This document shows, one piece after another, positions 1-64,000 of a DNA stretch of 64,000 nt. A program made the position numbers and the translations under genes. Numbering within the stretch: position 1 is the first letter of the stretch; every line of letters starts with the position of its first letter. The notes below the pieces were generated by a model. It searched no databases. It saw nothing but the letters and a program-made list of their open reading frames with translations, and was not told the origin of the DNA. The stretch is taken from positions 35,963,725 through 36,027,724 of the forward strand of contig NC_069126.1 of assembly GCF_026914265.1 (NCBI RefSeq). Direction: 5' to 3'. Source of the stretch: Mya arenaria (Eukaryota; Mollusca; Bivalvia; Myida; Myidae).

Positions 1-7
1 ATACATA

Positions 8-255
8 TTTGGCAGATTGTTCAAAATTTTGTTATTATTAATAGGTTACAACATGATTAACAACATCATTTTTTAAATTATAGGCTTTAAATATGTTATG
101 ATGTACTCACATATAATTTAAAAATAAACAAATAAATCGAAAACAGAAGTCTTAAATACTAACGATATAAAGTGTATCAAGAGCAGTAAAGATTTCAAAG
201 TTAACAACAATGATGTCCACAATGTTGTTAAATTCAACAGTGTTCTGAACAAACA
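8..255. mobile_element. Short palindromic-ended repeat with GTTAAC motifs, copy 1
   Basis: The left end (gcagattgttcaaaattttg) and right end (ttcaacagtgttctgaacaa) are related as imperfect inverted repeats, and the inner part carries GTTAACAACAAT. Two similar copies lie at 61420-61663 and 63427-63683. Size of about 250 bp and lack of coding capacity fit a MITE. Superfamily not determined. Confidence 0.5.
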
Positions 256-1272
256 GCATTAAAAGGTATGTTACTGAACTGTTTTTTTGTGTATCTGTTG
301 TACAATTATACAATGCATCATCACAGGTGGAAGTACCAGTCAGAAATGGTAAAAGAAAAGGTTTTTGATATAATTATATATAATATCATTAGCTTATTAT
401 CCCCCCCAGATGGGGATATTGTTGTGATGTCCTTCTGTCTGTGTACATTTTTCGATAGAAATATTTCACCAACTTTTTATTTTCCATTCAATGTACTTTA
501 CCTAAGGGGGATATTATTTCAACGAATTTGCTTGTTCAAGTTGTTCTATATAATATAATATAATATACTATTTATGTAAAAAAAAATTACCATCTTTGAC
601 GGATACTACCACCTGTGGGAAACATTACATGAACAGCTCTTTGTACCATGCCTCCCAAATGTTTGCTATATACCAAAGTAAGAAAACAATAACAACGGAA
701 GACAACAACAATTGAAAACAACAACTTAAAACCAATAAAATAAAAAAAATAAACTTAAACTGAACAGAATGACAACAACACAGTTACAACAGCTGAAAAT
801 CAGATTTAAACATAAACTAGATGATTACATTCAGTTTTGACATTCAGCCAACTGTCGTGATTGTAACTTTGTTGTCTTCAATAGTTGTTTTCTCAATACT
901 TAATAGTTGTTTTCTCAATACTAACATATGACTCACAAGCTTTGTTATTTTGTACTTTTATGTTAATCTATGGTTTGGATAGTTATATGAGTGACTAGCA
1001 GTTTTGATTTACTTTGAAATAAACTCAGTTTTTCATGATCATGAACAATTAAAAAAAAAAAAATACTGTAAGTCTAAATATTCAATTGATACATGTACAC
1101 ATGTAACTCATAAAAGCCAAGCATTGAATGCTCATTACAAAGCTGAGCAAAAATGTAAATTACAGTGAAAAATTACCCTAAAATGTTGAAGTTCTGAGTG
1201 GTAAATTTAGTAAAATCAAAACCGATTTTTGTTAGTTATCTACTTGAAAACGAATGATCTTAAGCAAATTAC

Positions 1273-1346
1273 CTTTTCCATTTCAACATAAATCTCTTCA
1301 AAGAATTCATCATAGTGCTGCTGAATTTCCATTTCATCCATTTGGA
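1273..1346 (-). other. U2AF1: U2AF1 alternative exon, version B (74 nt)
   Basis: This reads [18 protein letters not shown] then IYVEMEK, with acceptor TTTATCAG and donor GTAATT. It keeps the canonical HYDEFFEE core of animal U2AF35 but is one residue shorter at its end (EMEK against EMEEK or ELEDK). It lies about 1.8 kb downstream of version A in transcript order and is interchangeable with it in phase. It is probably the ancestral-like form by sequence; which version is used where cannot be read from DNA. Confidence 0.85.
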
Positions 1347-4300
1347 CTGATAAATAGAAAAAAGGATAATACGTAACATTGTTTCAGGGAATTTGCCTTG
1401 AAAATTAACATATCACTGAGGTAGCAGTAATCTCCTAGTAGGAAAATGCATTCAAATGCCTACCGTAACAATATTTATCTTTCTTGGGCCGTATTTATAA
1501 AGCATCTTAGAGAAAAAAACAGCTTCATAATAAAAAAATCCTTATTATTCACATTTAACCCCCCCTCTACTGTTCATTAAATTCCCTCAAGAATTCATAA
1601 TGTAGACAATTTTTTTCACATTAAATTCAGCTTTGGAAAAAAAGAAACATTATTTTTTATTTAATTAAAATTTAAACCTTACTTTCTTTACAAAAACAGC
1701 CTCTGAAACAGAACTTTCAAATTCATTAATTTTAACTCCAAGAAAACTAGAGGGCTTGAAAGATTTTTTCTGAACTTCTGAAAGATATACATACAAAAAA
1801 ACATGCCTACATTTTTGAACCTTTACATGTATCTCATGTACCACTATCCATTAAATAATTTATTTCAATAATGTTTCGCATCAAATTAGGATCAAACATA
1901 AACCATTGCTCAAAATAAGTTTTTTAGAGGCAGTTACATTCTCAAAGAAAAGTGAGCTTTATCCACATGAAAGAAACCCCACCCTGAATGTCTTATCAAA
2001 ATGAGAAGAATTGAATTAGAGATACTTTTTGAATGTATTTCAGAACAATTATGATTGGCTAATTTAGAATACATTTCTTAGGAAAAAAATGAAAATGCCA
2101 CTTTTTTCCACAACAGATAGCACAAAACTCATTTTTCGATGACAATATCATTCTTTTTTAAAATCTTCAATGTTTTCCTACTAGAAGACAAGCAAGCCTC
2201 AGTGACATCTAATGGCCGCTATACACCATTACACATGATACTCTACCTTTCAGTTCCCATAGTTAAGCTGGCTGAAAGTCAAACTGAATTAATAGCTGGA
2301 CCGAAACAAAAAGTCTACAAGTGAAAACAACCATGAACCTGCTTCAGATATTCATATCAGATATGGATGGATACTTTGTTAATGGATACTGGACAATAAA
2401 TGATGTGCTGACCCATGAGTGGCCATGACCATTTGTGATTTGAACAAATGTTTTATTTCACGCTTTCCAGTCTGTCTTTAAAATATGTCTCATCAAATCC
2501 TGATGAACTCACTGTTCAAAACAATGCGTAAATTGAAACATAATTTCACTGTTCATTTATGTTAATCTGTTAAAAAAGCGAATGTAAACACACCAAGTGC
2601 TGGATGGAAAAACCTTGGGTCAAAATCTGTAGTGATTTTCCAATCAAATATCAATTAATCAAAAAAATAATTACATAACTTATAAGCATGAAATAAAAAA
2701 GTCTTTGTTTCAGTGCAAAACTTGTAATATGTTTTACCTCGTGAGCACCAAATAAATATTTCACTCGAGGCAAAGCCACCACTGAAATTCAACGTTTTGA
2801 GCTCACTTGGTGAAATATATTGTTGAATTACACTTTCTCAAACAGTTATTCAATACATAAATTGGGTAAAGGTCATGGACTGCTTATCATACTATATTTA
2901 TAATTTGCTAGAAACAGGAAAACTAAAATGTGCACATAATCCTACCACTGAATTTTTACTTGTGTAATTATAATTTTATTAATAATATCATCCGAAACTA
3001 TAGTTTCTTTGATATTCTGAATAAAATGAAATGACAGGAGTGTGTGATAAATGAAGCAGATTCAACCAAATAGAATATTGAGGTCTCGTGTCTGGGTTGC
3101 CGTGGCAACAGACCTTATCTTCCAGCTCACAAAAAACTTCCTCAAAAAAGTTGTCAAAAGTCTGTTGTGCCTCCACCTCATCCATAGTTACTGAAACAAT
3201 ACATAGCAACAAGAAGTTACTGAAACAATACATAGCAACAAGAAGTTACTGAAACAATACATAGCAACAAGAAGTTACTGAAATAGTACATAGCAACAAG
3301 AAGTTACTGAAATAGTACATAGCAACAAGAAGTTACTGAAATAGTACATAGCAACAAGAAGTTACTGAAATGATCCAAAACAACAAGAAATCTTTATTTT
3401 TTTTAAAGTTGTAAATAACATCATATAAAAATGTAAAATAGTACAAATGTGTATATGTATAAAACATGTAAAACATTTTTAGGGGCTTTACCACTTCAAA
3501 TAAATTGCAGTACAATTGTAGGAAATTTACATAAATTATTTAAAATTAGTTATTAACTTGCTCTGTTCAACAAGGAGTTCTGATAATTTCATAAAGGAAG
3601 TTTGGAAGAACATTACTCCCTAGAACTGGGCTAAAACTTCCAAATTTGATTCCTTGAAGTTAAAAAAACATTGAAAGTTTTGCTTCTATTGTTAAATGCT
3701 TGAAAGTTTAAATTATTAAAACCTATTGTCTACATTACACATACTTTTTTGTCACATTATCAATCAGTCTTGAAGTAAAAGGAATTATCATGATAATTTT
3801 GTGAAGCTGGCAAGTTATAGTTGCAATTTTTTTCATGCTGAACTAGTAGTTGAAAAATAGAGGAAAATATTGCACTTATCAAGATACTAAAATTTCCACA
3901 ATTCTTCAAAAACTTCAAATATTGATGGTAAATTCTTTAATAATGTTAGCCATGGATCAACAAAGGGATACCACCAACATAACTGGACAGCAATTTACAC
4001 ATTTTTATGACAAGAATTAACGATTAACATACATTATAAAACACAAGTCATTAGTCAAGTGTTTATAACATAATGACTTTTGTTACGTATATGTATTTAC
4101 TATTATACAGTTTATTATATAATACACAGATGAAAGCATTTTTGACCATATTATGACTTCTAATAATATAATATGCTTTAACTATTTATAGCCAAGAACA
4201 ATTTTGACAAATCAGATAAAACAAAGGAACAATTATTTTACTTTTTCAACCCTTGTTTGTAGTATTTTTGCTCAAAAAAGTGTAGCGCTAATTTCTTTTC

Positions 4301-5533
4301 ATTTCTATCAACCTATGTGTTCAGTACATACTGTGAGATCCGTCAGCTGTGAGGGCAGCATTCTGTGGGTTAAGGTAGAGGTTCTGCAGCAAAACAGTCT
4401 GAAACAATGTAAAATATAGCATATACACTCTATGCATGAGTGCAGATGTCAACACAAAATAATCTTGCAATTAAAGTGTATGGAAATTGTTTTTGCATCT
4501 TTCCTGCTTGTTTTTAAATTGGGAAAGTTTAAACGAAATAGAATCTTTGCATAGTATTTATTTAAATGAAAGCATTTGAAAATAAATGTCTCAAGGTTTT
4601 GAAGCATTAAATAATGGCTTTGTTAGCTCTGCTCTCATCAACAGGAATCATTTGGGAAAATCATGACTGCCAGTATTGGATTTAAAGGTATCATCGTTTT
4701 CTACGTGACAAAACCACTCAACTGTCAGTGTAAAGCTAGACTGTCCTAGGTTTTTTTTACAAAATTGCAATGAAAACATGCTCTGTTTTGCTTATATTAT
4801 TTGCAAACAAGACTATTGTTGTAATCATTCTAATATGATTGTCAACCAATTTCTCGTAAAGAAAATAATAAATTATAATATATTAATTTAATATGTAAAA
4901 TAAAAGTAGTCTTCTCAAGACATCAATATATACCTGACTAAATGTTGGTTTGTTGTGCAATCTTGAACATCTTTCTCCGTGTCTGCATGCTCCGATTTTG
5001 AAGTAAAATGAGCAGTTGACTCTGAAATATTAAAAATGAACAATTATAATATATCATGGATGGGTGTGTGATGGGATGACGCCATTATTAATGCAATATG
5101 CCTTCACCTGGTTACTATGTAAACTAACAATAATAATTAATGAATGAATCAATAAATAACTGTTTTATTTTCAACATAAAAAAGCTAAATTAATGAAACA
5201 AAATTCACTTCGCATTGTTCATTTTTTATTTTATGATTAGTTACCCCACAAAATGATACAACAGCTAATAAGTGCGTTTTCCTGAAAACATTCAGGAAAC
5301 AAAGAATCTAGAAACAATGACAACCAGGTACGAACTGAAGTGAGTACGCAAGTGATACTTTAACGTCGAAAAACGACACCACAAAGAGCAATCAATAAAT
5401 AAACTATCAGGTCATAAAGTAAATTATATCCTGAGATGTTGTTTTACACATACTTTTATTACTTATGAACCGTATAAACTGTAAATTACTTGTCCTTTTC
5501 TGTTCCAAAAATCGATGCAAGATATTCGGCCAT
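1273..5533 (-). CDS. U2AF1: U2AF1 (U2AF35), small subunit of U2 auxiliary splicing factor, 3' part outside window
   Basis: Nuclear splicing factor that recognises the AG of the 3' splice site as partner of U2AF65. Exons read on the minus strand: 5490-5533 (start codon 5531-5533, [14 protein letters not shown]), 4934-5021 (first CCCH zinc finger, [18 protein letters not shown]), 4332-4398 (67 nt, [11 protein letters not shown]), then two alternative versions of the next exon at 3114-3190 and 1273-1346 (FDNFFEEVF or YDEFFEEIY), which begin the UHM/RRM. Splice phases match throughout: exon 1 ends with two bases, exon 3 with one base, and both alternatives restore phase 0. The residue order follows animal U2AF35 closely, so identification is very secure. 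The rest of the UHM, the second zinc finger and the RS tail should lie left of position 1; I found no further exon in 1-1272. The unusual points are the duplicated exon and the minisatellite over its acceptor. Confidence 0.96.
1347..3113. other. U2AF1 intron between alternative exon versions
   Basis: AT-rich non-coding DNA. A fragment near 1487-1590 begins gggccgtatttataaagcat, which resembles a dispersed repeat seen again near 7077 and 12525. A segment at 2735-2830 with ctcacttggtgaaatatatt is related in reverse orientation to one at 44160-44240, suggesting another dispersed repeat. I see no other exon. Confidence 0.4.
3114..3190 (-). other. U2AF1: U2AF1 alternative exon, version A (77 nt)
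   Basis: After the single base A left by the upstream exon it reads [18 protein letters not shown] then VFCELEDK. The acceptor is TTTCAG and the donor is the weak GTCTGT. It ends with ELEDK, the usual family length, but has TFDN where the family has HYDE. It encodes helix A of the UHM, whose acidic face contacts the U2AF65 ligand motif in known structures. Its 77 nt leaves remainder 2 on division by 3, as does the 74-nt version B, so joining both would shift the frame. Its acceptor lies inside the 29-bp minisatellite. Confidence 0.85.
3186..3388. repeat. 29-bp minisatellite over the acceptor of U2AF1 exon version A
   Basis: Units of 29 bp start at 3186, 3215, 3244, 3273, 3302 and 3331, with a degraded seventh at 3360. 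Read on the gene strand, each unit ends in TTTCAG followed by TAACT, so every unit contains a 3' splice-site AG with a short pyrimidine stretch. The AGTAACT left in each unit resembles a branch site for the next. The two units nearest the exon have TATTGTTTCAG; later units have TACTATTTCAG. Confidence 0.9.
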
Positions 5534-5737
5534 CTTTGTTGTGGTCTATTGATATTGATCAACACGTCCACACTCGAAACGGTTGCTCAAAGTTCCACAA
5601 TCCGTAAATGTTGAGGGGTAATATCATGGACCCATAGGTCCGTGGAAAATATATCTCTTTCCTTTCGCAGGGACTGTTATTTTCTGAGAATTTAAACGAT
5701 ATTTTACACCAGAGATATCAATAAAAAGTAAAATATT

Positions 5738-5962
5738 GTCCGGTAAGCGCAGTGGTTAGCGCACAAGCTTCTCACCTAGGCGACCCGGGTTCGATTCCCG
5801 GCTTGGGCGCATGTGAGTTTGGTTTGTGGTCACCAAGCCGGACAAGTGGGTTTTTCCGGGTTCTCCGGTTTTCCCCACAACACAAGACCACACTCTCGCG
5901 TAAAATCGTGCCAACGAGAGTGATTAATATAATAACTTGTTTCACAATCGTTCTAAAATAAA
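5738..5962 (+). mobile_element. tRNA-derived SINE, copy 1
   Basis: The tRNA-like head has an A-box-like agcgcagtggttagcgc and a B box ggttcgattcc. A conserved body follows (caagccggacaagtggg, ccccacaacacaagaccac) and the tail ends near tctaaaataaat. A second, more diverged copy in the same orientation lies at 48141-48392, so this is a dispersed family and not a tRNA gene. An open frame across the head and body is a by-product of the element. Confidence 0.85.
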
Positions 5963-6392
5963 TATGTTTAAAATAAAAGTAAAAGATAAGAGTCAGTTTG
6001 GAAATCGGAAACCGACCCTCTTGTTTAACGCCTTACCAATAAAAGCCTTACAACAAAACGATCTTTTAAAATATATTTGTAGGACTCTGATCTGTGGCCA
6101 GTCCCACAGATACTGTCAACATTGTTTACTGTACAATAATGGGCCATCGAGGATGTTGGCAGTTGCCCCAATATATCATTTAATAAGACTTATCAACAAA
6201 CTAATCATGGTTTTAGCCTTCGACCTTATTCCTCGTGTATTCGTTATATCAGTCTAGCACAAAAACTGTGAGGTGTTTAAAATAAGAAAGGTAGACCTCT
6301 ATTATCGTAAAGAAATAATTATTAAAAATAAAAACGACGTCCAATTCGAAACAATTTAAGATATTGAATGTGCCACGGAGCTAAAATTTATC

Positions 6393-6494
6393 ATGGCTGA
6401 CGTGAACACCTTAACTGTGCTGTTTACTGAGCAAGAAACCAGAGCTAGTGCCGTGGTGGTGAGATCGGGCCTGACGATTGAGTATTTTGTCTGA
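6393..6494 (+). CDS. Short open frame of 33 codons, unrecognised
   Basis: An ATG in a fair context starts MADVNTLTVLFTEQETRASA and the frame runs into the first satellite unit before stopping at 6492-6494. A possible donor (GTGGTG then GTGAGA) falls near 6460. The codons look plausible but there is no recognised family and no following exon was found. It may be a first exon of an unseen transcript or chance. Confidence 0.12.
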   Translation: MADVNTLTVLFTEQETRASAVVVRSGLTIEYFV

Positions 6495-6888
6495 TCAACC
6501 TATGTTTGGTAGTATGCCTATTTGATTGTTTGTCATATTAATACAGGTATGAATGTCAAATACAAATAGGTATCTATTTTCTTATTATTTTTCACTGAGT
6601 AACAACAACAACAACAACAATAACTACAACAACAACATTTAATTACCTAGATCTAGTGCCGTGGTGGTGAAATCGGGCCTGACGATTAAGTATTTTGTCT
6701 GATCAACCTATGTTTGGTAGTATGCCTATTTGATTGTTTGTCATATTGATACAGGTATGAATGTCAAATACAAATAGGTATCTATTTTCTTATTATTTTT
6801 CACTGAGTAACAACAACAACAACAACATTTAATTACCTAGATCTAGTGCCGTGGTGGTGAAATCGGGCCTGACGATTGAATATTTTGT
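6447..6888 (+). repeat. About 200-bp satellite with (AAC)n tail, interrupted
   Basis: Units start agtgccgtggtggtga at 6447, 6655 and 6845, giving periods of 208 and 190 bp; the difference is mainly in the AAC run. The third unit stops after ttttgtctg near 6888, and the missing body (catcaacctatgtttggta onward, with its own AAC run) resumes at about 7387-7520. About 500 bp of unrelated DNA therefore interrupts it. Confidence 0.8.
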
Positions 6889-7076
6889 CTGTTTCGCATA
6901 ATTAATAAAAGTAATTTTTTGGCAAAGCGCACTTCATTTCACGTAAGGATTCTTCAACGAGTGTTTGTTTTACCTTCACATTGTGGTATTGTAAAACTCT
7001 TGTTATTGAACGCTAGAGAACAATTCTTTAGTACAACAGCAAGCTCGAAAAAATAATAATATACATATCGAACAGG

Positions 7077-7300
7077 GGCCCGTTTCAGGAACGGATTTTA
7101 GTCGAAACTTCAGTAATCTTAAATCTGTATAAAAGTCACAAATGGCAATACGTTGAATTGTTTTATGTCCTCAACTTTGTGTTCATTTTAATACTGATTA
7201 AAGTTCAGTTCACTCAAAAAAACTATGACACCGCTAAGATAACTTCATTTTTATGGACTCAAACTCGACTAACTCAACACATACAACGCGCATTTATTAA
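7077..7300. repeat. Dispersed repeat beginning GGGGCCCGTTTCAGGA
   Basis: It shares aatctgta, gtgttcattttaa and taaagttcagt-like blocks with 12525-12740 (ggggctgttttaataaag) and its start with 1487. It is probably a short MITE-like family. The boundaries are approximate. Confidence 0.45.
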
Positions 7301-7386
7301 TTAAAGACGACCTTCCAGGAGATTTTCAATCTGATGTGATGAAATATTTAGTGAACATTTGGTTTGTTTTATTTAAAAATATTAGA

Positions 7387-7520
7387 CATCAACCTATGTT
7401 TGGTAATGTGTCTATTTGATTTTTGTAATATTGATATGGGTATGACTGTCAAATACAAATAGTTATCTATTTTCTCATTATTTTTCATTGAGTAACAACA
7501 ACAACAACAACAACAACATT
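7387..7520 (+). repeat. Displaced, diverged part of the 200-bp satellite
   Basis: This carries the body and (AAC)n tail of the unit starting at 6845. It is more diverged than the two complete units, which suggests it is the older edge of the array. Confidence 0.65.
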
Positions 7521-7858
7521 CAATTGTCAACAGTTATGTATACGTGCTTTTTTCCTGCCGAAATGCATTTATGAACACGTACGCTATTGGTACGTGCTGT
7601 ATATATTTCTTGTTCTCATTAATTGATATATGGCTGCATTGTAATTAAGATGTGCATAAATCTGTATTGGGGTGTATTATTGTAGTACTTGTGTCTGAAA
7701 ATGTTACCATCTGAAAATAACATTACTATGAGTGTTGTATACCTTGACAATGACCGGTTTTATGGGCAGACGTTTTGTCAAATACAAAATTGAAAGCTTT
7801 TACTTCCGGTAAAAATATTTAGAATTCTTGGGTGTGTCATTAAAATTAAACACACAAA

Positions 7859-10800
7859 ATGGTACGTATATTACTATAATTCGTAATGTTTATTGTTGCT
7901 ATGAATTAAACAAATCCTTCATTTATTATTTTCATTAATTGCCAAGTGATTTTGTCCAACATTATACCATGCCAATTTCAAATTTGACTGTTTCCTGATT
8001 GAAATTTGAGGTGACTCATTAATAGGAAGATTAAAGAGTGCAATGCAATTGTACATATAAAATCTACCTAATGCCTTGTTTGTCATTTTTGTGTGTATAG
8101 ATTTGGAATATCTAATCAAAAGGTGATGAGTTTTTCCGCTTCTCCACTTCTCACGTCATTTTGCGAACTCCGGCTCATCATCTACTAGTCATTCTAAAAT
8201 GCCGTCCAGGCCTGGACGGCATTTTAGAATGACTAATCATCTACATGCCATGTAACATGGGTACAGGACAAGTGAACCAGTGTCTAAGTGTACCATTTCA
8301 GGACCAAGTGAACCACATATGCATTATATAGTGGCTATTGTGTGATGGCACACTGCCTGAAAGGTGATAATAACTAGTAATTATTGCCATTTGAATGCAA
8401 GACTTAACACATTTGCTACACCATTAAAGATGTTTATTATGCTGTTAGAAATTGAAAAGGCATGAAACCTAAGACTTTTAAGCTTTATGACAATTAAAAT
8501 AGTACCGATTTTCACTTTATGATAGTAACATAAATAAAATAAGTAAATTCAACAAAGTAGGATGTATTGATAATATTTTCATTATAAGAATTTGAATGAA
8601 AAAGGTATTTTGTTTTTCATTTTTCTTTTCTTTTTTCAAAACATTGATATATCAAACTACAAAATTCTAATAAAAACTTTGATATGATTTAAAATTAGAT
8701 GGAAGCGAATATCCGAGTATCCAGATATCCGGATATCACGCAAGCGGGTATGTGTCACAAATCGTCTGCTAATTGGGTTTTTGCACAAGGCGTGATATTG
8801 TGTCCTTGTGCAGCACCCTGTAAAGTTCTATGACCTTGTTTACAATGACAAGTGTCTTATGATCTCAGATGTGCGTAATTGACACTAATTGGCACTAGTT
8901 GATATTAAACGGATTGATCATTAATCCGTAGGATTTGATCGATACGGGTCATGCAATCAAAGCTTTTAATGACCAATCATATTTTTGATGAATATGCATG
9001 AAGAAATTATTGCTATAGATCTGAAAAATAAATACAAAAACAAATTTATTTATCTTTTCACTTTCAATCAAATTTCCATCATTTTGCATCTTGTAATTTA
9101 TTTTTCATACGATATGTAAACATGTTTAGTTTATTGATCAATAAAAAAAAGTACACGCATGTAAAAAAAGAAAAATCAGATCGTCTTTTTGTCTTCATAT
9201 CTTTTCCGCAATTATATCCTTCATTACAAAACACCACAGAAATTGTAGGTATTGCATTAAATCAAACGATGTAATGAAATACAATTACAATCGACAATCA
9301 AATAATCAAAGCGTCATCCAACATGAAACCTGCTGATAAATAACAAACTCGAAAGCACGTGGCAGTAACCAAGCAACCACCTCGGCCGAAGTGACTATCA
9401 AATTCGCGAGGTGTTTATGTGGTTATTCATCATGAGTTTTATGACGTAAAATGAGTTGTTTAGCTTTAATTATAACATTATAAATTATTAAGACTGAGAA
9501 AGAATGAATGAAAAAGTGAAATTGCCATATGATGAATTATAAATTAAGTGGACAATTGTGTCAAATAACAGAAGGTGGGTGACATATAATAGGAAATTTA
9601 CTTTTTATGAAAACAATTTGAAACGAGTATCCGGATAGTATTCAAATACTTGATACGAATATCCGGATACCGATTTGGTATACGGTTTCCATCCCTATTA
9701 AAAATGTATTCATATTCCCTATTAAATCATTTATAACCAGGAAAATAAACTCTGAAACATAATGTAACATTAAGACAATATTCCCTATATAACATATAGA
9801 TGGTTGACTATGTCTCACCAAGTGGTTCACTTAGTCCTGATTCACTTGGGAAGTGGTTCACTTCGTCCTACATTCATCTACATCATCATTATTACAGCAT
9901 GGCATGATTCAAAATAAGCTTAAAAATTATTTTTTGAGCAAGAAATATGCTAGTGTGACAACTCAGGAATACTAAATTGGATTCAAGTTCAACCTTTGGT
10001 TAATCTAAAATTATAGATTTGTTATACGGGATTTTTCCAGTCCCTAACGTCTAAACGGGTTTGTTCAAAAACCGGGTGTGTTTTGAAAAATATTGAAATT
10101 GTATTAAGTGAAGTATTTTATGGTTTAAATTGATCATAAAGGTTTATATTCATAATTTACCAAGTGAAAAGTTATTTTGCACAAAACAAGCATTTAATGC
10201 ATTAAAACACATTATTTACCTTTCCAATAAAACGAAAGTTGACTGACACAGACAACAATTATGCCAAGCGGAACAACTCGACCCGATTGTAATAACTCAG
10301 CCACCTCCGACAAGCTTCGAGATAGACCTCGTAAATTCAATCGTTACAACTCGGCCATGACCGAAATGTTCAGATTGTTTAAAAATTGTGCCCTTGCAGA
10401 TGCCCTTCATGTATATATCGCTATGTTTTGACAGCAAGAAATGAAAAAAACACGTCGAACTCATAATTATTCGTAGGATATGACATTTTTATGTATGAAA
10501 CTGATATAAAATAACAATCTGGTAATATTTCTTGTTTTTTTTAGATGTTAAATTCTTTAACCCGGAATCCCGATCGGAATAACTACCCACTTTTGATACT
10601 AAACAATTTGTATGTGAAGGATTTGCCATATCAAAAAAACGTAAAAAAGTCTGTAAACGTACAATTATTTGGACTAACCTTTGGTTAGCTACAATAATGA
10701 GCGATCAGAGATACTTTTTTATTATTTTGACATTTCTTATGTACCCCTGTAACGCTACAACTCTCTACCATTTAGCACTGGGCGAAAGAATATATAGTAC

Positions 10801-13800
10801 TATTATGCATCGATGTTGAATAAAAATGCCAAAATGTTGAATTTATACCCGACAGTGATCTAACCTGGATTGAATTAGCCATTAGAGTCGTTATTTCACA
10901 TAAATATATATATTCTGGGTCACGAATACAGTTTTATACATGAACACAACCTGTCAGATTTGTCTCAGATTTACAGATATCGGGATACTTGATAAACAAT
11001 GACACAATAAGTGTTTTATGATATCTGAACATGTTTTTTGGCATAATGGCATAAATAAATAAGCGTTTAATAGTAGGCAATAATATTATTGTAGGAATTT
11101 GAATTAATAACAGAGATTATTTCAAAATTGTGGCCGCATTGATTCTCTGCTCAAGGACCTGTCGCTACTTTTAGCTGGGATTGTGGACGTCATGAGTCTG
11201 CCATAGTAAAAAAATCGTCAAAAGACTCGTTGAGGGCCATTTAGGTGGACTAAACCTTTGATCTATAGTACAATTTTTTTTTTCTGTAATATATTGACCA
11301 TTATTTATTTTATATATTTTTTTCAATATAATCTATGAGATGATAAGCTTTTAAAAATAGTAAAACATACAAATGCATTTATGTGGTAAAATGAGTTGAG
11401 ATTGGGATTAATAATTGATATAGTAATTTTGTGACATTCGAATATATCAGTACTTGAGACTTTAAACAATGTATGTTTTCCAAAATGTATACACTATGAA
11501 ATACATGTACTATTTCTTTGTTCAAAACATCTTTGACATGTGTATAAAACTCGTATGGAATAGTTTTATTGGACTGATCTATTTGACTTAACAAAGAACA
11601 AATAAATAAACTATTATTTTGATGTCAAATGATTTTTTCATGAAAATTACAATTTTAATTTTATTTATTTCAGTCTCAGATGAGTGAAGATCAGATGAAT
11701 GGTAAACAAATAATTGCTGACTCAGACTGTTTTCAATTTTATCCTCAGTTAAAATTAAGAATCTTTTTCTTAATCTTACCTCAGTACAAAAGATACACTT
11801 TATGATTGTATTACTAGAAGTAAGTGTCAGTTGTTGATATAGTGCAAATAGTAAAAAAGCTTTCACTTTTATTTCTCGGGTTACTTTGATATTGTTACTT
11901 TTCAGACATCATGGAGGTGTTTAATCTCTTTGACAACAAAGGCGATGGCAAAATTGCTGCCAGTCAGCTTGGTGATTGTCTGCGCTCTCTTGGACAAAAC
12001 CCTACAGAACAAGACATTAGGAAATGTGGATATGTCAATAATCCAGGTAAACAACAATTTTATACCACTGAACAATTGGCATGACAAATATTAATAAACC
12101 ATAATGAGATTTTCAGCTTTTAAATTTTTATTGAATATGCTATGCAGTACTCTGTTTCACTTTAACCAACATACATGTACTGAAAATACATGAAAAAAAA
12201 TAAGAAAACAGTATCTACGCTGTTTTGTCCCAGTTGTTATATTCTTTTTACATTAATGTTTAATGAGTATTGGCTAGCTTTTGTATGGAAAATATGTACC
12301 ATTCTTATTTTAATTTTATGGATTAATTAAGAAATAGTTTCAAATTATTAATATTACATTAAGTGTATATGTCTTAAAGACTATTAATGTTATTACTGTG
12401 TTGACTCTACTATTCTGTAATAACCTATTAATGTACTCTTAATCCATGGTAATGGCCAACTATTCAGAGTATCAAACTCTACCTGCCCAGAGCTTTGTCA
12501 ATAATAGTACTGGTTTACACCCAGGGGCTGTTTTAATAAAGAATTCAAGTTAAATTACATCACAACTTAAATCTGTAAATCTTTAATCTGTATTTACATC
12601 ACTAATTGGAAAACAGAAATTTTTCTTTTTTAGTGAACTCTTGTGTTCATTTTCAATGCTGGCTAAAGTTTCAAAATGTAGTAAAGTAATGAAATTATGA
12701 CTCTAATATAATTCCAATTAACGACTAAAATCATCTAAGATCTTTATTGAATGAAAATGGATCTTAATCACATGCTCATAGCAGATTTATAAAACAGCAA
12801 CTGTACCTATGTTTGCAATACAGAGCTTATGTTTCATTTTCATCTATGATCGTTGCCACATAAAGTAAATCTTACTTTTACCCTTTTTTTATTAGATGCC
12901 AGAATCTCATTCGAAGTGTTTCTTCCCATCTTCCAAACCATCAACCGAAGTAGAGAGCAGCACAGTGCAGAGGATTTCACCGAGGGATTTAAAATGTTTG
13001 ACAAGGAGCAGAATGGCTTCATCAGCTCTGCAGAACTCCGACATATACTCACATGTCTAGGTGAGAAATAAACAATGTTTGAAGCTTTTTGATTTTTGGT
13101 GTAGTTGATGCAATGTCAAGAGTAAATGTTGTGTCCGGTTTCTGTTACTGGGGCCTAATATTTATGTTTTACCCTTATCATGAAATGCTCAGCTAACGAT
13201 AAAATCATAATGCAATTGAAAGTGATTTTAAGTGATGTAGATGTTAAAAACTTTTTTACAAATATTGACTCAAAATTAGCAATCATAAAAATAAAAAAAT
13301 ATAATTTTTGTTCAACATCTAACTATGAAAGATGTGTAAATGAAGTACTATTCTCTTAAAAAATCCCCAATCCCAAATGGTGCTTTTTTTAAAATTATTA
13401 TTAAAATGCACAATATTAGGTATTTGGTTGCTATTTTCCAAGGGCCCTGGCCCCATTCACTTAATAATGAAAAATCACTAGAATGGTTCATGGTTCATTT
13501 TATGACAATAGCCTGGTCTTTCAAGAGGTCCAGGGTAAAATAAAAAAGGACACCAGAACTGGTTTTTACCATGAACTAGACTTCCACACAGTAAAACTAG
13601 TACCCTGTATTATACTTCTTACATTAAGTGAGGCTTGTTTATGCAGGTGACAAGTTGACAGACGAGGAGTGTGACCAGCTGTTCCAGGGCATGGAGGACG
13701 CACAGGGAAACATCAACTATGAGGGTATGTTCTTGTTTGATCAATGAAATGGCATATCCAGTTCTATCAACAATTCTACGGCATACAAGATTATAGGCAT

Positions 13801-14114
13801 TGCTACGGCTATGATTTAAAGACGGGCTGTTGGTTTTCTTTCTTACATAATAGTTGCTGTTTTTTGTTGTTGTGTTTTTTTTTAAGCAAATATTGAAATA
13901 TATTGAAGTAGAAGTTAAATTTTGTACTCTTGTTGATCAGTCCGGCCCAATATCATGTATGAAAGGACAAGAATATATTTAAAACTTGATATCAAACCTT
14001 TAAGAACTTTAACCATGATTTGTATTTTGGTTTTAATGTGATGAAATGCATGAACATCTGCACAAACTGATATCTTTCCTTTCAGATTTTGTGAAGAATG
14101 TAATGTCTGGTTGA
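7859..14114 (+). CDS. MYL6: Myosin essential light chain, non-muscle/smooth type (MYL6/Mlc-c-like), complete
   Basis: Calmodulin-fold light chain that binds the first IQ motif of a myosin II heavy chain. Exons: 7859-7861 (ATG alone, donor GTACGT), 11674-11701, 11906-12046, 12896-13060, 13647-13724, 14086-14114 (stop TGA 14112-14114). These total 444 nt and 147 residues, the usual length. Markers are [12 protein letters not shown] (EF-hand 1 remnant), [38 protein letters not shown] (EF-hand 3 with D, E, N and E at loop positions 1, 3, 5 and 12), and the end [14 protein letters not shown]. The order matches insect Mlc-c and vertebrate MYL6 more closely than scallop muscle ELC. EF-hand 1 lacks the final acidic residue, so calcium binding there is unlikely. 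All internal junctions are phase 1. The start rests on the phase 0 ATG exon followed by [15 protein letters not shown]. Confidence 0.93.
8177..8244. mobile_element. Perfect 50-bp palindrome flanked by 9-bp direct repeat
   Basis: Positions 8186-8235 form a perfect palindrome with 25-bp arms and no spacer, centred on GTCCAGGCCTGGAC. It is bounded by the direct repeat atcatctac at 8177-8185 and 8236-8244. This has the form of a target-site duplication around a miniature element consisting only of its terminal inverted repeats. A 9-bp duplication is typical of Mutator-like transposons, but the family is not proven. Confidence 0.7.
8262..9875. mobile_element. Possible nested inverted-repeat DNA elements
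   Basis: The left side has repeated aagtgaacca blocks (8267-8325) and the right side has tggttcactt blocks (9815-9870), in inverted relation. Inside, cgaatatccg and atccggatatc motifs near 8705-8740 face gtatccggata and ggtttccatccct near 9620-9700. This suggests one non-autonomous DNA transposon inside another. No transposase frame is visible and the ends are not exact. Confidence 0.35.
12525..12740. repeat. Dispersed repeat in myosin light chain intron 3
   Basis: It begins ggggctgttttaataaag and shares several blocks with 7077-7300. It is non-coding and its boundaries are approximate. Confidence 0.4.
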
Positions 14115-16515
14115 AGGGACAGTTATGCTAGCCAAAACATCCATTGACAGCCTACATTGACATTATATACCAGAATGGAAAATCACAGCAACACTGCCGC
14201 TCTCATGAAAAACCTTTCGGAATTCATTACATGTATATTAAAAATGGTTAATTGTTAAAGTTTATGATTGTTTTACTGGAATACAAAATCTCCAAAATGC
14301 CTTATATGATACACTCAACAACATTAATTAAGGGTCACCAATACATTTGATCATATATTGATTCAGAATAACTGATCTGATGACAAAAGCCTACTGCGAA
14401 GGTTGCAAACAGAGTAATTCTGTAAAAAACTAGGTCTTAAGACTACAGGAGTGTATTATGATTAAAAATTAAATCTGAAAAAAAAAAACAGTTGTTAGAA
14501 TAAGTGACCTGGAAATAATGTTGTTGAGTGTATCTTTAAATGCTTTTTTTGCAATTTAAATAAAATCAAAGTAATTTTTGTTGATAATAGCTTCATTTGG
14601 TACTTGGTTTTTTGTATATTTACGTGCATGTTTTCATCACTGTAAATACTAAAGTGATAGTGTAGCTTACTAGTGATGTATTTTTTTTACCTTATAATCG
14701 TTTGTAGTTTTTGTTAAGTCTCTTTATTAAAGAACAAAACCCAATGATTATCCTAGAACACAAGTGCTTATGTCGTTGTTTTACATTGTAATAAAAAGCA
14801 TTCCATTTGTGTTGGACCACATTATTAGCATTTTTTTCTCTCAGAATGCTGGATCTATGCAAGCATTACTTACTATTTTTTCAAGAAAAAGTGTGATTTT
14901 CTTTCGTTGACTTATAGTTGCTTAAACTTGCTATATTGTGCATACTTACTGTACAACTATTATACATGTAGCCACAATTTTTGTAATAAAATGTGAAGAT
15001 TGTATTCTGACAGTGGTTGTCCTTATCTTGTTACAGACTTAAGTAATTACCCATCTACCTATTTACTATTGGAAATGTATATTATTGATTTTAAGAGGTT
15101 ATTTTGTGTACAGAAATTGCAAACACTATAGAAACTGAGAGAAAAAGCAGACTACATAGAAGTATCAGGAGATTGCATACAACACTACAATTAATAATTA
15201 AAAATGAATAAATAATTGAAGTCTCACTGTGAAATCCATTTTAACATTTTATGTTCAGAAATTGTGTGATGTTGATAATGGCTTGATGTAGAAATTATAA
15301 AAAAAAAATTAACAGTTTTACTGTTGACAATAATTTCTGGTTTTGGCATATGCTTGAGGGTTCAGTTTCGCCCTTTTTACTGTGAATTCGAAGAGGTTGG
15401 AACATGGTACGCTGGAAAACAGAATTTGGCATTTTTTGATACGCAGACTCAAAATTATTTGCTATCAATTAATACACAAGAATATAGAGGGCAAAAAAGG
15501 AATATTTGGTGCAGATGGATTACAGCCTAATGTCCCAACAAGAGTGTTGAGTTCAGCTATGCCAGCCAAATGGGTCTGATAGGAAGGCAGGGCAAATAAT
15601 CTCAAAATCCCTACCCCCAGGGTAGATTGGAGATTCACAGTTGTATCATAGAGAAGTAATTTTAAGGGACAACCAACCTCTGTTTTGCTTTTGCATTTCA
15701 TCTAAAAATAATTAAAGAATGAACATTCTAACCAGAATGCCTTACAGGTTAGTTTCCAGTTTGGCGGTCCTCACTAACTGGAATTAATGTATTGAAGATT
15801 GTGAAACAAATTATTTTGTGTAAGCCCGGCAGAGGTTAAAAGGGTCATCAAAGTATTTGGCAAGGGGTAAGGACGGCAGACCCCATAATTACTGGACAAT
15901 TGATTTTACACTTCTGGGGACACTAAACTGAACTCATTCCACATCATAGGCTGATTCCGGATGAGGCATTAGACAGGGTGCAATTTGGGTGAGCAACTAA
16001 GAATGTCTCCCCTTTCCAAAGAATATGAACTAAACATGGTTTTACCGAGTTAATGAGGGCTTGAGGTCTTTTCCCAAGGATATATTTAGCCACTTTTGAA
16101 ATGGTCTGATATGATCCATTCAAGTCCATTCTTTTCATATTGTTTCTTGGATATTTTAACATAAAATTGCAAACTTGAATAATTAGTGCGCATTACAAAA
16201 TAAATATTCTATAAGTATTACAATTAATTGTTATTGTCAAAACTTCTTGTTAATAAGTTCAAATCACAATCGGTATTCAAAGTGCAAGATAAATTTAATA
16301 AATATAAAAATGAATTTTCGTATAATTTTTAAGTGTTTTAAGATTTATCTGGGAGGGCGATTATTTGTTACTGACCTGTAATAATTTATTTATTATTGAT
16401 CCAATGCTTTGTAACCTAACATGGTAAGGTAATGGTTGTATACAACCTTTGATTTTCTTTCCCATCGATTTACTTTCGGTACAACAATCTCCATGGAAAT
16501 TGAACTGTCAACAAG
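14115..16515. other. Myosin light chain 3' UTR and intergenic space
   Basis: Candidate polyadenylation signals AATAAA lie at 14559-14564 and 14790-14795, so the 3' UTR is probably 0.45-0.9 kb. From about 15000 to 16515 I see only AT-rich DNA and chance open frames. Confidence 0.5.
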
Positions 16516-19500
16516 ATGGCTGCCGATCCAGAAAATGAAAAATACTATCTTGAGCGTATCCTTTGTTCAAATAGAATTGCAAATTATTAATTGGCAGGGC
16601 ATGGCTTTAATATATAAAACGTCTTATTGTAAGTCAAATATGGCAGATTCAAAACGAATGTGATTTTTTATTGAAAATGTAATGTATTTTCGCGAACAAG
16701 AGCACCTGTCAGTTGTGACTAAGTTACTATACTTTTACTGTTAACTTGCGCAAAAATTCTTTCGGTTCGATCCTCAAACACCAATATAGAATATGGGATT
16801 TTTTTACCAATTTCCATTGCTTATAACAAGAGTAAATTGCCATTTTTAATACACTTGTGATGACTGATCTAGATATAATTATTTATCCAAAAAAAGTTAT
16901 ATTTCTTCAACATAGCTGCTTGGGCCAGTTTACATTTTTTATCTTAAATGTAGTATGTGTTCAAGCCCTCACAAAGATCACACCCCTCCTCTGAATATTT
17001 TCTTGTTCCAGAAAGGCAACTTAAGGCCAGGATCGAGGGCCTGGATTAGTTCATAAAGTTAATGAAGTAAGGAACAAAGAACATGTATGTGAGGGTAAAA
17101 ACCAGCTGTTCATTTAGTTAAGTCTGTTGAGCTGTGTGTTTTGTTTGAGCCCTGCACATGGCACGCTTTTTTTCCTCTTATTTACTTTATATTAAATAAC
17201 TTAAAAACTAACTGTAATAGATTATGGTATTTACCTTGACCATGTACACAGGTGAGCAGCTCACAGTCGACTCCGATGATGAGTTTGAGTATGAAGAAGT
17301 TCCTGTTGATGAGGACTTTGTTGCACCAGGTATATATAGTGCTGTTAGTTACATACTTATACAGCAAAACTGAACATTATCAGTTCAGGGCATACATGTA
17401 GCAATTTTAATGTGCAATTTAATTTTAATGACTTCAATTGATGTTTTTTTTATGTGAAAATATTGCACTTTCTTGCATTAACATTTACAGTTTATTATGG
17501 TTAGTTATTAGATTGATATATAATGTAGTATTTGATCATAATTTTTTATTCAGTGTGATGCTATGAATATGTTTTTAAATAATTTGTATATTTTTGAAAT
17601 GCCTCCTTAGATGACCCAACCAGTAAGTATTGATAAAATGGAACAAAAAGTATATTTAAATATTGTGTGGGTTTGAACACAGAGAAATATTACATGCATG
17701 GTCACCCAGATACATCCAAAAGTATATTTTCTTAAGAAACTTTAAATTGTGCATCAGGCTGTCCAAAAAGTTGTAAAATATGCTTGTGCATCAGGCTGTC
17801 CAAAAAGTTGTAAAATATGCTTAAAAACCAAATACAATCAGTTTACTTTCTTAAAAACAATTGCTTACTACTGTTTTATAATATCGAAAAATATACTTTT
17901 GGAATCAGAAGTAATAAATGGTCATTGTGCTTATAAAAATATATAGCATGTATACTTAAAAAAACACAACATTATCAGCTTAATCATGCTGCATAATTAT
18001 TTTTTATCTGTAATTGCAATCTGTCATTTAAGATTCTTCCCCACAAATTATTAGCTGGTTTTCCTAAGAAAAACATGTTCAGCGATTGTCATAGATTTGA
18101 TGACATCATTGTCTTCATGCAATAACTTGAACCTTGACCATTACACCAAAAATGTTTAAAGGGACTGTACACCAGATTGGCACCAAAAAAAGATTTTTTC
18201 TGTAACATATCTCAGGACAATTATCTAATAGAATGTGTTACGCTTTGATACCAAAATGTAAAAAAAAATTGTGACCGGATTCGAACCCGTGTCGCCAAAA
18301 TTGCAGTCCAGCGTCGTATCCACTGAACTATGATGGCTTTCTCTAAGTGGGTGACATAATTAAGCTAAACACCTACCTCGGTAATATCACGTGATAACAC
18401 CGACTAGCTAATCACGCATAAGGAATGAATTCTACCTGGTAGACATACCCAGTAATCTTTTTTAATGGAAAAATAAGTTATAACTGCTAAACTTAAACAA
18501 ACTGTAAACTATGTGGTACTTCAGTTAGTAAGTTTCAATGCATTGTACACATCGATGCCAAGTTTATGTCAGTTTCGACAATTTTCTTTTTTTCGCTTTT
18601 TTATCATATGGAGTACAGCCCCTTTTAGATACTCACATGAAACTTTATAAAGAGACTGTTTGCAAACATTTAGGAGGCGTTTAACTCTGATAAACAGTTG
18701 TTTGCCCCTTTTAACTTTAAACAACAACAAAAGATGAGACTTAGCTCCGTATGACTTTGTTTTAATTCAAATATGTTCATTCAGATGACTTCACAATGCT
18801 TATGTTCACCGTAATCACATTCATGTACTACTTAACTGTATTTCACAAGTGAAACCACTGAAGAATTCCAGTGTTTAGTTCACCATTTATTTTATATATT
18901 ACACGCTTGTCGATGTACGTTGTTGCAAACTATCGGGTAATTTAGCTGTACTGCCTTAAATCACTCCCCTTTTGCTCACAATGCATGCAAAATCATTCTC
19001 GGTCACTCTCAATACAAAAAAAAATTATTGTGTAATACGATTAAGATTGAGTATTCTTTCATAGATTGGACCATTTATAAATAATAAACATCTTGGTACA
19101 AAGTTAACATGTATTCTTGTATTTGATTATTTTACATGTTTTTAATAATAAGCTTAGCTGTTTTATGAGGAAAATAATTTAATGATGAGCTCAGCTGTTC
19201 TCCTAATTTAATGATAAGTTTAATGATAGTCAATACTATTCTAAAAGATATATTTTTATTGTAAATATGTTCAGAAACAGTTATTCAGTTTCCTAGGAAA
19301 GGATGTTTACGTCATATTTAAAACAATTTGAAAGATATAAAAGGTTAGAGTGCTACCAAATAATTTATTTTAAAAATGTTTTTAATTTTTGATGGTGACT
19401 CTTTGTTGGCATCTCTTTTACTGTTCACTGATGTAGTATTAGTACTAAATAAAGCAGAGAGTAACAGTGTACATTGGGTAATCCCATAATGGGTGACTGA

Positions 19501-22500
19501 AGGCATTGATATACAGGGTTCAATGATGTTAATTGTTTTAATTACTTTTGTTTACAGAGCTAGAAGAGGATCTGGAATTTGCTGTTCGAACAATTCGGGA
19601 TGTCAAGGACGATGAATCAGCAACTGTATGGGTTTTTAAAATATTGTTTTATTAGGCCACAGTAGATATAAAGTTTTTTTGTTGTTTCTTACCCACATTT
19701 TAGATGTGGGTGGGTATTTGTTTCTTTTTTACCTCCCTATTATTGAACACCATGTCAAAAAAATATGACCATCTTAGAGGCTAGTATAGTTTCATAGAGT
19801 CATAGGTAATTTTATGCATTATGTTGCTACCTTGAAGAGAAATTACTATTTTATTAAAATACATAAAAGTTTTTGTTCCAAGCTAAACTGATATTTCATT
19901 TGTTTACTAATTACAAACTTTAACTCTAAAATGTTGACTAGACTTGATCCTGTTCTTTCTACTGTATTATAAAAAAAGTTTTAAGTGAATTTGAATTAAA
20001 AGCTCTTCACTTTTACTTCAGATGGAACTTACTTCATTTAAATGATATAATATGAGATGTGACAAAACTTGTATTTTTTGCTTGAATGAAGCGGATTTTT
20101 GGAGTTTTGATACAAAATACCATTGATTTAAAACATTGGTTTCTCAAGACCACACTCACACCAACAATGTGATTAATATGGTGTTGGTATGACTTGTTTT
20201 ACAATTGTTAAAAACGTTTAGGCTAAACTTTTTACACTAAAAAATATTTTGTTCACAGGCACGGAAGGAGGCATCACAAAAGGCTCAGGTGACAAAACAT
20301 CCAGAGGTGGTTGATGACTTTGTACGGAACTTTCTCGTCCGAATGGGCATGGAGAGGACCCTGGATTGCTTCCAGACAGAGTGGTATGCTGAAGCTGTGA
20401 TCAGTATTTATATATAGCATAGCAATATTAAGGAGCTGCTAGTGTAACACCAATGTAGGGCCATGGCGAAGACCCTAAACTGATATTGGAAGGAGTGGGA
20501 TGCAGATTTGATGTTGTCAATCTATACATCATGGACAGTAAACATCAGATTAGCTCTGTAAGGCATCTGTATAACATAGACCATTGAATTGACAGCTTCA
20601 AGTTTAATGCTCCTATAAGTGAAGACCGAAAAAACAAAACAAACTTGATGTGTCTGATAATGGGTAGCTAATTGTCTCCTCTTGTTATAAGAATATCCTA
20701 ATATAATACATGTTTACTGCTGATTTCAAATGAAAGAAAACAAACAATTGGTAGGCTAAGTGAGAAAAATGGCTATAAAAGACCTGCTAAATTTTGTTTA
20801 TGGTTTAAGATGTTTACCATTGTATTATTAAAACATTCCTTGGTTACATTCTGCAGGTATGAGCTACAGCAGCGCGGCTACCTACATGAGGAGGATGTGG
20901 GCGTCGTTCCGGACATCTACTCACGCAACCAGAACCTTGACAGTGAGATCAAGTTCCTGAAGGGGGAGGTTGAGAAATACAAGGATGCTGCTCTGTAAGT
21001 GAACATTTTAGTTTTCTACAGTATTTCTACAAATATTTACATATGTATGGTTCTGTGTAGCAGTAGTTAGTCTACTTTTACTGCAGTCAAGAGATCCTAT
21101 TCAATTCAATTCAGCAGTGACTTTTTGTTACCGTATCCTTAAAATGTAAAGCATACTGGGCCCCGATAATAGGATATCTTGGTCGTAAACCTTATGACTC
21201 AGTCAATGGCTCAGGCTCAATGGTAAATGTCCTTACAATATTTTAATTGAAAGGCAGCTATTGCCTAAAAGGGAGTTACGCCTTGAAAGTGACATCGATC
21301 TTAATTGAAATGGGGCCCTCCACTTTAAGACAGTCTTAAGCTTGTCTGTTTTTGTGTGTTGTAAAAAAACTTATACCTTGGCCATAACTAAAAAAAAAAT
21401 CAAAGTACATTGTATACATATTGCCAGAGACAATACACACACATATAAGCTAACATATAGCTTTATTTAAATATGGAGTTATGGCCCCAGTTAGACTTGA
21501 AAAAGCTTGTTGGTTTTCGTTAGCAAGCGCTTTCGTTTAAAGTTAATAATATGTCAGACACACTCCCTTGATATGCGTTTTCTTTTTAATGTATTTCCTA
21601 TAATGTTGTTGTTTGTAAGTGAAACTCAAATGCATTGTTTAAGGGAAATGACATCAAAATAAAGACAATGTCACATTCATGTTCAATGAAATACAGTTAT
21701 ATGATTTCCTGTTTACAGTAAAGCAAAGGACCTATATGTGAAGCTGCGTAAAGAACGGGACTACCACCGGATGCATCATAAACGTGTCGTCCAGGAAAAG
21801 AACAAGCTCATCACCGACATTAAGAGGTACACTTGTTTAAGTTACAATTAACATGATGCCAAGGGCACTCTGCTTGACGGAGTTTGTTTGTCAGAGATGC
21901 TCAAAGTACTCCATTGGATGATAAAATCATGTGCTATTATCTTCTTGACCAAATCTAAACCCTCGATTGATTAAATAAATCAGATCTTGGCTCTGTTAAT
22001 TTGGATATTGCTAATAGCAAAGAAATGAACACATTTTGCTTTGTTTCTTTCAAGTCTGTACATATTTGCCATGGCTTTATAGGTTTAAACAATTACTTAA
22101 ATGTAGGTTGCACCAGAAAGTTTAGATAAATCTGGCGATGATCGTTAAATAAGCATTGCTAAATGACTGTAAATCAGCATTACAAAATAATTGTAAAATT
22201 TGCGTTGCTAACTTATCTAGGAATAAGCATTGTAAAATAATTGTTAAATTAGAATTGCGAAATTATTGATAAATTAGAATTGCAAAATGATTGCTAGAAA
22301 AGAATTGAAAAACGACAGGCAAAATGACAGTTAATTCAAGCATTGCAAAATGACAGGTAATTTAGCATTGCAAAATGACAGGAAATTTAGCATTGCAAAA
22401 TGACAGTTAAGACAGGTAATTTAGCATTGCAAAATGACAGGTAATTTAGCATTGCAAAATGACAGTTAATTCAAGCATTACAAAATGACAGGTAATTTAG

Positions 22501-25500
22501 CATTGCAAAATGACAGGTAATTTAGCATTGCAAAATGACAGGTAATTTAGCATTGCAAATTGACAGGTAATTTAGCATTGCAAAATGATCATCAAATTTA
22601 CATTGCAAAATAATTTTTAAACAAGCATTGCAAAACGATTGTTTAATTAGAATTGCAAAATGATTGTTTAATAAGAATTGCTAAATGACAATTAGTTAGT
22701 ATTGCAAAATGATTAAATAAACATTGCAAAACAAAAAAAAAATAATACCTTAAGCACTTTTAAAATGATAGTTAAATTAGCAATTGTAAAATAATAGTCA
22801 AACGTTAAATAAGCATTGCAAAATAATTGTTCAAACAGCATTACAAAATGATCGTTAAATTAGAAAAATTTGCAAAATGAGTAAATTAATGATTGTTAAA
22901 TAAGCATTGCAAAATGATCGTTCAATTAGCAATGCAAGATGCCTAGTTGCATAATGCAACAGATTGTCAGAAAACTAAAAGAATGTCAGTGTTTATAAAG
23001 ATCTATACTAACTGGTCTAAAAAATATAATTAAATGTTCCATTGACATATTATTTTACCGATTATTTCATCATTATTTTCTCTCATGCAGATTAAAGCGC
23101 CACTACACCCAGTATGAGCCGACCCTTCAGCAGCTGAAGAAGAAATACGAGGTCGCAATGAAGGAAAAGATGCTGTCGAAACTGGAGCGGGACCGTGCCA
23201 TGGGGCAGGTCACTGGCCTGCAGAGCACACTGAAGAGTATGGAGTCATTTAAGGGTGGCAGCGCTAAACGAGGTACAACACTTTTAGGCAAAAGTGTGCA
23301 TTCAATGTAGATCTTAAGAATTACTTCTTAAAACGACAGAGAGTACTGAACATGGATTACCCAGTAAAAAAGTTTTTAAGCGATTTTGGGCTGCATTTTT
23401 TTGGAAGAATAATTCTAAATAAACACTATTGCAGCTGGTGAGGCAAGTTTGATGGGTTCGACCATTCAAATCTGCCTGGGTATGGTTATGCTGACAGTGT
23501 ATTGTTCCCGACAAATTTGGTGCTGAAACTCAGCAGCGGTTCCCAATCAAAAACCAAACTGAAAATGTTATTCCCAAATTGTTTTGGAAAAAAGCCATTA
23601 TATATAATTGAAGAGACAAAGTTCATGTCATTCTTTTATAAATGTTTTAAATTGTTTATTTCTAGGCAAAATTAGTATTCCCATAAATAGAATTCCCAAT
23701 TTAAGTCAAATGAACACAGCTTTTCCAATCAGATAGGCCCTGACACCCTTTCCAATATGGTTGAAAAAACCATCTGGCTGTGCCGATAGGAATGTGAGGG
23801 TGATTTCTCTTTCTAATTCAATTTAAATTATTTTCTTCAGCTGGTGAGGCCAGTATGATGGGTTCGTCCACGCGCATCTGCCAGAAGGGCGGGGTTGCGG
23901 TAGATGTTGAAGGGCGGGGACCAACTCAGAGACAGCTGCAGGTAGAGCGGACCATGGACGTTCAGGAACTGCCAAAGGACTTCAAGAGACATGCAAATGT
24001 AGGTGGAGCGGAATTATCAAGATCTGATGCATTGATAAGTGACAGATGTAAAAAACATAACATGCTAAAAAGCATTCCCTTGTTTACTTCTTTCAAAAAG
24101 TATAAAAAAAGTAGATTGTCAAATTAATATTTAAAAAATTCAGCATTTATATAATATCTTGCTAATACTAAATAAAGCAACATTCCTTTCAGGACTCTGA
24201 GTTCCCACATGATATGGGTGTAAACCCGTACCTCGGGATGGCCAAGGTGCCGTCCGGTCACCTGGCGAGGTCTGGGGGATTCCGATTGTCCAATACATTC
24301 CAGGCACACTCGCACCCCATTAGCGGGTATGTAAAGCTCATGTCAAGGGTGAAAGGAGAATGGTTTGTTGTGTCATTAAAAAAGAATCAAATAGAACCTT
24401 CTTCACTTTCACTCAGTTTTTTAATTACAATGGTTGATGTTTGATGTTAAATTCTACAAAAAAACAGCTCTTATTCTCTAATTTTCATTTTCACTACCTT
24501 AGTGGTAAAGATTCGTGGAATTGCTAAATATTTATGTTGAAAAACCTAAAGAAATAGTGTCAATAGCCACATGATCAATTTAACTATTTTTAAATAGCGA
24601 TTTTATCTTGTATTACAGATTGGCATTACACCCGCGCAAACAGATCCTGGCCACGAGCAGCGATGACAACACTTGGAAGATGTGGGCGGTGCCAGGGGGT
24701 GACATTATAATGACGGGGGAGGGGCATACAGACTGGGTCTCAGAGTGTGACTTCCACCCTTCGTAAGTATATCATTATGCATCTATGATAATGTGATGTG
24801 AACTGTAGTATGCAACCTGCATATGCCCAGTTCAGCTGTTGATTTTGTGTTGAAAACAGTTGGCGACTGAAAATCGTTTGTAACCTTGTCACAGTGTGGG
24901 AATGACATGTAATTACAAAATATCTTTAATCTGTTTCTAGCCATTTAAGCCATATTTAAACTTTACTATTCAATAAAGTTAACTGTTTTTGTTACAGAGG
25001 CACAAAGTTAGCTACATCTAGCGGTGATACAACAGTAAAGATCTGGGACTTCTCGAAGGCCGAGTGTGTGCACACTTTCACAGATCACACACATGCTGGT
25101 ACGTCCAACACTGCTTTAGCCCCAGTACTATAAAGAACTAATAGTAGTTGATTTTTGTGGAGAAATAAAATTTTGCCTTTTTCTTGCTTCAGTAGATCAA
25201 CAAGTTTTGTAAAACAATATGAAATTAGGCTATAGTTTTTTTAATAAAAATCATAAAAATAAAAAAAAAGTGTTCAAGAAAAATACCCATGATTTGTATA
25301 AGATTTTTACAACCTGAACAGAGCTGAACATATGGGCATCATTTGTGTTAATTTGCTTCAAAATGCGCCAATTAGATATAAAATCAAACATCTGTTCGCA
25401 TCAGTATCAATACAAGTACCATTAATATGATCAATTTATCGTTGTTTGCCACTTAACCGCTGTAGAATAAACTTCTACACAGTAATCTCCCTTGATGAGC

Positions 25501-27518
25501 ATATTGTTTTATAATACAAAAGGATAAGTTCCCTTTGTATTATAAAACACAATGCTCATGTAGTGCTTTGTAGTGGGTTTTTTTATCGATTAAAATCTGC
25601 ATTAATGATAAAGCCTGTCTTGTATGTTAAATAAATGTACATGTATTGTGCAGTTCAGTGTGCCAGTACACTTAAACAATTGCCATTACACTTTATTAAA
25701 TGATGGGTGTTCAGTACACTTCTGTAGCTCTGCCTGAAGTTATTGTTATCTAAGTGTAAGATGGGTTACCAATCATAGGATTCATGTACAACTGCATGTT
25801 TATTTTCTCCGTCCATTCTCCAGTTTGGTGTGTTAACTGGCACTCTTGCGGGGACTTCCTGGCCAGTAGCTCAATGGACAACACGGCCAAGGTCTGGGAC
25901 CTGAACAGCGTGCGGTGTCGCTACACGCTCCGTGGACACACTGACAGCGTCAACAGCATCGAGTTCCTGCCCTTCTCGAACACCCTTCTCACATGCTCTG
26001 CTGATAAGACACTCTCGTTGTGGGATGCAAGAACAGTGAGTACAATCATAAATGAAATGAAATAAAGATTAATATATTGATTTTAAAAACTGACCAAATT
26101 TATTGAAGTAATTTCTTAAGAATGAAAACATTGTTTTCGGCCAAGTGCATGGTAGCAATATCTTATCATAAATGTATCAAATTTTATGCACATATTTCAA
26201 CATTTAAAATTTTTAATGCTCCATTTTTTTTTATTTCAGGGCCTCTGTGCACAAAGCTTCTATGGACACATGCATTCTGTCAACTTTGCTACATTTAACT
26301 TGAGGGTAAGTAATTTAATTCAAGTTCAACATGGCAAAGTCAATAGTTAAGTAATTAAATGATTGTGTCTCCGACTTGTACTACAGTGAAGAATGGACTC
26401 AATTTCAACCAATGTACGGCAAGGATAATTCTGTATTAACAAACAGTAATTGGCATAAGTACTGCTAACTCATGATTTGTTACTCTATTATCCAGCATAC
26501 GAATTACCCCCACATTTCATGTTATCCAAGGAGAACTCTTGCCTGTGTTTGAACATGGGAACTAACCTGCAAATGTTTCTTTATTTTGACATGCATTTAT
26601 TTTTTTCCATATTATAAACAATAAGGCTATTAACTTGCACCTAGTTTTTCCATTAAAATGAAGCCATTAGGTGTTAAAGCAAGTGTTTGAAGTGGCAACA
26701 TATGTTTGTGAGAAATTGTTTAAATCAATGTTTGATTTCCTTAATCCAGGGCGACACTGTAGCTTCATGCGACTCATATGGCACAGTAAAACTTTGGGAC
26801 GTCCGCCAGGGGGCGCCAATGGTCAGTGTGGACTGTGGCCCACACCCGGCGAACCGTGTGGCCTTTGATCCCGCAGGGCAGGTGCTTTCAGTTGCCAGCA
26901 ACGACAGCACCGTCAAGATGTATGAAGTGGCCAATGGAAGGGTATGTTGTGTTGTAATTATATGTCTGACCAGAGATTAAAAAACAAAACAAATACATAC
27001 AGGCAACGTAAGCGTTACTAGTATCCTGTTTTGTCTTCTGGAGTTATATCAAATGTGACAGTTAAAACAGCTACAATGCTTTGTCTTCAGAATATTCTGT
27101 AAAATTACTCAACTGACCCTTCAACAGTAAACTTGCATTGTTCAAAATAAAGCAATATTTTGAAAAACCTGATAATAGTGGATCAATATGCAACTGATAA
27201 TTGTTAATAATAAAGAGTCTATTTTCATAATAACACGGGTAAATCAATACATTTAACTTGTCATCTGCATGATAACCAAGTGTTTATTCAACTGTTTCAT
27301 TGCAATGGTATGATCCTCATTATCTACTTATTTTAATAGAAATTTTGAATCACTTAAATTTTAAAGTAATAAGTTAATCTAATTGATGTTTGATCTGCTT
27401 ATTCCAGATAAGTTCCCTTGTTGGACACGAGGATGCTGTTCAATGCCTGATATTTGACCGGTCCGGCGAGTACATGGTGTCTGGGGGCAGTGACTGTACA
27501 ATCAGAATCTGGTCATAA
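16516..27518 (+). CDS. SPAG16: SPAG16/PF20, central-pair WD40 protein of motile cilia, complete
   Basis: Homologue of Chlamydomonas PF20, which bridges the central-pair microtubules of motile axonemes. Exons: 16516-16555, 17252-17329, 19558-19625, 20259-20383, 20857-20994, 21719-21826, 23091-23272, 23841-23998, 24193-24326, 24619-24762, 24998-25098, 25824-26035, 26240-26305, 26750-26941, 27408-27518 (stop TAA). These give 618 residues; human SPAG16 is about 630. The N-terminus has an acidic DSDDEFEYEEVP segment, then NFLVRMGMERTLDCFQTEW, which matches the LisH-like region of the family. Charged coiled-coil-like exons follow (LYVKLRKERDYHRMHHKRVV). Seven WD40 repeats occupy the C-terminal half, with repeat ends WKMWAV, VKIWDF, AKVWDL, LSLWDA, VKLWDV, VKMYEV and IRIWS. 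AATAAA lies only 32 nt after the stop (27550-27555) and again at 27609. A 12-nt microexon and a 45-nt duplicated exon may add isoforms. Confidence 0.96.
17611..17622 (+). other. SPAG16: Candidate 12-nt SPAG16 microexon
   Basis: The sequence ccttag, then ATGACCCAACCA, then gtaagt has an acceptor AG and a consensus donor around 12 nt. It fits phase 1 on both sides, giving DDPT and changing the following E to K. Skipping it also keeps the frame (VAPELEEDL) and is closer to the family. The upstream pyrimidine tract is weak. This is a guess from splice-site form only. Confidence 0.3.
17746..17822 (+). repeat. Two-copy tandem repeat of about 39 bp
   Basis: The block tgtgcatcaggctgtccaaa and its continuation to aaatatgctt occur twice in tandem, almost identical, in SPAG16 intron 2. 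The closeness of the copies suggests a recent duplication. Confidence 0.85.
18160..18630 (-). mobile_element. Composite repeat: inverted ends AAAGGGACTGTACACC with internal tRNA-like head
   Basis: The left end taaagggactgtacacc and right end ggagtacagccccttttag are imperfect inverted repeats. Inside, on the minus strand, is a tRNA-like segment (agttcagtggatacgacgct, B box gggttcgaatcc at about 18275-18287). It could be a SINE carried within a MITE or a SINE family with palindromic ends. Related ends occur at 44941-45267 and 53425. Confidence 0.55.
20457..20520 (+). pseudogene. Decayed tandem copy of the end of SPAG16 exon 4
   Basis: The intron just after the exon ending at 20383 contains ggccatggcgaagaccct followed by ggagtgggatgc, matching the exon's gggcatggagaggaccct and agagtggtatgc. 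Translated, it reads MAKTLN, a stop, then YWKEWDA, against MERTLDCFQTEWYA. The offset is about 117 bp. It is a broken copy that cannot serve as an exon in this form. Confidence 0.6.
22140..22945 (+). repeat. 25-bp minisatellite in SPAG16 intron 6
   Basis: The unit is gcaaaatgacaggtaatt followed by tagcatt. Copies in the core (about 22330-22600) are nearly identical, while copies on both sides diverge strongly (attgttaaattagaattgc-like). This is the gradient expected from repeated unequal exchange or slippage at the centre. The array spans about 0.8 kb. Confidence 0.85.
23435..23479 (+). other. SPAG16: Tandem partial copy of SPAG16 exon 8, potential 45-nt cassette exon
   Basis: This lies 406 bp upstream of the exon starting at 23841. 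It copies the exon's first 45 nt at 36 of 45 positions, including the acceptor (gcag then ctggtgaggc). It reads GEASLMGSTIQICL against GEASMMGSSTRICQ. A donor-like GTATGG follows exactly where inclusion would be phase 1 to phase 1 and add 15 residues with no stop. It could be a working alternative exon or an early fossil. Confidence 0.6.
25495..25559. repeat. Imperfect hairpin in SPAG16 intron
   Basis: The arms atgagcatattgttttataa and ttataaaacacaatgctcat enclose a short AT/GGA loop. It may be a MITE remnant or a cruciform-prone sequence. Confidence 0.6.
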
Positions 27519-29509
27519 AAAGACAGCGGACGAGCTTTCAACACGCTTCAATAAACACTCAATAGTGATATTGTCTTTAAAATTTGTAGACATCCATTTT
27601 ACTTACAAAATAAATTGGACATTTAATAATTTTTGTTGTTAAATTTTCTGTTTGAATTTTGCTGTTCTGAAATTTTTTGCTGCGAAATGGTTTTCCTTTT
27701 GAAATATGCAACCAAAAAATTCAACACATGCTAAATTTATTTTTAAAATGATTTACTGTTATGTGTTAAATTGTGATCTGTATCAATTAAAATTTAGCAC
27801 ATTGTCTATGTCTGCTAAAAAAGTTTTTGGTTCAAAACTGCCATGGAAAAATCTGTTTGTATTTTGTATATTTTATGATTTAGTCTGAAATGTTCATGCT
27901 CTGTTAAAGAGTGATGCAATTCTTTTGTACATATGGTTATTTTAAAATGTATACAAATTCTTTATTGTCTGTGATAAAATTTAAACTTACGTTGAGGAAT
28001 TAGATAATTATTTAAAGTATTAAGAATAAAAGATAAAACATCATTTTTGTACTTTTATTGTCTTAAACTATTAAAGCCTTTAATATAAACATGTGTAAAC
28101 TAATTACCAGTATAGGCACTCATTTGGTGATTTTTGCCTAGACATTAATGTGAGCAATTTCTATACTACTTATTTAAAACCTTGGACATTAAGGCACGCA
28201 TGTTTCTTACCCGCGCCTCCCTTACAAATAAATAATATGCACAAATAGTTTAACAATTTACAGAATTTCTATAACATCAGAAATGAAGTTCTGAGCATTT
28301 TTTAAATGAGCATATAACTATGTTTCAAATCATGTTGAAATCACAATTAAAATCATACAGCTTTTATTATTACTGCAGTATATTAATCAGGGGTTTTAAC
28401 GACTGGAAATTGTCAATTCTGAAAAATAGCCGGGGTCTGGTGAGAATAAGGGATTCATGTCAAAAGCAGGGTAAAGGGACTAAGACCTCTTTTGAATTTG
28501 TTTCCAAAGTCATCTATATTCATAATTATCAAGGTACTTCCAACAAATGTACGAGCAAAAAACAATCTTTACAACTAGTTAAAAGCTGTCAATAGTTTAA
28601 GCCTGGAATTATAAATATTCTGGTTTTCCAAAGCTAATCCTCTGGAACATGCAAAATTATACCGTTTTAATATACACATGTTACTTTGAAAACAATAGAG
28701 TCATTGATCTGTTACATGAATTTCAAAAGCTCGAACTTTAACTTTTATTTGTACTGGCATGGGAAAACCTGGTTATGTGAATTCTGAGTTACATCTATTC
28801 TGGTTTCAAGATTACTCCTGAATTTTAAAACCCCTGATGTATATAAATATATATATCTAAAAGTGAATAACAACAGTCAAACATGAAAACTAGAGCTGTC
28901 ACAAAGACAGTGCGCTCGGCTATTATGCAGCTTTTAAGTAAAAAGTTTGTAAAGTTTAGTGAAACATGCATGGTTCCCTGTAAAATTCGGTAGCATGCAA
29001 AACCCTAATCCAAATTCCTTAATGGAATAAGAAAAGGGCCGTTAATTGCATTTTATGGAAAATAGAGTTATCTAACTTGGTTATTAATGCAGGTTGGATG
29101 GCTGAGTACCATTGTGAAAAGTCTCAATGCAATACATCAAGAAGTTGCTGGTACCTGTATGCTTACATGCAAAACCTTAACCAGAATTTCTAAAGCAAAT
29201 AGTATAGGGCAATTTATAAACATCATAGGCATGGTAGAGTTATCTAACATAATTATGTGGCTTGAATAGTTGGGAACACATGTCTAAACTTTCAATGCAA
29301 TACATAAAGTATTTGCTGAGATATTGACTTAAATAATGGTTAAATGCAAATACTTAACCAAGGTGTGACGCTGACACCAATGCTAGAATAAAAAGTCTAG
29401 GCTGTATAGCTCTCCTTAATGTTTGAATAGTAAAACTTAAAAATACAACAGTTATTATACCCGACCATAAAAGGTCAAATCCTATTACACCACTGCAGAT
29501 AAACCAATA
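27519..29509. other. Convergent intergenic region SPAG16 / IAH1 with a dispersed repeat
   Basis: SPAG16 polyadenylation signals lie near 27550 and 27609, and another AATAAA is near 28025. From about 28890 to 29430 there is a dispersed repeat beginning gagctgtcacaaagacagtg and containing ggtgtgacgctgacacc and gtatagctctcctt. I associate these phrases with common molluscan repeats, from memory. No gene was seen. Confidence 0.5.
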
Positions 29510-32500
29510 CTAATATGTGTCAAGCAATGCATGTGGGTTCTCATTATCAATGTCTGCCCAATATGGCATGATTAATGGCAACTTCTCAAACAAGGGAAGT
29601 AACAACGGTTTAATCAACTGGAACAGGTGGTTAGATCCCTTGGCTGACAAGTGCAAGCCATCATTCAACATGTCTTCCCAACCCTGAAATGAAGAGGAAC
29701 ATAGATTTACATCCTGTTAAGGTATTCAACCAACAAAAAAGGTAATTAATTGTCTTATTGTTGATTGCATACCTAACATAAATGTTAGCAGTTTTACAAC
29801 AGTACTGTACAGTACAATAACAGCTGTAAGTTACAAAACTATATCGGGAACAGTAAAGAATATGAAAATTGCTTTCCAAAATTGTTAAAGGAAAGCAGTA
29901 ATTGATATTAGAGAAGAGTTCTAGTATACACCTGGTTGGATTAAATAAGTCAAATTGTTTTATTATTCAAGCTATACTGTGAACATATTTGTTTTATCAG
30001 CATAAGTAGCATATTTTACTCTGATTACTCTTTATAGAATTCAGTTTTAGCGAATTCTATTTCAGGTGACAATAATTAGTGTCTGTGTATACCATAATGT
30101 TTTATATTGTGCAAGGATTATGAATTTAGAAGATCAGACCCACTACATTTGTCATCTTTCTCCACAATATAGACTTTCAATCACCTAATGTTTTATGCAT
30201 TCTCAAAGATTATGAATTTACTAACTTAGGCCTTCTTTTTGTGACCATAATTAACAATATATAAGCATTTGATCCCGATATATATGCATATAAAAATGAA
30301 CTAACAACATCAGGCTGGCATCATATGCACTCATCATCAAAAAAGCTTGTTTTTTTCGGCCATGTACAATCGATATTCAATTTGTTTACCAATGCCCAAA
30401 ACAAGGTTTTCTTTCACTTTATTTCAATTTCAGAAGTGTTGTTTGAAAATTTCTTGTTGATTGTAGTTGAAATTTAACAGTTAACAGACATGATAATTCC
30501 CAATTCCATGGTAAAGTTAATTTTCTCAAAACTGAAAAACTATCCAACATTGGATTGCTCAAAACCCTGTGTGTGAAATACAGAATTTAAACATAACCCA
30601 CCTCTTGCGCCATCATGGAGCTATAGAGATCGATAGATTGAGTCCCAAATTCCTTAGCTACGGCCATACTGGCTTGAGCATAGGGCTTGGTGGCTGTGTT
30701 GTATTTCCCAAACGGAATACCTGTAACCAAACAAATACTTACTTAGCTGTATAATCTGATATGCTTTACAATGTAATAACATGTTAATCATCATTGTGAG
30801 AAAATCTTTGTAAAAATAAAATAAGATTTTGGTAAAAAGATTAATAAAATAAAAGCATGAAGTAAACTGAATCGAGTAGGACAATCTTCATATCTGCATA
30901 CTATCAGAATGTCACAAATCACAAACTGAATTAAAAAAATATCAATCTTATATCTTAAGGCTGGTTTTCATTGCCTTTACAGTGATTCTAGTTGTCGTTG
31001 AAGAAGAAAGCCCACAAATACATGTATATCTTTAGAAAGACTATATTCAACCTAAACAGTTATTTATCAACATTTTCAAATTTTATGGGAAAAACAAAGC
31101 AAAAATTCCCAATTCCAAGGGTAGGTCATTTTCCCTACTGAAAAAACAACAACCTGCATTTGTCGATTTGATAGCTAAAAATATTGTGTGTAAGTTATAG
31201 AATTAAAGCATTGTTCATCAAACTTACTTCTAAGGCTACATTCAGCCTCCCACTTGGAGTCCACACAACTAGGCGGAGAAATGACAGCAATCTTCTGCCT
31301 CTCAATACCGATGTCCTGAAATACATCAATAAAGATTTACAGGCATGGCGGTGACGATGGCTAAGTGGTACATGGTTTATATTTCTAATATCAAAAAAAT
31401 ATTTTCAATTATCTATTTTATTACCTTTTATCAAAACAAAAGTGAGGGTCAGGATTTAAAAATAGGATAGATCAGGTAACCACAATCACAACATTATTTT
31501 ATTTTTTGGCCTTACAAGCAGATATTGTAGGATGTCTCTCATGTTTTGTGAGAACTCCTCCAGAGGCACATGTTGTTTTGGACATCGAACACTGTCCACT
31601 GAATCATTGGCTCCAAGGAAAACTGTTACCATGGCAACAGAACTTGCATCCTCTTTTGTGATCAGTTTTGGCAGAATGAGCTTACACCAGCGTGTATTGT
31701 ATCCTGAGAAACCCCTATTCACCACATCACATTTTCTGAAATAATAACAAACAAAAATCGCAAATGTTGAAAAACAAGAGCCGCACGAGCAGGTGTCAAC
31801 ACTGGTCCGTTTCTATCAAATGATTATGGAGCAAATATGTTCCATCAAGTATTTATATCAGAGTGACTGAACTTTCAACCCATACATAATTATATATATT
31901 TGCAAATTCTCACATCAAAAAATTGTACCACTTTTTTATTATTTTATATCTTAAATGGTCTTCAATTTATGGTCAACGTTATGACATTTTTGCTTTAAAA
32001 TATACATATTTTTTTATGTAAAGACCATACCTTTGTAAACATGTATGAAGCCAACTTACCTTTGAAGGAAGTCGGCTATAAGAGCAGCCCAACATCCATC
32101 AGAGCTATTGCCATACTGAAATGACATAAGGTGCGAGTAGTCATTCTAATTTTTTTATTTTTTTAAGTATGACTAATGCACCAGTCAGTTGTAACCACGG
32201 CCCCCCCAGGTCAGGGGGTTTACCGGGGATAGCCGGGGAAATGGGCCGTGTTTTTACCTTTCAGGTGGCCCCGCAGGGCTGGGTGAATGCAGTGGTTTTG
32301 TCTTCGCTCTAAATATAGCTGGGAATGGGCTCGTCCCCGCAGGGTGATGATTTTAGCTGGGGTTGGCTGGATCAAAAGTCCCCGCTATTCCACGGACCTG
32401 GGGGGGGGGCCGTGGTTACAATTGACTGGTGCATAAAGATGAGTGTTCTCATCAATTAAAGGGGTACATCACATTAAGGTTTTGGGTGGTCTGGAGGTAT

Positions 32501-32774
32501 TGATACCCCGTCTATATATAGGGGTATCAATACCCCCAGACCACCCAAAACCTTTATGTGTCAGATGTACCCCTTTGGTTATCATATATAATACTGTTAG
32601 TTTTCTTAATACATGTATATACACACTGTACCTCAATACCTGGATATACAATATTGATCTTTATCAATCATCTATTGTAACTTTGTAACCTTTCGTAATA
32701 AATAATTTAAGTTTAATATCTACCTGAGTGAGTGAATCTCCAAATAAAAACACTTTAGGCCAAGGCTTTGCCAT
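29510..32774 (-). CDS. IAH1: IAH1-like SGNH/GDSL esterase (isoamyl acetate-hydrolysing esterase 1 homologue), complete
   Basis: Predicted ester hydrolase of the SGNH family. Exons on the minus strand: 32724-32774, 32060-32115, 31516-31735, 31228-31315, 30602-30720, 29510-29683 (stop TAG 29510-29512). These total 708 nt and 235 residues (human about 248). Catalytic blocks are visible: FGDSLTQ (nucleophile S), CDVVNRGFSGYNTRW (block II G), FLGANDS (block III N) and NDGLHLSAKG (D and H). PKQHVPLEEF and MPYWADID also match the family. The frame stays open upstream of MAKPWPKV to an earlier ATG at 32907-32909. That would add 45 residues rich in R, S and hydrophobics with no acidic residue until about position 39. 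It resembles a mitochondrial presequence but could be leader sequence. The gene is head-to-head with the acyl-CoA dehydrogenase. Confidence 0.94.
32177..32433. mobile_element. MITE with 31-bp terminal inverted repeats and TAA duplication (PIF/Harbinger-like), copy 1
   Basis: The ends TGCACCAGTCAGTTGTAACC... and its reverse complement (TGCACCAGTCAATTGTAACC...) match over 31 bp with one difference. TAA flanks both sides (32174-32176 and 32434-32436). The interior is G-rich (ccggggatagccggggaaat). It lies in IAH1 intron 1. The 3-bp TWA target duplication and end structure fit PIF/Harbinger MITEs; no transposase is present. Confidence 0.8.
32458..32576. repeat. Near-perfect long hairpin of about 119 bp
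   Basis: Arms of about 53 bp (ggttttgggtggtctggagg, ggtattgatacccc) pair with ggggtatcaataccc and ccagaccacccaaaacc around an 11-base loop (gtctatatata). Only a few mismatches occur. It is probably a foldback-type MITE and sits just beside the Harbinger-like MITE. Confidence 0.85.
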
Positions 32775-32909
32775 GTTGCTGCTGTTAGTAGATTCACCAG
32801 AAATTGATCTCTGCAGAGACGGCCAAGTCCAGAACGAGTTTGCTGGAAAATACCGTATTGTCAGTAGATTTTTTACCAATAATAGTGAATAGCGGGCTCT
32901 AATGGACAT

Positions 32910-33072
32910 TAGAAAATAATTGCTTTCTCACGTTCATCCGTACTTCATTGATTATTAATTAGTTTATGGATTGTATCCCACTTAGTTCACCGCATGACAG
33001 TCATCCAGGGAATGCCGGTCGATTTTAGACCAATCAAATTTGCCAAATTATTCAGTCGGTGTTGTGTAAACA
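32910..33072. promoter_or_regulatory. Putative bidirectional promoter between IAH1 and the acyl-CoA dehydrogenase
   Basis: The start codons of two oppositely transcribed genes are 298 bp apart (163 bp if the longer IAH1 N-terminus is used). The interval is locally less AT-rich toward the dehydrogenase side. No clear TATA box was seen. Shared control is inferred from spacing alone. Confidence 0.5.
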
Positions 33073-36000
33073 ATGGCGTCCGGAGCTTCTGTCAGTAGAA
33101 TATTGTGTACTAAGTTGTTGATAAACAATCCATTAGCGGCTTCAAGGTCAAGATGTTTACCATTATCAACAAGACCATTTGCGAGCAGTCAATCACAACC
33201 GACTGACAACTTGTTCACTGATGAACACGCTCAACTGAGAGCCAGTTTGAGAAAGGTCAAAAAGTGTAACGATTTTTCCAGTTTATTTACATGTACACTA
33301 CTGGATACTCTACTGGATACCAATAATGATATCACTTTTAATGAATAATCAATATATCACAAGTTAATCTTGTTCTTCTGATATGAAGTTAAAAGTTCTA
33401 CAGTATAAAAAAGAATATAATTGTAAAGCAAACATTGTAGGAAAAGATCTGGTTCTTAATTGCCCCCCCCACACAACATGTACTCCTCCACTATTATAAC
33501 CTCTAAGGCTGATCCAGGCACTCTTGCCTTTTACTTTTTACTCTAGTTAAACAATCATTGGAGGGAAAGTTCACCCAGTGTGGGGCTTGAACCCACGACG
33601 GTCAAAACATACATTGTATGCTTGCTTGGCGCTCTGTAGTTTGTGTGGGTAAGAATCAGCCACCCGGTTAGCTCAGTTGGTTAGAACTCACTGCTAGTGG
33701 TAAACAGCAGGAGTGCCTCTGTTGGCCTAAATGGGGGAGGAGTGTAGTGTGTTTTGGTAAGAACCAGCCGCCAGTTAGCTCACTTGGTTAAAGCTCCGTG
33801 CTAGTGTTCTAGCGCCGTTGGTTCGATCCCCGCACTGAGCGCACTTTTCCTCCTGGGTTTACTTTAGCTGTAACCATCTTAGCTAACCGGGGGGCTTATT
33901 CATACCCACAGTGATACACACTACAATTGTTAATCTACTAATATTATTAATAACCTTGCCGTTTGGCTAGCTTTTAAGCGACTTTGGCCGGCGCATCAGA
34001 GGTCAGGGGTTCAATCTTAAGAAGACATACACTTTGTCTTAAGTAAAGTGATAACTCTGACTCCGGTGGTGAGATGCTATTCTGTTTAGCTATCAATCTA
34101 TATGTAACGATAAGTAACAAACTCATATGTGTTTTGCAGTATTTCATAAGGCCAAAAAATTAAGATCTAAAGTTACATGTATATTATCAATATCTGAATT
34201 ATTGTCTTCCAGGTTATTGATAAAGAAATAAACCCCTATGTGGATGAATGGGAGGCAGCCAAGCAGTTTCCTGCTCACAAAGTTTTCAAGAAACTTGGAG
34301 AGGGAGGTTTCCTGGGTGTTAGCAAGCCAACAGGTAAAACCTGATGTCAAAATAAAGCCAAAGATTCTATATAAGTCTAGCTTGTGATGTCAAAATAAAG
34401 CCATCGATGATATATAAGTGTTGTATTTGTTGTCAAAATAAAGCCAAAGATTCTATATAAGTGTGGCATGTGATGTCAACATAAAGCCAGCGATTATATA
34501 TAAGTGTGGCATCATGTAATGTCAAAATAAAGCCAAAGATTCTATATATGTGTGGTATTTGATGTCAAAATAAAGCCAAAAATTCTATATAAGTGTGGCA
34601 TGTGATGTAAAAAAAAAAAGCTACAGACTCAATATAAGTGTGGCATGTGATGTCAAAATAAAGCCAGCGAGTCTATAGAACTTTGACATGTGATGTCAAA
34701 ATTAAGCTTAAGTTTATATATAAGCTTGGCATAATGTAATGTCAAAATAAAGACAAAGATTTTATATATGTGTGGCATGTGATGTCAAAATAAAGCCAAA
34801 GTACACATAATTGTGAAGGTGAAAGTACCGTTTGACTAACATTAGGTTGTTAATCTTTAATGGTGGTTTGGGGTAGCAAATGAATGTTTATTCTGAGTGA
34901 AACCCATATCTGTCCACTTTCAGCTTAATAGGCTGAAGTGTTCTTCTATGGAATAGTTAGATGAAGTAATAATTAAATGGTTAAGAATGGGTAAAGCAAG
35001 CGTAGCTAACAAAGCCTTTATAATCATTTAGATATTACTTGGACTACAACCCCATTGGCTTACACATTGTCAACACTGACGCAGGTAGTGTTTATCGGAT
35101 GAGTGGCAGTGGGCGGACCTTTAAACACCTGCAAAAGTTGAATTTCTTAATGATTAGGCCTAGTACTTTTATGATTACCTATCTGCAATTTAATTGGTTG
35201 AAAATGAAGGTTTAAGTTATAAATAAACCAGACCAAAAAACTAGATATAAGTGCATTGTGAGTGCCTAAAAGGAGAAATAGTATACTAGAAGCAGTGTAA
35301 TGTTTAAATTTTATAGCAGTTTTAATTTATCATTTTGAAGTGACTTTATATTAGTTTTTAACCAGTCAGTTAACCACCAATGACGTATAAGATTGATACA
35401 ACCAGAAGTAGAATTTGTGTTGCATTTTTCCCTAGAGTATGGAGGACTGGGGCTTGACTACAGCTACAGTATCGCAGTGGCAGAGGAGCTGGGGTCCATC
35501 AACTGTGGGGCCATCCCGATGGCTATAGGGGTTCAGACCGACATGGCAACACCAGCATTGGCAACGTATGTATTCCAGTCTCTGACTATCTAGCTGATAT
35601 GACTTTTTACTTTTAATAATAAAAGCTTGCATCCAATGCTTGCCCATGTGCTTATTGTCCCTGGCCACATGTGTACCAAGTTTTATTTGAATATCTTTAA
35701 CTGTTTTTGAGTTATGCACCAGGTTAAAAATTTGCATGCCAACTCCAACGATACCAACGCTTAAGACAATACCCCGACTATTTTTTCATTGAAAAGAAGT
35801 GTTATTAAAATGTTATGAATTATCTGGATAGTCTTTTCAATTTTGCCAATTACATGTTAAATTACTGGAGTTATAAGGATATCATTTAAGAAGTATGTGG
35901 TTATCCATTAATTACAGAAATCAGTTTGACAATTGATAAAAAGGTAGGTTTTAAAGTGGGTGACCATTGCTTTCATGTTTATTTCAAAGAATAAATGTTA

Positions 36001-39000
36001 CTAGTATTTAATTTTTAGTGTCCCAAATAATACTTACCTTGTTATATACATTTTAATTTCAGGTTTGGGAGTGACAGAGTCAAACGAGAGTTTTTGGCCC
36101 CGTCCATTTCAGGGGACATGGTGGCTTGTTTAGGGGTCAGTGAAGTTGGCGGAGGTTCAGATGTTGCCAGTAAGTATTCTTGAAATGAACATCCCAAACA
36201 TAGGTGGCAGTTTCAGTCTGGAATGGTGATAAATAATATATATTTTTAAAGCTGCACACTCACATATTGAACGTTTTGACAACTGTTTTATTTTTTGTCT
36301 TGGAACGAGCCAATTTTTGCAAAAAAGCATCGAAACTAGTGATTTAAGACTGCTGACAAAAAATCAGATTGAAGGTTTGCATATTAATGATTAAGTATTG
36401 ATGTTTTATGCATTTTTCCTAAGGTGTTAGTAATGCTTTTAGCCATAAATCATAAATTTTCCAACTTAATTATGAAAAACTGGGATCTGATCTTTTGTCA
36501 GCAGTCTTATATCACTGGTTTTCAGATATTTACGCAAAAATTGGCTCATTCCAAGACAAAAACTAAAAAAAAGTTGTGAAAACAGTCCATCTGTGAGATG
36601 CAGCTTTAAATGATTACCAGTATATATGCAAAAAAGAAGGTATCCAAGGCTGTTTCCACACTTTGCCCAATAAACCTGAACTGTTCAAATGAGCACAAAC
36701 CTGAACTTGCCTCGCAAAAATGTTGTTAAAATAAACTGTTTTTTTTTGACAAATCTAATTTTTTATCCTATTTTAGCATGGTATTTTTTTACATGTAGCT
36801 CATTGAGGGGGAGAATGGTGTTTGATACCTTCTTTATGTGTAGAATATGTATATAATCATACATGTATGATTATCCCTGACTGATACTACCACCTATGAT
36901 ACTAAAGTGTATCAGTGTGTTAACTTGCATATCAGATATAAATACAATATTATATGAGCATTATAGTTATTTGAAATGTGATAAATCGTATGCTTCAATG
37001 TCTAAAACAGTATTTTGAAATGTAATTTTATAATTCTAGTTTTTAGATATGTAGATCACACTATACTGATGCTTGTACTATGTTAAAAAATGAACTGCAT
37101 GGATGTGGCATTTTTTAGTTAGGCAACGCCTACTGCCCCTTGTGGCCCAGTCCACAAGTTTCTTTGAATACCCAAAAATAGTGATCATCTCCGCACATTT
37201 TCAAAAGTAAAAAACAATTTTCGTCATATCTTTTTTTTTAAATCACTAATATCTACGATAACACTTGAGTAGATACACAAATGTTTAAAGTGTGGCACTA
37301 TTTCAATTAAAGATTATATCATTGTTTTAAGTGGAAAATTCCATTGTATTAGTTTAAAACCACTGTCTCAGAACTGGGGACCCTTCTCCAAATTGAAAGT
37401 ACAGTGAGGGCTGTGGTTAGTTACCTTAAACAAATTATACATAGTTTTCAGTTGTGATCCCCAATGTAGTAACATCTTTGCTTTTCAACAGTACTAAACA
37501 GGAGAATATTTTATAATAAGTAAGAAAGGCTCCAAACGAGTTGTTTTGAGCGAAATACATATTTTAATTTTGTAACAAGTGACTGTTTGTTTATAATTGC
37601 AGGTATTCAGACCAGGGCAGTAAAGAAAGGCGGTGATTATGTCATAAATGGGGGTAAAATGTGGACAACATCCGGCACACAGGCAGACTGGATGTGTCTT
37701 CTCGCCAACACGAGTGATGGGCCACCCCACAGAAACAAGTCGCTTATATGTCTACCAATGGATGCCAAAGGTAGTTTTTTTCTTTGCTGAATTTCTGTTT
37801 ATTTAAGTGATTGCAGAAATTGGACACAAGACCCTTCTTGTCACTTCTTTCATTTTGACAGAAATGGTTTCTGTTCCATACTACCGGGTGGTATTCAACA
37901 GATTTTTCATGTCGTCTGTGTAGGGTTTAAGGCAGATTTTAAAAAGGACAGGGTGCTGCAGAAGAGGAACAGGAGCTTATGGATAAAAGGGCACATTGTA
38001 TCGGGCTGTGAAGAACTTGGAACATGATGAATTTGGCAGAAAATTTAAGAAATTGTGTTTAATTCAAGTAATACTAGTATTAGGTTTCAACTGCCAAATA
38101 TTTATATTTTGTATTTATGATCACATTACAAGTTTTGATCAAAACAAAAGAATGATTTGATTATCTTAAACATTTAATTATATTTAGGCGGAAGGGAGCC
38201 CATGCTTGTCTCCATGAGTGCAGAAGGTTGCTGCCAAAAAAACGCCCAGGGTGTAGCACCCTTCCGTAGCACTTAAGCTTAAAAACCGTATCTGTGAAGC
38301 ATAGCTGAACACATAGGTTTCATGGCTGCATTGCCATATTCACTCTCTTACATATTAAGAATCTGTTTTTAAATCTACTAACTTTGTTCCTAAGTTTATT
38401 AGCACAATTTCTAACCCAATAACTATTCAATTGACCTATGAAAGGATTATATTTCATCAATAAATAATAGCATATGTTCATTATACCATATGTTCATTAT
38501 AAACACCTGACAATCAATCTTCCGTTAATTCACTTAATTGGTATTTAATTAATATATTTTTTCAGGTATTGACAGGAGTATGACTATCGATAAGCTGGGA
38601 ATGTGGAGTTCTGATACGGCCCAAGTATTCTTCGACAATGTGCACGTGCCGCAGGAGTATGTGATAGGCGAAGAAGGAGAAGGATTCACGTACCAGATGG
38701 TCCAATTTCAGGCTGAGAGGATGTGGGCTGCAGCTGGATGTAAGTTGCTTGAGGCAACCTTTACAGTCATGTGAAGTTGCTTTTACATTCCCATCTTCAA
38801 GGATTAACATATCAGATACAGAGTATTAATTTTGTAAATAGTTCTCCCTCACTCCCCCATAATGGTAGGAGAAAGTTTGATGTTCCACTTGTCATTTTTC
38901 AGAGTTATTGCCCTTTGTTTTTTTACATATATAGAAAATAGAAATAAATAAAACTGTTGGGCAGATTTTGATGAAACTTAACAGGATGATAAGTACCAAG

Positions 39001-41221
39001 CCTAGTTGTGCATTAACGTAAGCATATTCAGCTTGTATTATTTTCGCCCTTTGATATTTTTACAAAAAGTGCACAGAGATCTTGTCTGCATGTTATCTAT
39101 GTCATGATTAAAGGATTTCATTCTATCTTGGCACAGTGTCCCAACATTGTCATGTACTATAAATCTTTAATGTACTTTTGCATCAAAACTTCATGCAAAC
39201 AGTCAGCGATGTATACCGCAATGGTTATCATGCCCCATGAAAAAAATATAAAGATCACTCAATCACTTACATCTTTTAAGCTTTTATCTCTAAACTTTTT
39301 GGAGAATCCACCATCTGTAGATAAAATGAGAATACTTGTATAAAGGAAATGATTTCAACGACATTCAGGTTTGTTGCCACTACAGAAGTTAATCTGGGAC
39401 ACCATTGAGTACACACGGTCTCGGAAGGCGTTCGGCCAGCCGATACTCAACAACCAGACCGTACATTTCAGGCTGGCCGAGTTGGAAACTGAAGTGGAAT
39501 TGTTGAGGTCACTACTGTACAGAACAATAGGTGAGATATTAATTGAAGTAGATATAATTTGCTTGAATATTGAAGGCAAATTTTAGAAATACTGTCTCTG
39601 TCCTTCAAGCGGGGGTGTGAGGCTGTGTACAATGCCAGAGGTAGGATTTCGTACTTAAATAGTGTTTTGTAAAAGGTTTAGATAGATTGTACTATATGCG
39701 GAATCAATTTTGCAACAGATCTGTAGACAATTTCCCAAAACAGACTTGATGACAGTTTTCAGTACATTATTTTACTGTTTATACTTCAGAATGTGAAGAC
39801 AGCAGTTTAAAATAAAGTGGCATTAGCTTAAACTCAATATTACTGAGAATATTACTGAGATTAGCTGGTATAACAGGCTTAACAACATGTAGTTGGTTGC
39901 AATGTAGCATCCATGTGTAAGCTGAAGGGGGATGGGGGTCCTTCAGGCAAGTTAAAGAATATCTTTTGTTACTTTTTAAACTTGAAATGTTGTCTATATA
40001 ATCAATGTGTCAAACATTTTTATTGCTATATTTGTCCCTTTCCAGCTCTGTATGTAGCGGGTAATGATGTGACAAAGTTTGCGTCAATGTGTAAACTGAA
40101 GGCAGGGCGACTTTCTAGGGAGGTCACAGACGAGTGCCTGCAGTTCTGGGGAGGAATGGGTTTTACCAGCGACGTCCTTGTTAGCAGGTTCTACAGGTAA
40201 AGTCTGCAGCATAAAATGTTTAAGAAATTTAACCAAAAAATAAGCTAATTCTGTCGTACATACATGTGGCGCCTTAAGCCATGATCCTAAATTTTGTTTT
40301 CTGTTGAACCTATTATGCCTATACAATTTTGGCATAATTTGAAGGGGTGTTGCTTGCTGTCAAGTTATATGCAAAATAATAGACAAAAAAAACATTGTTT
40401 ATAAGGTTATTGCAGTTTGTGTTTTTGCTCTTTATTTTCACTGAAATCAGACGATTTTGAAGGCCAAAAGATCTGGTTTATAATAATTCTTTTGGCGTTA
40501 TTTTTACACATGTTTTTTTTACATACCATACCCTTCTAAAATATAATATAGAACCACAAAAATTCACATAACTGTGTATCTGATGCCTTAAATACATGTA
40601 GGATGCTTTGTTATTGCATATCGAACATGTGTTTCTGGTCATGTGACAAGTGCTTGAAAACCCCCAAATTACAAGCCCCATTTAAGATGAGTCACCCACA
40701 ACAATGCGCCACTTCTTATTTATTTTATTGTATGGTTTACAAAAAGTTCATTATGCCATCTCAATAATGCACAATCAAATATATAAGTATGCAAGAAGAA
40801 AAAGCAGTTTGAAAATAAATCATCATCAAAAATGCCATTTTTAGAGGACTATTTGACATTAAGAGATCTAAAATTACCCTTTATGACATTAGTAAACAAC
40901 GTCGCACACGCATTATGATGTAATGTACAAAAATGTGTTTTTCTACGTCCATTTTTCCACAAATTGATAATGTTAGGTATGCAAGAAAAAAACATAATCA
41001 TGTTTTTGCATTCTGGATGTTAATGTTAATGGACATAATGTTGTAATGTCTGGTAACAGATGCGATTACCAGCTGTTTAGCCCTTCAGTATGATTTTACT
41101 TCTTATTTTCAGGGATTTCCGCTTGCTTTCTATTGGTGGTGGAGCTGATGAAGTTATGTTGTCAATCATCTGTAAATACATGGATACCCTGCCCAAACTT
41201 ACTGCGAAAAAGGCCAAGTAG
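33073..41221 (+). CDS. Mitochondrial acyl-CoA dehydrogenase, LCAD/ACDH-6-like, complete
   Basis: FAD enzyme making the first oxidation of fatty acyl-CoA, passing electrons to ETF. Exons: 33073-33255, 34213-34333, 35436-35565, 36063-36169, 37603-37770, 38566-38739, 39369-39530, 40046-40196, 41113-41221. These give 434 residues, a normal length. The first 45 or so residues are rich in R, S, A and L with few acids (SRSRCLPLSTRPFASSQS), a typical mitochondrial presequence. Family blocks are YGGLGLDYSY, CLGVSEVGGGSDVA (ACAD signature 1), INGGKMWTTSGTQADW, KLGMWSSDTAQVFFDNVHVP, RKAFGQPILNNQ (FAD-binding region) and LQFWGGMGFTSD. The MCAD-type catalytic E loop is replaced by SIGGGADEVML, while QAERMWAAAG supplies a glutamate at the LCAD/IVD position. 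The donor of exon 1 (GTCAAA) is weak. Substrate length is not deducible. AATAAA lies at 42049. Confidence 0.93.
33540..34085. repeat. Cluster of tRNA-like SINE fragments in dehydrogenase intron 1
   Basis: A minus-strand B box (ggggcttgaacccacgac) lies near 33580. Plus-strand heads begin ggttagctcagttggttag at about 33668 and gttagctcacttggttaaag at about 33774, the latter with B box ggttcgatcccc near 33820. A further diverged head has B-box-like ggggttcaatctt near 34008. None is an intact tRNA gene. The opposite orientations allow a fold-back. Confidence 0.6.
34341..34805 (+). repeat. About 42-46-bp minisatellite in dehydrogenase intron 2
   Basis: Around eleven units of tgatgtcaaaataaagccaa, gattctatataagtgtggca-type sequence begin only 7 bp after the exon 2 end. 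Period and sequence vary between units, as in an older array. Confidence 0.85.
36247..36609. mobile_element. Long palindromic MITE of about 360 bp
   Basis: The ends taaagctgcacactcacat and atctgtgagatgcagcttta are inverted. Long inner arms also pair (ttgtcttggaacgagccaat with attggctcattccaagacaa; gacaaaaaatcaga with tctgatcttttgtc). It is non-coding and lies in dehydrogenase intron 4. Confidence 0.8.
39887..39928 (+). pseudogene. Partial decayed copy of dehydrogenase exon 8
   Basis: gcatccatgtgtaagctgaa and two following bases match the exon's gcgtcaatgtgtaaactgaa (40081-40102) at 19 of 22 positions, still reading ASMCKLK. Weaker similarity extends upstream (atgtag, ggt, atgt). It is about 174 bp upstream of the original and has no usable acceptor. 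Confidence 0.5.
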
Positions 41222-43037
41222 AAATATGGTTGTGAATTAAAGCCTTGATTTTTTTCAAGCTATGACATTGGGTTAACATGGAGCCACACCAATTTAAATT
41301 TGTTTGTTAGATTTGGGCAGAGAAAAATTTGAGTGTGCGGGCCCAAAAAATAAATTGAAATTTTAATACTGAAGCGACCAAAGTCAAAACCACTACTTTT
41401 CTACATAATTAGCATTTGACTGATGATCCTGAACAACTTTAAATTTATTCTCTCTTCTAAGTGAAAGTTTAAAATTTACCTCACAAAGTATTCACTTTAT
41501 GGAAATATTTGACTCTTACAAAAGTTGAAATAAAATAAACGTAGCAACATGTATTTGCGTAATTTGATGCGACATGGCTCAGTAAAAAAGTTATTCTGTG
41601 CCATTTTGTTCCATCCTTAGGTGAAAAAATTATGAGCGGTGGCTTGAATTTGCTTATTTTTCTGTAAATATCCTTTCTTTTAAAATGGAAGGTAAATCCG
41701 ACAAACAAAATTTTAATTTGGTGTGGCCTAATTTATAACTAAAAATTACAAGCATATGTTGGAAACTACCTCAGCCAGTTTTTCACAAAAATAAGTCTGT
41801 TTTAGCAATTACTGAAATCTGTTGTTTAAGTGTTACTCTGAAGAATTCTTAGCACAAGTCAATGTTTATTTCAATTTTATATGAATCAATGGCACAACAC
41901 ATCATAAAGAATATGGCGATTTATCCGATGGCAAGTTATCTGAATTACAGTGTACATGAATATTCACCCTCCACAAACTAGGAGGCTGACCGAACAATAT
42001 CATCTTAAGTTACAGAATCTTTAAAAAATTGCAGTATTATTTTATTGTAATAAAAGAGACAAGTTATGTAATGAAGGATTGGTTCCTGGCTTACCTAAGA
42101 ACAATTATTAAATGTGATTCTGTGATATGATATTGTATATTGCGCTATGATTATTGTATTCATTGTTTCAATTTTATGTATTTTATACAAACTGAAATAT
42201 CCATGTAAAAAATGTAGATATTGCACAACTTTCTTAATTTGATACGTTATTTTCAGTTTGACGATAGATCATGTTCAATTTTCTTTAAAGGGAAATGAAA
42301 TCTACCATTTAGACAATGTACTTGCTACATATTTCCGATTATTTGTTGAAGATATTTTATAACATTTTTTTTTGTTAACTGTATGATATGATATGGTATG
42401 ATATGGTAATTATAATATGATATTTTTCAATGATTCTGGAAATAAATCCTGACAATCTCCATCGCTAGTTTCGTAGTAGAATGAATATCAGCTCATTCTT
42501 AACATTTAGATTGTCATGTTTTTTCCAAATGCACTTCCCACCAAAAAAGGGTAGGTATGTCGGGATTTCAACATTTTTTTTCTCTATTTAACAGCACCTA
42601 AATGTCAATTTTAGAATTTGTGTGCAAAAATTCAGGGTTGGTGCGGAAACTTGACAGTTTTGAAAATAGAAAATAGGTGATATAAACACGACATATTTGT
42701 CTAGTTTGATTTTGGGAGATTTTAACACCAAAATATTGTAGAATTCAGTTTAAATAAAAGTAAAATTATAATATAAAGCTATTAAATAGCCTACCAGGCT
42801 ACAAACAAGCTCAATACATGCTGCAACTTTGAATCAGAGGTAAATTTATCCCTGTGTATTTATCATGCGTATATTCACCCCCGTGGGAGGATGCATTTTC
42901 ATCATTGGTAAATGAACACTACACAACAATTTACGCTTGTGATTGTTTTATTCAATACTACAGTATGATACAAAATCTATACAAATATAATGCTTTTATT
43001 CATATAAAATGTGGTTGTTAATAAGCATGGCAGATAA

Positions 43038-43117
43038 TGAACCAGTCAATTGTAACCATGCCCCCCCCCCCCCCCCCCCGGTCCGGGGGTAACCCGTGGT
43101 TACAATTGACTGGTGCA
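43038..43117. mobile_element. Harbinger-like MITE, copy 2 (80 bp)
   Basis: It has the same ends as 32177-32433 (left TGAACCAGTCAATTGTAACC, right ggttacaattgactggtgca), again flanked by TAA on both sides. The interior is almost only a run of about 21 C. It is an internally deleted form of the same family. Confidence 0.8.
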
Positions 43118-44940
43118 TAACAGGCATAAATCAGCTCCAACTAAGAGCTTGGTCAACTATGGGTTTTGAATTGTGAAGGTAAAAGAATCTAAAAGCACCA
43201 GTATTTTGTACATTATGTCATTTCAGATGCAATGCCCTGACACTCCCAAGAATCCTTAGGTCAGGTTACCAGTATTGCCAAAATAAAGTGTCAGTTCATA
43301 TCGCACATATTTTTCTTTGTCACAACAAAGTCATGTTTTTATAACAATTGAGTAAATGGAGAATTATATGGATTTCTACAAAACAATATAAGATACACAC
43401 ATTTTGAATACATTTTAACAGTTTAAATATTAAGACAGATAATACCAATTACCAAATAAGTAAATTAAGTATGTTATAATTGTACCATTATACCATTATT
43501 ATGTGAAATTACAACGATAGTGAAAAGGCAGTTATTTTCAAAAACAATAAAAATTCTCAACAAACAAACAACAAGAGCACCACAAACAGATATCAAAGCT
43601 AAAATGTTGATTTTTTTTATCTCAGTGGAGAAGGGGCATAACTCCACAATTATACAGTAAGAGTTGTGCACTTTGCATAAAATGTGTGTATACTGTGTCT
43701 GGGAACATTTGTACAAAGTTTCTTGTGAAAACCTTCAACTTGTTTCGGTAAATGGTTAAAGTTTAGGCAAGCCAATAATGACACAAAGGGTTATCACAGT
43801 CTCTTGAGTTTGTCCTTCAAAAAACAAACATGAAAGAAATAACCAACATTTCAAAATCAAAAATAAAAGTCCACCACCAAGGGCAAGTCTTAGTCAAACA
43901 CATTTTTTCTACCCGTGAATGAATACTATAATCCAGTGCATGCATTTTTTGCTAACTTATATCCAATCTTAATTGATTTTCAGATTTTTTTGTAAAGAAA
44001 ATGAAGCCTGCTTATTTTTGTCTCTTCAGTTTTGGAGGAATTAAAGAATCTATCATAACTAAATTCATTGCAATTATACATACATGCAACAAAATGAAAA
44101 TCAATCAATTTCTCAAGTCTGCCTCAAATGTAATGTAGTAATATATAGAGGATGATTATTTGTTTCAGTGTAAGAGCATAATATATTTCACCAAGTGAGC
44201 ACCAAAAGCTATATAATACTTATTTTAGGTGTTTTTATTATATGCTTTAAGTACCTATATAAAATGACATTCAATTGTGGATTTCAGAAAATCGTGACAA
44301 ATCCTATGCAAACATAACATCATTTCAGAAATGACCTTGTTGAATTTGTGTCGCAGCGCTTTGTGAGCTGATGTTTGAATTCGACTTTAGCGAGGGCTGA
44401 AATTTGAAAACAGTGAAACATATCAAATTGTTATTTCATTGTTTGAAAAAGCGAAATATCATTTTTATTTCACTGATAAATCTCTATAAGCCATCAAGCA
44501 TATAATACTTGTGTTATCTACATGAAAATACTTACTCAATTTTCTTTAATGATTTATATACCCTGCAATTGAATAGCAATTCAAAGCAGTTAAGCAAAGT
44601 ATTTGGGAACTTGAATATGGTATAATATCTTTCCCAGCATAGCAATTAAATATCAATGATGTAAAAAATTCTCAAAAAGATACACTACCAGTATTAGATG
44701 TATGAAATTATAGTTAACAATTCAATAGCACACTAAACTTACCAAAGCATTATAGTGCGTGAACACATTTGTATAGAAGCACATTAAATAGCAATTATGC
44801 AAAAAACTTCTCGAAAATATATACTATAACTTTTATGAATATATATAGTAAACATTTCAATAGCCCACTACACCGACCAAAGCTTTATAGCGTGTGAATA
44901 CATTTGTAAAAAAGTTCTGAGATTCTTTCACCAAGAGATA

Positions 44941-45267
44941 TTAAAGGGACTCGATCACGTTTTAAAGGTTCGGACTTCGAAAACTTTAATTTTGTGAAAT
45001 GTAATAAAATACTTGTAACAGTGAAAAAATGTTATCACAAGTTCAAAACAGGTTCTTTTGTTAACAATTACTTTGTAACACATGAATGCTTTGTTTTATT
45101 GAAAAGCTTTAATAACTCTCTTGAAAATTGAATGGTTTTTGGTTAATGGGTATGGTATCTGCCAGTTGCTGTTTTGTAATTGTCAATTAAAGCAGGTTAA
45201 ATAAATGAACAGTAACAAAATTTGAAAACAATGTTGCCATCATAAAATATGTAAACAAGTCCCTTTA
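44941..45267. mobile_element. Repeat with inverted TTAAAGGGACT ends
   Basis: The left end ttaaagggactcgatcac and right end aaacaagtccctttaa are short inverted repeats around about 300 bp of AT-rich DNA. The ends resemble those of 18160-18630. Confidence 0.5.
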
Positions 45268-45761
45268 AAAACACTTATTTTTAAAATGTCCAAAAATACA
45301 AAAAACAGTAATAGTTTAACAGTTTTTCTGAAGTATTACATTTTTTAATAACTCAATTTTCTAAACAGTAAACAATGTAAAATATGTAAGATTATATACA
45401 AAATTCACCCGCAACATAATGACTTAACAGTTCATAACCTTATATAAACTAGTAACAATGTAATAAATGCTTTATATTATTTTAATTAAACTAAATCACA
45501 GTTAATGAATTCAGGGATTTATCCCAGAAAATGCAAAGCAACATTAAGATATAGATGATTTTGGTACCTTTTGGCAAACCCCCCTTACATATGGCGTGTC
45601 ATCAAGCCGCGCCATTGCACACTGTTACACATTCTGGACAATTTCATTATATTATCCCTTCTCAAAAATCATGGTATAAAAAAGGTTTTCATCAAGCTAT
45701 CAAGCCAAAGTTCGTAACAAACATCTTCAACAAACATCTCCAACAAACATCTCCATAATTT

Positions 45762-48700
45762 TCACTGCTCATTGTATTTGTACATTTCCTCAACGATGCC
45801 CTTGAAGAATTTCCTCAGCTCCGGGCGCTTGTTCTTGAAGGTCGGAGTCAGCAGGTTGTTCTCCACAGTGAAAGGCTCCGGGCACAGGAAGACATCCTTT
45901 ACCTGGTGGTACAATTTAAAATAAGGCCCATCAACGATCAATGAAATTGTCAATATAGGACATTGACAACAATATTGAATATAAGCTGGCTATAGTGAAG
46001 AATTGATCAATATCTTGACAATATCAGAGAGCCCAAATGTTTACTTACAAATTATCTATGTTATTATTATCTTTCTACTAAAGAATGGTTGTCAGATTAC
46101 AAAAGAATCAGAATATTTAGAAAGATGATTGTTCAGTTGGTGGTAGTAAGTGATTGTGATATTCATTGATCTGCATGTGCGGCGTAATTCGGGCTCAAAC
46201 TATTGATGTCAGACAGCATGATGTATAACTTTCAAAATAAAAACATAAATACGTTTAGGTCATTTGATACAGAGAAAGGCTGACGTCAAAGATAATTTCA
46301 CTTCAGAAAAAAAATGTCATATGTTTTTGGTTTTTTTCTAAAATTATATACACACTGGCGTGGTTCAAAGTAGGCTCTTAAAATTATCATAGTCAAATTA
46401 AAAGAAAAGTATAAGTGTTTTTAACATTAAAGTATGTTGTTGTTTTTTAAGGTCAATGAAAATAATGTATTATAAAATTCATATGTTTTTATAGCATATG
46501 ACCAAGGAGATACTTTAATTAGGGAAGTGACTTAAGTTAGGAAATGACTTCAGATGTTTTATGAATAACACCATTGGCCTGCACATCATTTTCAGAAACT
46601 GAGCCTTGTTTGATCTAAGACATGCCAGAAAATGCTCTTACAGGCACTAAATAGTATAAAAAAACAGGTTAGCATGCCCTAGCAGGAAAGGCCTGCACAT
46701 TTTATCTACATGTATATATTTAATTTTTATTTACGATATACAAGTTCTTCAAAGGCTTGGATGAGCAAATATAAATATAGTTACCAGTTCCAAACTGTTG
46801 AGTTTTGCTGCCTTTCCAACACTGACAATGTCTGTAAGGACCATTTGCTTGATGCTCTGCAAACATAGACACTAGGTTTGATGGCAATTGGATGAACATT
46901 ACTCGAATTTAGAGGGAAAATACAGTTTTGCCATTTCAAGAGTCATAACTCAGGAGTGACTAAGACAACATGGCCGGTTATTGAACCTGACCGAGATATT
47001 CTGTTCATTCACATTCTGACCAAATTGGGTAATGATTGGTCAAAGGCTTCTTAAGTTATTGAACGTACAAAAACATTCAAGTAAGCCCCTCTTATACTTA
47101 AACATTTTCTATGCCTGATGGTGACATAGTTCCTTGAACGTCCCAATGGAGTCATTATTTGTGGTCCACTCCATGAACAAAATCTGAAACAACCAATCCC
47201 TCTACCACCACCCTCCCTCCCTACAGTACTGCTTGTACTTCATCTCCCGTACCTGCCTGTCACACAATTCTGTGAATTACCCCACCACACAATGTTCATG
47301 GCCTATTGCATCAACACATCCTCATCCAGGGCAAACTACCCTACACTACCCACTGTCCACTTATGCCCTAGTACACATCACATACATGACTATCACACAA
47401 AGCCATGAATTACCCCACCACACATTGTTCATGGCCTATTGCATCAACACTTCCTCATCCAGGGCAAACTACCCTACACAATCCACTGTCCACTTTTGCC
47501 CCAGTACACATCACATACCTGACTCTCACACAGGTCCTGAAATTTCCCCGTCACACCATTATTGCAGGCCCACTGCAACAACACTTCCTCGTCAGGAACC
47601 ACAATGGCCACCGCAAATGGCTACAAATAAATACATAAACATTAATAATCAGACTTAACAAATTGTGCAAATCCTTAACTTTTCCAGCCTTTTCTGTGAT
47701 TTTTCTCTGTCTCTTAATAACTGAAAACCCCCCAGACATATTAAGGTGACATGTGACGCAAGATTGAGTCCCAACCCTAAAGGTCAAGGTCATACTTAGA
47801 GGTTAATAATTATGGAATGAGGCTTTTTTGTTCTTTCTTACTTCAAATTAATGAAGTTCTTAAATGGCCATACAATTGTCCCACATTTTGTTAAAAGCCC
47901 TTGTAATCAACTTTTGTTATTCTGCAGAATAATATTTAAGGTGTTTTGTTTCCATAATAGAAAGTGATACATGTATTAAAAACTTACAAAAGTGAAGCTG
48001 TGTTGATATGTTTATTTATTATTTTCCTTAATCCATTGTATCTGTACGAAAGCATTTATCAAGGTTAATCAGGCGCTTTATAAATCTTGTGAGGGATGCA
48101 GATTTTTTCTAATAATTAGAGCAGCATCAAAATCGAGAAGTTGTCCGGTAAACACAGTGGTAAGCGCACTCGCTTCTTATTAAGGTAACTGGGTTTATTT
48201 TCGGCCTCTGCACATATATGAGTTTGGTTGGCTGTCAGACAAGCCAGACAAGTGGATTTTTTTCCAGGTTTTCTGAATCCCCCACAACACAAGACCACCC
48301 TCTCGCCCAACATCGTTTTAATGAGAGTGACTTAGTATATTAAGTTAATATAACTTTCTTCACAATCATTCTACAATAAATAAAGTTTAAACTATTTATT
48401 GAATATATACAAAGAATAGAACAAGTTTCAAATACATAATTCATACATGTACACTTAGATCATTCATTCAAAGGGACTTTTTCAGTATTCATGTTGGTAA
48501 CATTTTTTTCAAAGGCTGTTTATATTAAGTTATTGATTGATTTCAATAAACAAATACCAAACCACAACAAACAGATTCTCCATTCTCGAACTCAATTAAA
48601 ACATTCACTTTTTACCGTAATTCTGCCCAACAAAATAATATTTAATTCATTTTGGAGGATTCATTCCAAATAACACAAATTTTTGAGTGCCTGTGTACCC

Positions 48701-51700
48701 AGTAACACATCATCGCACACTCCTTGAAAAGCCCCTGAATACAGCAAGACAAAATACAAGAATCTTTATTTAAAGTCTGGTATGTGTTAACAAGAAACAT
48801 TAGCTATTTTCCGACATGAATAACAGGAAAACATAACATATAAAAATACCAAAAAAAGCATATAAAAATACCAAAAAAAGCATACCAAAATGGTGCAGAC
48901 AAACCCTCTTTAAAGAGAACTATAACAATTCACATACCTGCAGACTGTTGCCCTCAACAAAGACCTGGGCCACAAACTTGCTCCTGCAGTACACAGTCTC
49001 AATCTTCTCCGGAGCAATGTATTCTCCCTTGTGGAAATAGCAAATATCCATTACAGTACTCTCCCCTCACTTAAATAGTGGCAGTGTAGAAAAATAAAGC
49101 TTTTATTTTTGTTAATTATGTTGGTAATATAGTATATGTATTTTAGACAAAGGTTTGCTAAAGTAAATGGCCCATGACATATTAGGCCTTCAAGGATTCA
49201 GATAATGATTTTTATAAAACAAACACCAAAGAAATAGCAAAACTTAAAAATATACATGTATGTTATAGCCATAAATATATGTGACCAAGTTTTTCACTCA
49301 GATCAAAGTTATTACTTTAATCATTAAGCTCATAAAAATCATATGTATTTACCTAGTTTGGATTTTCGGAAAAACCTATAATTAAAAAAAAACATACCTG
49401 GGCCAGCTTGAAGATATTCTTCTTTCTGTCAATTATTTTCAATGTCCCATTCTGTTACAGAAAGAAAAGACATTTTCAGTACTCTGATTCTTGACAGATC
49501 AAACTAAAATGACAAAGGTTTTGTGGTAATCTGATTTAGTTTGAATATGAATACTGTTTTATGCTGACATGAACCACGTTCAAGTCTGTTTTAGGGTTGA
49601 AAACCAGTACTAACGTTCATGTTTGTAGGTCTACATGAGATGACCATTACGGAGCTTAAACCCATTGCCTCTTGGGTGACAGGTGAACACCACTATCCTC
49701 AATGTGCTGACAAATTGTTATATTCTTATATGTTTGTACAAAACCGATTACAGTTCTACAACTCCCTAAAACTATCGATACACAATAGAGTCATCTTAAC
49801 AACAAGGCTATTGTACAGTAAAAACCCAATATATGAGACCACCCTGTTTCATGACCACCTCGATAATGAGACCAATTTTTTTTAGAACTGATCTTTTTCT
49901 TCTATAATTCAATGGTCGTACACCCCCAAACAACGTTAATGCGACCGCAGGGAATTCGTTGAGATGTATACATGTTTGTGTTTACACCATGACTGACACG
50001 CAATATATAGAAGTTTACAACACCTGTCCCAGTTGAAGGATAATCACCTACCACTTTACGACAACTATGTATCCGCTCTATGATAGAGGTCAATGTTAGA
50101 GTGAAAAACACAGAAGTGTTTGATAATTGTTGGGTTTTTGATTAATTTGATGCTTTTAATTGGATTTTAAGGGAGACTTACTTTGCCAATGATGATGACT
50201 TTGCGGCTACTGAGCCATTGTTGATAACCACTCACCAGGATGCCCTTAAGTGGTTGGGTCAATTGAAAATGTACTCATGAATAAGAACTTGAGTGTTAAG
50301 GGCTATGAGTACATTGAAACTATTTTCTTTTGATACATGTTATCTATTGAATAATTTATGATTTGATGAATAAATGACAGAATTTTTTATTTATTTTCTC
50401 TGCTTGAATATTATTCACTCAGCCACAGATACAGACTCAATCTATAGCTCCATATTTGTAAAATAAAGTGGCACATGTTGCCTTGTACATAAATTAAGAT
50501 AAAACCAAAACTAAAATATGTACTGTGCAATTTCAAAACATAGACAGAATAGAATGTATTATCAAGGATAACCATTCACAACCCTAATCACCAACTGAGA
50601 CCAACCCAAGACCATTTCTCCAACATGTCTTTTGAATAGAGGTTTTTTACTGTATAATCTTTTTTGAGAAATTTTTAACGGTAACTGACCTGCAAAGACC
50701 CTACCTACCCTACAATCAAGCACTTATCATTAACCATTTTCCACATCTCTGGAATGACCCCACCACTTAACCCATCCCTCCCTAACACTCACTCACCGGT
50801 AACCATTCTCCAATGTCCCCTGTATGAAGCCAGCCATCCTTGTCAAATGTTTCCGCCGTCTTCTCTGGCTCCTTGTAGTAGCCACTAGCCACATTTCCAC
50901 CCTTCACCAACACCTAGGAATAAAGGCTCTCTATAGTTTTACACTAGCATATTTATTTGGTAGTGAGCATTTTATGTGGTAGTAAGCATATTTAAGTGAT
51001 GGTCAGCATATTCATGTATGTGATAGTCAGCATATTTATGTGATAGTCAGCATATTAATTTTATGTGATTGTCAGCAAATTTATGTGATAGTCAGCAGTT
51101 TTATGTGATAGTCAGCTTATTTAAGTGATGGTCAGCATATTCATTTATGTGATAGTCAGCATATTTGAGAGATGGTCAGCATATTCATTTATACGATAGT
51201 TAGCATATTTAAGTGATGGTCAGCAAATCTATCTGATAGTCAGCATTTTTATATGATAGTCAGCATATGTATGTGATAGTCAGCAAATCTATGTGATAGT
51301 CAGCAGTTTTATGTGATAGTCAGCAAATCTATGTGATAGTCAGCAGTTTTATGTGATAGTCAGCAAATCTATGTGGTAGTCAGCAGTTTTATAAGACAGT
51401 CTGCATATTCATGTGATTGCAAGATTGTCTATAGTTGGCTTTAATACAATTGTAATCTTGGTTCTGTATTGTGCAATGAATAAGTCACACAGTTGGTATG
51501 GAAAAAAAGAGTCTCTCACAGCTGACTTTGAATCATTTTTAGTGGATTTTTAATATTATCATCAAGGAAACCACAGCCTACCTCTCCCTGGTTATTTGCC
51601 GCAAAGTAGCCCTGTTCTTGACTATCCACCAGTTTGACAAAGTTCTGGGGCATTGGTGGTCCAACCATACCTGATATGTAAGTTATTCAAATTTACATAT

Positions 51701-54700
51701 AAGGCAAAAGAAAATAAACTGTTTGTTTCCAATTTCATTGCGAAAAATGGAATCAGTATATTAATTTTGTTCGGCTGTGTCTTAATGTAATTTTCCTAGT
51801 TAAAACAATTTTATCTGGATTCATGTTAAATGGATGCTCTATAAACACAGGTCATTTACCCCCAAAAATATGTTTTCGTTATAACAAAATGTTTCTATCT
51901 GTCAAAAATGCAATTTTACTATGCTGTTTAATGACAAGATTTACCTTCCGAGACAAAATTTTCCCCAGGACAAATATGTGCATGTAACCGCACATACAAA
52001 ATTTGCCACATGTTTGGAGGTGGAGCAAATTTGCCCTGTGATCAGCCATGTCATCAGCACAAAACCAGATTTTCGCAGGGGTTTTCAGTAAGTATTCGAC
52101 ATAATTGCAAATTTATAGGATAACAATAGTCATAAATACAATTTTTTACATAACTATTTTCATTTTATAAAATCTTTTGACAAAATTTCGCTGCAAAATG
52201 TTTCCAAGAAATATATTTATACGTTTTAATACAATGCTTACGTCTGTGATAAAGATTTCTGTTTTCTCGTTCAGTTTCTTGGTCTCCTTATCAAAATGGA
52301 ATGCTTACCTTTAATATGCAATATATTAGTTAAGAGCTTTCACACTCTATTCAGCATATATGAGGGGTGATGAAAAATTACATGCACTTAACTTTTCTTA
52401 TATCTTTGGAAAGCATAGCTCAAGCTTATTTATATTTACCTAGCTTGATATTAAGGAGTAAATATAAAGTTTCTCTCTTACATTGTTTACTCTCACAGGT
52501 AAGATTTATGCAAAGAAGGGGAGGCAATACACAAGAAACATATGCTTACAGACCTTTTAGACTGACTATAACCAACATTTCAAGAAGTAGTTTTACAATA
52601 TGTGAAAGTTTAGCAGCAGCAGGCGATTGTATATAAGACGTTACTTATTTGGTTTGCTCAAAGTTAGCTTAAAGTTTTTGATTGGTCAATATTTATCCAA
52701 TAATTATAATTAACCAATCAGATCATTCCAATGTACAAACCAAAAGATAACCTGTGGACAACTTGAACTAGTTTTATAATTATAATTGGTTTCTGGTGGA
52801 TGATTGTTGAAAGAGTATCGTGTACGAAATCAGATGAATGATATTCCACATGGGTGAGGGAGTAAATAATAAGATACTTTTCAGGTATTTAATGAACAAT
52901 CATGTAAACTTTGGTAGCCTGGTGACCCAATATCATTTTGATATCATTTGAAGGGGTTTTATGTGTAAAAAAAAACCAATACGTAAAAAATACTCTTTTT
53001 GGTATTTCAAATAAGCTGTTTTGACCTTAAAGGATTGCAAAATAGGTCATTTTAGCAGAAGTTAAGAGCAAAAATACAATTTGCAATAACTTTATCTATA
53101 ATAAATTTTGGAAGCATGTTTATCAGTTTTAAAGAATGTTTATTGAAGGATGTTTAATCAGTTTTCAGCAAGCAAAAATCTTTAAAACAATACCAGCATT
53201 ATGATTGGTCACCACACATCCAAATCTAGCACAATTGTCAATGTCTTAACGGAATGACAAGCTAATTTGTTTATCAGATTTCTTAATTATGTAACACAAC
53301 AGTTAGACTATATTAAACCATGCACATGCATGTTAATGGGATGTGCCAGAAAATAACAGACATTCATCAGAAATTGTCTTTGTCCATTTAAAAATCTCAT
53401 TCCTGTTCTTGGAGTTACTTTAAAGGGACTTGCCATGTTTTTGGACCAAAAATAAGTTTTCCCCGTAATTCATCTGAAGACACTTATTTTACCATTATTT
53501 TACTCTATGATGTCAAATTGCAAAAAAGAATTATTTTGGTTTTAGTGGGATGCGAACCCACACGGGTAAAGTCAAGATTAAATTAGAAAATCGATGCCTG
53601 AACCACTATGCCACAAGGACTTATACAACAGCAATGGATATTTGAACAATACATTGATAACAAGTTTCATCATGACTGGATAATTATTACTTCAATTATT
53701 GTCTTCACAAGAAGTAAACCTACTTTTTTTAACATATATAGCTAATAAGGGGCATAACCCTAGAGTTACTGATGCCATTGATGCTATAATCAAACTTTAC
53801 TTAACCATGAGACCCATAAGCAATCCCACAAAATTTCATTATGATCAGATAATAAATTCTTGAGTTATCGCCTGCACATGACATATAACTGTGGAGTTAT
53901 TGATGTGATATACCCTATGATCAAACTTGACCGAGATATTATGACCACAAAAACTGCCACCAAGTTAAATCACGACAGATAAAAAATACATTAGTTATTG
54001 TCTGCACCAAGTTCTGCTGATGATGCCTTTGACACCAATTGTAATACCTACATGTTACCTTAACAGGCGACACCAAAAATGGACACAATAAACTTCATAC
54101 CAATGATAAATTATTTCAACTTTTACTTTTAACATTTTAACATTTTCTGGACACAGTGACTGATCCCCCTTCCAAATTTTCAATATTTTAGTCTGTTCTT
54201 GACACTAAAGGCATATTTTTGTTACTGTACAATCAACTGAAGGAATAAGCAGTAAAATCTAACAATACTTGGGAAAAAACAACAGAAGAACTATACAACA
54301 GTTTCATACAGATGCCCTATACAACAACAGCAGCAGCAAGGCAGATGGAATAAGATATATGAGATGAACAGCAACAACAACCAGTAGCAGCATAACAATA
54401 CCCAGACTAACCAGACAACGTCTCGCAAGGGATTGTCATGGTAACTGCAGCCACGGCCTCTGTCTGTCCAAAAGCTTCATACATCTGAAATCAAGGACTT
54501 ATAACCAATTATTTGACTACCATCTGACTACTGTCTGACCAATTGAGTACTATCCAACATCATTCTGCCATTTTTCCTTGAAGTTGATTGGCCAGCAGGC
54601 CGTGCAGAGCGCCAACATTGGATCTTTGTACAGCTGTTAAAAACATAGATAAAAGAAAGAGGTACCATTCCATGATGAAAACCCTGAAAAAGATTGTTCA

Positions 54701-57700
54701 AGCGGTAACCATTATTTGTGCTGTCTTAGATTTATTCCACAAGCCAAGGTGCTTGTATCTGTAAACTGCAATATGAAGAACACATTGTGACACATAAACG
54801 TTAACACGATGTCAGATGTACAAACCTGCACTCACTTCTCCCGGCACATGGAATGTCACCCCAGCAACCGCCTCTGTCTGCCCGTAACCTTCCATAACCT
54901 GTAAACATACACTTTCTAGCATGCAGAAAACTATTAAGACAGAAAATTAAGTTTTAACTTACCAACTACTGTAGATTATTTCATGGTCGCGAAGCCTTTT
55001 TTGTTTTGTCAAATTTTTGTTGGGTTAAAATTTGTAACTCCATCATTGATCAACTTAATAAGGCAACAGTGCATTGTATAATTTGCTAGTTTTTTAAATT
55101 AGCAACATGATGCATTTGGGGAAAATTGCAAAAATTAAAGCCTCCAGAAATTTTATTGATCTACAGTATTTCATAAACTAACAACAATACTTAAATTGTC
55201 TCACTACCTAACTAGCTTTGATAGCTACATGGTGGAGTGTCCAACTACAGTGGGAAGGGTTATGGGTTCGATCCCAACTAGATACACATTACAATTTGTT
55301 ATAAATATACTTCCTATAATGAACATTATCCATGCATTTCTAGACAAAATCTGGCCTTTTTTTCAGAAATGGACTGGATTATTTTTTCTCACAGATTCAT
55401 AGTGTCATGAATAGATTTTTTTAGTACAGTTAAACACAGCTATTCTGAACACCGTTTATCCGAAATTATCGCTATTTCAAAATTATTTTTCGGTCCCGAT
55501 TCCTCCTTTGTCTAAATTTTTAATCTTTAATCAGAAATTGCTAGTCAGAAGTAAAAATTGCGGTCAAATTTGGTATTTCACACCTATTTATCAATTCTAA
55601 TTTCGAACTCGGATCATGTCATCGTTTTTCACACCATACTGCAAATGCACTCGGGCATCAACTTGAGGTGACAATGGAGCACAATAAGCCCTTGTTAAAG
55701 AATGGCACTGAGCATGCGTATGTTACAAAAATATCTATCTCATCAGATTTGATCGCCTTATTGCTCACTCGACCCGCTACCGAACAATCCGCTATGTTCC
55801 GAATGCATACTTGTGCTGTCATTTTGTTTTAAATGTTTTATGTTGTTTTAATAAAGAAGTAAAATAACGAATTATTTGTCATTTATTAAACAATAAATCA
55901 ACAAATATTTTTGTATTTGAAAGACTATTCAAACCGGTATGTATCGTATTGGTAACGTGTGACCGACATTGCAATCTTCACGACTAAGTATTTCACGTCA
56001 TTCATCTATAATTCGCGAACACTGTCATTTTCTGAATATTGTTAATCCGAAATATCGCTATTCCGAAATAAACTTTTTGGTCCCAACGATTTCGGATTAA
56101 CGGTGTTCAACTGTATTTGTCTTTACTACCGTTCTGTTACTGGTTAATTTATACACAAGTTATAAGGAAAATTAATGAAGATTAAGTTAAATAGTTGCAA
56201 AATATGTTTACCATGTCATACAAGTATTCATTATATCATTATTAAATAACAAAGTTGTTATGAATACAACTTATGATTACAAATGGAATTCTGAATTTAC
56301 TGGGCAGAGAGGGTACTCAATCTGAGTTTTTTTTATCTCTTACCACACAACCTAAAGAGGCTCTGAAGAAGTCGAGGACTTTGCCAGACATAGGAGCCGA
56401 GCCTAAAATAAGGATGTCCACACGGCCTCCAAATAGGGCTTGAACCTTCTTAAACAAGAGCTTATCCCAGATGCTGTCTTTCCGAATCACGTACCTTTAT
56501 AAAAACATATCAATAAGCATTAAAACAAGGGTCAAGATGGCCTTTGATCTAAAAATAAATCTGTTACATAATCTTTCAATTTTTAACACTTGCAAAAAGT
56601 TAAACTAATCCAATGTATATTTTGCTATGAAAATAGAAAATAACTAAAATTTATTACAATAAGTAACAACCTTTTTCATATTTGCTTACACTTTATGTCA
56701 CAACTGTTATTGCCATGGCAATTAACCATCAAGTGAATCTGAAGAACAACGAGCTTATTCATTGAATTGATATCACCTGCCTGATTAGGCAAAGTAGATG
56801 GAATGGAAATCAAGTGTTGCTGAAATATTCTTACCAAAACATGCAATATGGCTGCAGAGTGATGGACTCTTATGATTGTTGATATGAGATATGAATTTGA
56901 CTGGAATTGCTTGAAATGAAAGAATATTGTATATAGAGATGACCTTGTAACCTAGTATTGGTTCCCACATTACCAAGTTTCAAACTAATAAAAGATTTCA
57001 TCAAACATTCTGATAAAATTTCATGTAGATTGGATCAGACATATTGCAAAAAATATAGCCTCTAAAATGTTCACAAGATTTGATCTAGTGGCCTAGCTAT
57101 AAACTCCATGTGACTTAGTTTCAAACTTATCCAAGATTTCAAGGCAAGATTTGAGCTGATATAGTGCCCATGTTTGTCCCAATATTTCTTTAAGATTTGC
57201 CATAATTACCCATGTGACCCACTTTTAAAGTCTATAAAAGTACATCAAGGTACATTCTGACCACAGTTTGAACCAAGTCTGATCAATCAGCACCAATATT
57301 TGGTTCCATACATGATTTTTTAAAGATGTGATCTAGTGAACTAATTTCTGATCTGATGTGACACAGTTTTAAACTAGTCAATAATTTCACCAAGAAAAAC
57401 ATTCTGTTTAAGTTTCATTAATATTGAACCTCTAGCATGTTCCCAAGATTTTTCGAAGATTGACCTTTGACCAAGTTTTTGACCTTTGTGACCCACTTTA
57501 AAAAATATGGTGAGATTTCATCAAGTGTAGCAGTCTGTCCAAGTTTGAAAATAATCTGACCAATCATTACCATTTTATGGTTCCAGACAAAAAAATATAA
57601 CATTTGACCTAGTGACCTAATATTTTATCACATGTGACCAAGTTCTAAATTTGTCTGAGAATTTATCATGGAAAACTTTCTAATTTAAGTTTGATATTAT

Positions 57701-60700
57701 ATCAAAACTAATTGTCTAAATCTTTCAAAGATTTTTCTAAGAGTGACCTAGTTTTGGACCCATGTGACCCACTTTAAAGAATGGTCGATATGTCATCAAG
57801 GGAATCATTCTGAACATAATACATATAACATTATCTGAGCAATGCCTACCAAGATATGTATACGGAAGAACGGACAACACCAAAACAAATAACCCCCTCC
57901 TTCGGCGGGGGATAGTTAGTTTTATTCATTTTTTTAAAATTATGTATGAACTGACTGATATCTATGGTAGTGATCATTTCTGTTATTCAAAATCTAAGTT
58001 TAGTTTTAAATGATAAGATAAAAAACATTACATTTAAAATTTGAATACAATAATCAATCCATTGCTTGTGATAAATATCACAGACCTTAGTCTGGTACAT
58101 AAAACTTCTTTGTGAAAATATTTAAGCAAGTGAAAATATTCAAATTTTTATCAAGGCAAACTTTGAATACCTGCTATTTATAACAAAAATTATTCACATG
58201 CCTTTATTATCTGGACCCTTTTCTTGCGTTATTTCATATTTTTGGTGTAAAATTCATTTTAGTTTTCTTTAAATTCAACTAAAAATACAACAACACATTT
58301 TTACACTAAGTTGAACTAATTCACTAAGATGCTTTGTGAATATGGCCGCTGGTTTATAGGTCCATGTAAAATACACAATTGGTTCCTATTTTCTTATAAC
58401 ATCAATATTCATTCTATCAATAGATCAATGCTAAATAGTCCTTGACTGATGCAGTTTGTGGGCTTCAAAGCACGCCACTTGGTACAACAAACAGATTGGA
58501 ATGTGATTCTATTTATGGGCAATGATGCCAAGCAAATGATAATGAAAAGTTTTTGACATCACACAACAAATCAAAAAGTCAAAAGCTCATGACGGAAAGG
58601 ATTTTCATATTCTATACCTGGTCCATTACATGCCAATCTAGGTCCACCATGGGCTTACTAACTTCAGCCTTCCTAAATCCTTACTTTCCAAGTTCAAATA
58701 TTGATGAGGTACCTAATACACCCCTATACCCACATTCATACATGTATACCCACCTCCGAAGATCTCTCATTTTAGCATCCAGGCCACACTGTAGAAGAGT
58801 GGACTTGATTTTGCTCTGGGACACACCTGACATCACCTGTAAACGAAATTAAACAAGAGATGTTTGTCAAACATTATGCCACCCCTCCCCCCCCCATGTT
58901 GAGCGCCATGTTGTCAGGATTATATGGTCAATTGAATGAAATACTGTGAAATCATTAATGTTCGTGGGCATGAAATTTCGTGGTTTGCCGAAAAAAAACA
59001 ATTTCGTGGGTACTTAAATTCATGGATTTTCATTTTTGAAAAAAAAAATCGAAGATGCGATCGTCCTAGATCGTCTGCATAATATCCACGCGCTGGCCCG
59101 TGATTTCCGTCTTCTACGTCACTCGATTTATGACACTCGCTAATGTGGTACGACATGCCAATTACTGCATATACCCATGTCACTTATCGATTTAATTGGG
59201 AATAAAGGTAATAAAAGAAGATGTACCCTGATCGTAAGTACAGATAGGGGAAGCCATTTAATGCCAATTAAGAATTTTGCAAACTGTGAAAACACCGAAA
59301 AGGTGCGTATATTGTCACGTTCGGTGCTTAGTAACCTTCAATGTACTAGTAATCGATTAATTATTTCATTAAATAAAAAAATCGAGTACAGACACTCATC
59401 ACGCACATCTTGTAAACTTGGTGATTTTCATTAACAGCACATGTTTAAACACGTGCTTATAACTGTCATTTGCTGCATAAAACACATTTAATCTGATTTG
59501 GTTCATTATTTGTTAAAAGCAGTTATAATATGTTAACAGAATAATGATCGTAAGTTATACAGTGAGACAGGTTTTAACACTGTATACTGCGACCTCTGTA
59601 AATAATATACTAGAGTATGTACTTAACAAGGCAATTGAAAATGTGAATAAAGGGTTTATATTTCGTGGGATCTTGAATTCGTGGATCACCCAACCCACGA
59701 AAAACCACGAACATTAATGCCCCACGAACATTAATGATTTCACAGTACGCATGGACCGAAATGACATCTGATTTGTCACTGACATTAGATGCAGGCAGTT
59801 TTAAGATTATGACCATTCAAGTTTGAGGATAGAGTGTGTTATAACCATGACCTTTGACCTCAAAATCCATAGGAGTCATCAGCTGGTCACCAACAACCTA
59901 AATGTCAAGTTTGAGGCATTGTCAAGTTATCACACAGAAAAGCTTTTTTCGTTCAAGGTCACTGTGACCTTGACCTTTGACCTGATGACCCCTAAAATCA
60001 TTAGGGGTCATCTACAGGTCAGATGCAACTCCAAGTCAAGTTTGAGGGCCATGGGTGCAGGCATTGTCGAGTAATCACTCAGACAACCTTTTACCATTCT
60101 ATGTCACTGTGCCCTTGACCTTTGACCCTATGACTCCTAAAATCAATAAGGGGTTTAGGCCCAACATCCATGTTAAGTTTGATGATCATAGGTTCAGGCA
60201 TTGTTGAGATATTTAAAGGTTACTGTGACCTTGACCTTGGGCTGATGACCCCAAAGTCGATAGCGGTCATCTACTAGTCAGGCCCAACCTTCATGTCAAG
60301 TTTGATGACCATATGTCCAGGAATTGTTGAGTTTGCTTTCAAGATCACTGTGACCTTGACCTTTGACCCCTAAAATCAATAGGGGTCATCTACTGGTCAG
60401 GCCCAAACTCCAAGTTAAGTTTGAGGGCCATGGGTGCAGGAATTGTTGAGTTATCACTCGGACAACTTTTTACCATTCAAGATTACTGTGACTTTGACCT
60501 TTGGCCCGATGACCCCCAAAAACAATAGGGGTTAACTACTGGTCAGGCCCAGCTTCAATATCAAGTTTGAAGACCAAAGGTCTAGGCATTGTTGAGTTAA
60601 TACTTGGACAAGCTTTAAAATTCTTTTACCATTAAAGGTCACTGTGACCTTGACCTTTGACCCGATGAGCCCTAAAATCAATAGGGGTCATCTACTGGTC

Positions 60701-63337
60701 AGGCCCAACCTTCATATCAAGTTTGATGACCATACGTCAAGGAATTGTTGAGTTTTCACTCGGACAAGCTTTGATCTACCGAAGGACCGACCGTCCTACC
60801 GACTGACATGTGCAAAGCAATATACCCCTCTTCTTCGAAGGGGGGCATAACAATACTTTAAATCCCATTTAGGGCACAACAGAGGGTGTATATTTATTTT
60901 AAGATGCCAATGTACTGTGTATGAGCATCAACCAAAGTAAGAGTCTTGTGAGCTAGTAGGGTACATAGCACAGACAGGATGTAATCTTGGTTAGCGTGCT
61001 GCCCCTGGTGTTTTCTAATGCACCAGTTTTGAGCGCTGACAAACTGGATCCCTGTTAAACATCCCTCCTGGAAGGCAGTCAGTATTTTTATTGGTGAGGC
61101 GGTGGATTGACACCAAGACGTGTCATACCACTAAACCAGGGGTCGTTTTATTAAAATCATATATAAGGTTATAATAATAACTGAGTATGTTTCAGAAAGC
61201 ACATTGCAAGGGCAGCGTAGGTTGCGTTTGTAACTTTATGTTTTCCTTTTGCTCAAAATGTTGTCTGTTAAAGTGCCGAGCCCATTTAAGTCAGTTATGT
61301 CATATTTTGATAGCAAAAAAAATGAAAACAGACATATTGTAGAATGACTGTTCAAATGCAAAACAATAGACATTGGATTTTACATGCGTAATAGAATAAA
61401 CAATCAAAAAACAAATTATGGGCTGATTGTTCAGAACGTGGTTAAAATAAATTACATCGTTGTTAACTTTCAAAACTTTACTGATCTGAAAGTCTAATGG
61501 ATACACTCAGGTGGTATGCAGTATTTCTATGATTTCAGACAACTGTTTCAGCTGTACCGGTAATTGTTAAATTAAAATATATTAGCACTTCATCAAACAT
61601 TTCACGTTTTAAAAAGTTAACAATCATGTTGTTAACTGTAACAAAATTCTGAACAATTTGCCCTATATTAATCATACCTTGTCGTAGATCTTATTAAGCA
61701 GCCTTGGAACGCTGATAAAAAACGTCGGCCTCAGAGTCTGAAGGTCATCAAGCAAGAGTTTTATGTCCCCGCTGAAGAACCCTATACGTGCTCCATACAA
61801 GTAAAGCAACTGTTGACTTGCTCTCTCAAAGTTGTGGGCCAACGGGAGGTAAGAAAGATGAACATCGTCCTTGTTTAAAACCCTGTAGCTCTAAAAAGCA
61901 GATCATTTTGCATTGATGTAACAGACAAACATTTAATCAATGGAAAACAGAATAACAAAAATAAATGTGTAAGTGATGATTTTTTTTAAAAATTATTTCT
62001 TTCTATAATTTTACCTTAAATCTGTATTTTCATGGCTTAATGATTTGTTATATAAAAAAATCTATTCAGGTATGCATTAATCTGGTTTTATATTAAAAAC
62101 ACGAGAACGCAGTCCCTACCGACATAATCATTTGAACCCCAGTAACCATGGAGAGAAACTGTCGGTGGGTCGTCATTACTCCCTTTGGGTTTCCTGAAAA
62201 TGTACCCGGGCTTGTCAGGGTTATTTAGATTTTACATATTTGGACAATCTTAATAACAATCATACAACATAATACAATCTTAATAACAAGCATACAACAT
62301 AATACAATCTTAATAACAATCATACAACATAATACAATCTTAATAACAATCATACAACATAATACAATCTTAATAACAATCATACAACATAATACAATCT
62401 TAATAACAATCATACAACATAATACAATCTTAATAACAAGCATACAACATAATACAATCAAGATTTTCCGTTAAATATAATGTCCATGCTGGGACTAATA
62501 AGAACTACACATGTACAAACACTCATAAAACCTTTTCATAGAATAATTTGTTTTTATTTCTATAAGATGTATTAGTGAATTGGTTGATAACAGTAAAATG
62601 ACTCTTTCAGTCTATGCAGAGTACATATTTAAGCACATTATATACAGTACATACATTATTTTTCTTGAATGCTGTCTGTTAATGACATTATGTTGCTTAA
62701 AGAAAGGGACAGATCAAGACATAGTTCAATTTTTGGGGGTTGACAGAATGTTGGGCTGTGAGGTATGTCCCCTTCCTTTTTAGAACATGTTGTATATTGT
62801 CTATGAAATGGTGCAAATTCTGGCAAGATCAAAGTCTCACTTAATTTCTTTCAAATAAAAGGAAAAGTTTGATTATTGCTTTAGAATTAATTTCAACCTG
62901 CATTTAATAAACAACATTTTCAAAATATTTTGGTGACATATTTTGCTATTAATTCCAAATAGTACAAATTATAAAATGTAATTGATCAAGAAAGAACCTG
63001 TAGTTCCGCTTGTGTAGCAAATAATGGCGACATCATCAGGGGAGGGAGGCTACAATGTTAGAAATAAGACACATTAAAGAATAAAATATCAAAATTAAAA
63101 GATATAGTTCTTAAATTAATGTATGAAACAAACAAAAACTTTCATGCAATATTATAATTTTAATGAAGAAAAATTAATAAACTAATTTAGAACTTCATAC
63201 AAATATTGGAAAATAGTGCGTAACATTAAATAAGACAACATTATTACTTATTACCATGGAAAGTGTTATTTAATCAATAACAAGAGCATGTTAAATAGAC
63301 TTACAGCCTCTGGTTTCAAGTTGGCTTTTCCCTTTTC
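45762..63337 (-). CDS. ACSL: Long-chain acyl-CoA synthetase (ACSL1/5/6 class), 5' part outside window
   Basis: Activates long-chain fatty acids to acyl-CoA at ER, outer mitochondrial or other membranes. Minus-strand exons: 63305-63337, 62998-63049, 62120-62193, 61678-61890, 58754-58836, 56344-56494, then 54826-54898 or 54412-54484, then 51582-51670, 50797-50913, 49398-49451, 48938-49027, 47519-47620, 46785-46856, 45762-45902 (stop TGA 45762-45764). The ATP/AMP signature is [18 protein letters not shown]. The gate region reads [13 protein letters not shown] and [12 protein letters not shown]. The adenylate motif is GYGQTEA or AFGQTEA. The FACS signature spans [14 protein letters not shown] and [20 protein letters not shown]. 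The tail [15 protein letters not shown] matches ACSL1/5/6. About 400 C-terminal residues are present; the N-terminal membrane anchor and first third lie beyond 64000. Phases agree at every junction. The exact paralogue class is not resolved. Confidence 0.94.
47252..47517 (-). pseudogene. Two decayed tandem copies of the ACSL exon at 47519-47620
   Basis: Two extra units of 133-bp period lie directly downstream of the exon in transcript order; matching points are 47280, 47413 and, in the real exon, 47546. On the gene strand they still read PDEEVLMQ, then a stop where the exon has the W of QWACNN. The two copies resemble each other more than the real exon. This suggests a first duplication, decay, then a second duplication. 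Confidence 0.75.
48141..48392 (+). mobile_element. tRNA-derived SINE, copy 2
   Basis: ttgtccggtaaacacagtgg, gacaagccagacaagtgg and ccccacaacacaagaccacc align with the SINE at 5738-5962 in order. The B box is degraded (gggtttattttcgg), so this is an older copy. It lies in an ACSL intron, opposite to transcription. Confidence 0.8.
50945..51415. repeat. About 20-bp minisatellite in ACSL intron
   Basis: Repeated tatgtgatagtcagcaaat / tgatagtcagcagtttta units, with higher-order alternation of two unit types in 51270-51390. About twenty units, diverged at the left side. Confidence 0.85.
53425..53640 (-). mobile_element. tRNA-like SINE with AAAGGGACTTG end
   Basis: The left end taaagggacttgccatgttt resembles 18160. 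On the minus strand a tRNA-like head includes catagtggttcaggcatcga and B box tgtgggttcgcatccc. It is diverged and not a functional tRNA gene. Confidence 0.5.
54412..54484 (-). other. ACSL: ACSL alternative exon, FGQTE version (73 nt)
   Basis: Reads [20 protein letters not shown] then ETLS plus one base. The acceptor is GATTTCAG and the donor GTTAGT. It has exactly the same length and phases as the exon 342 bp upstream, so using both would shift the frame. Tyr is replaced by Phe in the A5 motif and the second half differs ([10 protein letters not shown] against [10 protein letters not shown]). Confidence 0.9.
54826..54898 (-). other. ACSL: ACSL alternative exon, YGQTE version (73 nt)
   Basis: Reads [20 protein letters not shown] then EVSA plus one base. 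The acceptor is GTTTACAG and the donor GTTTGT. It carries the A5 motif of adenylate-forming enzymes, whose aromatic residue packs on the adenine ring. Start phase 0 and end phase 1 match the neighbours (LGCV before, GMVGPPM after). Confidence 0.9.
55425..56115. mobile_element. Non-autonomous Tc1/mariner-pogo-like element (about 690 bp)
   Basis: The left end TACAGTTAAACACAGCTATT and right end (reverse) TACAGTTGAACACCGTTAAT are inverted, with inner blocks ttatccgaaattatcgctat against taatccgaaatatcgctatt. TA is present at both ends. TIRs of the form CAGTTGAAC...CCGTTAATCCGAA fit the pogo/Tigger group. No transposase frame is present. Confidence 0.65.
56990..57915. repeat. TGACCTAGTGACC-type repeat ending in a GGGGG hairpin
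   Basis: Degenerate units carry tgacctagtgaccta, catgtgacccactttaaa and aagtttgaa blocks. The end has a cggaagaacggacaac segment and the short hairpin cccctccttcggcggggg. It resembles the family at 59820-60850 in general build. Confidence 0.6.
58942..59747. mobile_element. Mariner-like MITE with TACTGTGAAATC ends (about 806 bp)
   Basis: The left end TACTGTGAAATCATTAATGT and the right end read in reverse are identical over at least 25 bp (continuing TCGTGG). Inner subrepeats aatttcgtggg and cccacgaaaaaccacgaac also pair. TA lies at each end. The interior has no transposase frame. Confidence 0.75.
59820..60850 (+). repeat. Array of about 130-150-bp units containing TGACCTTGACCTTTGACC
   Basis: About seven units repeat the order cactgtgaccttgaccttt, atgacccctaaaatcaatag, gggtcatctactggtcaggc, tcaagtttgatgaccat and caggcattgttgagttatc. 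The array ends in accgaccgtcctaccgac and the hairpin cccctcttcttcgaaggggg. I associate such arrays with molluscan genomes, from memory. It lies in the ACSL intron between the exons at 61678 and 58836. Confidence 0.85.
61420..61663. mobile_element. GTTAAC palindromic-ended repeat, copy 2
   Basis: It starts gggctgattgttcagaac and ends aaaattctgaacaatttgcc, which are inverted. The inner blocks are catcgttgttaactttc and ctgtttcagctg. It lies just beside the acyl-binding exon of ACSL. Confidence 0.65.
62246..62459. repeat. 30-bp minisatellite, seven units
   Basis: The unit is aatacaatcttaataacaat then catacaacat, repeated seven times with only a t/g change (aacaat or aacaag). Near identity suggests recent expansion. 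The long minus-strand open frame here is just this repeat. Confidence 0.92.
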
Positions 63338-63426
63338 CTGCAAATAAGATCAAGAGGTACATCATTGTACATTCAAATATTAAGAACTTACATTCTGATA
63401 TTTATGTTGTTGATGTTATTAGTCAA

Positions 63427-63683
63427 TGGACCGATTGTTCGAAACTTTGTTGAAGTTAACAACGTTGTTAACATCATCGTTGTTAACTTTCAGATTTTAA
63501 CTGCTCTTGAAGTCTGATGAATACGCTCGTGTTCTGCAGTGTTACTGCAAGATTTAAAACAACTGTTTCAGCTGCTTTCGCTTCATTTAAATAAACTTAT
63601 CATCAAAAAGTTCAAGATTAAAAGTTAACAACAATGTCATTAATCACGATGTTAACTTTAACAAGGTTCTCAACAGTTGGCCC
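63427..63683. mobile_element. GTTAAC palindromic-ended repeat, copy 3
   Basis: It starts tggaccgattgttcgaaac and ends aaggttctcaacagttggcc, which are imperfectly inverted. It shares gttgttaactttc, ctgtttcagctg and aaaagttaacaa blocks with copy 2. Confidence 0.65.
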
Positions 63684-64000
63684 AATATTTTCATGGCGCA
63701 ATGTGATACGCTGCCACATATCACTATTTGATTCCATCTTTGTGACATTACAACAAGCTTAACATTTAAATGTCAAAACATTTATGAGAACTTTTAATCG
63801 GTTATTTTTTTTATTGATTTTCATTGAAAACTGATTTATGCAAATGTGTGTATTACATATCTTTAAGTTTGCTTAATAATATCATAGTAAATATTTTGCA
63901 TTAAATTTTGTATTGCATGTCAGAGAGTGTTGAAGATTTGTTAATAAACTCTCTGCACTTTTACTTTTCATAACATATATCTACATTGAACAAATTTTGT

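Follow-up and report, generated by a model that had tools for sequence, protein, structure and literature searches.

The minus strand of the 64-kb window (the whole stretch of Mya arenaria DNA analysed, 64,000 nucleotides) carries the start of a U2AF1 (U2AF35) gene, with coding exons of 44, 88 and 67 nt followed by two versions of the next exon, referred to below as A (77 nt) and B (74 nt) (Table 1). Exons 1-3 join in frame, and A and B each continue exon 3 in frame, both ending in phase 0. The lengths, coordinates and frames given in the first-pass annotation, which described the 77- and 74-nt exons as phase-compatible with the 67-nt exon, are all correct. Its assignment of the gene to U2AF1 is backed by a Pfam zf-CCCH match (E 9.5e-08 for the A isoform and 9.7e-08 for the B isoform) and by two structural homologs. 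The S. pombe U2AF23 (4yh8) is matched over nearly the whole length seen (E 6e-31 for the A isoform, 6.4e-29 for the B isoform), and the chain 1jmt, which we take to be mammalian U2AF35, is matched at E 3.4e-11 (A isoform) and 7.2e-13 (B isoform), so that A scores above B with the former and below B with the latter. The features of the U2AF35 family encountered here are an N-terminal CCCH zinc finger and then the start of the UHM, collinear with U2AF23/U2AF35. The Pfam RRM models gave no match (E up to 1) to the N-terminal part seen. A tblastn search of the 64-kb window with the downstream part of human U2AF35 identified no downstream U2AF1 exons, the matches being the zinc finger of exon 2 (E 0.007) and chance ones at E of at least 1.0; the rest of the gene is outside the window.

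Table 1. Features of the U2AF1 locus (positions in the window).
Feature	Position	Strand	Basis or remark
U2AF1 coding exon 1, from ATG, 44 nt coding	5490..5533	-	joined frame; aligned with S. pombe U2AF23
U2AF1 exon 2, 88 nt, first CCCH zinc finger	4934..5021	-	joined frame; Pfam zf-CCCH
U2AF1 exon 3, 67 nt, single in the window	4332..4398	-	joined frame; duplicated exon in vertebrates
29-nt tandem array, 7 copies	3191..3389	-	TRF row 3186-3389, 5 nt into exon A; 96% matches
Alternative exon A, 77 nt	3114..3190	-	acceptor tttcag, donor gtctgt
14-nt palindrome GTTGCCACGGCAAC	3096..3109	-	4 nt into the intron after exon A; short hairpin with the donor possible, not significant against shuffles
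Alternative exon B, 74 nt	1273..1346	-	acceptor tatcag, donor gtaatt

Just upstream of the first U2AF1 exon (about 5735-5880), a tRNA-derived, SINE-like stretch was recognized by eye, with a box-B-like GGGTTCGATTCCCGG on the plus strand; ARAGORN calls no tRNA in this stretch. Elsewhere in the window, exons of a WD40 protein (20702-26980, plus strand; Pfam WD40 E 6.2e-23 at 25760-26065), which presumably resembles SPAG16, are preceded by two ORFs (20702-20998 and 22999-23310) that look coiled coil-like by eye. No family could be assigned to these ORFs, a weak PRD match (E 0.0062) being below the cut-off. On the minus strand, exons of a GDSL-type esterase (31486-32927), which we take to resemble IAH1, include a Pfam match at 31486-31812 (E 8.6e-05, below the curated cut-off) and an ORF at 32664-32927 assigned by eye. 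Acyl-CoA dehydrogenase exons follow on the plus strand (37524-40200; middle domain E 6.8e-10 at 37524-37790, C-terminal domain E 3.6e-09 at 39883-40200). No RNA families were found in the 64-kb window at gathering scores.

Homology and coding constraint of exons A and B

A tblastn search of the whole 64-kb window with peptide A finds exon B (E 3.1e-7), and the reciprocal search with peptide B finds exon A (E 2.95e-7), the other copy being, besides the own exon, the sole match below E 0.1 for each peptide. A and B are homologous, with a match far beyond chance. Being adjacent, homologous and in the same phase, with either alone keeping the frame, they have the properties of tandem-duplicated exons, and the E of 3e-7 between the copies bears out their original description as two versions of one exon. 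Neither a third copy of the A/B exon nor a second copy of the 67-nt exon (other matches at E of at least 1.4) was found in the 64-kb window. Exon A exceeds B by one codon, which the first-pass annotation had not mentioned; A has the length of chain 1jmt and B that of S. pombe U2AF23, and the one-codon difference falls at a point where the U2AF35 family varies. A duplication taking in the upstream intron was considered and rejected, since intron 3 and the intron separating A from B have a single same-strand match, of 12 nt (E 0.097).

With the extra codon of A set aside, the two exons differ at 26 of 72 nucleotides and agree at 14 of 24 residues, and among the 14 codons for the residues in common 8 show synonymous differences. 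The Nei-Gojobori (NG86) comparison yields a dN of 0.305 and no finite dS, which we read as saturation. Neutral evolution was simulated with the same number of changes as observed, the ancestor being either A or B and the gap having one of two placements. Each of the four resulting set-ups was run 100,000 times under a mutation model of our choice (AT-rich, with a transition bias). A stop appeared in 64-75% of the neutral copies per set-up. With the gap at D (14/24 residues observed), the observed identity together with an open frame was retained in 5 runs with B and 42 runs with A as the ancestor, and with the gap at the end (13/24 observed) in 8 and 58 runs, respectively, of 100,000 each; the observed BLOSUM score was reached in 0, 0, 1 and 0 runs of the four set-ups. 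Since at most 58 of 100,000 neutral copies keep the identity with an open frame, A is not a freely decaying copy. Both copies look constrained, and the pairwise comparison would also be compatible with a recent loss of constraint on one of them.

The comparison with chain 1jmt points in the same direction. Nine of its residues are kept in both copies (E73, Q75, D79, F81, F82, E83, E84, E88 and E90), while V72, V85 and F86 (and K92, if the gap is put last) are kept in A alone and H77, Y78, E80 and M89 in B alone. As each exon keeps 1jmt states that the other has lost, neither is simply the degraded copy. At nine further positions neither copy has the 1jmt residue, which tells against a reading of A and B as two working isoforms; A and B carry the same residue at five of these, and these shared departures would fit a duplication later than the split from vertebrates. 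Exon A also matches S. pombe U2AF23 at F78 and C87, which may be due to chance.

Going by the alignment, exon 4 is taken to encode helix A of the UHM, some residues of which would face U2AF65. The first-pass annotation had the exon pair swapping this helix. The two helix-A variants do differ, but F81, F82, E83, E84 and E88 are common to A and B, so that retuning is a better description than swapping. SPF45 has a glutamate, Glu329, on helix A. The UHM helix A is more acidic than that of ordinary RRMs and SPF45 Glu329 helps to form the tryptophan pocket, as stated in the sections of PMC7648758 drawn on here, and the S. pombe structure, in the corresponding sections of PMC5224494, has the alpha-6 helix running parallel with helix A. 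As both versions retain the acidic residues and phenylalanines of positions 81-84 and 88, both should still bind U2AF65, and the differences at 77, 78, 80, 85-87 and 89 would tune the U2AF65 binding or the contacts with the alpha-6 helix.

Acceptor array, reading frame and exon choice

Exon A is preceded by a tandem array of 29-nt units, also absent from the first-pass annotation, which holds seven TTTCAG/TAACT acceptors, the last of them being the exon's own. The possible exon starts are at 3364, 3335, 3306, 3277, 3248, 3219 and 3190, and the six upstream ones all read the same ten codons and then a stop. The AGs of these acceptors are the sole AGs inside the array, each unit opens with TAAC (checked for the last unit), which could serve as a branch point, and the own acceptor of exon A has 70% pyrimidine over -3 to -22. 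With its copies matching at 96%, the array probably arose recently. The window holds 28 overlapping rows of arrays with a period of at least 10, covering 4002 of its 64,000 bases, so it would be no great surprise for one to have expanded here by chance; whatever the origin of the array, its upstream acceptors would yield a stop. A further array at 62244-62459 (7.2 copies, 98% matches) has a 30-nt unit, similar in size to that of the array at exon A.

The lengths of A and B both leave a remainder of 2 (3n+2), so that an mRNA with both exons or with neither is out of frame, skipping of both leaving phase 1. The joined-frame reading agrees with the earlier statement that double inclusion shifts the frame. 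Exon B stays open in the frame shifted by A+B inclusion, and the premature stop would therefore fall in a later exon, outside the window. Frame-shifting and stop-bearing choices, as judged from sequence alone, lie within the splicing factor's own gene.

The reading that we favour, with a probability of about 55%, is that of an old tandem duplication of U2AF1 exon 4 in which exon 3 would be spliced to either A or B. The two resulting U2AF35 isoforms would diverge in UHM helix A and retain its acidic and aromatic residues. Transcripts with both exons or with neither would be expected to undergo NMD, and the use of any of the six upstream array acceptors would open a second unproductive route through its stop. 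In this way the 3n+2 pair could also serve to limit U2AF1 dosage, a role already suggested for the 67-nt pair of the human gene.

Several arrangements that might enforce a mutually exclusive choice, or that might govern the use of A, were examined. Steric hindrance as an exclusion mechanism needs a shorter intron than the 1767 nt that separate A and B, and is thus unlikely. A docking/selector arrangement was rejected, the longest complementarities between the introns (13 and 12 nt) being reached in 37 and 95 of 200 shuffles, respectively. The donors score 1.45 for A and 4.39 for B, and 1.22, 1.84 and -0.06 for exons 1-3. A hairpin hiding the donor of exon A was likewise dismissed: the pairing of the palindrome with the donor (-9.7 kcal/mol) is matched by 17 of 200 shuffles (z -1.34) and that of a longer stretch by 16 of 200 (z -1.26), neither being significant, and the donors of exons 1-3 and B, folded likewise, gave no hairpin signal. 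The palindrome fits the RFX X-box pattern; the strict form of this pattern occurs in the window only here, and a looser form is present at six places, including GTTACCATGGCAAC at 31625.

The alternatives to the isoform reading differ mainly in the role that they leave to exon A. B could be constitutive, with A kept mainly as a regulated poison exon whose protein version is rarely or never made, the unproductive mRNA arising from A+B or from the upstream acceptors of the array. The position of A behind seven acceptor copies (six giving a stop), the stronger donor of B and the frameshift upon double inclusion are all in line with this possibility. A pure poison exon, however, needs no protein conservation, whereas A keeps 14 of 24 residues at saturated synonymous divergence and retains 1jmt states lost from B, and we consider this explanation unlikely, albeit not to be discounted lightly. 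The array itself raises another concern, as it may simply spoil exon A: A would then be a recent relic, a real alternative exon ruined, in the lineage or in the individual, by a minisatellite that expanded into its acceptor. The apparent youth of the expansion, the abundance of such arrays in the window and the compatibility of the pairwise comparison with a recent loss of constraint speak for a relic; the intact coding part, last acceptor and donor of A speak against it, as does the pyrimidine stretch (70%) that the last acceptor keeps along with TAAC at the unit start. The weakness of the A donor (1.45) was discarded as a sign of decay in view of the scores of exons 1-3. On balance, a relic seems to us quite improbable.

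That A arose as an open stretch by chance, or through faulty assembly, is hardly credible. A single assembly window is the sole source of the observation, but the homology of A to B at E 3e-7 in a 64-kb window and the correct phase and AG/GT borders are not what such an origin predicts, and the divergence from B is too great for a haplotype or misassembled copy of it. On the more speculative side, the seven 29-nt modules, each with TAAC, a pyrimidine stretch and a single AG, might form a graded U2AF sensor by which U2AF1 gauges its own product. When U2AF is plentiful, splicing would shift towards the six acceptors with a stop or towards inclusion of both exons, and when it is scarce, A or B would be included on its own. 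The isoform switch and the dosage brake would then have arisen convergently with vertebrates, one exon further downstream. We regard this sensor reading as a long shot.

Comparison with known duplicated exons

Vertebrate U2AF1 carries two copies of the 67-nt exon 3/Ab (3a/3b), which give rise to the isoforms U2AF35a and U2AF35b (PMC5224494, PMC6547761, in the sections cited here), in agreement with the first-pass annotation, which placed the vertebrate pair at the exon preceding A/B. The same portion of PMC5224494 gives seven residue differences between the vertebrate copies, with changes to RNP2, helix A and a short disordered region, and describes the pair as kept throughout vertebrate evolution, with zebrafish lacking it. 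In human U2AF1, including both exons of the pair or neither puts the message out of frame and directs it to NMD (PMC6547761, PMC5224494), and the human U2AF1 protein has been proposed to promote double inclusion (PMC6547761), as these sections have it.

The Mya arenaria pair resembles the vertebrate Ab/3 pair, as described there, in that tandem homologous exons of the same gene, with lengths not divisible by 3, alter the UHM including helix A. In contrast to vertebrates, where the 67-nt exon 3 is copied, exon 3 is single in the window (one copy of the YRNPQN exon was found) and it is the next exon that is copied. The differences are also larger: 10 of 24 residues plus one codon, 77 vs 74 nt and an acceptor array, compared with seven residues in the vertebrate copies described. 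Being a different exon with larger differences, A/B are not members of the vertebrate pair, although they would work likewise. As vertebrates duplicate the preceding 67-nt exon, the Mya arenaria pair seems to have arisen by a separate duplication, of the exon next to it on the downstream side, much as the first-pass annotation had proposed. The contrast that it drew with vertebrates holds for the choice of the exon and was overstated for its consequence, helix A being altered by the vertebrate pair as well (PMC5224494, sections cited).

No description of a duplicated U2AF1 exon 4 was found among the matches listed in the open-licence literature (titles and abstract starts). The viral and prokaryotic contigs contained no relatives of the B-isoform protein or alignment, as expected for collections without animals. 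Should both exons be in use, a core splicing factor would have gained mutually exclusive exons on at least two occasions, in adjacent exons that both help to shape helix A of the U2AF-binding domain and whose lengths render double inclusion unproductive. It would then be testable whether selection in U2AF1 favours an isoform switch, a dosage brake or both. The array before A would in addition be a natural experiment in the choice of U2AF35 between near-identical AGs.

Unrelated duplications at different exons of orthologous human and Drosophila genes are an established pattern, exemplified by calcium channels in the part of PMC9741552 drawn on here. The U2AF1 case is alike in that the duplications apparently arose independently and at different exons of the gene. 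It is unlike in concerning a core 3' splice-site factor, U2AF1 having 0 occurrences in the main text of PMC9741552. The other relevant group is formed by the genes of RNA-binding proteins that regulate themselves by AS-NMD, including human U2AF1 (PMC6547761, sections cited), with which the Mya arenaria gene shares a frame-shifting exon combination within the factor's own gene. Here a different exon is involved and an acceptor array leading to a stop is present as well, and the self-regulation would be an analogous one, as predicted from the exon lengths and the array.
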